Of a DNA stretch of 54,553 bases, positions 1 through 54,553 are shown piece after piece. The stretch's first letter is position 1. Each line of letters starts with the position of its first letter. The position numbers and the translations under genes are program-made. The notes below the pieces were generated by a model. It ran no database searches, was not told the DNA's origin, and saw only the letters and a list, made by a program, of their open reading frames with translations. This DNA is from Bacteroidales bacterium (GTDB lineage: Bacteria; Bacteroidota; Bacteroidia; Bacteroidales; P3): contig JAFTDW010000049.1 in NCBI GenBank assembly GCA_017454015.1, positions 1 through 54,553 of the forward strand, given 5' to 3'.

Positions 1-1
1 C

Positions 2-1327
2 AAGTGCGTCATGTGCCGCCGTTGCGAGACCATGTGCAACAAGTTCCAGACCGTCGGCGCCCTCAGTGGCGTGAACCGCGGCTTCCAGGCCGTCGTGGCC
101 CCCGCCTTCGAGCAGAACCTCGGCGACAGCAGCTGCATCAACTGCGGCCAGTGCGTCCAGGTGTGCCCCGTGGGTGCCCTGACTCTCGTCGACAACATCG
201 CCGACGTGATGAAAGCCATTGCCGACCCGACCAAGAAAGTCGTCGTCCAGACCGCTCCCGCCGTCCGCGTGGCCCTCGGCGAAGAGTTCGGCATGAAACC
301 CGGCGAGATAGTCACCGGCAAGATGGCCGCCGCCCTCCGCCGCCTCGGCTTCGACCATGTGTACGACACCGACTGGAGCGCCGACCTCACCATCATGGAG
401 GAAGGCACCGAGCTCCTCGGCCGTCTCAAGAAAGCCCTCGCAGGAGACATGGACGTCAAGCTGCCTCTCTTCACCAGCTGCTGCCCCGCTTGTGTGGCCT
501 TCTACGAGAAGAACTTCCCCGATCTGCTCGAGTACCCCTCCACCGCCAAGTCGCCCCAGGGTATGTTCGGCGCTGTCGCCAAGAACTACCTGGCTCCCAA
601 GCTCGGCGTGAAACGCGAGGACCTCGTGGTCGTCTCCATCATGCCCTGCCTCGCCAAGAAGAGCGAGCGCGCACGTGAGGAGCTCAGCGTCAACGGTGAT
701 CCCGATGTCAACTTCACCCTCAGCACCCGCGAGCTGGCCCACATGATACGCCAGTGCAACCTCGACCTCAACGACATGCCGGAGGAAGACTTCGACAGCC
801 CGCTGGGCGAGTCTACAGGTGCTGCCGTCATCTTCGGCGCCACCGGCGGTGTCATGGAGGCTGCCCTCCGTACCGCCTACGAGGTCCACACAGGCAAGAA
901 ACTGCCCAAGATCGACTTCGAGGAGACCCGTGGTTTCCAGGGTATCAAAGAGGCTACCATCGACTTCGACGGTTTCCCGCTCAAGATTGCTGTGGCCTAC
1001 AGCCTTGGCAACGCCCGCAAGATCATGGAAGAGGTCCGCAACGGCAACCCCAACGGCTACCACTTCGTGGAAGTCATGGCATGCCCCGGCGGCTGCATCG
1101 GCGGCGCCGGCCAGCCCTACCACCACGGCAACAGCAACATCATCCGCAAACGTATGGAAGCCACATACCGCGAGGATCTTGGCAAGCCCATCCGCAAGAG
1201 TCACGAGAACCAAGAGGTCATGGCTATCTACAAGGAGTACTACGGCGAGCCCTGCGGCCACCTGAGCCACGAACAGCTCCACACCCACTACTTCGACCGT
1301 AGCGACAAACTCGAGGCAACAAAATAA
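2..1327 (+). CDS. hydA: [FeFe] hydrogenase catalytic subunit, 5' end outside window
   Basis: Catalytic subunit of a cytoplasmic [FeFe] hydrogenase, which makes or uses H2 at the H-cluster. The frame is open at the left edge, so the N-terminus is missing. It starts inside a ferredoxin-type domain (CVMCRRCETMC, then CINCGQCVQVC). The three H-cluster signatures follow: TSCCPAC near visible residue 157, MPCLAKK near 214, and EVMACPGGCIGG near 359, then the small-subunit tail. TSCCPAC has Cys where Trp is common. The next gene is a NuoE-like subunit, which points to an NAD(P)H-linked or electron-bifurcating HydABC enzyme; a NuoF-like HydB is expected upstream, outside the window. Family assignment is certain; the electron partner is inferred. 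Confidence 0.96.
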   Translation, partial: KCVMCRRCETMCNKFQTVGALSGVNRGFQAVVAPAFEQNLGDSSCINCGQCVQVCPVGALTLVDNIADVMKAIADPTKKVVVQTAPAVRVALGEEFGMKPGEIVTGKMAAALRRLGFDHVYDTDWSADLTIMEEGTELLGRLKKALAGDMDVKLPLFTSCCPACVAFYEKNFPDLLEYPSTAKSPQGMFGAVAKNYLAPKLGVKREDLVVVSIMPCLAKKSERAREELSVNGDPDVNFTLSTRELAHMIRQCNLDLNDMPEEDFDSPLGESTGAAVIFGATGGVMEAALRTAYEVHTGKKLPKIDFEETRGFQGIKEATIDFDGFPLKIAVAYSLGNARKIMEEVRNGNPNGYHFVEVMACPGGCIGGAGQPYHHGNSNIIRKRMEATYREDLGKPIRKSHENQEVMAIYKEYYGEPCGHLSHEQLHTHYFDRSDKLEATK

Positions 1328-1403
1328 ATTAACTGTGAATAGCGATTGGTGGACGGCCATCTAACACTGTTCACCAATCACCTGTCACTAAAAACACATA
1401 ATT

Positions 1404-1880
1404 ATGGCAAATATCAAGTTATCTGAGGATAAAATCAATATCATCAAGGAGATAGCCAAATCCTTCGGCAACAAGCCCGGCGAGGTGATCAATGTCCTCC
1501 ACCAGGTACAGGGCAAGTTTGGCTACCTGCCCGCTGAGGTACAGGAAGTCGTGGCCCACGAGCTCAAAATCCCCGTGTCGCGCGTCTATGGCATAGTGTC
1601 GTTCTACAGCTTCTTCACCATGGAGCCCAAGGGCGATCACCCCATCGATGTGTGCCTCGGCACCGCCTGCTACGTGCGTGGCGCCGAGAAGGTGCTCGAA
1701 GCCTTCGCCCGCGAACTCAACGTTCAGGTCGGCAAGTGCACCGCCGACGGCAAATTCTCGCTCAACACACTCCGCTGCGTCGGAGCCTGCGGTCTCGCAC
1801 CCGTGGCAATGATCGGCGGCAAGGTCTACGGCCGTCTCACACCCGACCAGATCCCCGGCATCCTCGCCGAGTACAAGTAA
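1404..1880 (+). CDS. hydC: NuoE-like [2Fe-2S] hydrogenase subunit (HydC type)
   Basis: 158 residues, a thioredoxin-like [2Fe-2S] ferredoxin of the NuoE/HydC family that passes electrons between the flavin subunit and the rest of the complex. The four cluster ligands are visible as CLGTAC near residue 83 and CVGAC near residue 123. The N-terminal helical part (LHQVQGKFGYLP) is typical of NuoE. It lies 76 nt after hydA on the same strand with no terminator between, so co-transcription is likely. A strong hairpin follows it and probably ends the operon. The start ATG at 1404 follows an AT-rich leader. It could be called nuoE; the hydrogenase neighbour favours the HydC role. Confidence 0.93.
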   Translation: MANIKLSEDKINIIKEIAKSFGNKPGEVINVLHQVQGKFGYLPAEVQEVVAHELKIPVSRVYGIVSFYSFFTMEPKGDHPIDVCLGTACYVRGAEKVLEAFARELNVQVGKCTADGKFSLNTLRCVGACGLAPVAMIGGKVYGRLTPDQIPGILAEYK

Positions 1881-1912
1881 GACCTGCGACTGCGGGCCTA
1901 TGGCCCGCATCA

Positions 1913-1956
1913 AAACAGCAAAGCGGGCACTCATTCGAGTGCCCGCTTTGCTGTTT
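1913..1956. terminator. 20-bp perfect hairpin after hydC
   Basis: Two perfectly complementary 20-nt arms (1913-1932 and 1937-1956) with an ATTC loop, 32 nt past the hydC stop. The 3' side ends in GTTT and the 5' side begins with AAA, so it may work on both strands. It probably ends the hydrogenase transcript. Confidence 0.75.
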
Positions 1957-2022
1957 CTCGTATAATTTAAATACAAAGTTATGGCATTGATACGAATTAT
2001 GAATATTCAAAAAAACAGTACA

Positions 2023-2083
2023 GAAAATCGGAAGTACCACTTCGGAAATTCGCTGAAAATCGGAAGTAGCGGTTCCGATTTTC
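2023..2083. repeat. Direct plus inverted copies of GAAAATCGGAA
   Basis: GAAAATCGGAAGTA occurs at 2023-2036 and 2055-2068. The reverse complement TTCCGATTTTC lies at 2073-2083, so the second copy forms an 11-bp hairpin with a 7-nt loop. It sits in the gene-free stretch 1881-2380, which otherwise holds the terminator and two palindromic elements. The function is unknown. Confidence 0.6.
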
Positions 2084-2148
2084 TGCAAAACAAGCCCCTG
2101 CTCTCCTGTCTAAGAAAGCATCGCCGGATAGAGTTCCATTTCATGAGT

Positions 2149-2205
2149 CGTTTTCTGGCTGCGGCAGTGTAAGCAAGCTTCCACTGCTCTTGCTGAACGA
2201 AAACG
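2149..2205 (-). repeat. Palindromic element, CGTTTTC...GAAAACG ends, copy 1
   Basis: A 57-bp element with inverted ends CGTTTTC (2149-2155) and GAAAACG (2199-2205) and an imperfectly palindromic centre around AAGCAAGCTTCCACT. Similarity runs past the left end to TTCCATT near 2134. Read on the minus strand it is nearly identical, over about 75 nt, to the stretch inside the AddA-like gene at 51304-51379. It is open in the same frame and encodes VQQEQWK and AARKRLMKWN. Confidence 0.85.
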
Positions 2206-2220
2206 TTCCATTTCATGAGT

Positions 2221-2339
2221 CGTTTTCTGGCTGCGGCAGTGTAAGTTAGGCGATCCTTTGCCTTTTTCCAAGAAATGGGTATTTCTTGGGGCAAAGCTCA
2301 CAAGTGCACCGCACTTGTTCATATTGCTGAACGAAAACG
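2221..2339 (-). repeat. Palindromic element copy 2, with altered centre
   Basis: The left flank and end (GTTCCATTTCATGAGTCG then CGTTTTC, 2206-2227) match copy 1. The right end is TGCTGAACGAAAACG, closing at 2339. The centre differs: about 80 bp holding two small hairpins (CCAAGAAAT/ATTTCTTGG near 2268-2289, and AAGTGC/GCACTT near 2303-2316). Copies 1 and 2 are head-to-tail and share the junction sequence AACGTTCC. Confidence 0.75.
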
Positions 2340-2380
2340 TTCGCTCCGTTCTTCCCGGGCTGAAATGCTGGCGGAATGTA

Positions 2381-4924
2381 CTAAGTGTTGGCTACAAGCA
2401 ACGCCTCCACTGGCACGGTGCTGTCCATCAGGCCCACGCGGGTGTCGGCGGCGTGGTGGTTCACGCCGGTGTAGGATAGCGAGGCATCCTCGTAGCGGCG
2501 GAATTTCAATATGGCGTCGTTCATCTGCGCACGGTTAAACACGCCGACGCGCAGCAACAGGTCGAAGTCGTCAATGGTCAGTCCCGTAACCCTCTCAAAG
2601 AGCGACGGCTCCAACTTGCGGATCACATCCTCGAGACTCTCCTCGCGGTAGTCGGTCAGGTACATGAAGATGGGTATGCGTGTGGCGAACTTCATCAGTT
2701 TCTCCTGCACCTCGCGCCGCTTGGAGCGGTATTCCTTCTCCTCGGCTGTCAGCTCTTTCTTCTTCTTGGGGTCGTCCCTCTCCCCTGCCTCGCGTTTCAG
2801 CTTCTTTATCCGCTCGGCGCGGTTGACGATGCTCTCTATGATGTCGCTGCCCATTGCACGGAAGCCCTCAATCTTCATGATGGTGGCCAGAGCCTCGGGG
2901 TTGTCGAGCACCCGCTGCAGGGTGGCGTTGTCCACGTTGACCAGCTGGGCGCTATTCCAACGGCGGGCAAGCAGGGTGCCGCTGGTGCCGTTGTCCACAA
3001 AGTCGAGTATCTCGGTGGCATCCACCCGTTTCATCGAACTGCCGTCAAACTGCAGTATGGGCAGGAAGTTGATAAACTCGTCCACCTTGTCGGTGATGCG
3101 ACGGTTGCTGTCCACATCCAGCTGATTGGCGTAAGTCACCACCTCGCGCAGGGCGCGGTTGGGGGCGAAATCGAACACATAGCAGGTGGGCTTCAGGATG
3201 GTTTTCTTTGTGGGGTCGTCCTTGTCGGTAGCCGTCCACGAGCTCTGCACGCGGAAGGCCGTCTGGAAATAGGTCTCGGGGCTGGAGCAGTTGCGCAGCA
3301 TCAGCAACCCGCCCAGCGGACGCAGCGTGACGCCTGTGGTCAGCTTGCCGCAAGTGAGTGTGATGGTGCGTGTCGTCAGTGGGTTGTCGCCCATTGCCTC
3401 GCGTACTGGCCCGAGAGCCTCTACACCGATACCGGCCTTGCTGCCGCTGCAGTTGATGATGGTGTAGTTCTGGTAGAAGCCGTTGGCGGGTCGGTGCAGC
3501 AGGGCCTCCATGGCGTCGCACGAGGCCACGTTGGGCAGGAACCACATGGTATGGGCACAGAGGTCGAGCAGGCGGGTATCCTCAAAAGGCAAAGCCGGAC
3601 GCACGTTGAGCGGCGAACTGCCGTCGCCGAAGATGGGCGCCCTGCCCCGAATGATGTCGAGCCATTTCTGCACAGCCTTCTCGTGGACGAAGGTCGCCAC
3701 TCCCCTACCCTTTGGCTGCTCCGCACGGAAGAACTCGTTGAGGTCGAAACCGTCCATATCCCACTGCTCAATCATCGCTCCGAGGTCCTGCGGCATCTGG
3801 TAGGTCATCATCACCATTGTGGGCATCTCCTCGTAGGGGCCGCCGACAGCCTCTTTGCGTGCCTGCTCGTCCTGGTAGGTCCAGTTGAATATCTGGCTCT
3901 CCATAAACTCGCCCGTGGCCAGTGCGCGGAACGGTGTTCCGCTGAGGTAGAGGTAATGCTTGCCGGTGATAGGCACATCCTCGTCGTCCCACGCACGGCC
4001 GCCCTCCACGTCGATGCCACTCTCGCTCATCACCTCATCCTCCTCCGCCTGACGCTTCTTGGCGTCGGCATCGCCGAGGTCGAGCAAGCTCTTGGCGTTG
4101 TCGTTCCAGGCACCGAAGTGATATTCGTCCAGCACAATCAGGTCCCAGTCGATGCTGTGCACCCACTCGTTCTTGGGCTTGATGTTGCCATAGCGGTCAC
4201 GCCCGAGGTAGTCCTGAAAGGAGCCGAACACCACCAACGGTTTCGATGATGAAAGCGACGGGAACCGTTCTTCCGAACGACTGCTGTAGTAGCGCCAGCC
4301 CTCAAAGTCACGGTGACGCAACAGGTCGTCGCGCCACGAGTCCTCCACGGCGGGCTTGAAGGTAAGCACCAATATTCTTTTGGCCTTCATTCTTTTGGCC
4401 AACTGATAAGTAGCAAAAGTCTTGCCGAAGCGCATCTTGGCGTTCCACAGGTAGTGGCTGGGGCGGTCGGGCTCCTCCGCGTCCATTTTGGCGAAATAGG
4501 CTGCCGTCTGCTCTACGGCCTGTTCCTGTTCGGGGCGCATCGTGTAGTCCAGGTCGCGCACCGTCTCTACCTGTGTGTCTCTGTGACGCACCGCTATGTA
4601 GGCGGCCTTGGCCTCGCGCAGCGAGCAACGGCACCACTCACCTATCAGCTCCTTGCCCATGCGGCGCAGACACTCGTGCAGGTCGTCGTCGGTGAAACAC
4701 TCGCCGCTGCCGTCGGCATAGAAAGCGTTGTCGTGCCACAGCAGGTGGTAGGTCTTCCATGGCTCGGTAATGGGGTGCTGCTCATCGATGCGAATGTTCA
4801 CGTCCGCCCGTTTCGTCTGCCCTATCTTAATCCAGCCGGGAAACGACGTGTCGTCGTACATATAAATCTGCGGCACCGAGCGCCGCATCTCGGGGAGTAT
4901 CTGTTCTATTGTCGCCATAATCAT
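2381..4924 (-). CDS. GIY-YIG/T5orf172-like nuclease fused to SF2 helicase (restriction enzyme)
   Basis: 847 residues. Residues about 18-115 resemble the T5orf172/GIY-YIG nuclease fold (IYMYDD, WIKIGQT, DLHECL, GEWCRC). An SF2 helicase follows: motif I AKMRFGKTFAT, motif II VLDEYHFG, motif III YLSGTPFRA, and a motif VI region YFQTAFRVQSSW. The end is highly charged and may be coiled coil. This combination is typical of ATP-dependent restriction enzymes partnered with adenine methyltransferases, and such genes lie upstream on the same strand. The likely role is cleavage or translocation on unmodified invading DNA. Start at 4924, with 4918 as an alternative. Nuclease chemistry is inferred from a divergent motif. 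Confidence 0.8.
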   Translation of the reverse strand: MIMATIEQILPEMRRSVPQIYMYDDTSFPGWIKIGQTKRADVNIRIDEQHPITEPWKTYHLLWHDNAFYADGSGECFTDDDLHECLRRMGKELIGEWCRCSLREAKAAYIAVRHRDTQVETVRDLDYTMRPEQEQAVEQTAAYFAKMDAEEPDRPSHYLWNAKMRFGKTFATYQLAKRMKAKRILVLTFKPAVEDSWRDDLLRHRDFEGWRYYSSRSEERFPSLSSSKPLVVFGSFQDYLGRDRYGNIKPKNEWVHSIDWDLIVLDEYHFGAWNDNAKSLLDLGDADAKKRQAEEDEVMSESGIDVEGGRAWDDEDVPITGKHYLYLSGTPFRALATGEFMESQIFNWTYQDEQARKEAVGGPYEEMPTMVMMTYQMPQDLGAMIEQWDMDGFDLNEFFRAEQPKGRGVATFVHEKAVQKWLDIIRGRAPIFGDGSSPLNVRPALPFEDTRLLDLCAHTMWFLPNVASCDAMEALLHRPANGFYQNYTIINCSGSKAGIGVEALGPVREAMGDNPLTTRTITLTCGKLTTGVTLRPLGGLLMLRNCSSPETYFQTAFRVQSSWTATDKDDPTKKTILKPTCYVFDFAPNRALREVVTYANQLDVDSNRRITDKVDEFINFLPILQFDGSSMKRVDATEILDFVDNGTSGTLLARRWNSAQLVNVDNATLQRVLDNPEALATIMKIEGFRAMGSDIIESIVNRAERIKKLKREAGERDDPKKKKELTAEEKEYRSKRREVQEKLMKFATRIPIFMYLTDYREESLEDVIRKLEPSLFERVTGLTIDDFDLLLRVGVFNRAQMNDAILKFRRYEDASLSYTGVNHHAADTRVGLMDSTVPVEALLVANT

Positions 4925-4967
4925 TTTCGTTTATGGCGCTCTAAGAAAAAAACTTATTGTAGAAAGA

Positions 4968-5282
4968 CTAGTAGTTGAGGAGACTGTGAACTGCGTCGCG
5001 GATAATAATCATGTCGCTTCCGTCTTTGTTGACAAGCACCTCGTAGGCAAAGTGGAAATCTTCGCAGATGAATTCCTGCCAGTCATGCTCTATCCACTTC
5101 TGCCTACGGCTGGCTTTATGGAAGATGGCGTAATAATCTTTCAGCGACCTTATGCCCTCGTATAGCCGACGCTTCTTTCTCTCTACAGTATCTTCGCTCA
5201 ACGTGTGTTTGTATCGCGCCAATGCGGCCTCATAGAAGTCGTCAATGGCCCAATGAACCTCGGGTTCTATTACAATTCTCAT
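4968..5282 (-). CDS. RelE/ParE-type toxin
   Basis: 104 residues with the compact basic fold pattern of the RelE/ParE superfamily: an N-terminal strand (RIVIEPEV), two charged helices (RYKHTLSEDTVERKKRRL), then strands ending in DMIIIRDAVHSLLNY. Such toxins cleave mRNA on ribosomes or block gyrase; which applies cannot be told here. The start codon overlaps the stop of the upstream antitoxin by 4 nt (ATGA), standard for a toxin-antitoxin pair. It lies 43 nt before the restriction helicase on the same strand, so it is embedded in the restriction-modification operon. Confidence 0.7.
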   Translation of the reverse strand: MRIVIEPEVHWAIDDFYEAALARYKHTLSEDTVERKKRRLYEGIRSLKDYYAIFHKASRRQKWIEHDWQEFICEDFHFAYEVLVNKDGSDMIIIRDAVHSLLNY

Positions 5283-5482
5283 GCGTTGGGGTGATAGAAT
5301 CGGTATATCTTTTCTGTGATGAGGCGTTCCGACTCCTCAAGGGTCATACAACGGGCAAGTTCCTCATCAGTAACCACACGTCTTGTCTTTTGGGTCTCTT
5401 CTGTTGCCGCACCATACACGGCTGGTGGTTCGCTGGCCACCGGGCTCATGCTATCCTCCTCAATGTCATTGTTGCGTATCAT
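5279..5482 (-). CDS. Antitoxin partner of the RelE/ParE-like toxin
   Basis: 67 residues, acidic, with a disordered-looking first half (DIEEDSMSPVASEPPAVYG) and a helical second half (DEELARCMTLEESERLITEKIYRFY). I do not recognise the family. Its size, acidity, position just before the toxin and 4-nt overlap support an antitoxin that neutralises the toxin and may repress its own promoter. The DNA-binding part is not obvious. Confidence 0.62.
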   Translation of the reverse strand: MIRNNDIEEDSMSPVASEPPAVYGAATEETQKTRRVVTDEELARCMTLEESERLITEKIYRFYHPNA

Positions 5483-5647
5483 ATCAGATAATGTTTTGTT
5501 ATGATAACGCGACTACTTTGTTTTTATTATTATTCTACAATAAATTATTTCAAAGAGCGCTCTGTTTTATATGTTTTTGCCGTTTTCCCTCGGCATGGGG
5601 TATGTGTGGATTCTACGATCCTTCTGTGTTCCCTCGGCGAAGTCGGC

Positions 5648-7141
5648 CTACTCCATCGGGCGTATCATGCTTTCGATAAAAGCAATCTCCTTGTCGTCCA
5701 ATCCGTATTTCTTATACAACATCTCGTCCGTCCACGGATGGGAGAAGTCTTGAATAGGGACAAACCTATAAACCTCTCTGGTTGTTGATTGCGTAACTTT
5801 TCTCAACATTATTAAAAACCTCATAAAACGAGTTTTTATATAGCTAATTACATTTTCACATTCTTTTCTTGATATGAAAGGGCCTATATAGATATACGTT
5901 TCAGAACTAACTGAATTAGGTTCTCCTATAAAAGGCACTCCCAGAATTGGATGTGGGAAGCTATCGCTTCCGCTCCCTGCTCTGGATATAAACACTTTAT
6001 ATTTTCCTATATCCTGCCTGTTCTTTGTTATTAAGTTCTCACTAACAAATGATTCTCCTTGGTTCTCATACAACTTAAGGAAACCGCTTTGACATTTACT
6101 ATCTCCATGAAAATTAGTACTCAGACCAAATGGCTGACGAGAGCTAACCTTCTCTGCTAACGTAGGCTCATTCCAAGAAATAACTTTGTGCAGAATACTT
6201 ATTGCCTCATTGTATCGAATAAAAACATCACTTCCTTTCTCTAACAAAGGTCTTGTAACAGGTTCACCTATTTCCCCATTCTGATGTGTAATAATGGTGC
6301 AATCACCTTGATTGTCTCTGTCCCAAAGAAAATAGCAAACGCCACCTTTTATCTGTACTCCAGGAAAGCATTCATATGCCTGAGGATAGTCGTGAATAAT
6401 GCGCAATCTATTGTCGTGCAACATTTCGTCTCTAAATTCATCAAGGCCTTTGCCCCCAGCATACCATCGTGCAGGAACTATCATTACAAGGTATCTTGGA
6501 GTGATTTTCTTTGCATGCGTGATGAATCTATCATATATTGGCATTGCACTTATACCAAAGCCACCATCACTCATCTGGTACGGCGGATTGCCTATGATTA
6601 CATCGAATTGCATTTTGAATATTTCTTTTATGGGTTTATGAATAAAGGGATAGGCGTAACTCTCGCGGGTGTCGGTGCGAAGGTACTCGCCCTTGCTGGC
6701 GCCACAATGCTCACAGCGGCCTTGGGCATTCCAGGTGTGTTTGCATCGTTGATACCACACATTACCGGCATCATTGCGGAAAGCCTCGGTGACGCTGTAC
6801 TTGCCGTTGGCCAGTTTGGAGCAGTAGAGTGTGCGGCGGCTCATCTCGGCTGTGAGGTCGGTGCAGGCAATGCCGAAGACCTGCTTTGTCATAATATGGT
6901 CGATACGTTGCTGCAGGTCAGGAATCTGCTGTTCCAAGCCGACGAGTAGCCGCTTGGCAATCTCACGGAGAAACACACCACTCTTGCAGCAGGGGTCGAG
7001 AAATCGTGTCTTCGGACTGCTGAACAGCTCTTGCGGCAGCAAGTCGAGCATCCGCGATGCCAACTCCGGCGAGGTGAAGACCTCGTCACTGGAGAGATTT
7101 GCCAAGCAGTTGAGAATGTCGGGACTATAGTTGTTCTTCAT
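5648..7141 (-). CDS. Eco57I-type adenine-specific DNA methyltransferase
   Basis: 497 residues from the ATG at 7141 (MKNNYSPDIL); the frame is open further upstream, but that part overlaps the preceding gene. It has a degenerate SAM-binding motif I (FLDPCCKSGVFLREIA), a zinc-finger-like insert (CKHTWNAQGRCEHCG) and the N6-adenine catalytic motif IV (IIGNPPYQM). A C-terminal target-recognition-like region follows. It transfers methyl groups to adenine in DNA and protects the host from the linked helicase-nuclease. It overlaps the preceding methyltransferase-like gene by 17 nt, so both are translated from one mRNA and may form a heteromer. CCKSG in place of the usual ACGSG is unusual. Confidence 0.86.
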   Translation of the reverse strand: MKNNYSPDILNCLANLSSDEVFTSPELASRMLDLLPQELFSSPKTRFLDPCCKSGVFLREIAKRLLVGLEQQIPDLQQRIDHIMTKQVFGIACTDLTAEMSRRTLYCSKLANGKYSVTEAFRNDAGNVWYQRCKHTWNAQGRCEHCGASKGEYLRTDTRESYAYPFIHKPIKEIFKMQFDVIIGNPPYQMSDGGFGISAMPIYDRFITHAKKITPRYLVMIVPARWYAGGKGLDEFRDEMLHDNRLRIIHDYPQAYECFPGVQIKGGVCYFLWDRDNQGDCTIITHQNGEIGEPVTRPLLEKGSDVFIRYNEAISILHKVISWNEPTLAEKVSSRQPFGLSTNFHGDSKCQSGFLKLYENQGESFVSENLITKNRQDIGKYKVFISRAGSGSDSFPHPILGVPFIGEPNSVSSETYIYIGPFISRKECENVISYIKTRFMRFLIMLRKVTQSTTREVYRFVPIQDFSHPWTDEMLYKKYGLDDKEIAFIESMIRPME

Positions 7142-7775
7142 ATCTATAAAGTTGTGTGTAATGCAACGGTGAACAGGTGCGTACTGGCTCATCAAAACTC
7201 TGCACCTGTCCCTGCTCGTCGAAAAGACTATACTGATGGCTTTGCGTGACAAGGAAATCAAACTGGAAGTCACGACGGGCAAACTGCATGCTGCCCGCAA
7301 TGGGTGTCCACTCGCAGAAAGTGATAGGCTTGCCGTCGGCGGTGCGATATGTCAGTGCATCGCCACAGACAATATTCTTCTGCAGCATATAGCGGAGGCT
7401 TTCTTTATAGCCTCCCGTAGTGTCCTTCTTGCCGATTTGACCAATAACTTCACCGAACAGCCTTTCTCGGCAGGCTTCGGCGTTGTCGGGCAGGATATCA
7501 ATGCCATAACAGGAGCCTACGGCAATAAGGCTCTGAAATTCCCACTCAACAGGAGATTTGACGGATTCAAGCAGCGACAGCTTACGCCGCAATATCTCTA
7601 TGAGGAAGTTGCCATCACCACAGGCGGGCTCAAGAAAGCGACTGTCGAGCCGGAACGATTCATCCCGCACCAAGTCGAGCATAGCATTTACCTCGCGTGG
7701 ATTGGTGAACACCTCGCCGTGGTCAGCCACCCGCTGGCGACTCTTAATCTGTTTTGTGTTTTCGTTGCTAGGCAT
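7125..7775 (-). CDS. Methyltransferase-like subunit with SAM motif but no NPPY
   Basis: 216 residues. It contains a good SAM-binding motif (FLEPACGDGNFLIEILRR, residues about 47-64) and a GSCYGIDILPDNAEACRERL segment typical of N6-adenine methyltransferases. The protein ends before any NPPY/F catalytic motif; the last recognisable part is CGDALTYRTADGKPI. The next gene has its own motif I plus NPPY. Either this is the remnant of a methyltransferase truncated by fusion of its end to the next gene, or a small partner subunit. A very palindromic 135-bp region lies directly upstream and could control the operon. Confidence 0.75.
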   Translation of the reverse strand: MPSNENTKQIKSRQRVADHGEVFTNPREVNAMLDLVRDESFRLDSRFLEPACGDGNFLIEILRRKLSLLESVKSPVEWEFQSLIAVGSCYGIDILPDNAEACRERLFGEVIGQIGKKDTTGGYKESLRYMLQKNIVCGDALTYRTADGKPITFCEWTPIAGSMQFARRDFQFDFLVTQSHQYSLFDEQGQVQSFDEPVRTCSPLHYTQLYRYEEQL

Positions 7776-7782
7776 AAGAAAA

Positions 7783-7917
7783 TCGTGGAACTTTGCTTAT
7801 GCTCACTTAGGTGTTCCACGACCTGCCTAGCAATTAAGTAAAGCCCACGATATTCTCGTGAGCGTTTACCGCTTTACCATTGCTAGGACTCGATTTGTGG
7901 AACTTCAAGTGAGCAAG
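7783..7917. repeat. Nested palindromes upstream of methyltransferase operon
   Basis: Several inverted repeats interleave here. TCGTGGAAC (7783-7791) pairs with GTTCCACGA (7813-7821). TGCTCACTT (near 7800) pairs with AAGTGAGCA (near 7908). CCTAGCAA/TTGCTAGG and GTAAAGC/GCTTTAC are nested between them around a small CACGA/TCGTG hairpin. Two alternative folds are possible. It fills much of the gap 7776-8021 between the two methyltransferase units, which holds no recognisable gene. Confidence 0.7.
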
Positions 7918-8021
7918 TGATAGCGAAAACGCTTTATAATATGTTAGTTATCTTCTATTATTATGTTTCTATATGTTATTTTTTAGTTATTATTACTTCA
8001 ATTTTCGTGTAATATGAAATG

Positions 8022-8711
8022 CTACCAGGAGAAAGAACTAGCAAAACCTCCTTTATTTACTTGGTAATTATATTGGTCTATAACATTGCCTATGCATAAT
8101 TCCATCCATTTATATAGGTGTTGTAAATCAAAATCTTCAACTGAGGTGTTTTTCTCCCTCGAAAACCATTTCGCAGCCATTGCATAATGTAATTCTTTGA
8201 AGTCAACAGCAGGCAACTTTTGAGTAGCATCAGATATCTCGTCTGTAAAAGTTTTATTATTCAGGTCTGAATTTGTAAATGCATTAAAATCGGATTTTTC
8301 TTCAATTGTACTATATCCCCCCCAATGCCAATGTGGCTGAGGATGTTCTAATTTTCCCTTTCTCTTTTTAACATCCCATTCTGCACGGCAAAAAAGATTT
8401 CCTGTTCCTTGAAAGAATTGAATGCTAATTCCTTTAAATTCATGGTTTGAAGTCAGTGATGCTTTAACACTTCGTCCCTGCAACGTCACACTAATGTGTA
8501 TGTATAGACTTTTTGAATTTTTAACCTTTAATAGATAGAAAAGGGGATGCCCGTCCATTACTATCGGGACTTTGGTATTTTTCAAAGAAAACACCCCTTT
8601 CTCCTCATTAACAAGCACAAACTGTAACACATCGTGACTTTCTACATATTTCGAAACAATTTTAATGCATTGTTTGTGCAGGTCTGATGGTTTTACTTGC
8701 GTACTAGACAT
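8022..8711 (-). CDS. Unknown protein paired with the 785-residue methyltransferase
   Basis: 229 residues, no family recognised. No signal peptide or membrane segment. Visible features are a His/Trp-rich stretch (HPQPHWHWGGYS, about residues 123-134), a strand-rich first half and a charged helical second half ending NYQVNKGGFASSFSW. Its start overlaps the stop of the methyltransferase gene by 8 nt, so the two are translationally coupled. A methyltransferase with one conserved partner suggests a specificity, restriction or effector role. Codon use is AT-rich like its partner and unlike the GC-rich chromosome, which supports joint horizontal acquisition. Confidence 0.7.
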   Translation of the reverse strand: MSSTQVKPSDLHKQCIKIVSKYVESHDVLQFVLVNEEKGVFSLKNTKVPIVMDGHPLFYLLKVKNSKSLYIHISVTLQGRSVKASLTSNHEFKGISIQFFQGTGNLFCRAEWDVKKRKGKLEHPQPHWHWGGYSTIEEKSDFNAFTNSDLNNKTFTDEISDATQKLPAVDFKELHYAMAAKWFSREKNTSVEDFDLQHLYKWMELCIGNVIDQYNYQVNKGGFASSFSW

Positions 8712-11061
8712 AAGAAAAAATACCTTTTACCAGTTCATCTAATGCATCAGTTTCCCAGTATATATCATCTTTCATTTTTTTTGCAAAACTCTTTAGCTCT
8801 GGAATGATTTGTTCAAACGTAGAATTTGAAAAATCTGGTAATGGGAGGTTCTTAATATATGCTTTCCCTAATTTATATGATTCTCCACCAGCCAATGGTT
8901 CGCCATATATCTCAAGCAACCTGTTCATATAACTTGAAGTAAAAAAAGCAAGATATATTTCGTTGTACTTCATTTGGGGTTTAAAGCCCTTACCCTGTAG
9001 AATCCACATACTACCACGTTCCACTACATATTCACCAGTATAGTCAATGGCGAAACTGCCTGCTTTCCCAAATTCGGTAGAGACTAGCTTGGGCCTCTTT
9101 TCCTCTTGCCAACTTCGATGTTCTGATAATTCCCACCAACGGGTATTTCCTCTCATAGAAGGACGCGAGACTAAATTATTTTTTGCAGGAAGAAGAAGCC
9201 TTTTGTACGTTTCAGGTAATATCTCTTGCAATTGTTCTTCTGTTGTGATAATTTCTAAGCCCTTTGTATGTGGATAGAAAACATAATTCATTCGATATAG
9301 ATGCCCTGAATCAATAGCCAAATTGTCTGTTGATGGTCTAAAATAAGAGAATTCGTTTGGGGGCAAAGACATAACAAATTCTTCTGGTACAATAAAAACT
9401 CTGTTCAAACCCGTTCTTGCACCAAGTAAAATATCAAATAATTCTCCAGCTTTCTTGAATAGCCCTTTTGCTTCTGCCGCATTCAAGCGATGCTTCAGCT
9501 CAAGATTCTGATAATTATCTATTCGCCATGACTTTTTATTAGTTTCCAATTGGGTCTCATATACTGAGAAGTTTTTTTCTGCTGCAATAGCATTTGTATA
9601 GCGATACTTTCTTAGAGCTTTTAGTCCCTCACTTGCAGCTCCTGCCACATTGTTTGTCCATAGGACTGTTGCTGTATTAACAGCATTTCTTTCTTTCGTG
9701 GCGACCAACATGCTGGTATAAGTTAAGACATTTTCGAATACATAGCTCCCCAATGCGCCAATTAATTTCGGCGTCATGCTCTCACGTAAGACATCTCTGA
9801 GAATTTCGTAACCCTGATCGTTGAGTAGGCGTGTAGGCACCACCGCACCAAGAACCCCACCATCTCCTACTGATGCTATCGCTTTCGCAAGGAAGGCGGC
9901 AGATAGATTCGCTCTGCCAATGTTCGGGAGTATTTGCAAAACATGTTCTCTTAACTGCGGTATGTCTTTCATTTTGTCCCAAGAGAGGAATGGCGGATTC
10001 ATTAGCAAAATATCCACATCTTTAGGCCAAACATTTTCTGGAGACATCGAATCACATTGTCGTATCTCTATTAAAAGATTCTCATCCCATTCTTGCTTTT
10101 CAAAGTTTAGCACAAATTTGGACATGACTACGGCGGTCTCTGCTTTGTCCCAACCAATAATCCTGATCGGTTTATCGAATTGTTTCTTTTTCAATTGTCT
10201 TAACGCTTCGACAAGAAAACCGCTAGCCCCACATGCAGGGTCAAATATTGTAAGTTTATCTTTTCCATCCAAATTTATATTTCTCAACGCTTCTTCCACT
10301 ATGGATCGCGCCACATATGCAGGAGTAAAGTATGCACCGTCCTGCATTGTTTCGTAACTGTATTTTATTTTCTCATCAGGGAACAAGCTTAGCTGAGGGG
10401 GAAGGTATGCAATATAATTAGCCTCCTCGAAAAGTCTACCTGCAGTATGGCGTAGTATTAGGTCAATCTCTGGTTTTAGCCATTTGTCAGTAAACAAGAC
10501 CCCGTTCATAAATCCTTCTGTTATCATGTTCCACCGGCGGTAGCCCATCGACTTATACACATCACCATCTTGTGTTGTAATTCCCCAATTGTTTAAATTG
10601 ACGTTTTCACCATCGCGACTAAAAGCGAATAAATATAGCAATGCCTTAAGTGAATCCAATCCACTATTTTCAGTACGAATCTCGTTGCGTATTTGACGAT
10701 AGGTCCTCAATACATAGGGAACAATACTATTCTCTATATTACCAGAGTCTTTTCGCAAATAATTAAAAAACTGATCTGAGTTTTCAAATACTATTTTTTC
10801 GTCATAACTTTCAACATGTGGTCTATCGAATCGGAAAATATAGCAAATGCCTCCATAAAAGGATACATATGCGTTATTCCCTGAAGACCAAGCCTTCTGT
10901 CTATACCATTCACTCTGCTCTGATGAGTTACCATCTAAACAGATATTATTTCTTGACCCATTCAGTAAGGCATAGCGATCAATATTCCTCGCTTGTTTAT
11001 GCATTAGAGGAACACTAAGCATACCCTGCTGCTCTATCATTCTCTGTATTCTTTCATTCAT
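8704..11061 (-). CDS. N6-adenine DNA methyltransferase (type I/IIG-like, with recognition domain)
   Basis: 785 residues. A helical N-terminal domain (about 1-230) precedes the methyltransferase core: FTPAYVARSIVEEAL, motif I IFDPACGASGFLVEAL near residue 290, and motif IV LLMNPPFLSW near 375. The C-terminal 300 residues resemble a target-recognition domain (ARTGLNRVFIVPEEF, LAFFTSSYMNRLLE, LGKAYIKNLPLPDF), the last matching the usual end of type IIG/PglX-like enzymes. No PD-(D/E)XK nuclease is evident at the N-terminus. It forms a two-gene unit with the 229-residue protein. It may protect DNA as part of an undescribed two-gene system or be a solitary methyltransferase. Confidence 0.88.
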   Translation of the reverse strand: MNERIQRMIEQQGMLSVPLMHKQARNIDRYALLNGSRNNICLDGNSSEQSEWYRQKAWSSGNNAYVSFYGGICYIFRFDRPHVESYDEKIVFENSDQFFNYLRKDSGNIENSIVPYVLRTYRQIRNEIRTENSGLDSLKALLYLFAFSRDGENVNLNNWGITTQDGDVYKSMGYRRWNMITEGFMNGVLFTDKWLKPEIDLILRHTAGRLFEEANYIAYLPPQLSLFPDEKIKYSYETMQDGAYFTPAYVARSIVEEALRNINLDGKDKLTIFDPACGASGFLVEALRQLKKKQFDKPIRIIGWDKAETAVVMSKFVLNFEKQEWDENLLIEIRQCDSMSPENVWPKDVDILLMNPPFLSWDKMKDIPQLREHVLQILPNIGRANLSAAFLAKAIASVGDGGVLGAVVPTRLLNDQGYEILRDVLRESMTPKLIGALGSYVFENVLTYTSMLVATKERNAVNTATVLWTNNVAGAASEGLKALRKYRYTNAIAAEKNFSVYETQLETNKKSWRIDNYQNLELKHRLNAAEAKGLFKKAGELFDILLGARTGLNRVFIVPEEFVMSLPPNEFSYFRPSTDNLAIDSGHLYRMNYVFYPHTKGLEIITTEEQLQEILPETYKRLLLPAKNNLVSRPSMRGNTRWWELSEHRSWQEEKRPKLVSTEFGKAGSFAIDYTGEYVVERGSMWILQGKGFKPQMKYNEIYLAFFTSSYMNRLLEIYGEPLAGGESYKLGKAYIKNLPLPDFSNSTFEQIIPELKSFAKKMKDDIYWETDALDELVKGIFSYV

Positions 11062-11264
11062 TTTTGACTATTTAACACAACACAACTAATAAATAACGTT
11101 TGTAATTCAAATATATTGTGTTCCCTATGGTTAATATCCTTCTGTTTTTACAATTTAAATAACTATGCGTCATTTTTTCACCATAATGTCTTATCGTTAC
11201 TATCTTCAAATAATGCTAAAAACTTTTTGCATTAGGCTCATTGGCCGGGCTGCTTTGTTTTATG

Positions 11265-11375
11265 GCAACCTCTAAAAATAGCCTCGGAGAGGCTAACTCT
11301 CAATAACACCGCACAAGGAACGCAGTGTGGGGTAGCAAGATAGATATAGTGTACGTCTCGGAGAGATGCGCTCTT
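11265..11375. repeat. GGA-loop hairpins in the gene-free stretch 11062-11593
   Basis: GCCTC-GGA-GAGGC near 11270 and TCTC-GGA-GAGA near 11360 are small hairpins with the same GGA loop. They are joined by sequence in which CCGCAC and GTGTGG near 11311-11335 can also pair. The stretch 11062-11593 has no credible gene; it is AT-rich at both ends and holds a minus-strand promoter at 11442-11472. A GTGTC-GGA-GACAC hairpin of the same form lies in the element at 28541-28665. Confidence 0.5.
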
Positions 11376-11441
11376 AAAGAATTAATAGAACCTACCTTAT
11401 ATTAACAACGGACATAACGCTCTTTGTTCATTTTTACGCTG

Positions 11442-11472
11442 CAAAGATACAAATCTTTTCTTGTTTGGCAAA
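11442..11472 (-). promoter_or_regulatory. Bacteroidetes promoter reading toward the methyltransferase
   Basis: On the minus strand, -33 TTTG (11469-11472), a 19-nt spacer and -7 TATCTTTG (11442-11449). The predicted start near 11435 would leave a leader of about 370 nt before the methyltransferase ATG at 11061, long enough to be a structured leader or a separate RNA. Confidence 0.65.
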
Positions 11473-11593
11473 ATAATCTTTAGCGGTCAGTCCTCCGGGC
11501 AATTCTCCCGGCACCGGCGGGCGGCCTCCGGGCTTTTGTGCAGCTGGCGCTGCAGCAGTTCTTTGAAGTTCATCTTTGTCATGGTCAAAACTT

Positions 11594-12943
11594 TTACAGG
11601 CATGGGGTCATATACAGCGGAAGGAAAAGGATTCCGCTCTCCTCTTTGAGGTCGTTGCCGTGCAACACAATGGGAGTCGTGAGATATTCGCCAAACTTAT
11701 CCATACATTTACGCAGGGAGGAAAGCGTGTAACGCTGCGACGATTTTACCTCGATGGGTGTGATATTGTGCCGTGTGGTGAGTTTGCTTTTGGCGATAAG
11801 GAAATCTATCTCCATGCGGTCGCTGGCGTTGTCGCGACTGGAGTTGGTGTAGAAATAGAGCTTGTGGTTGTTTGCAGCAAGCATCTGCGCCACGATATTT
11901 TCCACAATCATTCCCTGATTCACCTCCAACTTGTTGAGCAGTAGTTTTTGGTAAATCTCCACAGGCGCCTTGCCTTTCTCGTCGAATGCATGGGAGATAA
12001 GCAAACCAGTATCAGCCATGTAGCATTTGAGGGTGTTGCGTTCCATATTGAGACGTAGCCCCACATTGGGCGCGGTGCAGTTGTAGCAGATGTTCACGAT
12101 TCCGGCATCGGCAAGCCAGAAGAAGGCATCGTCGTAGTCGCGGTAGGCCGCGCCGGGTTCCAATGCCGATAAGCGGAACTTCTTCTCGTGTTTCTGCAGC
12201 TGTGCGGGAATTTGATCGAAGATGCTTTTCACCTTGTGTTCCACGCCTTCGGCGTATTTGGAGATGTCGTTGGTGTAGACCTGCAGTATTCCGCGTTTCA
12301 TTTGGTCCACCTTGTCAAAGTCTTTGGATTGGACAAAAGTCTGCACTGCTTGGGGCATCCCGCCTACAATCATATAAGTGCGGAAATAGTCGAGCGCCTT
12401 CCTGTGGAGTGTACCCAAAGGTTGCCGTTTTTCATAGCATTGGGTGATATATGGCATTAGCATATCGTTGCCCATTGCCCAAAGAAACTCCTCGAAATCC
12501 ATCGGATACATAGGCATTGCTTCCTCCTCGGAGGGGATGACAATGTCTCGCACATTTTTCTTGATGCTGATGAGCGACCCTGTTTCGATATAGTGGTACC
12601 TGCCGTCGGCCACCAAGTATTTGATGGAGGCACGGGCACGAGGACAGAGCTGTACCTCGTCGAAAACGATAACAGACTTGCCTGGTGTAAGACGTGTGTT
12701 ATAGTGTATCTGGAGGTTCATCAATAGCGTGTCGAGGTCTTCCAGCAGCGTGTCAAACCAAGTTGCCACCACTTTGTCGGCTTTATTGAAGTCGATGATA
12801 ATATACGAATCGTACTCGTTGCGGGCAAACTTCTCCACTATGTAGCTCTTGCCGATACGCCGAGCGCCCTCAATTAGCACGGCAGTCGCACCATTGCGAT
12901 GTTTCTTCCATTCGAGTAACTTGCTGTATATCTTTCTTTTCAT
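11594..12943 (-). CDS. AAA ATPase with C-terminal DUF4143/PD-(D/E)XK-like domain
   Basis: 449 residues. Walker A is variant (IEGARRIGKSYIV, about residue 24) and Walker B is VIVFDEVQLC. The middle region (YMIVGGMPQAVQTF) is the hallmark of the AAA_14/DUF4143 family. The C-terminal part has a PD-(D/E)XK-like pattern (MEIDFLIAK then ITPIEVKSS). The family is widespread in Bacteroidales, often in many copies, and its function is not established; toxin-like, mobile or defence roles have been suggested. It has its own promoter with three repeated boxes upstream, so it is probably self-regulated. A second family member lies at 27250-28533. Confidence 0.85.
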   Translation of the reverse strand: MKRKIYSKLLEWKKHRNGATAVLIEGARRIGKSYIVEKFARNEYDSYIIIDFNKADKVVATWFDTLLEDLDTLLMNLQIHYNTRLTPGKSVIVFDEVQLCPRARASIKYLVADGRYHYIETGSLISIKKNVRDIVIPSEEEAMPMYPMDFEEFLWAMGNDMLMPYITQCYEKRQPLGTLHRKALDYFRTYMIVGGMPQAVQTFVQSKDFDKVDQMKRGILQVYTNDISKYAEGVEHKVKSIFDQIPAQLQKHEKKFRLSALEPGAAYRDYDDAFFWLADAGIVNICYNCTAPNVGLRLNMERNTLKCYMADTGLLISHAFDEKGKAPVEIYQKLLLNKLEVNQGMIVENIVAQMLAANNHKLYFYTNSSRDNASDRMEIDFLIAKSKLTTRHNITPIEVKSSQRYTLSSLRKCMDKFGEYLTTPIVLHGNDLKEESGILFLPLYMTPCL

Positions 12944-12969
12944 AAACTATCGTTATTTATTTCCAAGTG

Positions 12970-13000
12970 CAAAGATACAACTTTTCAAGATTATTACAAA
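12970..13000 (-). promoter_or_regulatory. Promoter of the DUF4143 ATPase
   Basis: On the minus strand, -33 TTTG (12997-13000), 19-nt spacer, -7 TATCTTTG (12970-12977), 27 nt before the ATG at 12943. One copy of a repeated 14-nt box lies between the two elements, so a bound protein would block RNA polymerase. Confidence 0.8.
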
Positions 13001-13060
13001 ATAAAATTTACATCTTTTCAAGATTATCAGAACAACTTTTTTACATCTTTTCAAGATTAT
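12981..13060. repeat. Three CTTTTCAAGATTAT boxes spaced 33 bp
   Basis: The identical 14-mer CTTTTCAAGATTAT starts at 12981, 13014 and 13047, exactly 33 bp apart (about three helical turns). The first lies inside the ATPase promoter and the other two upstream of it. The last two are preceded by ACAT. Such phased iterons are typical operator arrays; the cognate protein is unknown and may be the ATPase itself. Confidence 0.8.
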
Positions 13061-13202
13061 TGTGGGATATCTCCCTAAAATCACAAAATTGGATAGACTG
13101 TGTTATTTTACAAAAAATGTCGGCAATGCCGACACAATTTGTCCTTGTATTTTAATATATTTTGCCACATAAAACTACTATCACGGGTGGTTGATCATGA
13201 CA

Positions 13203-13227
13203 ATTGTGTCACCAGTGGTGTCACAAT
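13203..13227. repeat. 25-bp near-perfect palindrome
   Basis: ATTGTG-T-CACCA-G-TGGTG-T-CACAAT is symmetric except for two opposed T residues and the central G. It lies in the AT-rich gene-free stretch 12944-13402, 85 nt after another hairpin (GTCGGC-AAT-GCCGAC near 13118). It could be a regulator site or an RNA hairpin; the following CTTTTGTTTTG is only weakly terminator-like. Confidence 0.6.
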
Positions 13228-13370
13228 CTTTTGTTTTGCAACATTATAGATTGATACTATTTCATTAATTATTACTGTTTTTAGTGTTTCTATTGTTAGT
13301 ATTTGGCGTTGGCTGTCATGCAGAATCCATACCAGGGAAAAATAATTCTTCCCAATTCAGATAAAAAGTG

Positions 13371-13378
13371 TATCTTTG
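13371..13378 (+). promoter_or_regulatory. -7 box TATCTTTG of the 13.4-15.9 kb gene group
   Basis: TATCTTTG at 13371-13378, followed by GCA as at the other promoters here, 24 nt before the ATG at 13403. No clear -33 TTTG is visible. Confidence 0.65.
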
Positions 13379-13402
13379 CATCGTATAACAGCATTTGAAA
13401 AA

Positions 13403-13495
13403 ATGAAGAATATACTATCAATTATCGTTATGGCGCTGGCGGCCACCTCGTGCAAGGAGGCGCCGAAAGAGAAGCTGCAGACGTACAAGTATTGA
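13403..13495 (+). CDS. Short lipoprotein, or broken start of the next gene
   Basis: A 30-codon frame (MKNILSIIVMALAATSCKEA, then PKEKLQTYKY) with a clear lipoprotein signal: basic start, hydrophobic core and lipobox ATSC. It stops at 13495, 11 nt before the next frame opens at 13507 in another phase. Either it is a tiny entericidin-like lipoprotein, or a frameshift has separated the signal peptide from the 76-residue body that follows. The promoter box 24 nt upstream argues that it is expressed. Confidence 0.55.
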   Translation: MKNILSIIVMALAATSCKEAPKEKLQTYKY

Positions 13496-13506
13496 AGGAT
13501 AACTAT

Positions 13507-13737
13507 ATGATAACCATCGACACGACCAATATGTGCTCGCACCTGCAGCGGAAACTGTTCGACAAAGAGGGTGAATACCATCGCCTTTGGCTGGCCATGC
13601 AGGATGACACGGAGCTGACGGCTGTGGTGCGTTCGCGCCAGCTGCATATTTACCGCAACGGCAAAAAAGTGCTGGTGCTGGCAGGCAAGGCGGCACCGAA
13701 GATTATCAGGGAAGACCGCATCGGCGCGATGCTATAA
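13507..13737 (+). CDS. Small unknown protein
   Basis: 76 residues from the ATG at 13507 (MITIDTTNMC). The frame is open back to about 13450. No family recognised. It is rich in charged residues with alternating strand-like stretches (ELTAVVRSRQLHIYRNGKKV), and would fit a small secreted domain if joined to the lipoprotein signal just upstream by one frameshift. The GNAT gene follows after 9 nt. Confidence 0.55.
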   Translation: MITIDTTNMCSHLQRKLFDKEGEYHRLWLAMQDDTELTAVVRSRQLHIYRNGKKVLVLAGKAAPKIIREDRIGAML

Positions 13738-13746
13738 AACCATGCA

Positions 13747-14220
13747 ATGACAACCATAAGACAAATACGAGCCAACGAGATACCGCTGCTGGACAACTTC
13801 CTATACGAAGCCATATTCATCCCCGAGGGGGTGTCGGCACCGCCGAGAGAGATTATTGAGAACGAGGAGTTACAGGTGTATGTACGGGACTTCGGCAGCC
13901 AGCCTGACGACCGTTGTCTGGTTGCCGAGTGCGACGGGCAGGTCATCGGGGCTGTATGGTCACGCATCATGGACGACTATGGCCACATCGCCGCCGACAC
14001 CCCTTCACTGGCAATGTCGCTATACAAGGAATTCCGCCACATGGGCATCGGCACAGAATTGCTTTTGAGGATGTTGCAGCTCCTATGCGAGGATGGATAC
14101 AAAAGGGTCTCGCTGTCGGTACAGAAGGCCAACTACGCGGTAAGGATGTACCGAAGGGGTGGGTTTGAGGTGATTGGAGAGACCGAAGAGGAATTTATAA
14201 TGGTATGTAATCTCAAATGA
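13747..14220 (+). CDS. GNAT-family N-acetyltransferase
   Basis: 157 residues with the GNAT fold. The acetyl-CoA pyrophosphate loop is modified (YKEFRHMGIGTELLLRMLQ, about 98-116), followed by VSLSVQKANYAVRMYRRGGF, the usual motif B/D region. It transfers an acetyl group from acetyl-CoA to an amine on an unknown substrate in the cytoplasm. Its stop overlaps the start of the flavodoxin gene by 4 nt (ATGA), so the two are translationally coupled. Confidence 0.87.
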   Translation: MTTIRQIRANEIPLLDNFLYEAIFIPEGVSAPPREIIENEELQVYVRDFGSQPDDRCLVAECDGQVIGAVWSRIMDDYGHIAADTPSLAMSLYKEFRHMGIGTELLLRMLQLLCEDGYKRVSLSVQKANYAVRMYRRGGFEVIGETEEEFIMVCNLK

Positions 14221-14750
14221 AACAGATCATTGTTTACGGTAGCCAGTATGGCTCAACCAAACGCTATGCCGAGCGGCTGGCGGAGATGACGGGTATTGAA
14301 GCCGTAGAATACACAAAGGCCAAAAACATCGGCGCCTACGACAGGGTTGTATACCTTGGCGGCATTTTCGCCGGCGGGGTTATGGGTCTGAAGAAGACTG
14401 TTGCCCGGATGACACCGCAGCAGGAACTTGTCATAGCCACCGTAGGCGTGACCGACCCACAGGAATCGGCATACTTTGAAAACATCAGGAAGGCCGTCAA
14501 AGCCCTGCTGCCGACACAACTCTACGACGAGAAGAATGTTTTTCATCTACGCGGCGCCATAGACTACAGCAACCTTACTTGGGGGCATGGTTTGATGATG
14601 AAGATGTTCCATTCCATGATGCTAAAGAAGCCCGAAGCGGAACTTACAGCCGATGCAAGGGCTATGCTCGAGACCTACGGCAAGAAGGTGGACTTTGTGG
14701 ACTTCGACGCATTGAGACCGATAGTGGAGATAATGACAAAAGAATCATGA
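14217..14750 (+). CDS. Flavodoxin-domain protein
   Basis: 177 residues. The N-terminal FMN phosphate-binding loop YGSQYGSTKRYAERLA and the segment VVYLGGIFAGGVMGLKKTV match the flavodoxin family that includes HemG-type protoporphyrinogen oxidases. It probably carries electrons through FMN in the cytoplasm. It overlaps the GNAT gene by 4 nt. HemG identity is possible but unproven. Confidence 0.82.
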   Translation: MKQIIVYGSQYGSTKRYAERLAEMTGIEAVEYTKAKNIGAYDRVVYLGGIFAGGVMGLKKTVARMTPQQELVIATVGVTDPQESAYFENIRKAVKALLPTQLYDEKNVFHLRGAIDYSNLTWGHGLMMKMFHSMMLKKPEAELTADARAMLETYGKKVDFVDFDALRPIVEIMTKES

Positions 14751-14814
14751 ATTATCATATCGCTTACGCGTATGCCGACCAGCCGGTCGGTGACAATACT
14801 AAAACATATTGATT

Positions 14815-15876
14815 ATGAAACGAATATTTATGATTACACTGATTGCGGTACTGACCGCAGGGTGCGGCAACGCACAAAGCAGCAATGCTAACCAACAAGC
14901 CATAAAGACGGTGGGCGTGGCCGACTTTGCCAAGACAATAGAGCAGAAGCATGTACGTCTTATCGATGTGCGGACAGCCAAGGAGTATGCCGAGGGGCAT
15001 ATCGCCGGGGCTGAGCTTATCGACGTGAGAGCCGCCGACTTTGCCAAGCGCACTATCGGCATCAAGGGCACCGTGGCCGTATTCTGCCGCAGCGGCAAGC
15101 GCAGCCTCATGGCAGCGGAGCTGCTCGCCAAGCAGGGCTGCACGGTATACAACCTCGACGGCGGCATCCTTGCCTGGCAGAAGGCCGGCAAACCTATAAC
15201 CAAGGTGGAGACCGACATCTTCGCCACCCGCAGCGGCAGGCTGGTTAAGATACACGCACTGATGCACTCGTGCATCCGCATAGAGTACAACGGACACGAG
15301 ATAGAGATAGACCCCTGCGCAAAACTCAACAGCCGCACGGTGGACTACTCGGCAATGCCCAAGGCCGACATCATACTTGTAACCCACGAGCATTTCGACC
15401 ACTACGACTCGGCCACCATCAGCCTGCTCTCTACCGGCAAGACGCAGCTTATTATGAACAAGCGCTGCGCCGACCTCTACGGCAAAGGCACCGTGATGAA
15501 AAACGGAGACCGCAAGCAGCTGGCCGACGACATAACCATTGAGGCTGTGGCCGCCTACAACACCACCAAGGGACACCGCGATTTTCACCCCAAGGGACGC
15601 GACAACGGCTACATCCTCACCCTCGACGGCCTGCGCATATACATTGCCGGCGACACGGAGGACATACCCGAGATGGCTAAAATCAAGGACATCGACATAG
15701 CATTCCTGCCCTGCAACCAGCCCTACACCATGACACCCGACCAGCTGGCGAAAGCAGCCAAGACCATAAAACCCAAGACACTCTTCCCCTACCACTACGG
15801 CGAGACCAACGTGAGCGGCATCCCAGCCCAACTCAAGGCCATAGGCATCGACGTCAGGATACGCCACTACGAATAA
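14815..15876 (+). CDS. Lipoprotein: rhodanese fused to metallo-beta-lactamase-fold hydrolase
   Basis: 353 residues from the ATG at 14815; a TTG two codons earlier is less likely. A lipoprotein signal (LIAVLTAGCGN) places it in the envelope. A rhodanese domain (about 30-125) has the active Cys loop VFCRSGKRS. A UlaG-like metallo-hydrolase follows, with VTHEHFDHYD and IAGDTED as metal ligands and a late FPYHYGET. Rhodanese-metallohydrolase fusions usually act in sulfur chemistry, such as persulfide dioxygenases, but this hydrolase is the UlaG type rather than ETHE1, and the whole is exported. The substrate is unknown. Confidence 0.85.
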   Translation: MKRIFMITLIAVLTAGCGNAQSSNANQQAIKTVGVADFAKTIEQKHVRLIDVRTAKEYAEGHIAGAELIDVRAADFAKRTIGIKGTVAVFCRSGKRSLMAAELLAKQGCTVYNLDGGILAWQKAGKPITKVETDIFATRSGRLVKIHALMHSCIRIEYNGHEIEIDPCAKLNSRTVDYSAMPKADIILVTHEHFDHYDSATISLLSTGKTQLIMNKRCADLYGKGTVMKNGDRKQLADDITIEAVAAYNTTKGHRDFHPKGRDNGYILTLDGLRIYIAGDTEDIPEMAKIKDIDIAFLPCNQPYTMTPDQLAKAAKTIKPKTLFPYHYGETNVSGIPAQLKAIGIDVRIRHYE

Positions 15877-15878
15877 CC

Positions 15879-15914
15879 GAGGGCATGAAATAAAAAAAGG
15901 ACAGCGAATAGCCG
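15879..15914 (+). repeat. Degenerate copy of the GGACAGCGAATA repeat
   Basis: GAGGGCATGAAATAAA followed by AAAAGGACAGCGAATA matches the unit repeated at 33357-33604 and 43064-43110, but lacks the GAGCACCT part. It lies just after the rhodanese gene and 60 nt before phoH. Confidence 0.6.
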
Positions 15915-15974
15915 AGGTTTTAAGATTTCCACCATGCAATAAAGACAGCAATGTCGCGTTTGTAATAGAGTAAG

Positions 15975-16940
15975 ATGCCTGATTTAATCAACGAGAGAAT
16001 TTTTCCGCTTGACGGTATAGACCAGAGCCACTTCTGGGGCAGCAACGGCAAGTTGCTCGACTTTGTACGCGCACTCTTCCCAAAACTCAAGATAGTGGTG
16101 CGCGGCGACATGCTCAAGGTGCTGGGCAGCGACGACGACACCGCCTCGTTCGGCCTGCTCGTCAACGCCATGACAACCTACTACACCAAGTTCGGCCGCA
16201 TGAGCGAGAATATCATCATGCAGATTATGGAGAACCCCGACGTTGGCGTTGCCGGACAGGAGTCCGACAACGAGATACTGGTGCATGGACGCGACGGACT
16301 GCTCGTCAAGGCCCGCACGCGCAACCAGCGGCGCCTCGTGGAGTGCGTGCGCCAGAACGACATGGTGTTTGCCATAGGCCCCGCAGGCACCGGCAAGACC
16401 TACACCGCCGTGGCCCTCGCCGTGCGCGCTCTGAAAAACAAGGAGGTGCGCCGCATCATCCTCACCCGTCCCGCCGTGGAGGCCGGCGAGAACCTCGGCT
16501 TTCTGCCCGGCGACCTGCGCGACAAGCTCGACCCCTACCTACAGCCTCTCTACGACGCCCTGCGCGACATGATACCGCAGCAAAAACTGCTCAGCTATTG
16601 GGAAGACAACATCATAGAGATAGCCCCTCTGGCTTTCATGCGCGGACGCACTCTCGACAACGCCTTTGTCATACTCGACGAGGCCCAGAACGCCACGGGA
16701 CCGCAGCTCAAGATGTTCCTCACCCGCATGGGACGCAACGCCAAGTTCGTCATAACCGGCGACGTGACCCAGATTGACCTGCCGCACCACCAGCACAGCG
16801 GCCTCACACAAGCCATAAGCCTGCTGCGCAACATCAAGGGCATAGGCACCATAGAGATGGACCACGGCGACGTGATACGCCACCACCTCGTAACCGACAT
16901 CATCAAGGCCTATGACAACCTATCCAATATGCAAGATTAA
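15975..16940 (+). CDS. phoH: PhoH-family ATPase
   Basis: 321 residues. A short N-terminal KH-like domain precedes the PhoH P-loop ATPase, with Walker [15 protein letters not shown] (about 131-144), the family motif [16 protein letters not shown], Walker [12 protein letters not shown] and a [13 protein letters not shown] segment. PhoH proteins are predicted RNA-linked ATPases/helicases often near RNA-processing genes. The end overlaps the start of ispE by 29 nt, so the two genes are coupled. Confidence 0.93.
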
Positions 16941-17691
16941 CATAGGGTTGCATGTGGTGTCGCGCCGCGAGGACGGCTACCACGACATCGAGACGGCGTT
17001 CCTGCCCGTCGACAGCCTGCACGACACCCTCGAAATCACACCCCTCGACGGCAACGCCGACGCCTCGGCCATAACCCTCGACGGCATTGTGCTCGACAGC
17101 GCCCCTGCCGACAACCTATGCCTACGAGCCTACCGCCTGATGGCCGACGAGTTCCACCTGCCACCTGTGGCCATACGCCTCACCAAAGGCATTCCCTTCG
17201 GCGCCGGACTGGGCGGAGGCAGCAGCGACGCCGCTTTCACCCTCAAGATGCTCAACACCATGTTCGCCCTCGGCCTCGACGACAGCGCACTGGAACGCCG
17301 CGCGGCACGGCTGGGAGCCGACTGCGCCTTCTTCATAAAATGCCGCCCCGCCTACGCCACGGGCATAGGCGACAGACTTGAACCCATAGACCTGCCCCTC
17401 GGCAACCTGCGCACAGAGATAGCCATGCCCGAAGGCGAGCACGTGAGCACCCGCGAAGCCTACGCCGGCATTCACCTGCGCCCTGCCAACTCGCGCCCGC
17501 CGCTGCGCAAGCTCCTCGCCAACCCCTTGGGACAATGGCGCGACACCATAGCCAACGACTTTGAGGACTCCGTGTTTCCCGGCCACCCCGCAATAGCGGC
17601 TCTCAAAGAACAGATGTACCGCCGCGGCGCCGTCTACGCCTCTATGAGCGGCAGCGGCGCCGCAGTATACGGCCTGTTCCCGACAGACTAA
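16912..17691 (+). CDS. ispE: 4-(cytidine 5'-diphospho)-2-C-methyl-D-erythritol kinase
   Basis: 259 residues, GHMP kinase of the non-mevalonate isoprenoid pathway; it phosphorylates the 2-OH of CDP-methylerythritol. The N-terminal [21 protein letters not shown] and the ATP loop [17 protein letters not shown] are diagnostic, and the C-terminal [11 protein letters not shown] closes the GHMP fold. Length fits the family. It overlaps phoH by 29 nt, so its start lies inside that gene; no later in-frame ATG would keep the K-IN-GL motif. Confidence 0.95.
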
Positions 17692-17709
17692 TAATATAAA
17701 CCTTAGGCG

Positions 17710-19287
17710 CTATTTTATCAGGTTGCCCAATATGTCGCGCGTAAGCTCGCGGGTAATCGTCCGGGTTGCGGCAGAGGTGGTGTTCTTGATAATCTTCTGG
17801 CCTGTGGAGGTACGACTCTTGGTTTTCTTGCCCGTAACCTTGTCGCTCACAGCGGTGCCCACGGCAGTGGCCACCGAGGCTGTCACGGCAGTGATGACGG
17901 CTTTGAGCACCTTGGAGCCCAAGCCCGCTTTCTTCTTGGGCTGGACGGCCTCTCCTGACGGGACAGGCTGGCTGGACTGACCTGGCTGACTCACTGCAAC
18001 CTCCTCTGTCTGCTGCATCAGCATCTCGTACGCACTCACGCTGTCAACCATAGTGTCGTATTTGCCCATCAGACGGCTGCTGCGGACTATGGACTGACGC
18101 TGCTCCGGCGTGATGGCTCCAATCTGGCTCAATGGGAACAGTATCTTTGCGCGTTGCACCACCGACGGCGCACCCTTCTCGTCGAGAAAACTGACAAGCG
18201 CCTCGCCGGTCTCCAGTGCCGTTATGGTCTCGTCGGTCTTGAAGGCGGGATTGGTGCGGAAAGTGTCGGCAGCGGTCTTCACTGCGCGCTGGTCCTTAGG
18301 CGTATATGCACGGAGGGCGTGCTGCACACGATTGCCCAACTGCCCCAGTATGCTGTCGGGTATGTCGTTGGGGTACTGGCTGACGAAATAAATGCCAACC
18401 CCTTTGGAGCGGATAAGACGAATAACCTGTTCTATCTTGTCGATCATGGCTTTCGAGGTGTCCTCGAAAAGCATGTGCGCCTCGTCGAAGAAAAACACCA
18501 GCCGCGGCAGTTCCTGGTCGCCGACTTCGGGCAGTGTGCTGTAGAGCTCACTCAACAGCCACAGCAGGAATGTCGAGTAGAGTTTGGGCTGGAGCATCAG
18601 TTTGTCGGCTGCCAACACACTCAGCACTCCACGGCCGTTCTCCACCTGCAGAAAATCCATGATGTCGAAACTCGGCTCGCCAAAAAAGCGATCCGCCCCC
18701 TGGTTGTCGAGCTGCAGCAACGCACGCTGTATGGCACCCACGGTAGCCGTAGAGATGTTGCCGTACTGCGTGGTGTAGTCCTTGGCATGGCGGGCCACAT
18801 AGTCGAGCATGGCGCGGAGATCCTTCATGTCGAGTATGAGCAGGCCGCGCTCATCGGCTATGCGGAAGACGATGTTGAGCACGCCGTCCTGCGTCTCGTT
18901 GAGCCCCATCAGGCGCGACAGCAGCTGCGGCCCCATCTGGCTGACGGTGGCACGGATAGGATGACCCTGCTCGCCAAAGACATCGAAGAATCGCACAGGG
19001 CAACCCTCGAAGTGTGGGTCGGGAACCCCGAAAGTATCTTTGCGTTTCTCGATGAAACCGCTCATCTGACCGGCCTGACTGATGCCGCTGAGGTCGCCCT
19101 TCATGTCGGCCATGAAACATGGCACACCGGCTTGCGAGAATGTCTCGGCCATCACCTGCAAGGTGACGGTCTTGCCAGTGCCCGTGGCACCTGCTATAAG
19201 GCCGTGACGGTTGGCCATACGGCCTACTATTGACAAAGCGCCCTCGTCACAATGGGCGATGTAAAGTCCTTGCTCTTTAGTATACAT
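17710..19287 (-). CDS. HerA-like ATPase (DUF853)
   Basis: 525 residues. Walker [13 protein letters not shown] at residues about 33-44, Walker [12 protein letters not shown], and [33 protein letters not shown] match the DUF853/YjgR branch of HerA/FtsK ATPases. Its last 90 residues are a low-complexity basic tail with an alanine-rich helix ([17 protein letters not shown]) that could associate with a membrane. These are hexameric motor-type ATPases of uncertain function. It converges with ispE (18-nt gap). Confidence 0.9.
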
Positions 19288-19314
19288 GATATGGTGTTGT
19301 TTTCATTATTTCCA

Positions 19315-20904
19315 CTATACAGCAACGATATAGTCGCCTACGGTCATGGTGTCGCGGTCGAACTTGACGCCCACCCTTACCACCTTGCGGCCCTCGCTGG
19401 CGTACGGCGTGGCATAGCCTTTGCGGTCTATCTGGTAGAGGGCATCCTGTGCCGTGCCATTGACCTTAAGTTCAATGACGTAGGTAGTGTCGGGCATCAT
19501 GACCACCACGTCCGTCTCGCCTCCGGCGCACTTCACCTGTGTGCGGGCATAGACATTGAGCATGCTGAAGATAAGGTAGAACGTGTACTCGTAGAAACCC
19601 TCGTAGTTGCTCACCTCGGCAAGTTTTTTCTTGAAGCCTTCCACGTATGGTATCCCTGCAAGGTATGCCTTCATCTCGCCCATGGCCTGGTCGATGTCGC
19701 CCCTCTTCAGTGCCCGCCAGAACTTCATGGCAAAGCCCACCTGCACGTCACATCCACGCAAACCAACATAAACCGGCAGCAGCCCATCGACAAACCCGAC
19801 TCTGACCTCTTTGTTGGGGATGGCGAGAATGTAGGATTCTGTCTCGCGGTCGTAGTCCTTGATGGTGAGGTAGCCGCTTTGGTACAGCAACGGCAAGGCA
19901 TTCTCCATGGCCTCGGTGGGGCGGTCGAAGGCAGAGGCAACTGTCTCTATGCGCTCCAGACCGGTGATGTCGGTGCCAAAGTGCTGCATCTGCCGGATGA
20001 GGAACGTGGGAGTTCCGCTTTCAAACCAGTAGTCGCTAATCTTGCGCTGGTTGAAACACTTGAGCAGGCTAAAGGGGTTGTATATCTCTGGCGAACGGCC
20101 TGCAAAACGATAACCGTCGTACTGGTTTTTCAGTTTTGCGTGCATCTCCTCGGGGGTACACTCATACTCCTCGGCCAGCATGGCTATGTCGGGTGCCATA
20201 TTGGTGACAAACTCTTGCTCGGTGATGCCGCAGATGGCTGCGTACTTGTCATCCAACGATATGTTGGTAAGGTTGTTGATGGTGCTGAATATGCTGAGCT
20301 GGCTGAACTTGGTGATGCCTGTTATGAAGCAGAAGCGTATCATCGGCTCGCTGGACTTGAGAGGCTGGTAGAACTCCTGCATCACGCGGCGGAACTCCGG
20401 GAGGAGCGCCTCTTCGTGCAGCACGTCAAGCAACGGAGCGTCATACTCGTCAATGATTACCGCCACCTGTCTGCCCGTCTTCTCGTAGGCTCGGCGAATC
20501 GTACCAGCAAGCTTCTCACCAGGAGTCTTCTCCATGTCGCTCTCACCATATTTTTCAAAAAATGGAACAAGCATAAGAGAGAGTGACCGTTGCAATTCAT
20601 CGGCGGAGGGCTGGTTCTTGGCGCAACTCACATCGAGGTGTATCACGGTATACTGATTCCACTCTTTCTCCAGCTCCATGATTTTCAAACCCTCAAAAAG
20701 GTCGCGCCTGCCGTCGAAATAGGAATGCAGCGTGGACGACAGCAGACTTTTGCCAAAACGACGCGGACGGCTCAAGAACACGAAGGGGCTCTCGCGAGTC
20801 ATACTCCACATCAGGTCGGTCTTGTCTATATAGACATAGCCCTCCTTTCTCAGTCTTTCAAAAGTCTGTATACCAACAGGGTATCTTCTCAAAGTTGTAT
20901 CCAT
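19315..20904 (-). CDS. AAA-ATPase-like/DUF1703 (PD-(D/E)XK) protein, copy 1
   Basis: 529 residues. N-terminal [22 protein letters not shown] and the P-loop [15 protein letters not shown] define the AAA-ATPase_like family. The centre has [13 protein letters not shown] (Walker B) and [26 protein letters not shown]. The C-terminal DUF1703 nuclease-like domain has [21 protein letters not shown] (D...ExK). It is the paralogue of 44324-45922. The family is greatly expanded in gut Bacteroidales; function is not established, with mobile or conflict-system roles suspected. Confidence 0.9.
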   Translation of the reverse strand: MDTTLRRYPVGIQTFERLRKEGYVYIDKTDLMWSMTRESPFVFLSRPRRFGKSLLSSTLHSYFDGRRDLFEGLKIMELEKEWNQYTVIHLDVSCAKNQPSADELQRSLSLMLVPFFEKYGESDMEKTPGEKLAGTIRRAYEKTGRQVAVIIDEYDAPLLDVLHEEALLPEFRRVMQEFYQPLKSSEPMIRFCFITGITKFSQLSIFSTINNLTNISLDDKYAAICGITEQEFVTNMAPDIAMLAEEYECTPEEMHAKLKNQYDGYRFAGRSPEIYNPFSLLKCFNQRKISDYWFESGTPTFLIRQMQHFGTDITGLERIETVASAFDRPTEAMENALPLLYQSGYLTIKDYDRETESYILAIPNKEVRVGFVDGLLPVYVGLRGCDVQVGFAMKFWRALKRGDIDQAMGEMKAYLAGIPYVEGFKKKLAEVSNYEGFYEYTFYLIFSMLNVYARTQVKCAGGETDVVVMMPDTTYVIELKVNGTAQDALYQIDRKGYATPYASEGRKVVRVGVKFDRDTMTVGDYIVAV

Positions 20905-20979
20905 GGTAAAAAACTTGCTACTATATAACGCAAAAGCAAATAAAACATTGCGCTTAACTATTGATAGTTACGACTTTTT

Positions 20980-21011
20980 TTTGGTTAACCACAAAAAAAA
21001 TCGTAACTTTG
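20980..21011 (+). promoter_or_regulatory. Promoter of the aldolase gene
   Basis: -33 TTTG (20980-20983), 20-nt spacer and -7 TAACTTTG (21004-21011), 35 nt before the ATG at 21047. This is the clearest full match to the Bacteroidetes primary promoter in the window. Confidence 0.85.
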
Positions 21012-21046
21012 CAAAATATTCCTCAATCCACAAAAACACAACAATC

Positions 21047-22045
21047 ATGGTAGACTATAAGAAAATAGGGCTGGTGAACACCCGCGAAATGTTCGCCAAG
21101 GCAGTGAGCGGCGGCTACGCCATACCCGCCTTCAACTTCAACAACATGGAGCAGATGCAGGCCATCATACAGGCGGCTGTGGAGACCAAATCGCCTGTGA
21201 TACTGCAGGTGAGCAAGGGTGCCCGCGACTACGCCAACCAGACGCTGCTGCGCTACATGGCCGAGGGTGCCGTGGAGTACGCCAAGGAGCTGGGCTGCGC
21301 CAAGCCGCAGATAGTGCTGCACCTGGACCACGGCGACAGCTTTGAGACCTGCAAGTCGTGCATCGACATGGGCTTCAGCTCGGTGATGATTGACGGCTCC
21401 AGCCTGCCCTACGACGAGAACGTGGCAGTGACACGCAAGGTGGTGGAGTACGCCCACCAGTTTGACGTGACCGTGGAGGGCGAGCTCGGCGTGCTTGCCG
21501 GCGTGGAGGACGAGGTGTCCGCCGCCGAGAGCCACTACACCAAGCCCGAAGAGGTTATAGACTTCGTGACCAAGACAGGTGTCGACTCGCTGGCCATCAG
21601 CATAGGCACGTCGCACGGCGCCTACAAGTTCACCCCGGCACAATGCACCGTGGATCCCGCCACGGGCCGCCTCGTGCCGCCGCCGCTGGCTTTCGACGTG
21701 CTGGAAGCCATCGAGAAGAAGCTGCCTGGCTTCCCCATAGTGCTCCACGGCTCCAGCTCGGTGCCGCAGGACGAGGTGGACACCATCAACGCCAACGGCG
21801 GAGCCCTCAAGGCCGCCGTGGGAATCCCCGAGGAGCAGCTGCGCAAAGCCGCCAAGAGCGCCGTGTGCAAGATTAACATCGACAGCGACAGCCGCCTGGC
21901 CATGACCGCCGCCATACGCAAACACCTCGCCGAACACCCCGACCACTTCGACCCCCGCCAGTACCTCAAACCGGCACGCGAGAGCATGAAGAAGATGTAC
22001 ATCCACAAGATAGTCAACGTGCTCGGCTCCAACGACAAACTCTAA
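21047..22045 (+). CDS. fba: Class II fructose-bisphosphate aldolase
   Basis: 332 residues from ATG 21047 (MVDYKKIGLVNTREMF). It reversibly splits fructose 1,6-bisphosphate in glycolysis and gluconeogenesis. Zinc ligands and substrate motifs are visible: HLDHGDSFETC, VEGELGVLAGVED, ISIGTSHGAYKF and VLHGSSSVPQDEV. The frame is open further upstream but passes through the promoter, so the ATG after TAACTTTG is the start. A strong terminator follows. Single-gene transcription unit. Confidence 0.96.
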   Translation: MVDYKKIGLVNTREMFAKAVSGGYAIPAFNFNNMEQMQAIIQAAVETKSPVILQVSKGARDYANQTLLRYMAEGAVEYAKELGCAKPQIVLHLDHGDSFETCKSCIDMGFSSVMIDGSSLPYDENVAVTRKVVEYAHQFDVTVEGELGVLAGVEDEVSAAESHYTKPEEVIDFVTKTGVDSLAISIGTSHGAYKFTPAQCTVDPATGRLVPPPLAFDVLEAIEKKLPGFPIVLHGSSSVPQDEVDTINANGGALKAAVGIPEEQLRKAAKSAVCKINIDSDSRLAMTAAIRKHLAEHPDHFDPRQYLKPARESMKKMYIHKIVNVLGSNDKL

Positions 22046-22065
22046 CCCTACAGGGACAACCCAAT

Positions 22066-22103
22066 GAGGTGCCTGCCGGTGCGGGCAGGCACCTCGTTTT
22101 TTT
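22066..22103 (+). terminator. Rho-independent terminator after fba
   Basis: A 12-bp GC-rich stem, GAGGTGCCTGCC (22066-22077) with GGCAGGCACCTC (22084-22095), 6-nt loop, then G and seven T. It ends four nt before the ATG of the next gene. Confidence 0.92.
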
Positions 22104-22107
22104 AGCT

Positions 22108-23055
22108 ATGCACCCTTACCTGCTGCTCTACAAGACACTGCTGCCTCGCAGATACCGCCGCTACTTGGAACGTGCCGGCGGCAACACCGACATGTGCCAC
22201 GAGGCTCTGCTGCACGGCACCTTCTACGAAGAGTACAAGGCCTACGACTTTGCCTCAAAAAACGAGGACGCAAGGCGCAGCTACCTTACCGACGCCGTCC
22301 GCGACAAGCTGTGCCGCCGCATCAACTGCAGAACCGGTGAACGGATTGTAGCCAACAAATGGCTGACATACAAACAGCTGCAACGGTTCTACCACCGCAG
22401 GATATGGCTATTGGAGGACTCCATACTCGACGAGGTCGTTGAGTTTGCCTCGGCGGCGGGGTACCTGGTGGTAAAGCCTGCCGACAGCTGCGGCGGACGC
22501 GGAGTACAACGGCTCGCCTGCACCGACAGGGAGGAGTGGCGCAGAGCCCTTGCGAACCGTAGAGGCATGGTGGCCGAGGAGTGCATACAGCAGGACGCAC
22601 ACATGGCACGCTGGAACCCGTCGTCGGTCAACACTGTGAGGATTAACACAATACTACGCAACGGCGAAGTATCATTTTTCACCGCCTTTCTGCGTACTGG
22701 CCGCGCTGGGAGTTTTGTCGACAACGGGCTGCAGGGCGGCATCTTCGCCAACATCGACACCGCCGACGGCCTTGTCACCACCGACGCCTACGACGAGCTT
22801 CCCGCACGCCACCCCGTGCATCCCGACAGCATGGTGCCGTTTCGTGGAGAACGCATACCGCAATGGGATGAGCTGACAGCCCTGTGCCGCAGAATGGCCC
22901 AGGCCATGCCACACGGCATGACCTACGTGGGATGGGACATGGCACTGACACCCTGCGGATGGGAGCCTGTGGAGGCCAACCGCGGAGAGTTCATAGCGCA
23001 GCAGATAACGCTCGGACACGGCCTGCGGCACGAATTTGAGAGACTGGTGTCTTAA
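22108..23055 (+). CDS. ATP-grasp protein of the sugar-transfer-associated type
   Basis: 315 residues starting at ATG 22108, directly after the fba terminator. The ATP-grasp pattern is visible: YLVVKPADSCGGRGVQRL, VAEECIQQDAHMARWNPSSVNTVRI, and YVGWDMALTPCGWEPVEANRGEF with acidic metal ligands. This matches the ATP-grasp family found beside polysaccharide biosynthesis genes, which probably ligates an acid to an amine on a sugar or amino acid. No glycan genes adjoin it here. The substrate is unknown. How it is transcribed past the terminator is unclear. Confidence 0.8.
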   Translation: MHPYLLLYKTLLPRRYRRYLERAGGNTDMCHEALLHGTFYEEYKAYDFASKNEDARRSYLTDAVRDKLCRRINCRTGERIVANKWLTYKQLQRFYHRRIWLLEDSILDEVVEFASAAGYLVVKPADSCGGRGVQRLACTDREEWRRALANRRGMVAEECIQQDAHMARWNPSSVNTVRINTILRNGEVSFFTAFLRTGRAGSFVDNGLQGGIFANIDTADGLVTTDAYDELPARHPVHPDSMVPFRGERIPQWDELTALCRRMAQAMPHGMTYVGWDMALTPCGWEPVEANRGEFIAQQITLGHGLRHEFERLVS

Positions 23056-23092
23056 TACAGCACCACTTCAAAGCAACATTATTCGAATACAT

Positions 23093-24451
23093 TCATTTGC
23101 CCACGCAGAAGTCGGCAAAGATGGCGTGGAGTATCTCGCTGTCGGTCACCTGCCCCGTGATGGAGCCTATATGATAGAGGGCGTCGCGGATGTCGACCAC
23201 CACGAGGTCGGTGGGCACGCCGGAGGCAAGGCCGTCGCGGATGTGCCTCACTGCTTGCAGGGTGGCAAGCAGAGCCCTGTGATGCCGCACATTGGTGAGC
23301 ACCGTGGTGTCGGGCAACTGGGTTTTGAGATAGGGCTCCACTATGGCTGCACGCAACTTGTCGAGGCCAATGCCCTGCTTGGCACTTATCGCCAAGGGAG
23401 CCGAGGGCGAACCGTCTGAGGGCAGTGGCTGCTGTTGCGGCAAAAGATCCACTTTGTTAAGCAGATACACCACCTCCTTGTCGGCCAGCAATTCATGGGG
23501 TATGTCGCACGGCGTGGCACCAGGGGTGTCGGGGGTGTCGCTCACCACGAGCACCGTGTCGGCCTCCTGCACAGCACGCCGGCTGCGCTCCATGCCCGCC
23601 AGCTCTATGTCGTCGCTGCTGTGGCGCAGCCCCGCGGTGTCGACAAAGCGAAACAGCAGCCCCTCAATGGTCACACACTCCTCTATGGTGTCGCGCGTGG
23701 TGCCCGGCGTGGGGCTCACTATGGCGCGGTCGTCGCCCACGAGGGCGTTGAGCAGGGTGGACTTGCCCACGTTGGGCTGGCCCACGATGGCCACGCGTAT
23801 GCCGTTGCGCACGGCGTTGCCGAACCGGAAACTGTCGGCGAGCGGTAGGGCCAGCTGCTCTATCTCGTCGAGCAGCTGCTGCAGCTGCGAACGGTCGGCA
23901 AACTCCACATCCTCCTCGCTGAAGTCGAGTTCGAGCTCCATGAGCGAGGCAAGTTTGACAAAACGCTCGCGCAGCTGTGCGAGCCTTCCTGCCACGCTGC
24001 CGCGCAGCTGCCGCGAGGCGAGGCGGTGGGCCCCTTGCGAGGTGGCGTCGATGAGGTCTGCCACGGCTTCGGCCTGCGAGAGGTCGAGGCGCCCGTTGAG
24101 GAAAGCTCGCATGGTGAACTCGCCGGGCTCGGCAAGGCGCGCTCCTGCCGCCGTCAGCACATCGAGCAGGCGCCGCTGCACATACTGCGAGCCATGGCAG
24201 CTTATCTCCACACAGTCGTCGCCGGTGTAGCTGTGGGGTGCCGCGAAATAGGTGACCACAGCGTCGTCGAGCAACTCACCGTCGGCATAGAGCTGCACGT
24301 ATGTAGCCTGCCGCGGAGTCCACGAGGTACGGCCATGCGTCAGCTGCAGCACAAGGTCCGGCGCGGCAGCGCCGGAGAGGCGCAGCACGGCAATGCCGCC
24401 AACACCCGGCGGCGTGGCCACAGCCACTATGGTATCATTTGTCGTCGGCAT
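23093..24451 (-). CDS. mnmE: tRNA modification GTPase MnmE
   Basis: 452 residues from ATG 24451 (MPTTNDTIVAVATPPG). With MnmG it adds the (carboxy)methylaminomethyl group to U34 of certain tRNAs. The N-terminal folate-binding domain has PHSYTGDDCVEISCHGS and GEFTMRAFLNGRLDLSQAEAV. The G domain has GQPNVGKSTLLN, DTAGLR and NKVD. The last residues FCVGK are the catalytic Cys motif. The start overlaps the upstream membrane-protein gene by 17 nt. Confidence 0.96.
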   Translation of the reverse strand: MPTTNDTIVAVATPPGVGGIAVLRLSGAAAPDLVLQLTHGRTSWTPRQATYVQLYADGELLDDAVVTYFAAPHSYTGDDCVEISCHGSQYVQRRLLDVLTAAGARLAEPGEFTMRAFLNGRLDLSQAEAVADLIDATSQGAHRLASRQLRGSVAGRLAQLRERFVKLASLMELELDFSEEDVEFADRSQLQQLLDEIEQLALPLADSFRFGNAVRNGIRVAIVGQPNVGKSTLLNALVGDDRAIVSPTPGTTRDTIEECVTIEGLLFRFVDTAGLRHSSDDIELAGMERSRRAVQEADTVLVVSDTPDTPGATPCDIPHELLADKEVVYLLNKVDLLPQQQPLPSDGSPSAPLAISAKQGIGLDKLRAAIVEPYLKTQLPDTTVLTNVRHHRALLATLQAVRHIRDGLASGVPTDLVVVDIRDALYHIGSITGQVTDSEILHAIFADFCVGK

Positions 24452-25004
24452 CCTCGTCAAGCTCCTCGGGGGCATCCTTGCCCAGCTCCACACAGGCTAT
24501 GGGCCGCTCGTCCCACTGGCTCTGCTCGCGCACGTAGCTCTCGCCAAACAGCGAGGTCATCTCGTCGTCGGTAAGTCCGAGGTCGACCTTCATCTTGTAC
24601 ATATTGGGATACGAGAGGAAGAGCATGAGCACCAGCAAAAGCAGAATCATTATCAGCACCGACAGGTTGCAAAGCATTATGATAGCCCCTTCTATCAGCA
24701 CTATGGCAAGAGTGCCGTAGAAAGTGAGCGCCACCATGCCTGCATACTTGGCCAGCTTCTCGTCGACAGTGGCATCCATCTGCCTGATGCGCGGTATGTT
24801 GTGGCGCATGGCGAATAGTATTATCAGCAGGTCGACCACGGCGAGCACCGCGCCGACAATGAGCAACTGCTGGTATATGTCGTTGTTGTATAGATACAGG
24901 CGCTTGTGCGGGACAAGCCGCAGCACTACCACTACGGTGCCCACCAATATAGAGCCGTAGAGCCCAACGAGCGAGGCTGTCTTGATTTTCTTCAGGTGGT
25001 TCAT
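24435..25004 (-). CDS. Predicted membrane protein with acidic tail
   Basis: 189 residues, no family recognised. Four hydrophobic segments are visible, two near the start (LVGLYGSILVGTVVVVL; LLIVGAVLAVVDLLIILFA) and two around 92-130 (YAGMVALTFYGTLAIVLI; LIMILLLLVLMLFL). The end is acidic and cytoplasmic (APEELDEDADDK). It overlaps the DUF2147 gene upstream by 4 nt and mnmE downstream by 17 nt, so all three are translated together. Confidence 0.8.
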   Translation of the reverse strand: MNHLKKIKTASLVGLYGSILVGTVVVVLRLVPHKRLYLYNNDIYQQLLIVGAVLAVVDLLIILFAMRHNIPRIRQMDATVDEKLAKYAGMVALTFYGTLAIVLIEGAIIMLCNLSVLIMILLLLVLMLFLSYPNMYKMKVDLGLTDDEMTSLFGESYVREQSQWDERPIACVELGKDAPEELDEDADDK

Positions 25005-25465
25005 TTGCAGTCGATACGTTTCCAGTGCACGGTCTCACTAAAGCCCAGCAGGGTGCCGCGCACCGCCAACCTGCCGTCGGCCTCGAAATGGGCTGTCATC
25101 TTTGCCCGCAGCCCGCGCGTAGGGTCGTATATCTTGACACCCTCCCAGCACTTGCCGGAGGCATTGTAGCGTGCACCGGCAAAAAGCACTATGCGGTCGC
25201 ACGGCACCTTGCGCAGCGAGTGGTCGGGGTTCTTGGGGTCGAGTATTTTGCGGCCGTGCTCGTCGCGGTCGCGCTCCACCCAGAAGATCTGCGCAGTGTA
25301 TGTTCCGTCCTTCTGCCGCGAAACCCTGACCCTGAACACCTCGCCGCTGTGGCCGCCTTCGTAGCAGCCTTCAATGCGGTCGGCAGACGCGCCAGAGCCG
25401 CCCTGCGCAAGCAAAAGGCCGGCAGGCATGAGCAGCAGGACTAATAGCCATAGTATTTTTCTCAT
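25001..25465 (-). CDS. DUF2147 exported protein
   Basis: 154 residues. A signal peptide (ILWLLVLLLMPAGLLLAQG) is followed by a DUF2147 domain recognised by IEGCYEGGHSGEVFRVRVSR, FWVERDRDEHGRKILDPKNPD and a late GLRAKMTAHFEADGRLAVRG. DUF2147 proteins are small envelope beta-barrel-like proteins of unknown function, common in Bacteroidetes. First gene of a three-gene minus-strand set, divergent from punA. Confidence 0.82.
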   Translation of the reverse strand: MRKILWLLVLLLMPAGLLLAQGGSGASADRIEGCYEGGHSGEVFRVRVSRQKDGTYTAQIFWVERDRDEHGRKILDPKNPDHSLRKVPCDRIVLFAGARYNASGKCWEGVKIYDPTRGLRAKMTAHFEADGRLAVRGTLLGFSETVHWKRIDCK

Positions 25466-25531
25466 CGGCTACAATAACGCACCGCTATATATAAATATTG
25501 TGCATACCGCCGGCATCTCGTTTTTTTTTCG

Positions 25532-25539
25532 TAACTTTG
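25532..25539 (+). promoter_or_regulatory. -7 box TAACTTTG of punA
   Basis: TAACTTTG followed by GCAA, 62 nt before the ATG at 25602. A run of nine T lies just upstream; no clear -33 TTTG. Confidence 0.7.
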
Positions 25540-25601
25540 CAATCCGATTCGCGCCCACGCGGCGCAGCGCAACAATACAAAGTAACAAAAAAATACACAC
25601 C

Positions 25602-26393
25602 ATGACCGCCTCGGCAGACTACATCCTCAACCACCTCGGCACACGCCCCTCATGGGCCATAACTCTTGGCAGCGGCCTTGGCCGCCTCGCCGACGAGATA
25701 GAGAACCCCACGGTGATACCCTACAGCGACATCCCCGGCTTCCGCCGTTCCACCGCCGTGGGCCACAAAGGCAACCTAATAGCGGGCCGTCTGGGCAACA
25801 GCGACGTGATAGCCATGCAGGGCCGCTTCCACTACTACGAAGGCTACAGCATGGACGACGTGACACTGCCCGTGCGCGTGATGAGCGAGCTGGGGGTGCA
25901 CCGCCTCGTGGTGAGCAACGCCGCCGGAGCCGTCAACCCCGACTACCGCGTGGGCGACATCATGCTAATATCCGACCACATCAACCTCATGCCCAACCCA
26001 CTAATAGGGCCCAACCGCGACGAGTACGGCGTGCGCTTTCCCGACATGACCGAGGCCTACTCCCCCACCCTGCGCGCGGCGGCACGCGCGGCAGCCTCCG
26101 CTCTGGGCTTTGAACTGCGCGAAGGCGTGTACATAGCCACCACGGGACCAAGCTACGAGACACCCGCAGAATACCGCTTCTTCCGCACCGCGGGCGCCGA
26201 CGCCGTGGGCATGTCCACAGTCCCCGAGGTCATAGTGGCTCGCCACTGCGGGCTGGAGGTGCTGGGGCTGAGCGTCATCACCAACCAGTCTAACGACTTG
26301 GGCAACGGCACCGTCAACGACGGCAACGACGTGGTACGCGCCGCCGACGCCGGGGCAACACGCCTCATAGCACTGGTCAGAGCACTGCTATAA
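25602..26393 (+). CDS. punA: Purine nucleoside phosphorylase, trimeric type
   Basis: 263 residues from ATG 25602. It phosphorolyses purine nucleosides to base plus ribose 1-phosphate. Visible family motifs are the phosphate-binding ITLGSGLGRLADEI, GHKGNLIAGRLGN, MQGRFHYYEGYS, VSNAAGAVNPDYRVGDIMLISDHIN, TGPSYETPAEYRF, DAVGMSTVPEVIVARHCG and the base-binding SVITNQSNDLGNG. Length is normal for PNP class I. Promoter box and divergent DUF2147 gene upstream; tRNA genes follow. Confidence 0.95.
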   Translation: MTASADYILNHLGTRPSWAITLGSGLGRLADEIENPTVIPYSDIPGFRRSTAVGHKGNLIAGRLGNSDVIAMQGRFHYYEGYSMDDVTLPVRVMSELGVHRLVVSNAAGAVNPDYRVGDIMLISDHINLMPNPLIGPNRDEYGVRFPDMTEAYSPTLRAAARAAASALGFELREGVYIATTGPSYETPAEYRFFRTAGADAVGMSTVPEVIVARHCGLEVLGLSVITNQSNDLGNGTVNDGNDVVRAADAGATRLIALVRALL

Positions 26394-26598
26394 AACACAT
26401 TACAGCACATCAACCCTATTTGGTGCACCCAACAAGCCAAAAAGCCGCAAGACACCACCCAAAACTGCCTGCATCAGCCACCTCATGCGCCCTCGCGACA
26501 ACTCTATTCCGGCTTATAATAGCACTGAATATCAACATTGTTACAACACCACAAAACAAAAAATAGAAAAAAAGTGTCGGCATATCGGAAAAAGTTCG

Positions 26599-26606
26599 TA
26601 ACTTTG
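26599..26606 (+). promoter_or_regulatory. -7 box TAACTTTG of the tRNA-Val pair
   Basis: TAACTTTG then GCAA, about 46 nt before the first tRNA. The stretch 26394-26598 shows no gene. Confidence 0.7.
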
Positions 26607-26652
26607 CAACCGATTTCAGAGCGGGAGAGTCCCGACCCGAAACAAAAAAAAT

Positions 26653-26727
26653 GATCTGTTAGCTCAGTTGGTTTAGAGCGCTTGCTTGACAGGCAAGAGG
26701 TCAACAGTTCAAATCTGTTACAGATCA
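26653..26727 (+). tRNA. tRNA-Val (anticodon GAC)
   Basis: Full cloverleaf by hand: acceptor GATCTGT/ACAGATC (7 bp), D-arm GCTC...GAGC, anticodon stem CTTGC/GCAAG with loop TTGACAG, T-arm AACAG-TTCAAAT-CTGTT, discriminator A. CCA is not encoded (CTA follows). Confidence 0.93.
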
Positions 26728-26739
26728 CTAGAACCCGAA

Positions 26740-26814
26740 GGTCTGTTAGCTCAGTTGGTTTAGAGCGCTTCCTTCACACGGAAGAGGTCGACAGTTCGAA
26801 TCTGCCACAGACCA
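26740..26814 (+). tRNA. tRNA-Val (anticodon CAC)
   Basis: Acceptor GGTCTGT/ACAGACC, D-arm as in the preceding tRNA, anticodon stem CTTCC/GGAAG with loop TTCACAC, T-arm GACAG-TTCGAAT-CTGCC with one A-C mismatch, discriminator A. It is a near duplicate of the tRNA 12 nt upstream, and both share one promoter and terminator. Confidence 0.92.
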
Positions 26815-26821
26815 CACTTTA

Positions 26822-26843
26822 GCCCCTCCAAAGGGGCTTTTTT
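26822..26843 (+). terminator. Terminator of the tRNA pair
   Basis: GCCCCT-CCAA-AGGGGC hairpin followed by six T, eight nt after the second tRNA. Confidence 0.93.
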
Positions 26844-27070
26844 GTTACCCTAAACCACTGATTTTCACCACCAAACATCTGCAACCAAACACTGCCGTTG
26901 CAGCGTTGCTGCCTTTTATTTGAGTGTTATTAGGTACATTTTTGTTACCCGTTTGTCACATATTTTATTTGCCACCAATATCTTGTTCTCCTCTTTGTTA
27001 TCGAAATGCCACTGTCATTTCTTCATTTCATAGGTGCTCTTGCCCCCAAGTTAAGGACAATTCTCCATGA

Positions 27071-27139
27071 AAAAATCCTCAACTGGCACGATGAAAAATC
27101 CTCAACTGACACGATGAAAAATCCTCAACTGACACGATA
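27071..27139. repeat. Three tandem 23-bp repeats upstream of the second DUF4143 ATPase
   Basis: Exact 23-bp periodicity (27071, 27094, 27117) of A5-TCCTCAACTG-RCACGATG, with one A/G change. The array lies 78-146 nt before the -7 box of the ATPase. Its reverse complement core (TTTTCATCRTG then CAGTTGA) recurs twice at 53181-53226. The gene-free stretch 26844-27249 holds nothing else clear. Confidence 0.85.
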
Positions 27140-27216
27140 AAGACATATAAGCACCATATTTACAAATATTTATATTTTTAGTTACACTTAATTATTTTTA
27201 ATCAAAAAATAAGTTG

Positions 27217-27224
27217 TATCTTTG
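27217..27224 (+). promoter_or_regulatory. -7 box TATCTTTG of the second DUF4143 ATPase
   Basis: TATCTTTG followed by GCA, 25 nt before ATG 27250. It excludes the longer reading frame that begins at a TTG inside this box. Confidence 0.75.
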
Positions 27225-27249
27225 CATCAAATTTAATGACAATTTACCC

Positions 27250-28533
27250 ATGGACGAACAGGCTAAATACAAGAAAAGAATTGCGGACCAAATGCTCAAA
27301 GAGCAGCTTGAAGCCGCAGGGGCAGTCCTTATTCAGGGACCGAAATGGTGCGGCAAAACAACAACAGCCAGACAACAAGCCTTGAGTGTTCTGAATATGG
27401 ATAATCCTAAAATGACAAAGGAATACCTGATGCTGGCAGAAAACGACCCGGAAATCCTGTTGGACGGTGATGTGCCACGGCTCCTTGACGAATGGCAGAT
27501 GGCTCCACAACTGTGGGACACGGCACGTCATGTCATTGACCGAAGGGGGAAACCCGGCCAGTTTATTTTTACCGGTTCAGCGGTGCCTGCCGACAGAAGC
27601 AAGATATCGCATACTGGCACCGGGCGTTTTGCATGGCTGACCATGCGCCCCATGAGCCTTTGGGAGTCGGGCGAGTCAAACGGCAGGATAAGTCTGTTGG
27701 ACCTTTTTGCCGGTCAGATGAAGTCGTGCGTTGCACCGGACTCTTCTTTGGAAGAGATGGCGTACATACTTTGCCGAGGCGGATGGCCGGGGGCTATAGG
27801 GCAGAAAAAGGAAACGTCACTGCGCATGGCAACAAACTACGTCAAAGCGATATGCGAGTGTGACATCTCACGCGTTGACGATGTGCAGAGAGACCCTGGC
27901 TTTGCACTGAGACTGCTGCGCACTTATTCGAGGCATCAAGGCGGACAGGTCCCCGTTGGCACTTTGTACTCCGATTTGACGACAAATGGAGGCAACTCCC
28001 TGACAGAAAATACCATATCCCTGTATCTTTCTGCACTGAAAAAGATATTTGTGATTGAGGACATGCCTGCCTGGAACCCCAATCTGAGAAGCAAGTCGGC
28101 CATCCGCACGTCGGACACCCGCTACTTTGTCGACCCATCGGTGGCCACAGCGGCACTAGGCATCGGTCCCAAAGACCTTATGAACGACCTTAAGACTTTC
28201 GGACTGCTGTTCGAAACAATGGCAGTACGCGATTTGAGGGTCTATGCCGACGCCCTCGACGGGAATGTGTTCCACTACCGCGACAGCAACGGACTTGAGT
28301 GCGATGCTGTACTGCATCTGCGCAATGGCAGTTACGGGCTTATAGAAATCAAACTCGGTGGCGAAACCCTTATTGAGGAAGGTGCCAAGACACTAAAGAA
28401 ACTATCCGACAAAATTGACACCACAAAGATGAAAAAACCGGCATTCAAGATGGTACTTACCGCGACAGGCGCTTATGCCTATAATCGCAACGACGGTGTT
28501 ATGGTGGTTCCCATCGGATGCTTGAAAAATTAA
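27250..28533 (+). CDS. AAA ATPase with DUF4143 domain, second copy
   Basis: 427 residues from ATG 27250. Walker A LIQGPKWCGKTTTARQQ, Walker B RLLDEWQMAPQLWD and sensor-like FIFTGSAVPA are the AAA_14 pattern. The middle region CRGGWPGAI and the C-terminal ECDAVLHLRNGSYGLIEIKLG (D...ExK) match DUF4143 with a PD-(D/E)XK-like fold. It differs enough from the 11594-12943 protein to be another subfamily. It has its own repeats and promoter, and is followed by an inverted-repeat element. Function unknown. Confidence 0.88.
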   Translation: MDEQAKYKKRIADQMLKEQLEAAGAVLIQGPKWCGKTTTARQQALSVLNMDNPKMTKEYLMLAENDPEILLDGDVPRLLDEWQMAPQLWDTARHVIDRRGKPGQFIFTGSAVPADRSKISHTGTGRFAWLTMRPMSLWESGESNGRISLLDLFAGQMKSCVAPDSSLEEMAYILCRGGWPGAIGQKKETSLRMATNYVKAICECDISRVDDVQRDPGFALRLLRTYSRHQGGQVPVGTLYSDLTTNGGNSLTENTISLYLSALKKIFVIEDMPAWNPNLRSKSAIRTSDTRYFVDPSVATAALGIGPKDLMNDLKTFGLLFETMAVRDLRVYADALDGNVFHYRDSNGLECDAVLHLRNGSYGLIEIKLGGETLIEEGAKTLKKLSDKIDTTKMKKPAFKMVLTATGAYAYNRNDGVMVVPIGCLKN

Positions 28534-28540
28534 TGGTGAA

Positions 28541-28665
28541 TGCTAAATTCTTTACCTAAAATGTGTCGGAGACACATGCTCTTAATTGCTCATGGCCTCA
28601 GCAATTGAGAATTTGCCCCTCCGGGGCAATTTTCCAAACAACGTCTTTAGGTATAACATTTAGCA
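28541..28665. mobile_element. Candidate 125-bp inverted-repeat element (MITE-like)
   Basis: Left end 28541-28560 (TGCTAAATTCTTTACCTAAA) and right end 28646-28665 (TTTAGGTATAACATTTAGCA) are inverted copies with about 16 of 20 positions matching. Inside are GTGTC-GGA-GACAC and TTGCCCC-TCC-GGGGCAA hairpins; the latter is followed by TTTT and may terminate the ATPase mRNA. No target-site duplication is evident. No transposase lies nearby. Confidence 0.55.
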
Positions 28666-28693
28666 ATCATATTTTGTAATATCTGTACCGTGA

Positions 28694-29722
28694 TCATGAC
28701 GAGTTTCTCAGTATGCCTTCGGCTGCCTCTTGGTGGCGTTTGCTGATATACGCTGCAAGTTTTTTTGGAGACACGACTTTGACACCGGGGCCAAAACCCA
28801 TGAGTTCCCTCATTAGTTCGCGGTTGACGATGACTTTGATGCTGAACAGGGTCTCGCCATCCTCATTCTGCCGAACGACCTCTTGCGTGTGGTGTATTGG
28901 CTTGGTGATGAAATACATTGAGTCCATCGGCGACGCCCAGAACTCAACGGTCTGAGGACGATCGTTCTCGTTGCGAGACACGCCCACCATCTCGGAAAAA
29001 TACCTCTCCGCATCGAATGAGGCCGGTTTGACATACGGCTCGTCGGGCATGGGGCGGAGTGATTTGATACGGTCGAGGGCGTAGATATTGGTGTAGCGCA
29101 TATTTGTCTTGCGCTTTCCAAGCACGAACCAGCGGTTGTTGAACTCCTTGAGGACATAGGGGTAGAATACAAACGTCGACGGCGACTGGGCTTTGAACGA
29201 CTGATAGGTCATCTCTTGCGCACACCTGTTCTTCAGTGCGTCGTACAGCACTGGCACATATTCAAGCCCCCTCAGCCTGTCGTTGCGCTCCATCAAGATT
29301 AGCGGTTCCCTGCGTCCCACCACCATGCTCACCTGCTCCTCCATACGGCTCACCAGGTCGGACACACCGGACATGGCGGGAAATACCGTCATCTGTTTCA
29401 GCACCCCTACGGCCTCGGTCAGTTCCGTCATGTCGCGCTCTGTGAGCGGACTGTGAAGGATGCTGTAGTTCGGGTCCTCGTAGGTGTAGTATTTGTTGTC
29501 GACCACTATGATAGGGGCGTTGTAGCCCAGGCGGTCGCTACGCATGGTCTGTATGTCCAACTGCACGGTGCGGCGGCTTATGCCTTTCCGTATGCCCTCG
29601 TATTCATACAAGGCATCGGAACAGGCTTCTATGAGGTCGTCGAGAGTCCACTGCCTATAACGGTTGCTAAGGCAGTGGTCTATTGTCTTGTAGCGCAGCA
29701 GCGCATTGCGGTTGACAGGCAT
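28694..29722 (-). CDS. HTH-WYL transcriptional regulator, divergent from the Ro/RtcB unit
   Basis: 342 residues from ATG 29722 (MPVNRNALLRY). The N-terminal helix-turn-helix includes GISRRTVQLDIQTMRS. The WYL domain has FVFYPYVLKEFNNRWFVLG near residues 200-220 and a C-terminal WCX-like part (FGPGVKVVSPKKLAAYI). WYL regulators bind nucleic-acid or small ligands and control many defence and CRISPR loci. The gene is divergent from the Y-RNA/rsr/rtcB unit with about 200 nt between start codon and that promoter, so it is the best candidate for its regulator. This is inferred from position. Confidence 0.85.
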   Translation of the reverse strand: MPVNRNALLRYKTIDHCLSNRYRQWTLDDLIEACSDALYEYEGIRKGISRRTVQLDIQTMRSDRLGYNAPIIVVDNKYYTYEDPNYSILHSPLTERDMTELTEAVGVLKQMTVFPAMSGVSDLVSRMEEQVSMVVGRREPLILMERNDRLRGLEYVPVLYDALKNRCAQEMTYQSFKAQSPSTFVFYPYVLKEFNNRWFVLGKRKTNMRYTNIYALDRIKSLRPMPDEPYVKPASFDAERYFSEMVGVSRNENDRPQTVEFWASPMDSMYFITKPIHHTQEVVRQNEDGETLFSIKVIVNRELMRELMGFGPGVKVVSPKKLAAYISKRHQEAAEGILRNSS

Positions 29723-29746
29723 ATTTCTCCTACTTGTTTCGAGATG

Positions 29747-29754
29747 CAAAGATA
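29747..29754 (-). promoter_or_regulatory. -7 box of the WYL regulator
   Basis: Minus-strand TATCTTTG, 25 nt before ATG 29722. Confidence 0.7.
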
Positions 29755-29915
29755 CGAAAAATAACTCAAACAACCACTTCCGAGAATGCCGCGACAGGAT
29801 TTTTTCAGGTTGAAACAAGAAAAAAATCACATCAGACAACATTGATATTCAATAATATGAAAATATTTTCAAAAATATTTTTCGACTACGCAAAAAGATT
29901 GCGCACCGACTATAG

Positions 29916-29923
29916 TATCTTTG
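29916..29923 (+). promoter_or_regulatory. -7 box of the Y RNA/rsr/rtcB unit
   Basis: TATCTTTG followed by GCA. The predicted start near 29930 lies about 38 nt before the first Y-RNA closing helix. No other promoter of this type is seen before rsr, so the RNAs and proteins may share one primary transcript. Confidence 0.75.
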
Positions 29924-29967
29924 CAGCGAAAACAGACGGATGTTCATTGACAGATTGAAACAAGATT

Positions 29968-30081
29968 AAAGGTGGCGTTGCCGTAGTGGAGGATTTCTTC
30001 GTTGCACCAGAGCCCCGTGAGGCAAAACCTCACAATGGGCATTAAACAGTGCCTCCACGCTTGTAGCACGCTACCTTTTTT
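29968..30081 (+). ncRNA. Y-RNA-like RNA 1, with its own terminator
   Basis: Closing helix AAAGGTGGCGT (29968-29978) with ACGCTACCTTT (30068-30078), 11 bp including one G-T. The 5' internal loop is TGCCGTA and the 3' loop GCTTGTAGC. The inner helix is GTGGAGG (29986-29992) with CCTCCAC (30052-30058), followed by ATTTCTTCG. The head holds a GTGAGG-CAAAA-CCTCAC hairpin on a GCCC/GGGC base, and no tRNA-like part. The closing helix runs into six T, so this RNA can end by itself. The shared core with the next two RNAs and the rsr gene downstream support a Ro ligand. Confidence 0.78.
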
Positions 30082-30085
30082 GAAA

Positions 30086-30256
30086 AAGTGAGTGCCGTGG
30101 GATAGGAATACTTCGCAGTCCGGAAAGAACGCAGGGGGTAATCTTAAATGAGGTTTGTCGGAATAAGCGACACCAAAGCCTGAGGCGCGGGTTCAAATCC
30201 TGCCACCAGCTTTGCTGGTGTAGTTCATGAAAGCCTATCTGACTATAGCCTCACTT
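30086..30256 (+). ncRNA. Y-RNA-like RNA 2, with degenerate tRNA-like domain
   Basis: Closing helix AAGTGAG (30086-30092) with CTCACTT (30250-30256). Internal loop TGCCGTG on the 5' side, GACTATAGC on the 3' side. Inner helix GGATAGG (30100-30106) with CCTATCT (30234-30240), then AATACTTCG. The head carries a T-arm GCGGG-TTCAAAT-CCTGC (30187-30203), a 7-bp acceptor-like hairpin CACCAGC-TTT-GCTGGTG (30204-30220), a TA linker and a shrunken D-arm. An extra hairpin TGTCG...CGACA lies before the T-arm. It follows the YrlA plan of a tRNA mimic fused to a Ro-binding stem. Confidence 0.8.
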
Positions 30257-30262
30257 ATACAT

Positions 30263-30399
30263 AAGCAAGTGCCGTAGGAAAGGCATACTTCGGTCTGTAA
30301 AACCTATATGGGTCGCTGGTTCGAACCCAGCCGTGTTCCACCACACGTAGCTCAGTTGGGTAGAGCAATAATCAGTCTTTCCGCCCTGTCGCCTTGCTT
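30263..30399 (+). ncRNA. Y-RNA-like RNA 3, with permuted tRNA-like domain
   Basis: Closing helix AAGCAAG (30263-30269) with CTTGCTT (30393-30399). Internal loop TGCCGTA/GCCCTGTCGC. Inner helix GGAAAG (30277-30282) with CTTTCC (30377-30382), then GCATACTTCG. The tRNA-like head reads T-arm GCTGG-TTCGAAC-CCAGC (30315-30331), acceptor mini-helix CGTG/CACG closed by TTCCACCA, linker TA, and D-arm GCTC-AGTTGGGTA-GAGC (30350-30366). This is tRNA order cut at the anticodon and joined at the acceptor end. It ends 26 nt before the rsr ATG, so folding could affect rsr translation. Confidence 0.85.
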
Positions 30400-30425
30400 T
30401 ATAATAAAAACAAAAATCAAATAAT

Positions 30426-32021
30426 ATGAGCAACTACAATTCGATGTTGAAGGAAGAAAAGTCCGTAAAGAACTATGAGGGAGCCAAGGCATACACCATG
30501 ACCCCCGAGCTGGAGCTTTATACAGCCGTGGTGACCGCATCACTCAGTGATACGAACTACGAGAAACAGGACGAGCGGGTGGAGCGCATCAGCCAGCTCA
30601 TAGGCAAGGTGTCGCCGGAGTTCGTTGCCCGCCTCGCCATTTACACCCGCACGGTGATGAATCTTCGAAGCATCCCCTTGCTCTTGCTGGTGGAGCTGGC
30701 CAAGATTCATAACGGCGACGACCTTGTGGCCAGAGCCGTGGAGAAGACCGTGCTTCGTGCCGACGAGATTATGGAGCTGCTTATGTGCTACCAGTGGCGC
30801 AACGTTGCGCAAAGCGGGAGCAATGGGAACTTGCTCACAATGCCGAGCCGAAGCAACGTCACGGAACGTTCTCCGTCCCATGGCCCACGCAAGAAGCTCG
30901 GCAGGCTCTCCCGTCAGATACAGAACGGACTACAGCGTGCCTTCAACCGCTTCGACGAGTACCAGTTCGCCAAGTACGACCGCGACAACCTTGAAGTGAG
31001 GCTCCGCGACGCGCTGTTCCTTGTCCACCCCAAGGCCAAGGACGAAAAGCAACAGGCTCTCTTCGACAAGATTGTGAACCGCAGCCTGGAGACTCCCTAC
31101 ACCTGGGAGACGGAACTGTCGGCTCTCGGCCAGCAACATTTCGAGTCCGAAGAGCAGAAAAAGGATGCCTTCCGCTACAAGTGGGAAGAGCTGATTGACA
31201 GCAGGAAGTTGGGTTATATGTCCATGATGCGCAACCTTCGCAACATGCTCCAGTCCGATGTATCGCTGCCTAAGATGATGGATGTTGCCAGCCGTCTGTC
31301 CGATGCCGACCAGGTGGCGAGGTCCAGGCAGCTGCCATTCCGCTACCTCTCGGCTTACCGTGAGATTGAGAATGTGGATTCTCTCCACACCACGATGCTG
31401 ATGAACGCACTGGAGTCTGCCGTGAAATGCTCCGCCGCCAATATCGAGGGCTTCGACGAGAACACCCGTGTGCTTTTGGCTTCCGATGTCAGCGGTTCCA
31501 TGTGGTCAACGGTCAGTAAAAATAGTACCGTACGCCATTTCGACATTGGCATCCTGCTGTCCATGCTGCTACGCAGCCGCTGCAAGCAGGTGGTGGCGGG
31601 CATCTTCGGCAATGACTGGAAGGTGGTGAATATGCCAAGCGACAACATACTGATGGCCACCCGTCAGCTGGAGAAACTGGGAAACACAGTAGGATTCAGC
31701 ACCAATGGCTACAAGGTAATCAACTGGCTCTCGAAGAACAATATGGTGATGGACAAGGTGATGATGTTCACCGATATGCAGATGTGGGACAGCACCGCCA
31801 GCAATCAGTATATTGAGAAGTCATGGAGGCAGTACAAGAAGACAGCACCCGATGCTAAGCTCTACCTCTTTGACCTTGTCGGCTATGGCCAGTTGCCTAT
31901 CCGCCAGATGGAGAACGATGTATATCTGATTGCGGGCTGGAGCGACCGCGTGTTCGACGTCCTCTCGGCCATCGACAAGGGAGAGGATGCGCTGGATGTT
32001 ATTAACAAGATTGATGTTTAG
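30426..32021 (+). CDS. rsr: Ro60-like TROVE-domain RNA-binding protein
   Basis: 531 residues. N-terminal TROVE HEAT-repeat ring (about 15-340: MTPELELYTAVVTAS, FVARLAIYTR, LRSIPLLLLVELA, LSRQIQNGL). C-terminal von Willebrand A domain with MIDAS LLASDVSGSMW (D354, S356, S358) and MMFTDMQMW. Ro proteins bind Y RNAs on the outer surface and misfolded or damaged RNA in the ring, and in bacteria link Y RNA to exonucleases for RNA decay. Three Y-like RNAs lie directly before it and rtcB 6 nt after. Residues about 126-148 look like an in-frame insertion (see repeat at 30801). No Shine-Dalgarno is evident. Confidence 0.95.
   Translation: MSNYNSMLKEEKSVKNYEGAKAYTMTPELELYTAVVTASLSDTNYEKQDERVERISQLIGKVSPEFVARLAIYTRTVMNLRSIPLLLLVELAKIHNGDDLVARAVEKTVLRADEIMELLMCYQWRNVAQSGSNGNLLTMPSRSNVTERSPSHGPRKKLGRLSRQIQNGLQRAFNRFDEYQFAKYDRDNLEVRLRDALFLVHPKAKDEKQQALFDKIVNRSLETPYTWETELSALGQQHFESEEQKKDAFRYKWEELIDSRKLGYMSMMRNLRNMLQSDVSLPKMMDVASRLSDADQVARSRQLPFRYLSAYREIENVDSLHTTMLMNALESAVKCSAANIEGFDENTRVLLASDVSGSMWSTVSKNSTVRHFDIGILLSMLLRSRCKQVVAGIFGNDWKVVNMPSDNILMATRQLEKLGNTVGFSTNGYKVINWLSKNNMVMDKVMMFTDMQMWDSTASNQYIEKSWRQYKKTAPDAKLYLFDLVGYGQLPIRQMENDVYLIAGWSDRVFDVLSAIDKGEDALDVINKIDV
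30801..30869 (+). repeat. Possible in-frame palindromic insert in rsr
   Basis: Codons 126-148 encode NVAQSGSNGN, then LLTMPSRSNVTER. They interrupt the usual run from the WRN turn to KKLGRLSRQIQ. The stretch begins and ends with AACGTT and contains GAGCA...TGCTC. It aligns codon by codon with residues 210-233 of the UDP-glucose dehydrogenase at 45909-47306: NVA, a G, nine residues to P, then three to NV. Confidence 0.5.
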
Positions 32022-32027
32022 AGAATT

Positions 32028-33203
32028 ATGGAAAAAGTGGAAATGATAGGAACGACGGTGGTCAAGATGTGGCTCACCGACATTGACGACAAGGCCCGAG
32101 AGCAGGTGGCGAATCTAGCCTCGCTGCCCTTTGTTTATCACCATATAGCTCTCATGCCCGACTGCCACGCCGGTATGGGAATGCCAATAGGCGGTGTGCT
32201 GCCAACCAACGACGTGGTGATACCCAATGCAGTAGGCGTGGACATAGGATGCGGCATGCGAGCCGTGAAGACAAACGTCCGCGCAGAGATTATCGGGGCG
32301 GAATTCATGAGGAAGACTATCATGCGCGGCATCCGCAAGCGCATCCCACTGAGTATGGAACACCACAAAGAGCCGCAGGACGAGAAGTACATGCCAGAGG
32401 ATTTCGACATAGACAAACTACAGGTGGTGAAAAGTCAATACGCGTCCGTCTGCCGACAGGTGGGAACACTGGGCGGCGGCAACCACTTCATAGAGCTCCA
32501 GCGCGACGAGGAAGGGTGGCTGTGGATTATGATACACTCCGGCTCACGCAACCTCGGCAAGCAGGTTGGCGACTTCTACAACAACCGCGCCAAGTGGCTC
32601 AACGAGCTTTACTACAGCAAGGTGGAATCCAACCTGCATCTGCCTTTCCTGCCACGGGAGACACCGGAGTTCGACAGCTACTGGGCGGAGATGACCTATT
32701 GCATTGCCTTTGCCCGGTGCAACCGCAGCCTGATGATGGAGCGTATCGAGGAGGTTATTGCCGATGCACTTCCCAATGTGGAGTTTGAGCCCGCCATCGA
32801 CATAGCCCACAACTATGCGGCATGGGAGAACCACTTCGGCCACAACTGCATAGTCCACCGCAAGGGGGCTGTCCGCGCAAGGGAAGGCGAAACAGGAATC
32901 ATACCCGGCTCTATGGGCACCAGCTCCTACATCGTAGAGGGGCTTGGCAATCCCGACAGCTTCATGAGTTCCTCCCACGGCGCAGGGCGCACCATGAGCC
33001 GCACCCAAGCCATCAACACCCTCAACCTGGAGGACGAGATAAAGAAGATGAATGCCAAAGGCATCATACACGGCCTGCGCAGCCAGAGTGGACTAGACGA
33101 AGCCTCCGGCGCCTACAAGGACATCGACAAAGTGATTGCCCTTGAGTCCGACCTGGTAAAAGTGAAAACGAAACTGGAACCCGTAGCTGTGATAAAAGGA
33201 TAG
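32028..33203 (+). CDS. rtcB: RNA-splicing ligase RtcB
   Basis: 391 residues. It joins RNA ends bearing 2',3'-cyclic phosphate or 3'-phosphate to 5'-OH, using GTP and Mn2+. Metal and nucleotide ligands are visible: DCHAGMG (residues 45-51), Cys75 in VDIGCGMRA, GGGNHFIEL (N152, H153), H170 in IHSGSRNLG, H261, and the guanylylated His317 in SSSHGAGR. Length is slightly below E. coli RtcB. It starts 6 nt after the rsr stop, so the pair is co-translated. No rtcA cyclase or archease gene follows. Likely role: repair of cleaved tRNA or other RNA selected by Ro. Confidence 0.97.
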   Translation: MEKVEMIGTTVVKMWLTDIDDKAREQVANLASLPFVYHHIALMPDCHAGMGMPIGGVLPTNDVVIPNAVGVDIGCGMRAVKTNVRAEIIGAEFMRKTIMRGIRKRIPLSMEHHKEPQDEKYMPEDFDIDKLQVVKSQYASVCRQVGTLGGGNHFIELQRDEEGWLWIMIHSGSRNLGKQVGDFYNNRAKWLNELYYSKVESNLHLPFLPRETPEFDSYWAEMTYCIAFARCNRSLMMERIEEVIADALPNVEFEPAIDIAHNYAAWENHFGHNCIVHRKGAVRAREGETGIIPGSMGTSSYIVEGLGNPDSFMSSSHGAGRTMSRTQAINTLNLEDEIKKMNAKGIIHGLRSQSGLDEASGAYKDIDKVIALESDLVKVKTKLEPVAVIKG

Positions 33204-33208
33204 CTCTT

Positions 33209-33289
33209 GGGGGCGACGTCATCGGAATGGGGACGTGATTGAAACTTTTGGGCCGGTTTAGCGGGCCGATTGAGTTCAACATCGCCCCC
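33209..33289 (+). ncRNA. Structured 3' region after rtcB
   Basis: GGGGGCGA (33209-33216) pairs with TCGCCCCC (33282-33289). Inside, CGTC/GACG, TTGAA/TTCAA and a GGCC...GGCC hairpin can form. TTTACTTTAC follows. It starts six nt past the rtcB stop and lacks the TGCCGTR core of the Y-like RNAs. It may be a 3' stabilising structure, a terminator or a separate RNA. Confidence 0.5.
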
Positions 33290-33356
33290 TTTACTTTACT
33301 GGTAGTGGATTGAAACCGAAGGTCATGAACTGAGGTCATGTGGCGAGCCTGCGAAC

Positions 33357-33604
33357 TGAGGTCATGAGCACCTATGAAATAAAAACAAGGACAGCGAATA
33401 ATACCTTGAAATCAAAATAATGAACTGAGGTCATGAGCACCTATGAAATAAAAACATGGACAGCGAATAAATGAGCAGCACCCGTAGAAATAAAAACATG
33501 GATAGCGAACTGCCGAAGGCTGCGAACACCTATGAAATTAAAATATGGATAGCGAGCAACTGAGGTCATGAGCACCTATGAAATAAAAACATGGACAGCG
33601 AATA
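33357..33604 (+). repeat. Cluster of about five 45-nt intergenic repeats
   Basis: Unit: TGAGGTCATGAGCACCT, then ATGAAATAAAAACATGG and ACAGCGAATAA. Good copies lie at 33357-33402, 33425-33470 and 33560-33604, with two decayed copies between (33474-33508, 33512-33555). Single copies lie before rmlB (43064-43110) and phoH (15879-15914). Each good copy contains ATGGACAGCGAATAA, a four-codon reading frame. The gene-free stretch 33290-33770 holds this cluster and a promoter at 33686. Confidence 0.85.
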
Positions 33605-33685
33605 ACTGGCTGACACCTGCAAGCCTTGCTGAAAGTTACAAATTGCCACGACATATTTTTTGCGCGTTACTTGAAAAAAAAAACG

Positions 33686-33693
33686 TATCTTTG
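33686..33693 (+). promoter_or_regulatory. -7 box of the DUF4954 gene
   Basis: TATCTTTG followed by GCA, 77 nt before ATG 33771. A TTTG lies at 33659-33662, somewhat far for -33. Confidence 0.7.
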
Positions 33694-33770
33694 CATTCTT
33701 GTTTCGCACAACAACTATTTATAGTTGTAATATGTAATAATGTCACATACCATATAATAACCAATCATCT

Positions 33771-35648
33771 ATGAACTCTTGCAAAGATTACCGTCAACTC
33801 TCGCCTGCCGAGGTTGACCAATGGAAAAGCAACGGCAACACCGCCCAGTCGTGGGACACCGTGCTCGTGAGCGGCGACGTGCAAGCCGACATAATCCGCA
33901 ATAATTGTTTTGGCGGCAACATCTGTATTGATTTCGGCGAGGCCGGCAACCACGGCACCCTCGCCGACGGCCTGCTGGAGGTAGCCGTGGGCATCGCGGG
34001 CAGCAGGCTGGTGGACTGCACCATAGGGCCGGGCTGTGCCATACGCGACGTGAAGTACCTTCGCGGCTACACCATAGGCAGTGGCTGCCTGATATGCAAT
34101 GTCGACGAGATGGCGGCAGGCGGCGAGCCCGTGTGGATGGAGCCAATGAACGAGAACGGAGGCCGCCGGCTGCTACCGGTGAGCGGCATGCGCATAGGCG
34201 ACGCCTACCTCTGGGCCCGCTTCCGCGACCACGCAGCCCTGCTCCAACGGCTCGAAGCCATGAGCCGCAAAGCCCTCAACGGCGCCGAACGCTACGGCGT
34301 GGTGGGCAACGCCGCAGTGATAAAGAACTGCAAGGAGTTGCGCAACGTGCGCGTGGACTCCACCGCCGAAGCCCCTACCCGACTCTACGACTGCATAGCC
34401 CTCACCGACGGCGTCATAAGCCCGGGATGCACCCTCGAATACGGCATCATAGCACAGCGTTTCCTGCTCGGCGAGAACGTACACCTCGAATACGCCCTGC
34501 GACTCAACGACAGCGTGGTGGGCGACAACTCGACACTCGCACGCTGCGAGGTGGGCAACAGCATCATCTTCCCCGCCCACGAGCAGCACCACAACAACTC
34601 GTTCCTCATTGCCGGCCTCATTCAGGGACAGAGCAACATAGCCGCCGGCGGCACCCTCGGCTCCAACCACAACGGACGCACCGCCGACAACGAGCTCGCC
34701 GCAGGGCGCGGCTTCTGGCCCGGCCTCTGCGTGAGCGTCAAACACTCCAGCCGCTTCTCCAGCTACTGCCTGCTGAGCAAGGCCGACTACCCACACGAGC
34801 TCAACATCACGCTGCCCTTCGCCTTGGTGAACAACAACGTGGCCAAGAACCAGCTGGAGGTGATGCCCGCCTACTGGTGGCTATACAACATGTATGCCCT
34901 CAACCGCAACATCAAGAAGTTCGCCAGCCGCGACCGCCGCAAGTACAAGAGGCAGCACGTGGAGTTCGACCCCTTTGCCCCCGACACCGCCGAAGAGCTG
35001 CTTGTGGGGCGCGGCCTGCTGAAGATGTGGACGGAGAAAGCCTATGCCGAGAGCAAAGGCTCTGCACACGGCGACCTCGGCGAGGGACTGGCAAAGACCG
35101 TGGCCGAGCTGCCCACCCTCGAGGTGCGCGGCTACGGCATGGAGTGCGGCAAACGCAAGACCGTGATACTCAAACCCGGGGCAGGCTACCGCGCATATGA
35201 AGAGATGCTTATATACTACGCCATGCGCGTGCTCACCGAGCAGTATGGCGACACCATGCCACCCAAGGAGCTCAACGAGGGCGAAGCCCGCGTGCAGTGG
35301 TGGATAAACCTCGGCGGACAGCTCCTGCCCAAGCCCGACGCCATGAAGCTCATAGCCGACATAGAAAGCGGGCTGCTCGACAGCTGGGACGCCATACACC
35401 AACGCCTCGACGACCTCTGGCAGCAATACCCCATGCAGAAGGTGCGCCACGCATACCAGGTGCTCTGCGAGCTGAGCCAGCGCAAAGCCCTCGACGAACA
35501 CCTGTGGGCCAGCTATCAGGTGCGCTTCGCCCAGATCAACCAGTATGTGGAAAACCAGAAGATCATCACACGCAAGAAGGACGACGACAACGAGTTCCGC
35601 CACATGACCTACTGGAACAGCGAAGAGATGCAAGCCGTTCTCGGATAG
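33771..35648 (+). CDS. DUF4954 protein (left-handed beta-helix type)
   Basis: 625 residues. Repeating hexapeptide-like turns ([77 protein letters not shown]) build a left-handed beta helix like those of sugar acetyl/nucleotidyl-transferases. The segment [21 protein letters not shown] and the helical C-terminal third match DUF4954, common in Bacteroidetes. No signal peptide. Function is unknown; a nucleotide-sugar role has been proposed for such folds. Confidence 0.87.
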
Positions 35649-35674
35649 ATCTCAATTCTTGCCACTAACCGCAT

Positions 35675-35768
35675 CAACCAGCAAACCCTAAAACCTTCTA
35701 ACCTTCCAACCCTAAAACCCTCTAACCCTCTAACCCTTAAACCATCTAACCTTCCAAACCATCTAACC
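35675..35768 (+). repeat. C-rich AACCCT/TCTAACC tract before uvrA
   Basis: Imperfect 7-8 nt units (AACCCTAAAACC, TCTAACCCTCTAACC, ATCTAACCTTCC) fill the whole gap up to the uvrA start. The non-coding strand would be G-rich and telomere-like. A shorter tract of the same kind lies at 39384-39421. Confidence 0.75.
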
Positions 35769-38588
<2,820 letters not shown>

Positions 38589-38624
38589 TAACACACAAAC
38601 AGCCACAACCTGCTATAAAAGCAA

Positions 38625-38692
38625 CGTTTTCGATAAGCCGAGTGCAGAGGGCAAATCACGCAGTGTTTGCGTTATGCCGAGGCGAGAAAACG
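38625..38692 (+). repeat. Palindromic element, CGTTTTC...GAAAACG ends, before nitroreductase
   Basis: CGTTTTC (38625-38631) and GAAAACG (38686-38692) flank 54 bp that include GCAGTGTTTGC. The left flank GCAACGTTTTCG is the same as at the AddA-internal copy (51302). The right flank continues AGGGTTTCGAAGAAACC, itself a GGTTTC/GAAACC palindrome. It lies 42 nt before the nitroreductase start. Confidence 0.65.
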
Positions 38693-38733
38693 AGGGTTTC
38701 GAAGAAACCAACCCAACAAAATAAAATAAAGAA

Positions 38734-39372
38734 ATGGCCGACAACTACTTGGAAAAACGCTACAACGAATGCTTTGGCGGCAGCCGCACCAAGGTGAAAC
38801 GCGTAGGACCCACACTCGACGACCTACTGCTGCGCAACCGCAGCCAGCGCGGATACCTCAAGTCGTACGTGGTAAGCCGCGACGAGCTTTTGCGCATCGT
38901 TGCCGTCAACACGCGCCTGGCGTCGGGCTGCAACCAGCAGGCGCTACGCTTCCGCCTCGTCACGCGCGACAGCGGCGCCGACCGAGTGCTGCCACTCATC
39001 AAGATGGGCGCAGCACTGCCCGAACTGCACCTGCCACTGCCGGGCACCGAGCCGGAGGCTTTCATAGTGGTCTGCTCCACTCAGGCCGAGAGTAAACTCA
39101 TCGACATCGACCTTGGCATCAGCGCACAGAGCATGCTCCTCAAAGCCGTCGAGATGGGGTTGGGAGGACTTGTCATAGGAGCCTTCGACCACGCCAAGCT
39201 CAAAGAAGCCCTGCAGCTGCCGCTCGAACCCCTGCTGGTGATCGCCATAGGCAAAGGAGCCGAGAAGATAGAGCTGGTACCCATCGCCGAGACCGACAGC
39301 CACGCCTACTACCGCAACAACGGCACCCACTACGTCCCAAAAGTGAAACTGGAAGACCTTGTAATCCAGTAG
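38734..39372 (+). CDS. Nitroreductase-family protein
   Basis: 212 residues. FMN-dependent reductase fold: LLLRNRSQRGYLKSYVVSRDEL, RLASGCNQQALRFRLV (FMN phosphate region), IDLGISAQSMLLKAVEMGLGGLVIGAFD and LLVIAIGKGAEKIELV match the nitroreductase family. It reduces an unknown substrate with NAD(P)H. It is preceded by a palindromic element and follows uvrA by 145 nt. Confidence 0.88.
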   Translation: MADNYLEKRYNECFGGSRTKVKRVGPTLDDLLLRNRSQRGYLKSYVVSRDELLRIVAVNTRLASGCNQQALRFRLVTRDSGADRVLPLIKMGAALPELHLPLPGTEPEAFIVVCSTQAESKLIDIDLGISAQSMLLKAVEMGLGGLVIGAFDHAKLKEALQLPLEPLLVIAIGKGAEKIELVPIAETDSHAYYRNNGTHYVPKVKLEDLVIQ

Positions 39373-39421
39373 CCCACAAAGCCTTAAAACCCTTCAACCC
39401 TCAAACCCTTCACCCCCACAA

Positions 39422-40444
39422 TTGCACAGACTCCTTACAGCCATATTGCCACTATTGTTGTGCGCCCTCCTGAGCCAAGCGCAGCAGCTCACCCCGTTCC
39501 GTGGCATAGCACCTAACACCTACAACTTCTGGGTCTACACCCCCGAAGGCTACGACACCAACAACACCCCGCTACCCTTGGTAGTCTTTCTGCACGGTGC
39601 CAGCCTCAAAGGCAACGACCTCAACCGCGTGCGCCGCTACGGCACCCTTCACGCCCTTGAGATGGGACGCCGCATCGAAGCCGTGGTGGTGGCTCCGCAA
39701 TGCAACAACGGCTCGTGGAGCCCTGCCCGCATCATGAACACCATCGAGTGGGTGGAGCAGCACTATGCCATCGACACCTGTCGCCGCTATGTGCTGGGCA
39801 TGAGCCTGGGCGGCTACGGCACCATCGACCTCGCCGCCACCTACCCCCACCGCATAGCCGCCGCCATGGCCATCTGCGGCGGCGGCACGGCACGCGACTT
39901 CTGCGGCCTCAACGAACTGCCACTCTGGATACTCCACGGCACCGCCGACCGCGCCGTGCCCATCGCGCAGTCCAAGAAGGTGATGTCTGCCATGGAACAG
40001 TGCGGGAGCACCGACCGCCTCATCTTCACTCCACTCGAAGGCTACAATCACACACAACCCGCCAAGATACTCTATATGAGCGAGACCTACGACTGGCTCT
40101 TCCAGCACCGCCTCGACGACCCCTACCGCACAGCCAACCGCAGCTACGACATAAGCACAGCCAACATACCCCACGCCTACAACAGCATAGACCGCACCAA
40201 CGCCAAGAAAGTGCGTGTGGCAAGCCGCCCTGCCGCCACTGCGTCTGGCAGCGTGGCAGAAAGCCGCCAAACAGAGCCCTCAGGCACCGGCACCGCAACG
40301 CCACAGTACTACACCGTGAAGAAAGGCGACACCCTGAGCGCCATAGCCAAGCGCCACCACACCACAGTGGCCAAGCTCTGCAGCCTCAACAAAATCAAAG
40401 CCACCACCACCCTGCAAATAGGCCGCCGCCTACGTGTGCGGTAG
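39422..40444 (+). CDS. Secreted alpha/beta-hydrolase (esterase) with C-terminal LysM
   Basis: 340 residues, TTG start. A signal peptide (LLTAILPLLLCALLSQAQQ) leads into an alpha/beta-hydrolase like PHB-depolymerase/feruloyl esterases: VVFLHGASLKGND, nucleophile elbow GMSLGGYG, WILHGTADRAVP, and His in LEGYNHTQ. A linker (residues about 265-295) joins it to one LysM repeat (YYTVKKGDTLSAIAKRHHTT) that would bind peptidoglycan. A periplasmic wall-anchored esterase is likely. The C-rich tract before the TTG repeats the arrangement at uvrA. Confidence 0.85.
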   Translation: MHRLLTAILPLLLCALLSQAQQLTPFRGIAPNTYNFWVYTPEGYDTNNTPLPLVVFLHGASLKGNDLNRVRRYGTLHALEMGRRIEAVVVAPQCNNGSWSPARIMNTIEWVEQHYAIDTCRRYVLGMSLGGYGTIDLAATYPHRIAAAMAICGGGTARDFCGLNELPLWILHGTADRAVPIAQSKKVMSAMEQCGSTDRLIFTPLEGYNHTQPAKILYMSETYDWLFQHRLDDPYRTANRSYDISTANIPHAYNSIDRTNAKKVRVASRPAATASGSVAESRQTEPSGTGTATPQYYTVKKGDTLSAIAKRHHTTVAKLCSLNKIKATTTLQIGRRLRVR

Positions 40445-40459
40445 GGGGCAGAGCCGCTG

Positions 40460-41233
40460 TTACATAATCTTGCGCAGCGGGTTGTCGCGGAAAAACATGG
40501 TGTCCACTCCCCTGCCCTCTTCGCCGCGCAGCGCCTTGGCAAACTCGGCGAAGGTGCGGTGTTCCATAGTTATGACGTTATACACGTCGCCCACGTTGTC
40601 AATAAAATGGGCGTCGCTGTCGGTAATGAACGAGAAACGTTTGAGGTAGGCAAACTTCTTCAGTATCTCCTCGCGCGTGATGCGGCGGTTGATTTCGAGG
40701 GCGTCGGCGCGCAGGTCGGGCGGCACAAAACCCAACTGGCTCATAAGGCTCGTGGTGCCTTTGTTGATATGAGCCGGCACAAAGAGGCCGCCAATGCGGT
40801 GCACCTCGTCGTAAAGTCCTTCAATATCGACGTCGAGGGCGTTGAGCAGGTGGTATTCCTCCTCATCGACTATCTCCTCATTCTCGTCAACCACCAGCTG
40901 GTAGCCAAAGCGGTCTACGTCGTTGGGTATCTTGGGCAGGTGCGCGTCGAGGAATGCCTGCATGGCATCGAGCTGCTCATCGGTCTCGAAATAGGCGAGG
41001 CAATGGGTCTCCTCCATGGAGGTTATCTCCACGCCGCCGAGCACAAACAGTCCCTCGCGTTTGCCCACAGCCTGCGTTACCTTGACCTGGCGCGTGGTGT
41101 TGTGGTCGGTGATGGCTATCATGTCGAGCCCCCTCGCCAGTGCCCTGCGCACTATGGCGGTAGGCGACATCTCGAGGTCGCCGCACGGCGAGAGTACCGT
41201 ATGGATATGCAAGTCGGCCTTGTACTGCTGCAT
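40460..41233 (-). CDS. PHP-domain phosphoesterase
   Basis: 257 residues. Metal-binding PHP motifs: ADLHIHTVLSPCGD, AITDHNTT, GVEITSMEE, PAHI and SDAHF. The PHP domain is a trinuclear-metal phosphoesterase. It follows the DRTGG gene by 32 nt on the same strand; PHP and DRTGG genes together are typical accessory genes of [FeFe]-hydrogenase operons in anaerobes, and hydA lies about 40 kb away here. The hydrogenase link is inferred. Confidence 0.88.
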   Translation of the reverse strand: MQQYKADLHIHTVLSPCGDLEMSPTAIVRRALARGLDMIAITDHNTTRQVKVTQAVGKREGLFVLGGVEITSMEETHCLAYFETDEQLDAMQAFLDAHLPKIPNDVDRFGYQLVVDENEEIVDEEEYHLLNALDVDIEGLYDEVHRIGGLFVPAHINKGTTSLMSQLGFVPPDLRADALEINRRITREEILKKFAYLKRFSFITDSDAHFIDNVGDVYNVITMEHRTFAEFAKALRGEEGRGVDTMFFRDNPLRKIM

Positions 41234-41265
41234 CTTGGCTTGTGAGGCCCGCGGGCGCGGGAGGT

Positions 41266-41601
41266 CTACTTGTTGAGCAGTGTGTAAATCTTGCCCACCG
41301 TCTCGTAAGTCTGCATGGAGGTGCTCAGGAAAGGTATACCCTCCTCGTTGCTTTGTTCGAGGGTGTCATCGGCTGCCATCTGCCCTTTGACCAGTATCAC
41401 ACACGACAACTCTTTGAGCGAAGCTATAGCCATGACATTCTTATGAGTCTGGAGGGTGACCCACACGTTGCCCATCTCGGCGTTGCCCATCACATCGCTC
41501 AGCAGGTCGCTGACGTAGCAGCCGTCAATATCGCGGTCCAGACCGGCCTCGCCGGAGAGCACCTTAAGGTTCAATTTATCGACTAATTCTCTTACTTTCA
41601 T
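41266..41601 (-). CDS. DRTGG-domain protein
   Basis: 111 residues. KVRELVDKLNLKVLSGE, DIDGCYVSDLLSDVMGNA and VWVTLQTHKNVMAIASLKE match stand-alone DRTGG domains, thought to sense ligands. It is upstream of the PHP gene in a probable two-gene operon, which is why hydrogenase regulation or maturation is suspected. Confidence 0.82.
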   Translation of the reverse strand: MKVRELVDKLNLKVLSGEAGLDRDIDGCYVSDLLSDVMGNAEMGNVWVTLQTHKNVMAIASLKELSCVILVKGQMAADDTLEQSNEEGIPFLSTSMQTYETVGKIYTLLNK

Positions 41602-41651
41602 TGTTATTGGTTTTTCATTATAAGGTAATATCGCAATTCTTCTGGATTTCT

Positions 41652-42932
<1,281 letters not shown>

Positions 42933-42983
42933 TTCGTTATGCAGCAATATATTACGGCAAAGGTTGCCGACAAATTCATTATT

Positions 42984-42991
42984 CAAAAATA
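42984..42991 (-). promoter_or_regulatory. -7 box of the UDP-sugar dehydrogenase
   Basis: Minus-strand TATTTTTG, 51 nt before ATG 42932. It also rules out the TTG inside the box as a start. Confidence 0.65.
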
Positions 42992-43044
42992 CAACTATTT
43001 TTCGACATATCCGTCTTTTTTTCTGCTATGTGGCTTTTATTTTG

Positions 43045-43052
43045 TACTTTTG
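43045..43052 (+). promoter_or_regulatory. -7 box of rmlB
   Basis: TACTTTTG followed by GCA, 60 nt before ATG 43113. A copy of the dispersed 45-nt repeat follows it in the leader. Confidence 0.65.
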
Positions 43053-43063
43053 CATTTTCAAAC

Positions 43064-43110
43064 CGAAGGTCATGAGCACCTGTTGTAATTAAAATATGGA
43101 CAGCTAATAA
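43064..43110 (+). repeat. Dispersed 45-nt repeat in the rmlB leader
   Basis: GAAGGTCATGAGCACCTGTT, then AATTAAAATATGGACAGC and TAATAA, matching the cluster at 33357-33604. Here the mini-frame is ATG GAC AGC TAA. It lies between the -7 box and the ATG, so it is transcribed. Confidence 0.75.
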
Positions 43111-43112
43111 AT

Positions 43113-44276
43113 ATGAAACGCACTATTGCAGTCACCGGCGGAGCCGGTTTTATAGGAAGCCATGTGGTGCGGCTCCTGGTGAAAAAATACCCCGAATACA
43201 ACATTGTCAACATCGACAAGCTCACCTACGCCGGCAACCTTGCCAACCTCAAAGACATTGAGCTGTGTCCCAACTACTCTTTTGAGCGTCTCGACATCTG
43301 CGATTTCGAGGCCATCCATGCCCTTATGGAGCGCCGGCGTGTCGACGGCATCATCCACCTCGCCGCCGAGAGCCATGTGGACCGCAGCATCAAAGACCCA
43401 TTCACCTTTGCCATGACCAACGTCATGGGCACCCTCTCGCTGCTGCAAGCCGCCAAGGCCTACTGGAGCTCACAGCCCACCCCCTGGCATATCTCTGCCG
43501 ACGACGGCACCAGCATTCCCTGCCGTTTCTACCATATCTCCACCGACGAGGTATACGGTGCCCTTGAGCTCACACACCCCGACGGCATTGAGCCGCCATT
43601 CTCCACCAAAGCCTCCAGCGGCTGCCACCACCTCGCCTACGGCGACCGTTTCTTCACCGAAGATCTCAAATACCAGCCCCACAGCCCCTACAGCGCCTCC
43701 AAGGCCTCCAGCGACCATTTTGTACGCGCCTTCCACGACACCTACCAGATGCCAGTGGTTATCACCAACTGCTCCAACAACTACGGCCCATTCCAGTTCC
43801 CCGAAAAACTCATACCTCTCTTTGTCAACAACATACGCCACCGCAAACCACTGCCTGTATACGGCAAGGGCGAGAATGTGCGCGACTGGCTCTATGTTGA
43901 GGACCACGCCCGCGCCATCGACCTCATATTCCACAAAGGCACCAACGGCGACACCTACAACATAGGCGGATTCAACGAGTGGAAGAACATCGACATAGTG
44001 CGGCTGCTCATACGCACCACAGACCGGTTGCTCGGACGAGCCGATGGCGAGGACGACAACCTCATCACCTACGTTACCGACCGTGCCGGACACGACCTGC
44101 GCTACGCTATCGACAGCACCAAGCTGCAGCGCGAGCTGGGCTGGGAGCCCAGCCTTCAGTTCGAGGAGGGCATTGAGAAAACCGTGCGCTGGTATCTTGA
44201 GCACCAAGACTGGCTCGACAACGTAACCAGCGGCGACTACCTACGCTACTACGAAGAGATGTACACCAACAGGTAA
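43113..44276 (+). CDS. rmlB: dTDP-glucose 4,6-dehydratase
   Basis: 387 residues. Makes dTDP-4-keto-6-deoxyglucose in dTDP-rhamnose synthesis. Visible: TGGAGFIGSHVVRLL, LTYAGNLANL, HLAAESHVDRSI, YHISTDEVYGAL, the YSASKASSDHFVRAF catalytic Tyr/Lys, and NCSNNYGPFQFPEKLIPL. Slightly long owing to an insert around residues 165-190 (FSTKASSGCHHLAYGDRF), common in Bacteroidetes RmlB. No rmlA, C or D adjoins. Confidence 0.96.
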   Translation: MKRTIAVTGGAGFIGSHVVRLLVKKYPEYNIVNIDKLTYAGNLANLKDIELCPNYSFERLDICDFEAIHALMERRRVDGIIHLAAESHVDRSIKDPFTFAMTNVMGTLSLLQAAKAYWSSQPTPWHISADDGTSIPCRFYHISTDEVYGALELTHPDGIEPPFSTKASSGCHHLAYGDRFFTEDLKYQPHSPYSASKASSDHFVRAFHDTYQMPVVITNCSNNYGPFQFPEKLIPLFVNNIRHRKPLPVYGKGENVRDWLYVEDHARAIDLIFHKGTNGDTYNIGGFNEWKNIDIVRLLIRTTDRLLGRADGEDDNLITYVTDRAGHDLRYAIDSTKLQRELGWEPSLQFEEGIEKTVRWYLEHQDWLDNVTSGDYLRYYEEMYTNR

Positions 44277-44323
44277 ACCCCTGTATGTCACCGCAAGGCA
44301 CTGCAACATAGCATAACGACACC

Positions 44324-45922
44324 ATGACAACTGGCACCATGAGATACCCTATCGGTATACAGACATTTGAACGGCTACGACGCGACGGCTACGTCTATGT
44401 AGACAAGACCGACCTCGTATGGAAATTGGCAAACACGGGCACCTACGCTTTCCTGAGCCGTCCTCGCCGTTTTGGCAAGTCGCTCCTCACGACCACCCTC
44501 AAGTCATATTTCGAGGGCAAGCGAGAGCTCTTCGAAGGCCTCAAAATCATGCAGCTCGAAAACGAGTGGCAGCAGTACCCGGTGCTACACGTAGACCTCA
44601 GCACCGCAAAGGGACAGGACGGTCCCGACAGGCTGCGCGACAGGCTCAACAGCATGATGTCCGATATAAGCAAAGACTTTGGAATAGCACTGGATGCCGA
44701 CAAGTTTACACCAGGTGCCAAGTTCAACAGCATCATCAAGTCTGCCTACGAGCATACCGGCAAACAAGTGGTTGTACTTATCGACGAGTACGACGCACCG
44801 CTTCTCGAAGTGCTGCACGAAGATACCAACCTTGGCTCAATGCGCAAAGTGATGCAGGAATTCTTCCAAACCCTCAAGGCTTCCGAAGCCATGATACGCT
44901 TCTGCTTCATCACTGGCATCACCAAGTTCTCTCAACTCTCCATCTTCTCCACCCTCAACAACATCACCAACATCTCGATGGATCCACGATATGCCACCAT
45001 CTGCGGCATAACAGATAAAGAGATGCACAATAACCTCGACGAAGGCGTAGTACTGCTGGCCGACACTTACCGTTGCTCAAAAGAAGAGATGTACGACAAG
45101 CTCCGCACCTACTACGACGGCTACCACTTTGCCAAAAACTCCGAAGGGGTGTACAACCCCTTCAGCCTACTCTCCGCAATGATGAAAGAAGAGCTCGACT
45201 ACTATTGGTTCTCGTCGGGCACACCGCTATTTCTCATAGAGCAGATGAAACGGTTCAAGACCGACATCACCAGTCTGGACAGGATAGAGGCACTCTCAAC
45301 AGCTTTCGACCAACCCACCGAAAACATGCAGGACGCCCTGCCGCTGCTCTACCAAAGCGGCTACCTCACCATCAAGGACTACGAGTTCGCATCCAACACC
45401 TACACCCTCTCCATCCCCAACCAGGAGGTGCGTGTAGGATTTGCCCAAAACCTCATATACGCCTACTCCAACATAAGGGCCAACGACGTGCAGATTGGCT
45501 TCGCGCTCAAGTTCTGGCGCGCCCTGCAGGCCAAGGACCTCGACCTCGCAATGAGCGAGCTCAAAGCCTTCCTCGCTGGCATTCCATACGTTGAGGGCTT
45601 CAAAGAGAAACTGAAGGACGTGCCAACGCGCGAAGGATTCTATGAATACACACTCTACCTCATATTCAGCATGCTCAACACCTTTGTGCGGACGCAGGTG
45701 AAATGCCACGGCGGCGACATCGACATGGTGGTATTCATGCCCGACACCACCTATGTGATAGAGTTCAAGGTAAAAGACACCGCCGAGACCGCGCTGCGGC
45801 AGATTGAGGAGAAAGGCTACGCCAAGCCCTACCAGACCGAAGGCCGCGCGGTGGTGAAAGTGGGGGTGAGTTTCGACACCGACTCCTGGACAGTGAAGGA
45901 ATACTTAATTAGTCGCGCTTGA
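44324..45922 (+). CDS. AAA-ATPase-like/DUF1703 (PD-(D/E)XK) protein, copy 2
   Basis: 532 residues, closely similar to the 19315-20904 protein through the whole length ([21 protein letters not shown]-loop [66 protein letters not shown]). ATG 44324 is taken as start; ATG 44339 matches the start of the paralogue. It converges with the UDP-glucose dehydrogenase gene, overlapping by 14 nt. Likely an independently moving gene between two nucleotide-sugar genes. Confidence 0.9.
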
Positions 45923-47306
45923 AAATGTCGCGGGTGTACACCTTACCCTGCACGTCGTCGAGGCTGCTGTCGTAGCGGTTGGCGATGATGGCGTTGCTGC
46001 GACGTTTGAACTCGGCGAGGTCGTTGACAACCACGCTGCCGAAGAATGTGCTGCCATCTTCGAGCGTCGGCTCGTAGATTATCACCGTGGCGCCCTTGGC
46101 TTTCACGCGCTTCATTACCCCTTGTATGCTGCTCTGGCGGAAGTTGTCGCTACCCATCTTCATAGTGAGGCGGTACACCCCTATGGTCGGGGCCGCCTGC
46201 TGCGCCGCGTTGCGCTGCGGGTTGTACTGGTTGTTGGTGGTGTAGTCGTAGTAGCCCGCCATGCGCAGCACCTGGTCGGCTATGAAGTCTTTGCGTGTCT
46301 TGTTGCTGTCCACTATGGCGCGCATCAGCTCCTGCGGCACGTTGTCGTAGTTGGCCAGCAGCTGCTTGGTGTCCTTGGGGAGGCAGTAGCCGCCGTAGCC
46401 AAACGAGGGGTTGTTGTAGTGGCTGCCAATACGGGGGTCGAGGCAAACACCGTTGATTATCTGGCTTGTAGAGAGTCCTTTGCTCTCGGCAAAGGTGTCA
46501 AGCTCGTTGAAATAGCTCACACGCAGGGCGAGGTAGGTGTTGGCAAAAAGCTTCACAGCCTCGGCCTCGGTGCTCCCCATGTAAAGCACTGGTATGCCTT
46601 TATTCACTTCGTTCATGACGTTCCCTTGGGTCGGCAAAGCCTGCGAGCAGTCCTTGTCCCCGGCATAGCTTGCGACATTGTCGGGAATGGGCGACTGCGG
46701 TGCTATGGCGCCCTGCGCTATCAAGGCGGCGAAGCGGCGGGCGGGCTCGTCGAGCTTGCCGCATCCCTGATCGTAGCCCACTATGATTCGCGAGGGGTAG
46801 AGGTTGTCGTAGAGGGCCTTGCTCTCGCGCAGAAACTCGGGGGCAAACATCACCAGTTCGTCGCCCGACCTACGGCGTATAGCGTCGGTGTAGCCCACAG
46901 GTATAGTGCTCTTTATCACCATCACGGCGGTGCTGTTGACCTGCCGCACCTTGCCCATGACATCCTCCACTGCACTGGTGTCGAAGAAGTTCTTGACGCT
47001 GTCGTAGTTGGTAGGGGCAGCAATAACCACAAAGTCGGCATCGCCGTAGCCCGTGCGCCAGTCGAGGGTGGCGCTGAGCCGCAGGGGCTGTTTGAGAATA
47101 AAGCCGTCGTCGTGGCGTCCAGCCTGCAACGCCTTGTCCTCGGCAAAGAATCGCTCTATATACTCGTCCTGTATGGGCGACTGGCGACGGTTGACCATGT
47201 CAACGCGCTCCGCCACAATGTCGACGCACACCACCTCGTTATGCTGTGCAAGCAGCGAGGCGATACTCAGGCCTACATAGCCCGTTCCGGCAACTGCTAT
47301 TTTCAT
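45909..47306 (-). CDS. ugd: UDP-glucose 6-dehydrogenase with internal inserts
   Basis: 465 residues from ATG 47306 ([19 protein letters not shown]). Oxidises UDP-glucose to UDP-glucuronate. Visible: [60 protein letters not shown], catalytic [19 protein letters not shown], and the end EKVYTRD-like GKVYTRDIF. It is longer than the usual ~390-400 residue HasB-type enzyme because of two inserts: about 33 residues near 206-238, and about 18 residues near 365 ([15 protein letters not shown]). The first resembles the insert in rsr. Confidence 0.93.
46608..46679 (-). repeat. Possible in-frame palindromic insert in ugd
   Basis: Codons 210-233 encode [11 protein letters not shown], then [13 protein letters not shown]. 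The sequence matches the family neither before nor after and sits where related enzymes go directly from GAI to IPVL. The DNA includes CGACA-T-TGTCG and aligns by codon with rsr codons 126-148 (shared TGCCGA and AACGTCA on the coding strand). Confidence 0.5.
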
Positions 47307-47341
47307 ACCTAAAAAAGTGACTGGTGGATTACAACTGCGAA

Positions 47342-47515
47342 TTATACAAGTGCCTTGATAGCCTCCTGAGCAGGCACGTGGTGTATTGTGCCGTCGGTAT
47401 GGCACACCACTATGTCCTGACCGTGCAGGGCTTTCTCTTCCAGCATGCGCCTCTCGGCAATGCTGAGCCCTTGATGTAGCTTCTCGGCAAATTCCTGTAT
47501 ATCCTTATCCGACAT
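47342..47515 (-). CDS. 57-residue partner of the zeta-like kinase
   Basis: A frame starting at ATG 47515 ([20 protein letters not shown]) and ending at TAA 47342 (QEAIKALV). It overlaps the stop of the zeta-like gene by 11 nt. The first half is an acidic helix, the second a small strand region ([17 protein letters not shown]). No family recognised. Size, acidity and coupling suggest an antitoxin for the upstream kinase, placed downstream as is common for these Bacteroidetes pairs. Confidence 0.7.
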
Positions 47516-48080
47516 AACTCTTCAGTTTTGAGTACAGCTCCTCGTTCAACACGGTGGTGGGCACCGCCTTGCCGCCGCGCGCTATCTCTATGCGCGGGGT
47601 GTCGCTGTTGTCGTAGATAAACCAGCCGTCGACCACAGGAGCGTAAAGTTTAAACAAATTATTGATCCCGGCCACATAGCGCCTGCGCGTTGTGGGCACA
47701 GGGATGTCGTGGCCGCCGTTGCTCACGCGCTCCGCCACGCGCTGCAGAGCCAGCTCGGGAGTGCGCAGCCAGAAAAACACTATGGTTGCCACATAGCCCT
47801 GCGACTGGGCTTGGTGCACGAGGTTGACATACGACTTGGTGGCGAGTGTCGTCTCGACGGCAAAGGTGACGTCGCGCCCCAGCAGCTCGTTGATGCGCTG
47901 TATCATCAGGCGACCGGCTTCGAGGGTCACCGTGCTGGGGTTGAACGGCGACAAACCGTGCGCTATCTCGTCGGCATTGACAAACTCGCGGCAGTCCAGA
48001 ATGTCGGGCAAAACAGTGTACGAAGCCGTCGTTTTGCCAGCTCCGTTGCATCCTGCTATGATATATAACCTCTTGTCCAT
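47505..48080 (-). CDS. Zeta-toxin-like P-loop kinase
   Basis: 191 residues from ATG 48080 (MDKRLYIIAGCNGAGKTTA). The Walker A, the REFVNADEIAHGLSPFNP segment, TLEAGRLMIQRINELL, VTFAVETTLATKSY and the late VPTTRRRYVAGINNLFKLY match the zeta-toxin/P-loop kinase group. Zeta toxins phosphorylate UDP-N-acetyl sugars; chromosomal relatives may have other substrates. The small downstream gene is the candidate antitoxin. It is divergent from lepB with a -7 box at 48090. Confidence 0.85.
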   Translation of the reverse strand: MDKRLYIIAGCNGAGKTTASYTVLPDILDCREFVNADEIAHGLSPFNPSTVTLEAGRLMIQRINELLGRDVTFAVETTLATKSYVNLVHQAQSQGYVATIVFFWLRTPELALQRVAERVSNGGHDIPVPTTRRRYVAGINNLFKLYAPVVDGWFIYDNSDTPRIEIARGGKAVPTTVLNEELYSKLKSYVG

Positions 48081-48089
48081 TTGAGTTTG

Positions 48090-48097
48090 CAAAAATA
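48090..48097 (-). promoter_or_regulatory. -7 box of the zeta-like gene
   Basis: Minus-strand TATTTTTG, 9 nt before ATG 48080, which implies a very short or leaderless mRNA. Confidence 0.5.
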
Positions 48098-48236
48098 CGA
48101 AGAAAAATCCAAACGGCAAAAAAAATCAAACAATAATAAAGTAAACCAAGCGTTAAATAAGTGGTTGAGTGCTTCGCAACCTACTCCGGCGCGGCAAAAG
48201 CGCCTCTCAGAATTAACAAAAAAAAACTATCACCAA

Positions 48237-49793
48237 ATGCTATACAACATCTTTGCACTGCTCTACTTTGTGGGATGCATCGCCGGGTTGTGGCTTGTCT
48301 TTGCCAAAGCCGGCGAGAAAGGCTGGAAGGCCCTGATACCCGTCTACAACATTGTGGTATGGATCCGCGTATGCGGCAAGGATTGGCACTGGTACATCTA
48401 TTTCCTCGTGCCCGCCATCAACATCTTCACCTTCCTGCTGTTGGTGGTGGAGACCGCCAAGTGCTTCCGCCGCTACAACCTGCTGGAGCAGACCATAGCG
48501 GTGATAGTGCCGTGGCTCTACCTGCCGTGGCTCGGCATGAACAAAGAGCTGGCCTACACCCACCCCTCCAAGCTGCCGACCCGCCATATCAGCGAAGCCC
48601 GCGACTGGGCCGAGGCGCTTATCTTCGCCCTCGTGGCTGCCGTCATAATACGCGGCAAGGTAATGGAGTTCTACAACATACCGTCGAGCTCCATGGAGAA
48701 GTCGCTCCTCACTGGCGACTATCTCATGGTGAGCAAGATAGCCTACGGCCCCCGCGCCACCATGACACCCCTGAGTTTCCCGCTGGTACACAACGTGCTG
48801 CCGCTCACCAACGGTCAGGTGGAGTCGTACCTCAAATGGATTAAAATGCCCTACCACCGCTACCCAGGGCTCGGCAAAGTCAAACGCTACGACGCCACAG
48901 TGTTCAACTACCCCGACGGCGACACCGTGTGCACCGCCTTCCAGAGCAACTGGAGCTACCACGACCTGGCACGCCGCTTTGGCCGCGAACGCGTGCTCCA
49001 AAACAATGTGGTGACGCCGGAAGGCTACCTCGACATGGGCAAAATCCGCGTGCGCCCCGTAGACAAACGCGAGAACTTCATCAAACGCTGCATAGGGCTA
49101 CCCGGCGAGGACCTTCAAATAATCGACCGCCAAGTCTACATCAACGGCAAACCCATTGAAAACCCCGCCAACTACCAGTTCAAATACCGCCTCTACGACA
49201 ACGGCAAAGTCAACATCAAGCATAAGCTCTACGAGCTTGGCGTGTCGGAGGAGGACTACACCGCAGCCTCGCAGCAACGCTTCTATACCGGCGCCAACAA
49301 CTTCGAAATACCGCTCACCAACGCCATGGTGCAGCGCCTGAGCCAAATGCCGGGCATCGACAGCATAGTGCCTGTCATAGCCAAGAGCGGCGACGGCTCG
49401 CGCGAGCTCTTCCCCAACGACGAGCAGTACAACTGGAGCGTCGACAACTTCGGCCCCGTACACATCCCCGCACGCGGCGAGACAGTGCAACTCAACAGTG
49501 CCACACTGCCCTTCTACCGCCGCATCATAGAAGTCTACGAAGGACACACCCTCAACGTCTCGGGCGACATCATTCTTGTCGACGGCAAGGAGGCCGCCAC
49601 CTACACCTTCGCCATGGACTACTACTGGATGATGGGCGACAACCGCCACAACAGCGTCGACAGCCGCTACTGGGGCTTCGTGCCCGAGGACCACATCGTC
49701 GGCAAAGCCTCTCGTCTGGTGTTCTCCATCAACAAAGAGACCCACAAGGTGCGCTGGAACCGCATCTTCCGCAAAGCCTCTACAATAGAATAG
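48237..49793 (+). CDS. lepB: Signal peptidase I with extra N-terminal membrane domain
   Basis: 518 residues from ATG 48237 (MLYNIFALLYFVGCIAG); the frame is open further upstream from a TTG that overlaps the zeta promoter. Three N-terminal membrane segments (residues about 5-100) form a DUF5684-like domain. Then WAEALIFALVAAVII anchors the peptidase: catalytic Ser in NIPSSSMEKSLLTGDYLMVSK, Lys in RENFIKRCIGLPGEDL, and GDNRHNSVDSRYWGFVPEDHIVGKA. It cleaves signal peptides at the outer face of the inner membrane. The large insert (about 310-430) is typical of Bacteroidetes LepB. Confidence 0.93.
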   Translation: MLYNIFALLYFVGCIAGLWLVFAKAGEKGWKALIPVYNIVVWIRVCGKDWHWYIYFLVPAINIFTFLLLVVETAKCFRRYNLLEQTIAVIVPWLYLPWLGMNKELAYTHPSKLPTRHISEARDWAEALIFALVAAVIIRGKVMEFYNIPSSSMEKSLLTGDYLMVSKIAYGPRATMTPLSFPLVHNVLPLTNGQVESYLKWIKMPYHRYPGLGKVKRYDATVFNYPDGDTVCTAFQSNWSYHDLARRFGRERVLQNNVVTPEGYLDMGKIRVRPVDKRENFIKRCIGLPGEDLQIIDRQVYINGKPIENPANYQFKYRLYDNGKVNIKHKLYELGVSEEDYTAASQQRFYTGANNFEIPLTNAMVQRLSQMPGIDSIVPVIAKSGDGSRELFPNDEQYNWSVDNFGPVHIPARGETVQLNSATLPFYRRIIEVYEGHTLNVSGDIILVDGKEAATYTFAMDYYWMMGDNRHNSVDSRYWGFVPEDHIVGKASRLVFSINKETHKVRWNRIFRKASTIE

Positions 49794-49800
49794 AAAGCCC

Positions 49801-52800
49801 ATGCTCACCGTCTACCGTGCGTCGGCTGGCTCCGGCAAGACCTACACCCTGGTGCGCCACTACCTCGAGATGGCCTTCGACGCCACCGACGAGCGGTCGC
49901 TGCGACACCGTTTCGCACATGTGCTCGCCATTACCTTCACCAACAAGGCCGCCGCGGAGATGAAGAGCCGCATCATGCGCGAACTCAACAAGATAATCAA
50001 CGGCACCTCCGACCACAAAGACTTCGACCCTGCCAAAGCCGCCATAGTAAAGCAGTCCATACTCCACAACTACAGCGACTTCGCTGTCACCACCATCGAC
50101 AGCTTCATGCAGCGCGTGGTGCGCACCTTCGCCCACGACCTGCAACTGCCGCTCAACTTCGACGTGGCTCTCGACCACGACGAAATAATACAAGCCGGTG
50201 TCGACGAACTCCTGGCCCTCATTGGTCGCGACGGCGAAGAGAACATCACACAGATACTCTCTTCCATGGCCTACGACAAGATGGACAACGGCATGAGCTA
50301 CAACCTCGACAATGACCTCTCCGGACTCGGGAGGACCCTCTTCGACGAGGACAGTGGCGACTACCTCAGCCAAATTGCCAGCTTCAGCGCCGACGACTTC
50401 AAGCGCATAAGCCAACAGCTGAAAGAGGATAACAGGCTCTTTGAGAAGCACACCATACAGCTCGCCGCCCAAGCCGTGTCACTCTGCGAACAACGCGGAC
50501 TTGTAAACGACCATTTTCCAGGGAAGTCGAGAGGCCTGCTCCAGCAAATGCGCGCCGTGGCGGAGGGCGACATCAGCAAGGTTGGCAAGCGCAACAAGGA
50601 CTGGGACAAAGCAGTGTCCAACGGAAACATAGCCCACAAAGAGCCCCCCGCCAGCGCGGCGGCAGCCATCGAAGCGTTGCAGCCCCAACTCTCGGACATA
50701 TACGAAAAGCTTATGGAGATGGGCAGTTCCGAGCTTCCAGCCTACAACACACGCAAAATCATCATCAGGAACCTCTACACCATGGCGGCTATGGGCCGAC
50801 TGCTCGAAACCATGAACCATTACTGCGCCGACAACGACATACTGCATATCTCGGAATTCAACAAGCGCATCAACCAAGAGGTGAGCGGCAGCCCCTCCCC
50901 TTTCATCTATGAGAGGCTTGGCAGCCGCTACCAGAACTACCTCATCGACGAGTTCCAGGACACCTCGTGGCTGCAATGGCACAACCTCGCACCGCTGCTC
51001 CACGAGAGCTCGTCGCAGCAGGTGCTCGGTCCCTCGGCCTCCAACCTTGAGTCGCTCATCGTGGGCGACGGCAAGCAGTCCATCTACCGCTTCCGGCAAG
51101 GCGACGTGAGCCAGTTCATCGACCTGCCCTACCTGCGGCAGGACGGCGGGCTCATTGCCCTCGGCACACAGGAGAGCCTCCACACCCTCTGGACCAACTA
51201 CCGCAGCAACGAGCAGATAGTGCGCTTCAACAACACCTTCTTCCACTGGGCTCTCCACGGACCTTTGGCCAACAACCAGAAACTCCACGACATATACATA
51301 GGCAACGTTTTCGTTCAGCAAGAGCAGTGGAAGCAAGCTTCCACTGCCGCGGCCAGAAAACGACTCATGAAATGGAACGAAGGCAGCAAAGAGCTGCTGC
51401 ACCAGGACTACATAGACCAAAACCGCGGCGGACTGGTACGCCTTGAGTTCCACAACAGCAAAGCCAACCCCAAGGCACAGGACTCCATGCTCAACCGCAT
51501 ATACGCCATCGTTGAACACCTTGTATGCGAATGCGGCTACCGCCAAGGCGACATACAGATACTCGCCCACCTGAACAAACACCTGTCCGACATTGCCGAG
51601 GCCCTGCAAGGACGCACCGTGGGCAGCGACAGCCTCAGGATAGAGTCCGACGAGTCATACAAACTCAAGAGCAGCCTCACGGTACGCATGATTGCCTCCA
51701 TGCTGCGCTGGGTCGCCGACCCTGGCGACAGAGTGCTTGAGGCACGTTCCCACGAGCTGCTGCGCCAATGCGGCCTGCCGCTGCCCGACCTGACAGACCT
51801 CGCCCTCAACGGACAACGGCTTCAGGCAGCTCTGATGGCATTGGGCATCGACATCAATGTGGAAGCCCTCCAGATGCTGTCGCTCTACGACCGCTGCGAA
51901 GCCGTCGTCCGCGCCCTCAACGCCGACCTCATGGAGCCACACCAGGTGGCTGCACTGCTCGACGTGGTCCACAACTACACGCTGCGCCACGGCCAGGAGG
52001 CCGCAGGCTTCTCCGACTGGCTCGACGCCAAACTGCCATCCCTCTCTTGCCCAGCCAATGGGCAGGGCGACGCCATACGCCTGCTCTCCATCCACAAAGC
52101 CAAAGGGCTCGAAGCACCAGTGGTAATACTCTACCTCCCTGCTCGCCAAAACCATAACAAGGACATCTGGGTCAATGTCGACAACTCTAAATTCCACCTG
52201 CCCGTCTGCCGCGTCACCTGCAAAAAAGACGACAACACACTGTTTAGCGAGCAGATACAACGCGAGCTCTCCGACATAGAGATGGACGAGACCAACGCCC
52301 TCTACGTGGCCCTCACTCGCCCACGCGAACGCCTCTACGTCGTGGCGGAAACCAACGTTAAAAGCGACTTTGCCACGCCACTGCTCTGGCAGTTTGCGCA
52401 AAAAGCCAATACCTTTGGCAGCAGCGGCGACAGCGGCATGGAGCTGGCCGACGCTCAACTTGAGGAACTCGACGACAGCACAACCTTCTGCCAGTGGGGC
52501 GACGACTCTCAACCGCCACGGGCGCGCACCCAGTCCGACGACACGCAGGGCCACGACACCGCCCTTGTGCCGCGCCTCGCCATGCCCGGCTGGCACGACC
52601 GCATACGCATAGCCCTGCAAAACTACCGCCCGGACGACACCCAGGAGTCCACGGCCACACGCCACGGCTTGCAGATGCACGAAGTGCTGTCCAACATACG
52701 CACCGACGACGACATCGACGAGGCAGTAGCCGTCTACGCCCGCCGCCACAGCATGCCGCAAAGCGCCCTGACAAGCCTCGCAGCACAACTCCGCGCCATA

Positions 52801-53097
52801 GTGGCACACCCGGTCTGCGCACCCTACTTCGCCCCCGGACTTGCCGTGCGCAACGAGTGCTCACTGATATACCACGGCAAACTGCGGCGCCCCGACCGCA
52901 TAGTGGAACGCGACGGCACCACGTGGGTTGTCGACTTCAAGACCGGCCATGCCGGCGAGGAGGCACGCCAACGCCACCGCAGCCAAGTGGCCGAATACTG
53001 CGAAGCCTTGCGCTGCATGGGACGTGACACAGTCCTCGGCGTGATACTCTACCTCGGCGACGCCAACACCCAGCCCACCGCAGAGCAAGTGCTGTAA
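49801..53097 (+). CDS. AddA-like UvrD helicase/RecB-family nuclease
   Basis: 1098 residues. Double-strand-break processing helicase-nuclease. Helicase motifs: SAGSGKTYTLVRHYL near the start, AITFTNKAAAEMKSR, YLIDEFQDTSWLQWHN, IVGDGKQSIYRFRQGD, NYRSNEQIV, LLSIHKAKGLEAPVVILYL and ALTRPRERLYVV. C-terminal RecB nuclease: LRRPDRIVERDGTTWVVDFKTGH (D...DxK). It starts 7 nt after lepB. Residues about 502-527 (NVFVQQEQWK, then ASTAAARKRLMKWNE) come from a palindromic repeat. The AddB partner is not in the window. Confidence 0.93.
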   Translation: MLTVYRASAGSGKTYTLVRHYLEMAFDATDERSLRHRFAHVLAITFTNKAAAEMKSRIMRELNKIINGTSDHKDFDPAKAAIVKQSILHNYSDFAVTTIDSFMQRVVRTFAHDLQLPLNFDVALDHDEIIQAGVDELLALIGRDGEENITQILSSMAYDKMDNGMSYNLDNDLSGLGRTLFDEDSGDYLSQIASFSADDFKRISQQLKEDNRLFEKHTIQLAAQAVSLCEQRGLVNDHFPGKSRGLLQQMRAVAEGDISKVGKRNKDWDKAVSNGNIAHKEPPASAAAAIEALQPQLSDIYEKLMEMGSSELPAYNTRKIIIRNLYTMAAMGRLLETMNHYCADNDILHISEFNKRINQEVSGSPSPFIYERLGSRYQNYLIDEFQDTSWLQWHNLAPLLHESSSQQVLGPSASNLESLIVGDGKQSIYRFRQGDVSQFIDLPYLRQDGGLIALGTQESLHTLWTNYRSNEQIVRFNNTFFHWALHGPLANNQKLHDIYIGNVFVQQEQWKQASTAAARKRLMKWNEGSKELLHQDYIDQNRGGLVRLEFHNSKANPKAQDSMLNRIYAIVEHLVCECGYRQGDIQILAHLNKHLSDIAEALQGRTVGSDSLRIESDESYKLKSSLTVRMIASMLRWVADPGDRVLEARSHELLRQCGLPLPDLTDLALNGQRLQAALMALGIDINVEALQMLSLYDRCEAVVRALNADLMEPHQVAALLDVVHNYTLRHGQEAAGFSDWLDAKLPSLSCPANGQGDAIRLLSIHKAKGLEAPVVILYLPARQNHNKDIWVNVDNSKFHLPVCRVTCKKDDNTLFSEQIQRELSDIEMDETNALYVALTRPRERLYVVAETNVKSDFATPLLWQFAQKANTFGSSGDSGMELADAQLEELDDSTTFCQWGDDSQPPRARTQSDDTQGHDTALVPRLAMPGWHDRIRIALQNYRPDDTQESTATRHGLQMHEVLSNIRTDDDIDEAVAVYARRHSMPQSALTSLAAQLRAIVAHPVCAPYFAPGLAVRNECSLIYHGKLRRPDRIVERDGTTWVVDFKTGHAGEEARQRHRSQVAEYCEALRCMGRDTVLGVILYLGDANTQPTAEQVL
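51306..51362 (+). repeat. Palindromic element in frame inside the AddA-like gene
   Basis: CGTTTTC (51306-51312) and GAAAACG (51356-51362) bound a 57-bp element with a perfect inner hairpin AGTGGAAG-CAAG-CTTCCACT. Similarity to the intergenic copy at 2149-2205 extends on the right through CTCATGAAATGGAACG (51363-51379). It adds about 26 codons with no stop, between LHDIYIG and GSKELLHQD, in a region that varies in the family. Confidence 0.85.
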
Positions 53098-53180
53098 AAT
53101 ACCATCCATTTTTGCATCAGTTTTTATCGTTTTGCAGAGTTACGATAATTTTCTGATATACACAAATTTTATTCATTTTC

Positions 53181-53226
53181 ATTGTGGCAGTTGACAGGTT
53201 TTCATCATGGCAGTTGACAGGTCTGG
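53181..53226. repeat. Two copies of TTTTCATyrTGkCAGTTGA
   Basis: TTTTCATTGTGGCAGTTGAC and TTTTCATCATGGCAGTTGAC in tandem, 25 bp apart. They are the reverse complement of the 23-bp units at 27071-27139. They lie in the gene-free gap 53098-53340 just before the terminator. Confidence 0.75.
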
Positions 53227-53232
53227 ATATAA

Positions 53233-53273
53233 AAGCAAGCACCTCGGGTAATGAGCCGAGGTGCTTGCTTTTT
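53233..53273. terminator. Bidirectional terminator between AddA-like and surface-protein genes
   Basis: AAGCAAGCACCTCGG (53233-53247) pairs with CCGAGGTGCTTGCTT (53256-53270), followed by TTT; AAAA precedes it on the other side. It separates two converging genes. Confidence 0.88.
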
Positions 53274-53340
53274 CGTGTCTGTTGTTTTGGGAATATGAAG
53301 TCGCTCCACTGCGTGAAGCGCAATGCGCTAAGATTAATGT

Positions 53341-54553
53341 TTAGCCCCTGACCAGACGGACGGAGAGGCCGAGGTAGCGGCCGATCGCGCGGTAGGCGAA
53401 CAGGTAGCCGCTGCCGAAGCTCACGCCGTACGCGCCGCTCTCGTCGTAGTACGTGGCCGACCAGTAGTAGCCGTAGGACCCGACGTAGTTGACCGTCGTG
53501 CCGTTGCGGTAGCCTGCGGCCGGCAAGAACATCGCGCCGGCGGGCTGCATCGCGGTTGTCCAGTCGTCTGCGCTGTACACGTTGTCACTCCAGCCTTCCG
53601 TGGCTTGGGGTACGAAAGCACCGCTGCCGTTGTTCTTCATCGGGTCGGTGAAACTGTCCGGCAACAGTATAACTCCATTCACACCGGCAACTGTGGCGTT
53701 TCCCCATTTGCTGGATGCATTGGCTCGGGTGTTTATCAGATAAGCCCACTCACTCTGCGTCAATGTGCGCCACAGACCGGCGGCGTTGCCGCCGTTAGAT
53801 ATTGCGTTGTACACGCCCCAGTCGGCATTGGCGTAGGCTCCGGTGAGATTGTTGGTGTACGAACCGCCGGGGTAATAGTCACTGTAACTTGTGCTAATTG
53901 ACCACGGCTGATAACATGTAGCACCGCTGTTCCAACCGCTGGTGCCCCAGCCAAACAGGTCTATCCAACCGCTGTAGGAGCTTGAGATGTTGGAGTTGGC
54001 GGAGCCGATACAGTCCCACTGGTTGGTGGCAAAACGCCATGTGCCGGTACTGGCCTGGTACTGCAGGTTGCCCTGCGAGAAATGCACCGTGCGGCCGCTC
54101 GCCACGCTGAACTCGCCGGAGAGCGCACCTGCGGGCATTGCGGTGCCGAAGCTCAGACCCGTCAGCGTTATCGTCGTTATCTTGCCGCGCTCCACGGCTA
54201 TGCTGCTGCTGGCTGTCTTGGTGCAGGTGGTGCTGGTCGACGACGTGATAGTGATGCTGAAGGTGCTGTAGTTGCCTGCGGGCAGGTACATGTAGAAGTC
54301 CTTTGCCGACGCTATGCTCTGCGCCGTGCCCAGGCTCAGCGTCGTGGTGGCGCTGCCGGAGCCTATAGCTCCAAGGCTCACCGACGTGCCGCTTCCGCTG
54401 ATGGCGGCAACACCGTTGATGTTGCGGTTGGCGGTCACGGCTATCGAGCTCACGCTCACAGCCTCTGAGGCCGACAGGCGGAATCGCACCACGCCGCACA
54501 GGTTGTAGAAGTGAAGGTTCTCGTCCGTGCCGTAGGCATACATGGGCAGACGA
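53341..54553 (-). CDS. Fimbrillin-like/FISUMP-type surface protein, N-terminus outside window
   Basis: At least 400 residues; the frame runs off the right edge, so the signal peptide is not visible. Residues about 1-130 are Ser/Thr-rich beta strands like Mfa/fimbrillin domains (VSVSSIAVTANRNINGVAAI, DFYMYLPAGNYSTFSITIT). The rest (VHFSQGNLQYQASTGTWRFA, QWDCIGSANSNI, LFGWGTSGWNSG, LLPDSFTDP, GYYWSATYYDESGAYGVSFG and the end GLSVRLVRG) is the FISUMP/C-type-lectin-like domain common in Bacteroidales exported proteins. Likely a cell-surface lipoprotein; function unknown. Confidence 0.87.
   Translation of the reverse strand, partial: RLPMYAYGTDENLHFYNLCGVVRFRLSASEAVSVSSIAVTANRNINGVAAISGSGTSVSLGAIGSGSATTTLSLGTAQSIASAKDFYMYLPAGNYSTFSITITSSTSTTCTKTASSSIAVERGKITTITLTGLSFGTAMPAGALSGEFSVASGRTVHFSQGNLQYQASTGTWRFATNQWDCIGSANSNISSSYSGWIDLFGWGTSGWNSGATCYQPWSISTSYSDYYPGGSYTNNLTGAYANADWGVYNAISNGGNAAGLWRTLTQSEWAYLINTRANASSKWGNATVAGVNGVILLPDSFTDPMKNNGSGAFVPQATEGWSDNVYSADDWTTAMQPAGAMFLPAAGYRNGTTVNYVGSYGYYWSATYYDESGAYGVSFGSGYLFAYRAIGRYLGLSVRLVRG

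Follow-up and report, generated by a model that had tools for sequence, protein, structure and literature searches.

In Salmonella, the rsr-yrlBA-rtcBA operon is under the control of RtcR, a sigma-54/CARF protein that may sense RNA, according to the portion of PMC7790460 drawn upon here. The best-studied bacterial Ro/Y pair, going by passages of PMC8394870 and PMC7790460, acts through a Y RNA that tethers Ro to PNPase. Jumbo phages are described, in an excerpt of PMC7824862, as carrying tRNA arrays with RNA ligases and TROVE proteins. The locus considered here lies in a Bacteroidales window (the whole stretch of 54,553 nucleotides that was analysed) and runs from 28694 to 33203 in the order divergent WYL gene, promoter, three Y RNAs, Ro (TROVE plus vWA) and RtcB.

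As far as that partial account of Salmonella goes, the likeness consists in bringing Ro, Y RNAs and RtcB into one unit with a dedicated regulator; the differences are a WYL protein for RtcR, Y RNAs ahead of rsr, three types of Y RNA and a shared palindrome. The locus also departs from the RtcR-run Rtc operon in that a match to the RTC family is absent genome-wide and the adjacent regulator is a WYL protein. Neither RtcA nor archease, which the original prediction had missed from the locus, was found anywhere in the genome (2.3 Mb, 93.9% complete). A literature search found no description of the WYL-Y-Ro-RtcB variant; Burroughs & Aravind 2016, Chen 2014 and the Sim 2020 review lay outside its reach.

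Regulator, Ro and RtcB

The WYL/WCX transcription regulator (342 amino acids; minus strand, 28694-29722 including the stop, coding part 28697-29722) matches Pfam WYL (2.5e-8) and WCX (1.5e-10), both over the cut-off, and is 42-85% identical to 18 aligned homologues. It is thus the divergent WYL regulator of the original prediction, upstream of the array. In its AlphaFold2 model (mean pLDDT 84), helices at residues 5-61 and strands at 71-81 precede the WYL and WCX parts. Read from this predicted secondary structure, the N-terminus is winged-helix-like, which gives the regulator plan of winged helix, WYL and WCX. PafBC, CapW and BrxR, whose chains are among the known structures matched by the WYL profile, likewise have WYL and WCX after an N-terminal winged helix. 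These three proteins serve in stress or defence regulation. Unlike them, the window's protein likely has its own palindrome and targets RtcB, Ro and the Y RNAs. PADLOC matched it to CRISPR-associated WYL models and returned no match for Ro or RtcB. A pattern match places a -7-like box of the WYL gene, TATCTTTGC, at 29746-29754 on the minus strand, taking TAnnTTTG to be the Bacteroides -7 consensus. Because this box sits between two ATGs, the upstream one, at 29842, is an unlikely start.

The Ro gene occupies 30426-32021 on the plus strand. Its product matches TROVE (2.2e-25) and vWA_Ro60 (1.9e-9), both over the Pfam cut-offs, and alignment to the TROVE chain 9l5y reveals a MIDAS-like motif, DVSGSM. 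By these sequence features it is a Ro60/Rsr protein, TROVE plus vWA with MIDAS. It scores 32.6 bits against the Rsr equivalog NF041674, which demands 900, and by this measure is a divergent Ro outside the NCBI equivalog. The lengths of the corresponding segment in relatives point to an insertion of 23 residues at approximately 30810-30878 (plus strand); the segment has 34 amino acids in the window and exceeds 15 in 4 of the 77 relatives in which it is measurable. The original prediction had mentioned neither this insertion, nor the operator at 29886-29906, nor the division of the RNAs into three distinct types.

RtcB (391 amino acids; 32028-33203, plus strand; Pfam 1.5e-111) begins after the predicted gap of 6 nt. 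Its motifs DIGCGM, GGNHF, HSGSR, AHNYA and SHGAGR align with those of P. horikoshii RtcB (1uc2) and hold what we take to be the metal and guanylate residues of the ligase. The layout of the genes fits an operon, as had been proposed, and the Y-Ro-RtcB unit looks like an inducible RNA-repair operon.

Three Y RNAs of different plan

The span 29930-30400 had been predicted to encode three structured RNAs. This proved correct, with the borders refined: a two-anchor, two-helix scan, which replaced a single-anchor stem search that gave poor calls, scores the three at 57.5, 44.5 and 53.5, against a maximum of 39.5 for anything else on the window's two strands. All three lie on the plus strand, the last ending 26 nt ahead of Ro. 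Type A (29970-30076) consists of a basal stem with the internal loop TGCCGTAG / TGTAGC, no tRNA-like part, and then a T run. Type B (30086-30256) is a permuted tRNA. Its D-stem strand GAAC (30127-30130) pairs with GTTC (30223-30226), a T arm (30187-30203) is followed by a closed acceptor hairpin (30204-30220), and the anticodon region is expanded into a long loop. Type C (30263-30399) has a T arm (30315-30331), a closed acceptor hairpin (30332-30347) and a D arm (30350-30366), and the Ro stem replaces the anticodon arm. Judged from sequence, RNAs 2 and 3 thus carry the tRNA-like domains of Y RNAs; the array is encoded beside Ro and has the basal stem with internal loop. Plan and gene company therefore agree on the Y-RNA identity that had been proposed.

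Type C resembles the YrlA type (RF02553; described in part of PMC8394870) in its basal Ro stem, D and T arms and closed acceptor arm. It scores 46.6 bits (E 3.8e-9) with the Rfam YrlA model and RNA 2 scores 14.4 bits (E 7.6), while RNA 1 is unmatched, so that no RNA of the window reaches the gathering score of 69 bits. RNA 3 has the YrlA plan and falls outside RF02553 by score; the model also found nothing at gathering in the loci of 10 relatives. Types A and B are unlike YrlA, type B opening in the D loop and keeping the place of the anticodon arm. Folding z-scores against shuffles are -3.38, -1.85 and -1.88 for RNAs 1 to 3. Since folding energy alone is weak for RNAs 2 and 3, the case for Y RNAs rests on comparison. 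A reading of the window's array as tRNA genes was rejected, as neither ARAGORN nor Rfam tRNA at gathering gives a call in 29843-30425.

The motif was first picked out by eye in 14 upstream regions, that of the window among them, and scored afterwards. At a score of at least 42 there are 232 hits in 80 related loci; the reversed sequences give 2 and the reverse complement none. Among fully flanked Ro loci, 55 of 56 have at least one Y RNA, and the number per locus ranges from 0 to 7; a triple array is hence not the distinctive trait it had been taken for. In all six WYL-RtcB loci that lack Ro (L136-L141) none occurs within the flanking stretches covered. There is a recurrent order of types across loci, with rough labels: many RNAs are marked "x", the E that opens L042 is probably a wrong label, and the Ro start is at times placed too far upstream (L028). 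The 106 RNAs with a T arm divide into 54 of type C, 19 of type B, 27 unresolved and 6 without acceptor.

In an alignment of 29 of 45 type C candidates, 22 of 28 pairs have changed on both sides. For type B (14 of 19 aligned, omitting L040, L077, two of L093 and L102) the figure is 17 of 33. None of 500 shuffles reaches either value; one of the five covariation measures for type B, further pair types, is reached by 22 of 500. Pairing in the basal helix, where both strands have changed, reaches 97.5% for type B and 99.4% for type C, and the type B RNAs of 13 relatives have a covarying anticodon arm. Type B appears to be a Y-RNA class, a permuted tRNA whose D loop carries the Ro stem, of which our literature search found no earlier description.

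A palindrome that mostly tracks the WYL gene

A palindromic operator, CTACGCAAAAAGATTGCGCAC (CGCAA-N5-TTGCG; 29886-29906, plus strand), is conserved in relatives, where it recurs ahead of WYL, Y/Ro or RtcB genes. It is followed by the predicted -7 box of the Y-Ro-RtcB unit, TATCTTTG (29916-29923, plus strand), which was found by pattern match. The TTTGC of this box lies 16 nt past the operator core; in most relatives that have it the distance is 15 nt (51 of 86 occurrences within 45 nt). Such a fixed promoter spacing would be open to a repressor as well. Read by eye against the promoter consensus, the window shows no TTTG 19 nt ahead of its -7 box. Scans for sigma-70-type promoters and terminators gave nothing useful.

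The specificity of the palindrome depends on how strictly it is matched. In the window's own genome, the operator is the only exact TACGCAA-N5-TTGCG among the matches listed; with up to 2 mismatches there are 90 and 87 matches, barely above the reversed-pattern control (66 and 74). Thirty-three of 37 exact sites fall in the 250 bp that precede a WYL, RtcB, Y or Ro start, zones that make up 8.6% of the sequence, against only 40 of 68 one-mismatch sites. A site with at most one mismatch precedes the first Y RNA or Ro in 45 of 71 loci, versus 26 of 1420 shuffled stretches; among the 26 loci without one there, 8 have a site near RtcB or WYL instead.

A close WYL gene is present within the flanking stretch covered in 33 of 80 loci. 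In 20 genomes without an adjacent WYL, site and orthologue are concordant in 17: both are present in 11 and both absent in 6 (Fisher p 0.0044, counting a full-length WYL protein of 31% identity in the L100 genome as no orthologue). Many genomes are incomplete MAGs. The three exceptions are L077, with a site and no orthologue found, and L090 and L092, with an orthologue and no site. Where RtcB adjoins WYL, 5 of 6 loci have the site (L139 has both genes and no site); upstream of RtcB in genomes without WYL it occurs in 0 of 6. Across genomes, then, the palindrome mostly tracks the WYL orthologue. The predicted exchange of RtcR for WYL draws its strength from this co-occurrence: the WYL protein very probably replaces RtcR as the regulator of the unit, and the palindrome with its linked genes is likely a WYL regulon.

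The layout is not peculiar to this genome: 8 of 80 related loci (L029, L031, L041, L042, L043, L051, L065, L096) likewise have a divergent WYL followed by Y, Ro and RtcB, with about 2.5 kb between WYL and operator in L043. What stands of the original prediction are the Y RNAs, the operon layout and the WYL protein in the place of RtcR. Ro itself is patchy, in 7 of 190 genomes of the same family and 6 of 393 sampled from the order.

Proposed function and alternatives

Probably, the locus is an inducible RNA damage-response operon in which a WYL protein switches a single transcript of Y RNAs, Ro and RtcB. The protein would bind the palindrome, located where a -33 promoter element would be, and would sense a nucleic-acid ligand, for which fragments of RNA or tRNA are the likeliest candidates. 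So liganded, it would act as an activator rather than a repressor and turn on one transcript with the three different Y RNAs, Ro and RtcB. From this transcript the Y RNAs would be cut out, to be held by Ro through the basal stem, their tRNA-like heads marking, gating or tethering the Ro ring for RNA handling. RtcB would reseal RNAs that have a 5'-OH at one end and a 2',3'-cyclic phosphate or 3'-phosphate at the other; tRNAs cut by anticodon nucleases are the most plausible substrate. The original prediction would also have Ro present broken RNA, perhaps tRNA, to this ligase.

A competing reading, which we hold possible at somewhat worse than even chances, is that of an RNA decay machine. The Y RNAs would join Ro to PNPase in a RYPER like that of Deinococcus, the mode of the best-studied bacterial pair in the parts of PMC8394870 and PMC7790460 cited above, and RtcB would just share the promoter; it starts within 400 nt past Ro in only 11 of 80 loci. 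Operators, however, also precede separate RtcB genes (L052, L055, L070, L082), and Ro and RtcB therefore look co-regulated. Moreover, two sister genomes (G181, G182) have WYL, operator and RtcB with a leader of at most 67 nt and neither Ro nor Y RNAs there, which would put ligation at the core of the regulon.

The same two genomes, set beside their congener G183, which has array and Ro, lend themselves to a different and rather unlikely account: WYL would repress rtcB, and Y-Ro would be a mobile cassette inserted between operator and rtcB. Two viral-collection contigs (L239, L240) carry a Y-tRNA-Ro-RtcB module with no operator or WYL in the stretch covered, and the WYL relatives CapW and BrxR are repressors. 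The preferred 15-nt register of operator and TTTGC and the missing TTTG before the -7 box suit an activator instead, and operators precede Y/Ro also where RtcB does not adjoin Ro. It is very improbable that the intergenic region consists of accumulated tRNA pseudogenes, or of an rsr-controlling leader, and not of independent RNAs. Its tRNA-like pieces, a YrlA match below the gathering score and the modest z-scores of RNAs 2 and 3 would fit such an origin, but not the strong compensatory changes in relatives, the recurrent type order and the near-universal Ro-stem motif of fully flanked Ro loci.

Beyond the damage-response operon proposed above, tRNA genes are frequent in the Ro loci of relatives, and in the two genomes checked they share 52-75% identity with genes of the same anticodon located elsewhere. 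Viral contigs such as L247, L251 and L253 have Ro with tRNA arrays nearby. The resemblance to jumbo phages, as far as the excerpt of PMC7824862 describes them, is that tRNA genes, Ro and an RNA ligase occur in one genome; the relatives differ in including bacterial chromosomal loci that have Y RNAs between tRNAs, and the window's array is tRNA-free. ARAGORN calls overlapping Y RNAs, e.g. Leu(tag) in L035, L039, L040 and L052, were taken as Y RNA and excluded from the tRNA counts.

It is conceivable, on a speculative and on balance improbable view, that the Ro loci of Bacteroidota are islands, induced through WYL, that help the cell survive cleavage of its tRNAs. RtcB would repair cut tRNAs, the island tRNAs of some relatives would be a second, divergent replacement set, and type B Y RNAs would serve as baits or reporters for anticodon nucleases: with joined acceptor ends they cannot be charged, yet in relatives they display a real anticodon arm. 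The window would then hold a small version of the island, which has the three Y-RNA types A, B and C but lacks tRNA genes. The locus offers a testable regulator and operator, and its three kinds of Y RNA lend themselves to deletion one at a time. An anticodon-armed Y RNA, together with a second, divergent set of tRNAs in Ro loci, would link Ro directly to tRNA cleavage.

The Ro-RtcB locus and its Y RNAs

The WYL regulator (28694-29722, minus strand), Ro (30426-32021, TROVE plus vWA domains) and RtcB (32028-33203) all score over the curated Pfam cut-offs, and 6 nt separate Ro from RtcB, as originally predicted. The flanking genes encode a DUF4954 protein on the RtcB side and, to the left of WYL, an AAA_14/DUF4143 ATPase (27250-28530, plus strand); the latter matches the candidate defence family PDC-S01 (E 1.1e-63). 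The window is contig C31 of the host genome (2.31 Mb, 63 contigs, 93.9% complete), which carries a single RtcB and, at E 1e-60, one WYL protein of this close family. Neither RtcA nor archease was found in this 93.9% complete genome, in line with their predicted absence. RtcB keeps the five metal/guanylate motifs in an alignment with P. horikoshii RtcB, the roles of the motif residues being those we presume. Ro has the DVSGSM motif in its vWA domain and is a divergent Ro, since it reaches 32.6 of 900 bits against the NCBI Rsr equivalog, far under that model. It also bears a 23-residue insertion at about 30810-30878, where only 4 of 77 relatives measured have a segment longer than 15 residues.

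The 0.7-kb gap between WYL and Ro contains three Y RNAs. Inspection by eye of 14 upstream regions, the window's included, revealed a common plan: arm - TGCCGTAG - helix - (T)ACTTCG ... helix' - N4 - TGTnGC - arm'. In a scan scoring both anchors plus both helices, the three RNAs reach 57.5, 44.5 and 53.5, while the next best score anywhere in the window is 39.5; the three structured RNAs of the original prediction are thus borne out. The comparison set comprised 80 Ro loci from genome_contigs (874,325 bp), those ranking best among 435 relatives. There the scan yielded 232 hits at a score of at least 42 (251 with a cut-off of 40), against 2 in the reversed sequence and none in the reverse complement. 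Because the motif was learnt from part of the scanned loci, these controls, rather than the raw hit count, bear the weight. At least one Y RNA is present in 55 of the 56 loci with full flanks in this set, and one locus has seven.

Y-RNA types and their tRNA-like parts

The tRNA-like part is absent from the first RNA, type A (29970-30076). The third, type C (30263-30399), is YrlA-like: D and T arms accompany a closed acceptor hairpin, and the Ro stem takes the place of the anticodon arm. In an alignment using 29 of 45 candidates, the type C structure is 95.9% paired and 22 of 28 pairs show both-sided changes; none of 500 shuffles attains any of the five measures, and sliding the structure leaves at most 45.4% paired. 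A review describes YrlA with D, T and acceptor arms (PMC8394870).

Type B (30086-30256) has a split D stem (GAAC ... GTTC). Since the Ro stem enters via the D loop, the remainder is a tRNA in circularly permuted form, its acceptor ends joined. At the anticodon position, 13 relatives have an arm of 5 bp and a 7-nt loop, the arm being placed by script at the best position among D-stem matches. In an alignment using 14 of 19 sequences, all five pairs of this arm change on both sides (98.6% of cells paired) and the D stem is invariant. The whole structure is 98.2% paired; shuffles give 89.8%, and slid structures no more than 46.3%. None of 500 shuffles reaches four of the measures, and 22 of 500 do so for further pair types. 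U occupies position 33 of the loop in 12 of 13 relatives and the anticodon is NCG (arginine) in 9 of 13, counts that are not independent because several of the loci are closely related (the loop is the same in L039 and L040). The type B RNAs of three relatives (L036, L043, L068) match the Rfam tRNA model at gathering score. The window's own anticodon arm is non-canonical: at the usual position 2 of 5 pairs form, and inspection by eye shows a CAGG/CCTG stem closing a loop of some 43 nt. Type B is an unusual Y-RNA class.

In Bacteroidales loci the types tend towards the order A-B-C-(tRNA-Met)-D-E before Ro, although the labels are rough and many RNAs unlabelled; the window's array is A-B-C. A single tRNA-Met(cat), with a body that we take to be initiator-like, recurs inside the Y-RNA arrays, directly ahead of type D or E, in eight relatives (L030, L039, L040, L043, L045, L065, L076, L077).

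A palindromic operator and its candidate reader

The palindrome CTACGCAAAAAGATTGCGCAC at 29886-29906 is the sole exact TACGCAA-N5-TTGCG among the matches listed in the host genome, where looser matches are not clearly above control. Exact CGCAA-N5-TTGCG sites number 37 in the loci of the best 80 of 435 relatives. Of these, 33 fall in the 250 bp ahead of a WYL, RtcB, Y or Ro start, a zone making up 8.6% of the sequence, as do 40 of 68 sites with one mismatch. Of 71 loci from this set, 45 have a site with at most one mismatch ahead of their first Y RNA or Ro, versus 26 of 1420 mononucleotide-shuffled stretches. The other 26 lack one there; eight of them, with RtcB upstream (L055, L060, L064, L070, L071, L075, L078, L082), carry one close to RtcB or WYL instead. 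Within 45 nt after the operator, the TTTGC of the -7 box occurs 86 times, 51 of them at a spacing of 15 nt; the commonest offset in a control stretch 60 nt further on counts 11. The spacing in the window is 16.

WYL is the likely reader of this operator. A close WYL lies within the fetched flank in 33 of the best 80 of 435 loci (two partial), and an orthologue was sought genome-wide for 20 of the 47 others. Operator and orthologue are both present in 11 of these 20 genomes (the orthologue of L035 being a 112-residue fragment) and both absent in six, the L100 genome's full-length, 31% identical WYL being scored as absent. The operator occurs without an orthologue in one (L077) and the orthologue without an operator in two (L090, L092; Fisher p 0.0044). 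Eight of 12 distant orthologues (E <1e-100) have a site upstream of their own gene, and one of the four site-less ones begins at a contig end. The operator is found at RtcB in five of six loci where RtcB adjoins WYL, and upstream of RtcB in none of six genomes without this WYL, one of which (L150) carries a site with one mismatch within the gene itself. The family profile matches WYL chains of known structure, PafBC, CapW and BrxR among them, and the N-terminus is modelled as winged-helix-like. WYL domains have been predicted to be ligand-binding regulators of defence systems (PMC4012209).

tRNA genes, viral contigs and distribution

The window's array holds no tRNA genes. When genes overlapping Y RNAs are excluded, 27 of the best 80 of 435 loci still have tRNA genes close to Ro, in the 1.2 kb ahead of it or the 1.8 kb behind it. 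The density of these genes near Ro is 70 per 225,020 bp (311 per Mb), versus 23 per 526,762 bp (44 per Mb) in the rest of the loci. Such loci, with up to 15 tRNA genes, include L061 (about 4037-7563), L100 (about 7746-9052), L068, L073, L089 and L090. A same-anticodon copy exists elsewhere in the genome for 13 of 15 array tRNAs in L061 (best identity 52-75%) and for all nine in L100 (52-67%); in these two genomes, the ones checked, the array tRNAs are extra and divergent. L061 neighbours a relaxase and a DUF2357-PDDEXK_7 nuclease, and L100 a DnaJ-domain protein, an aldehyde dehydrogenase, an AAA protein (9615-10757, between the Y/tRNA array and RtcB) and RtcB.

Ro lies near tRNA arrays in six of 19 viral contigs (L247, L251, L252, L253, L256, L257), and several Ro-bearing ones (L247, L251, L253) have long arrays. 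Of the 95 phage records with Ro relatives, 20 are named Bacteroides phages. Two viral-collection contigs (L239, L240) carry three Y RNAs, tRNA-Met, Ro (78%) and RtcB (79%); neither WYL nor the operator is in their fetched stretch. A frame resembling terminase by eye ends just before the array, which suggests that this module is cargo on a prophage.

The distribution of Ro is patchy: among 190 genomes of the window's own family, 7 have Ro, 29 RtcB and 15 this WYL, and 6 of 393 genomes sampled from the order have Ro. In two genomes (G181, G182) the locus is WYL-operator-RtcB and holds neither Y RNA nor Ro; the proteins share 83% identity with those of the window. Their congener G183, in contrast, has operator, array, Ro and RtcB. 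Nor was a Y RNA found on either strand of six Ro-less WYL-RtcB loci (L136-L141; 5-6 kb fetched each). Y RNAs thus accompany Ro, and WYL-RtcB is able to stand alone.

Several Y RNAs near Ro were reportedly noted in many bacteria by Chen in 2014. The literature surveyed, in the part covered, holds no recognisable description of WYL with Ro and RtcB, of a Y RNA with an anticodon arm, or of tRNA genes within Y-RNA arrays. The original prediction is right in its observation and sound in its core reading; mechanistic steps beyond the sequence are ones that we infer. The locus is a Bacteroidota variant of the Ro/Y/Rtc theme, phylum-wide but patchy, and is marked by an apparently new regulator, by an operator and by the unusual Y-RNA class.
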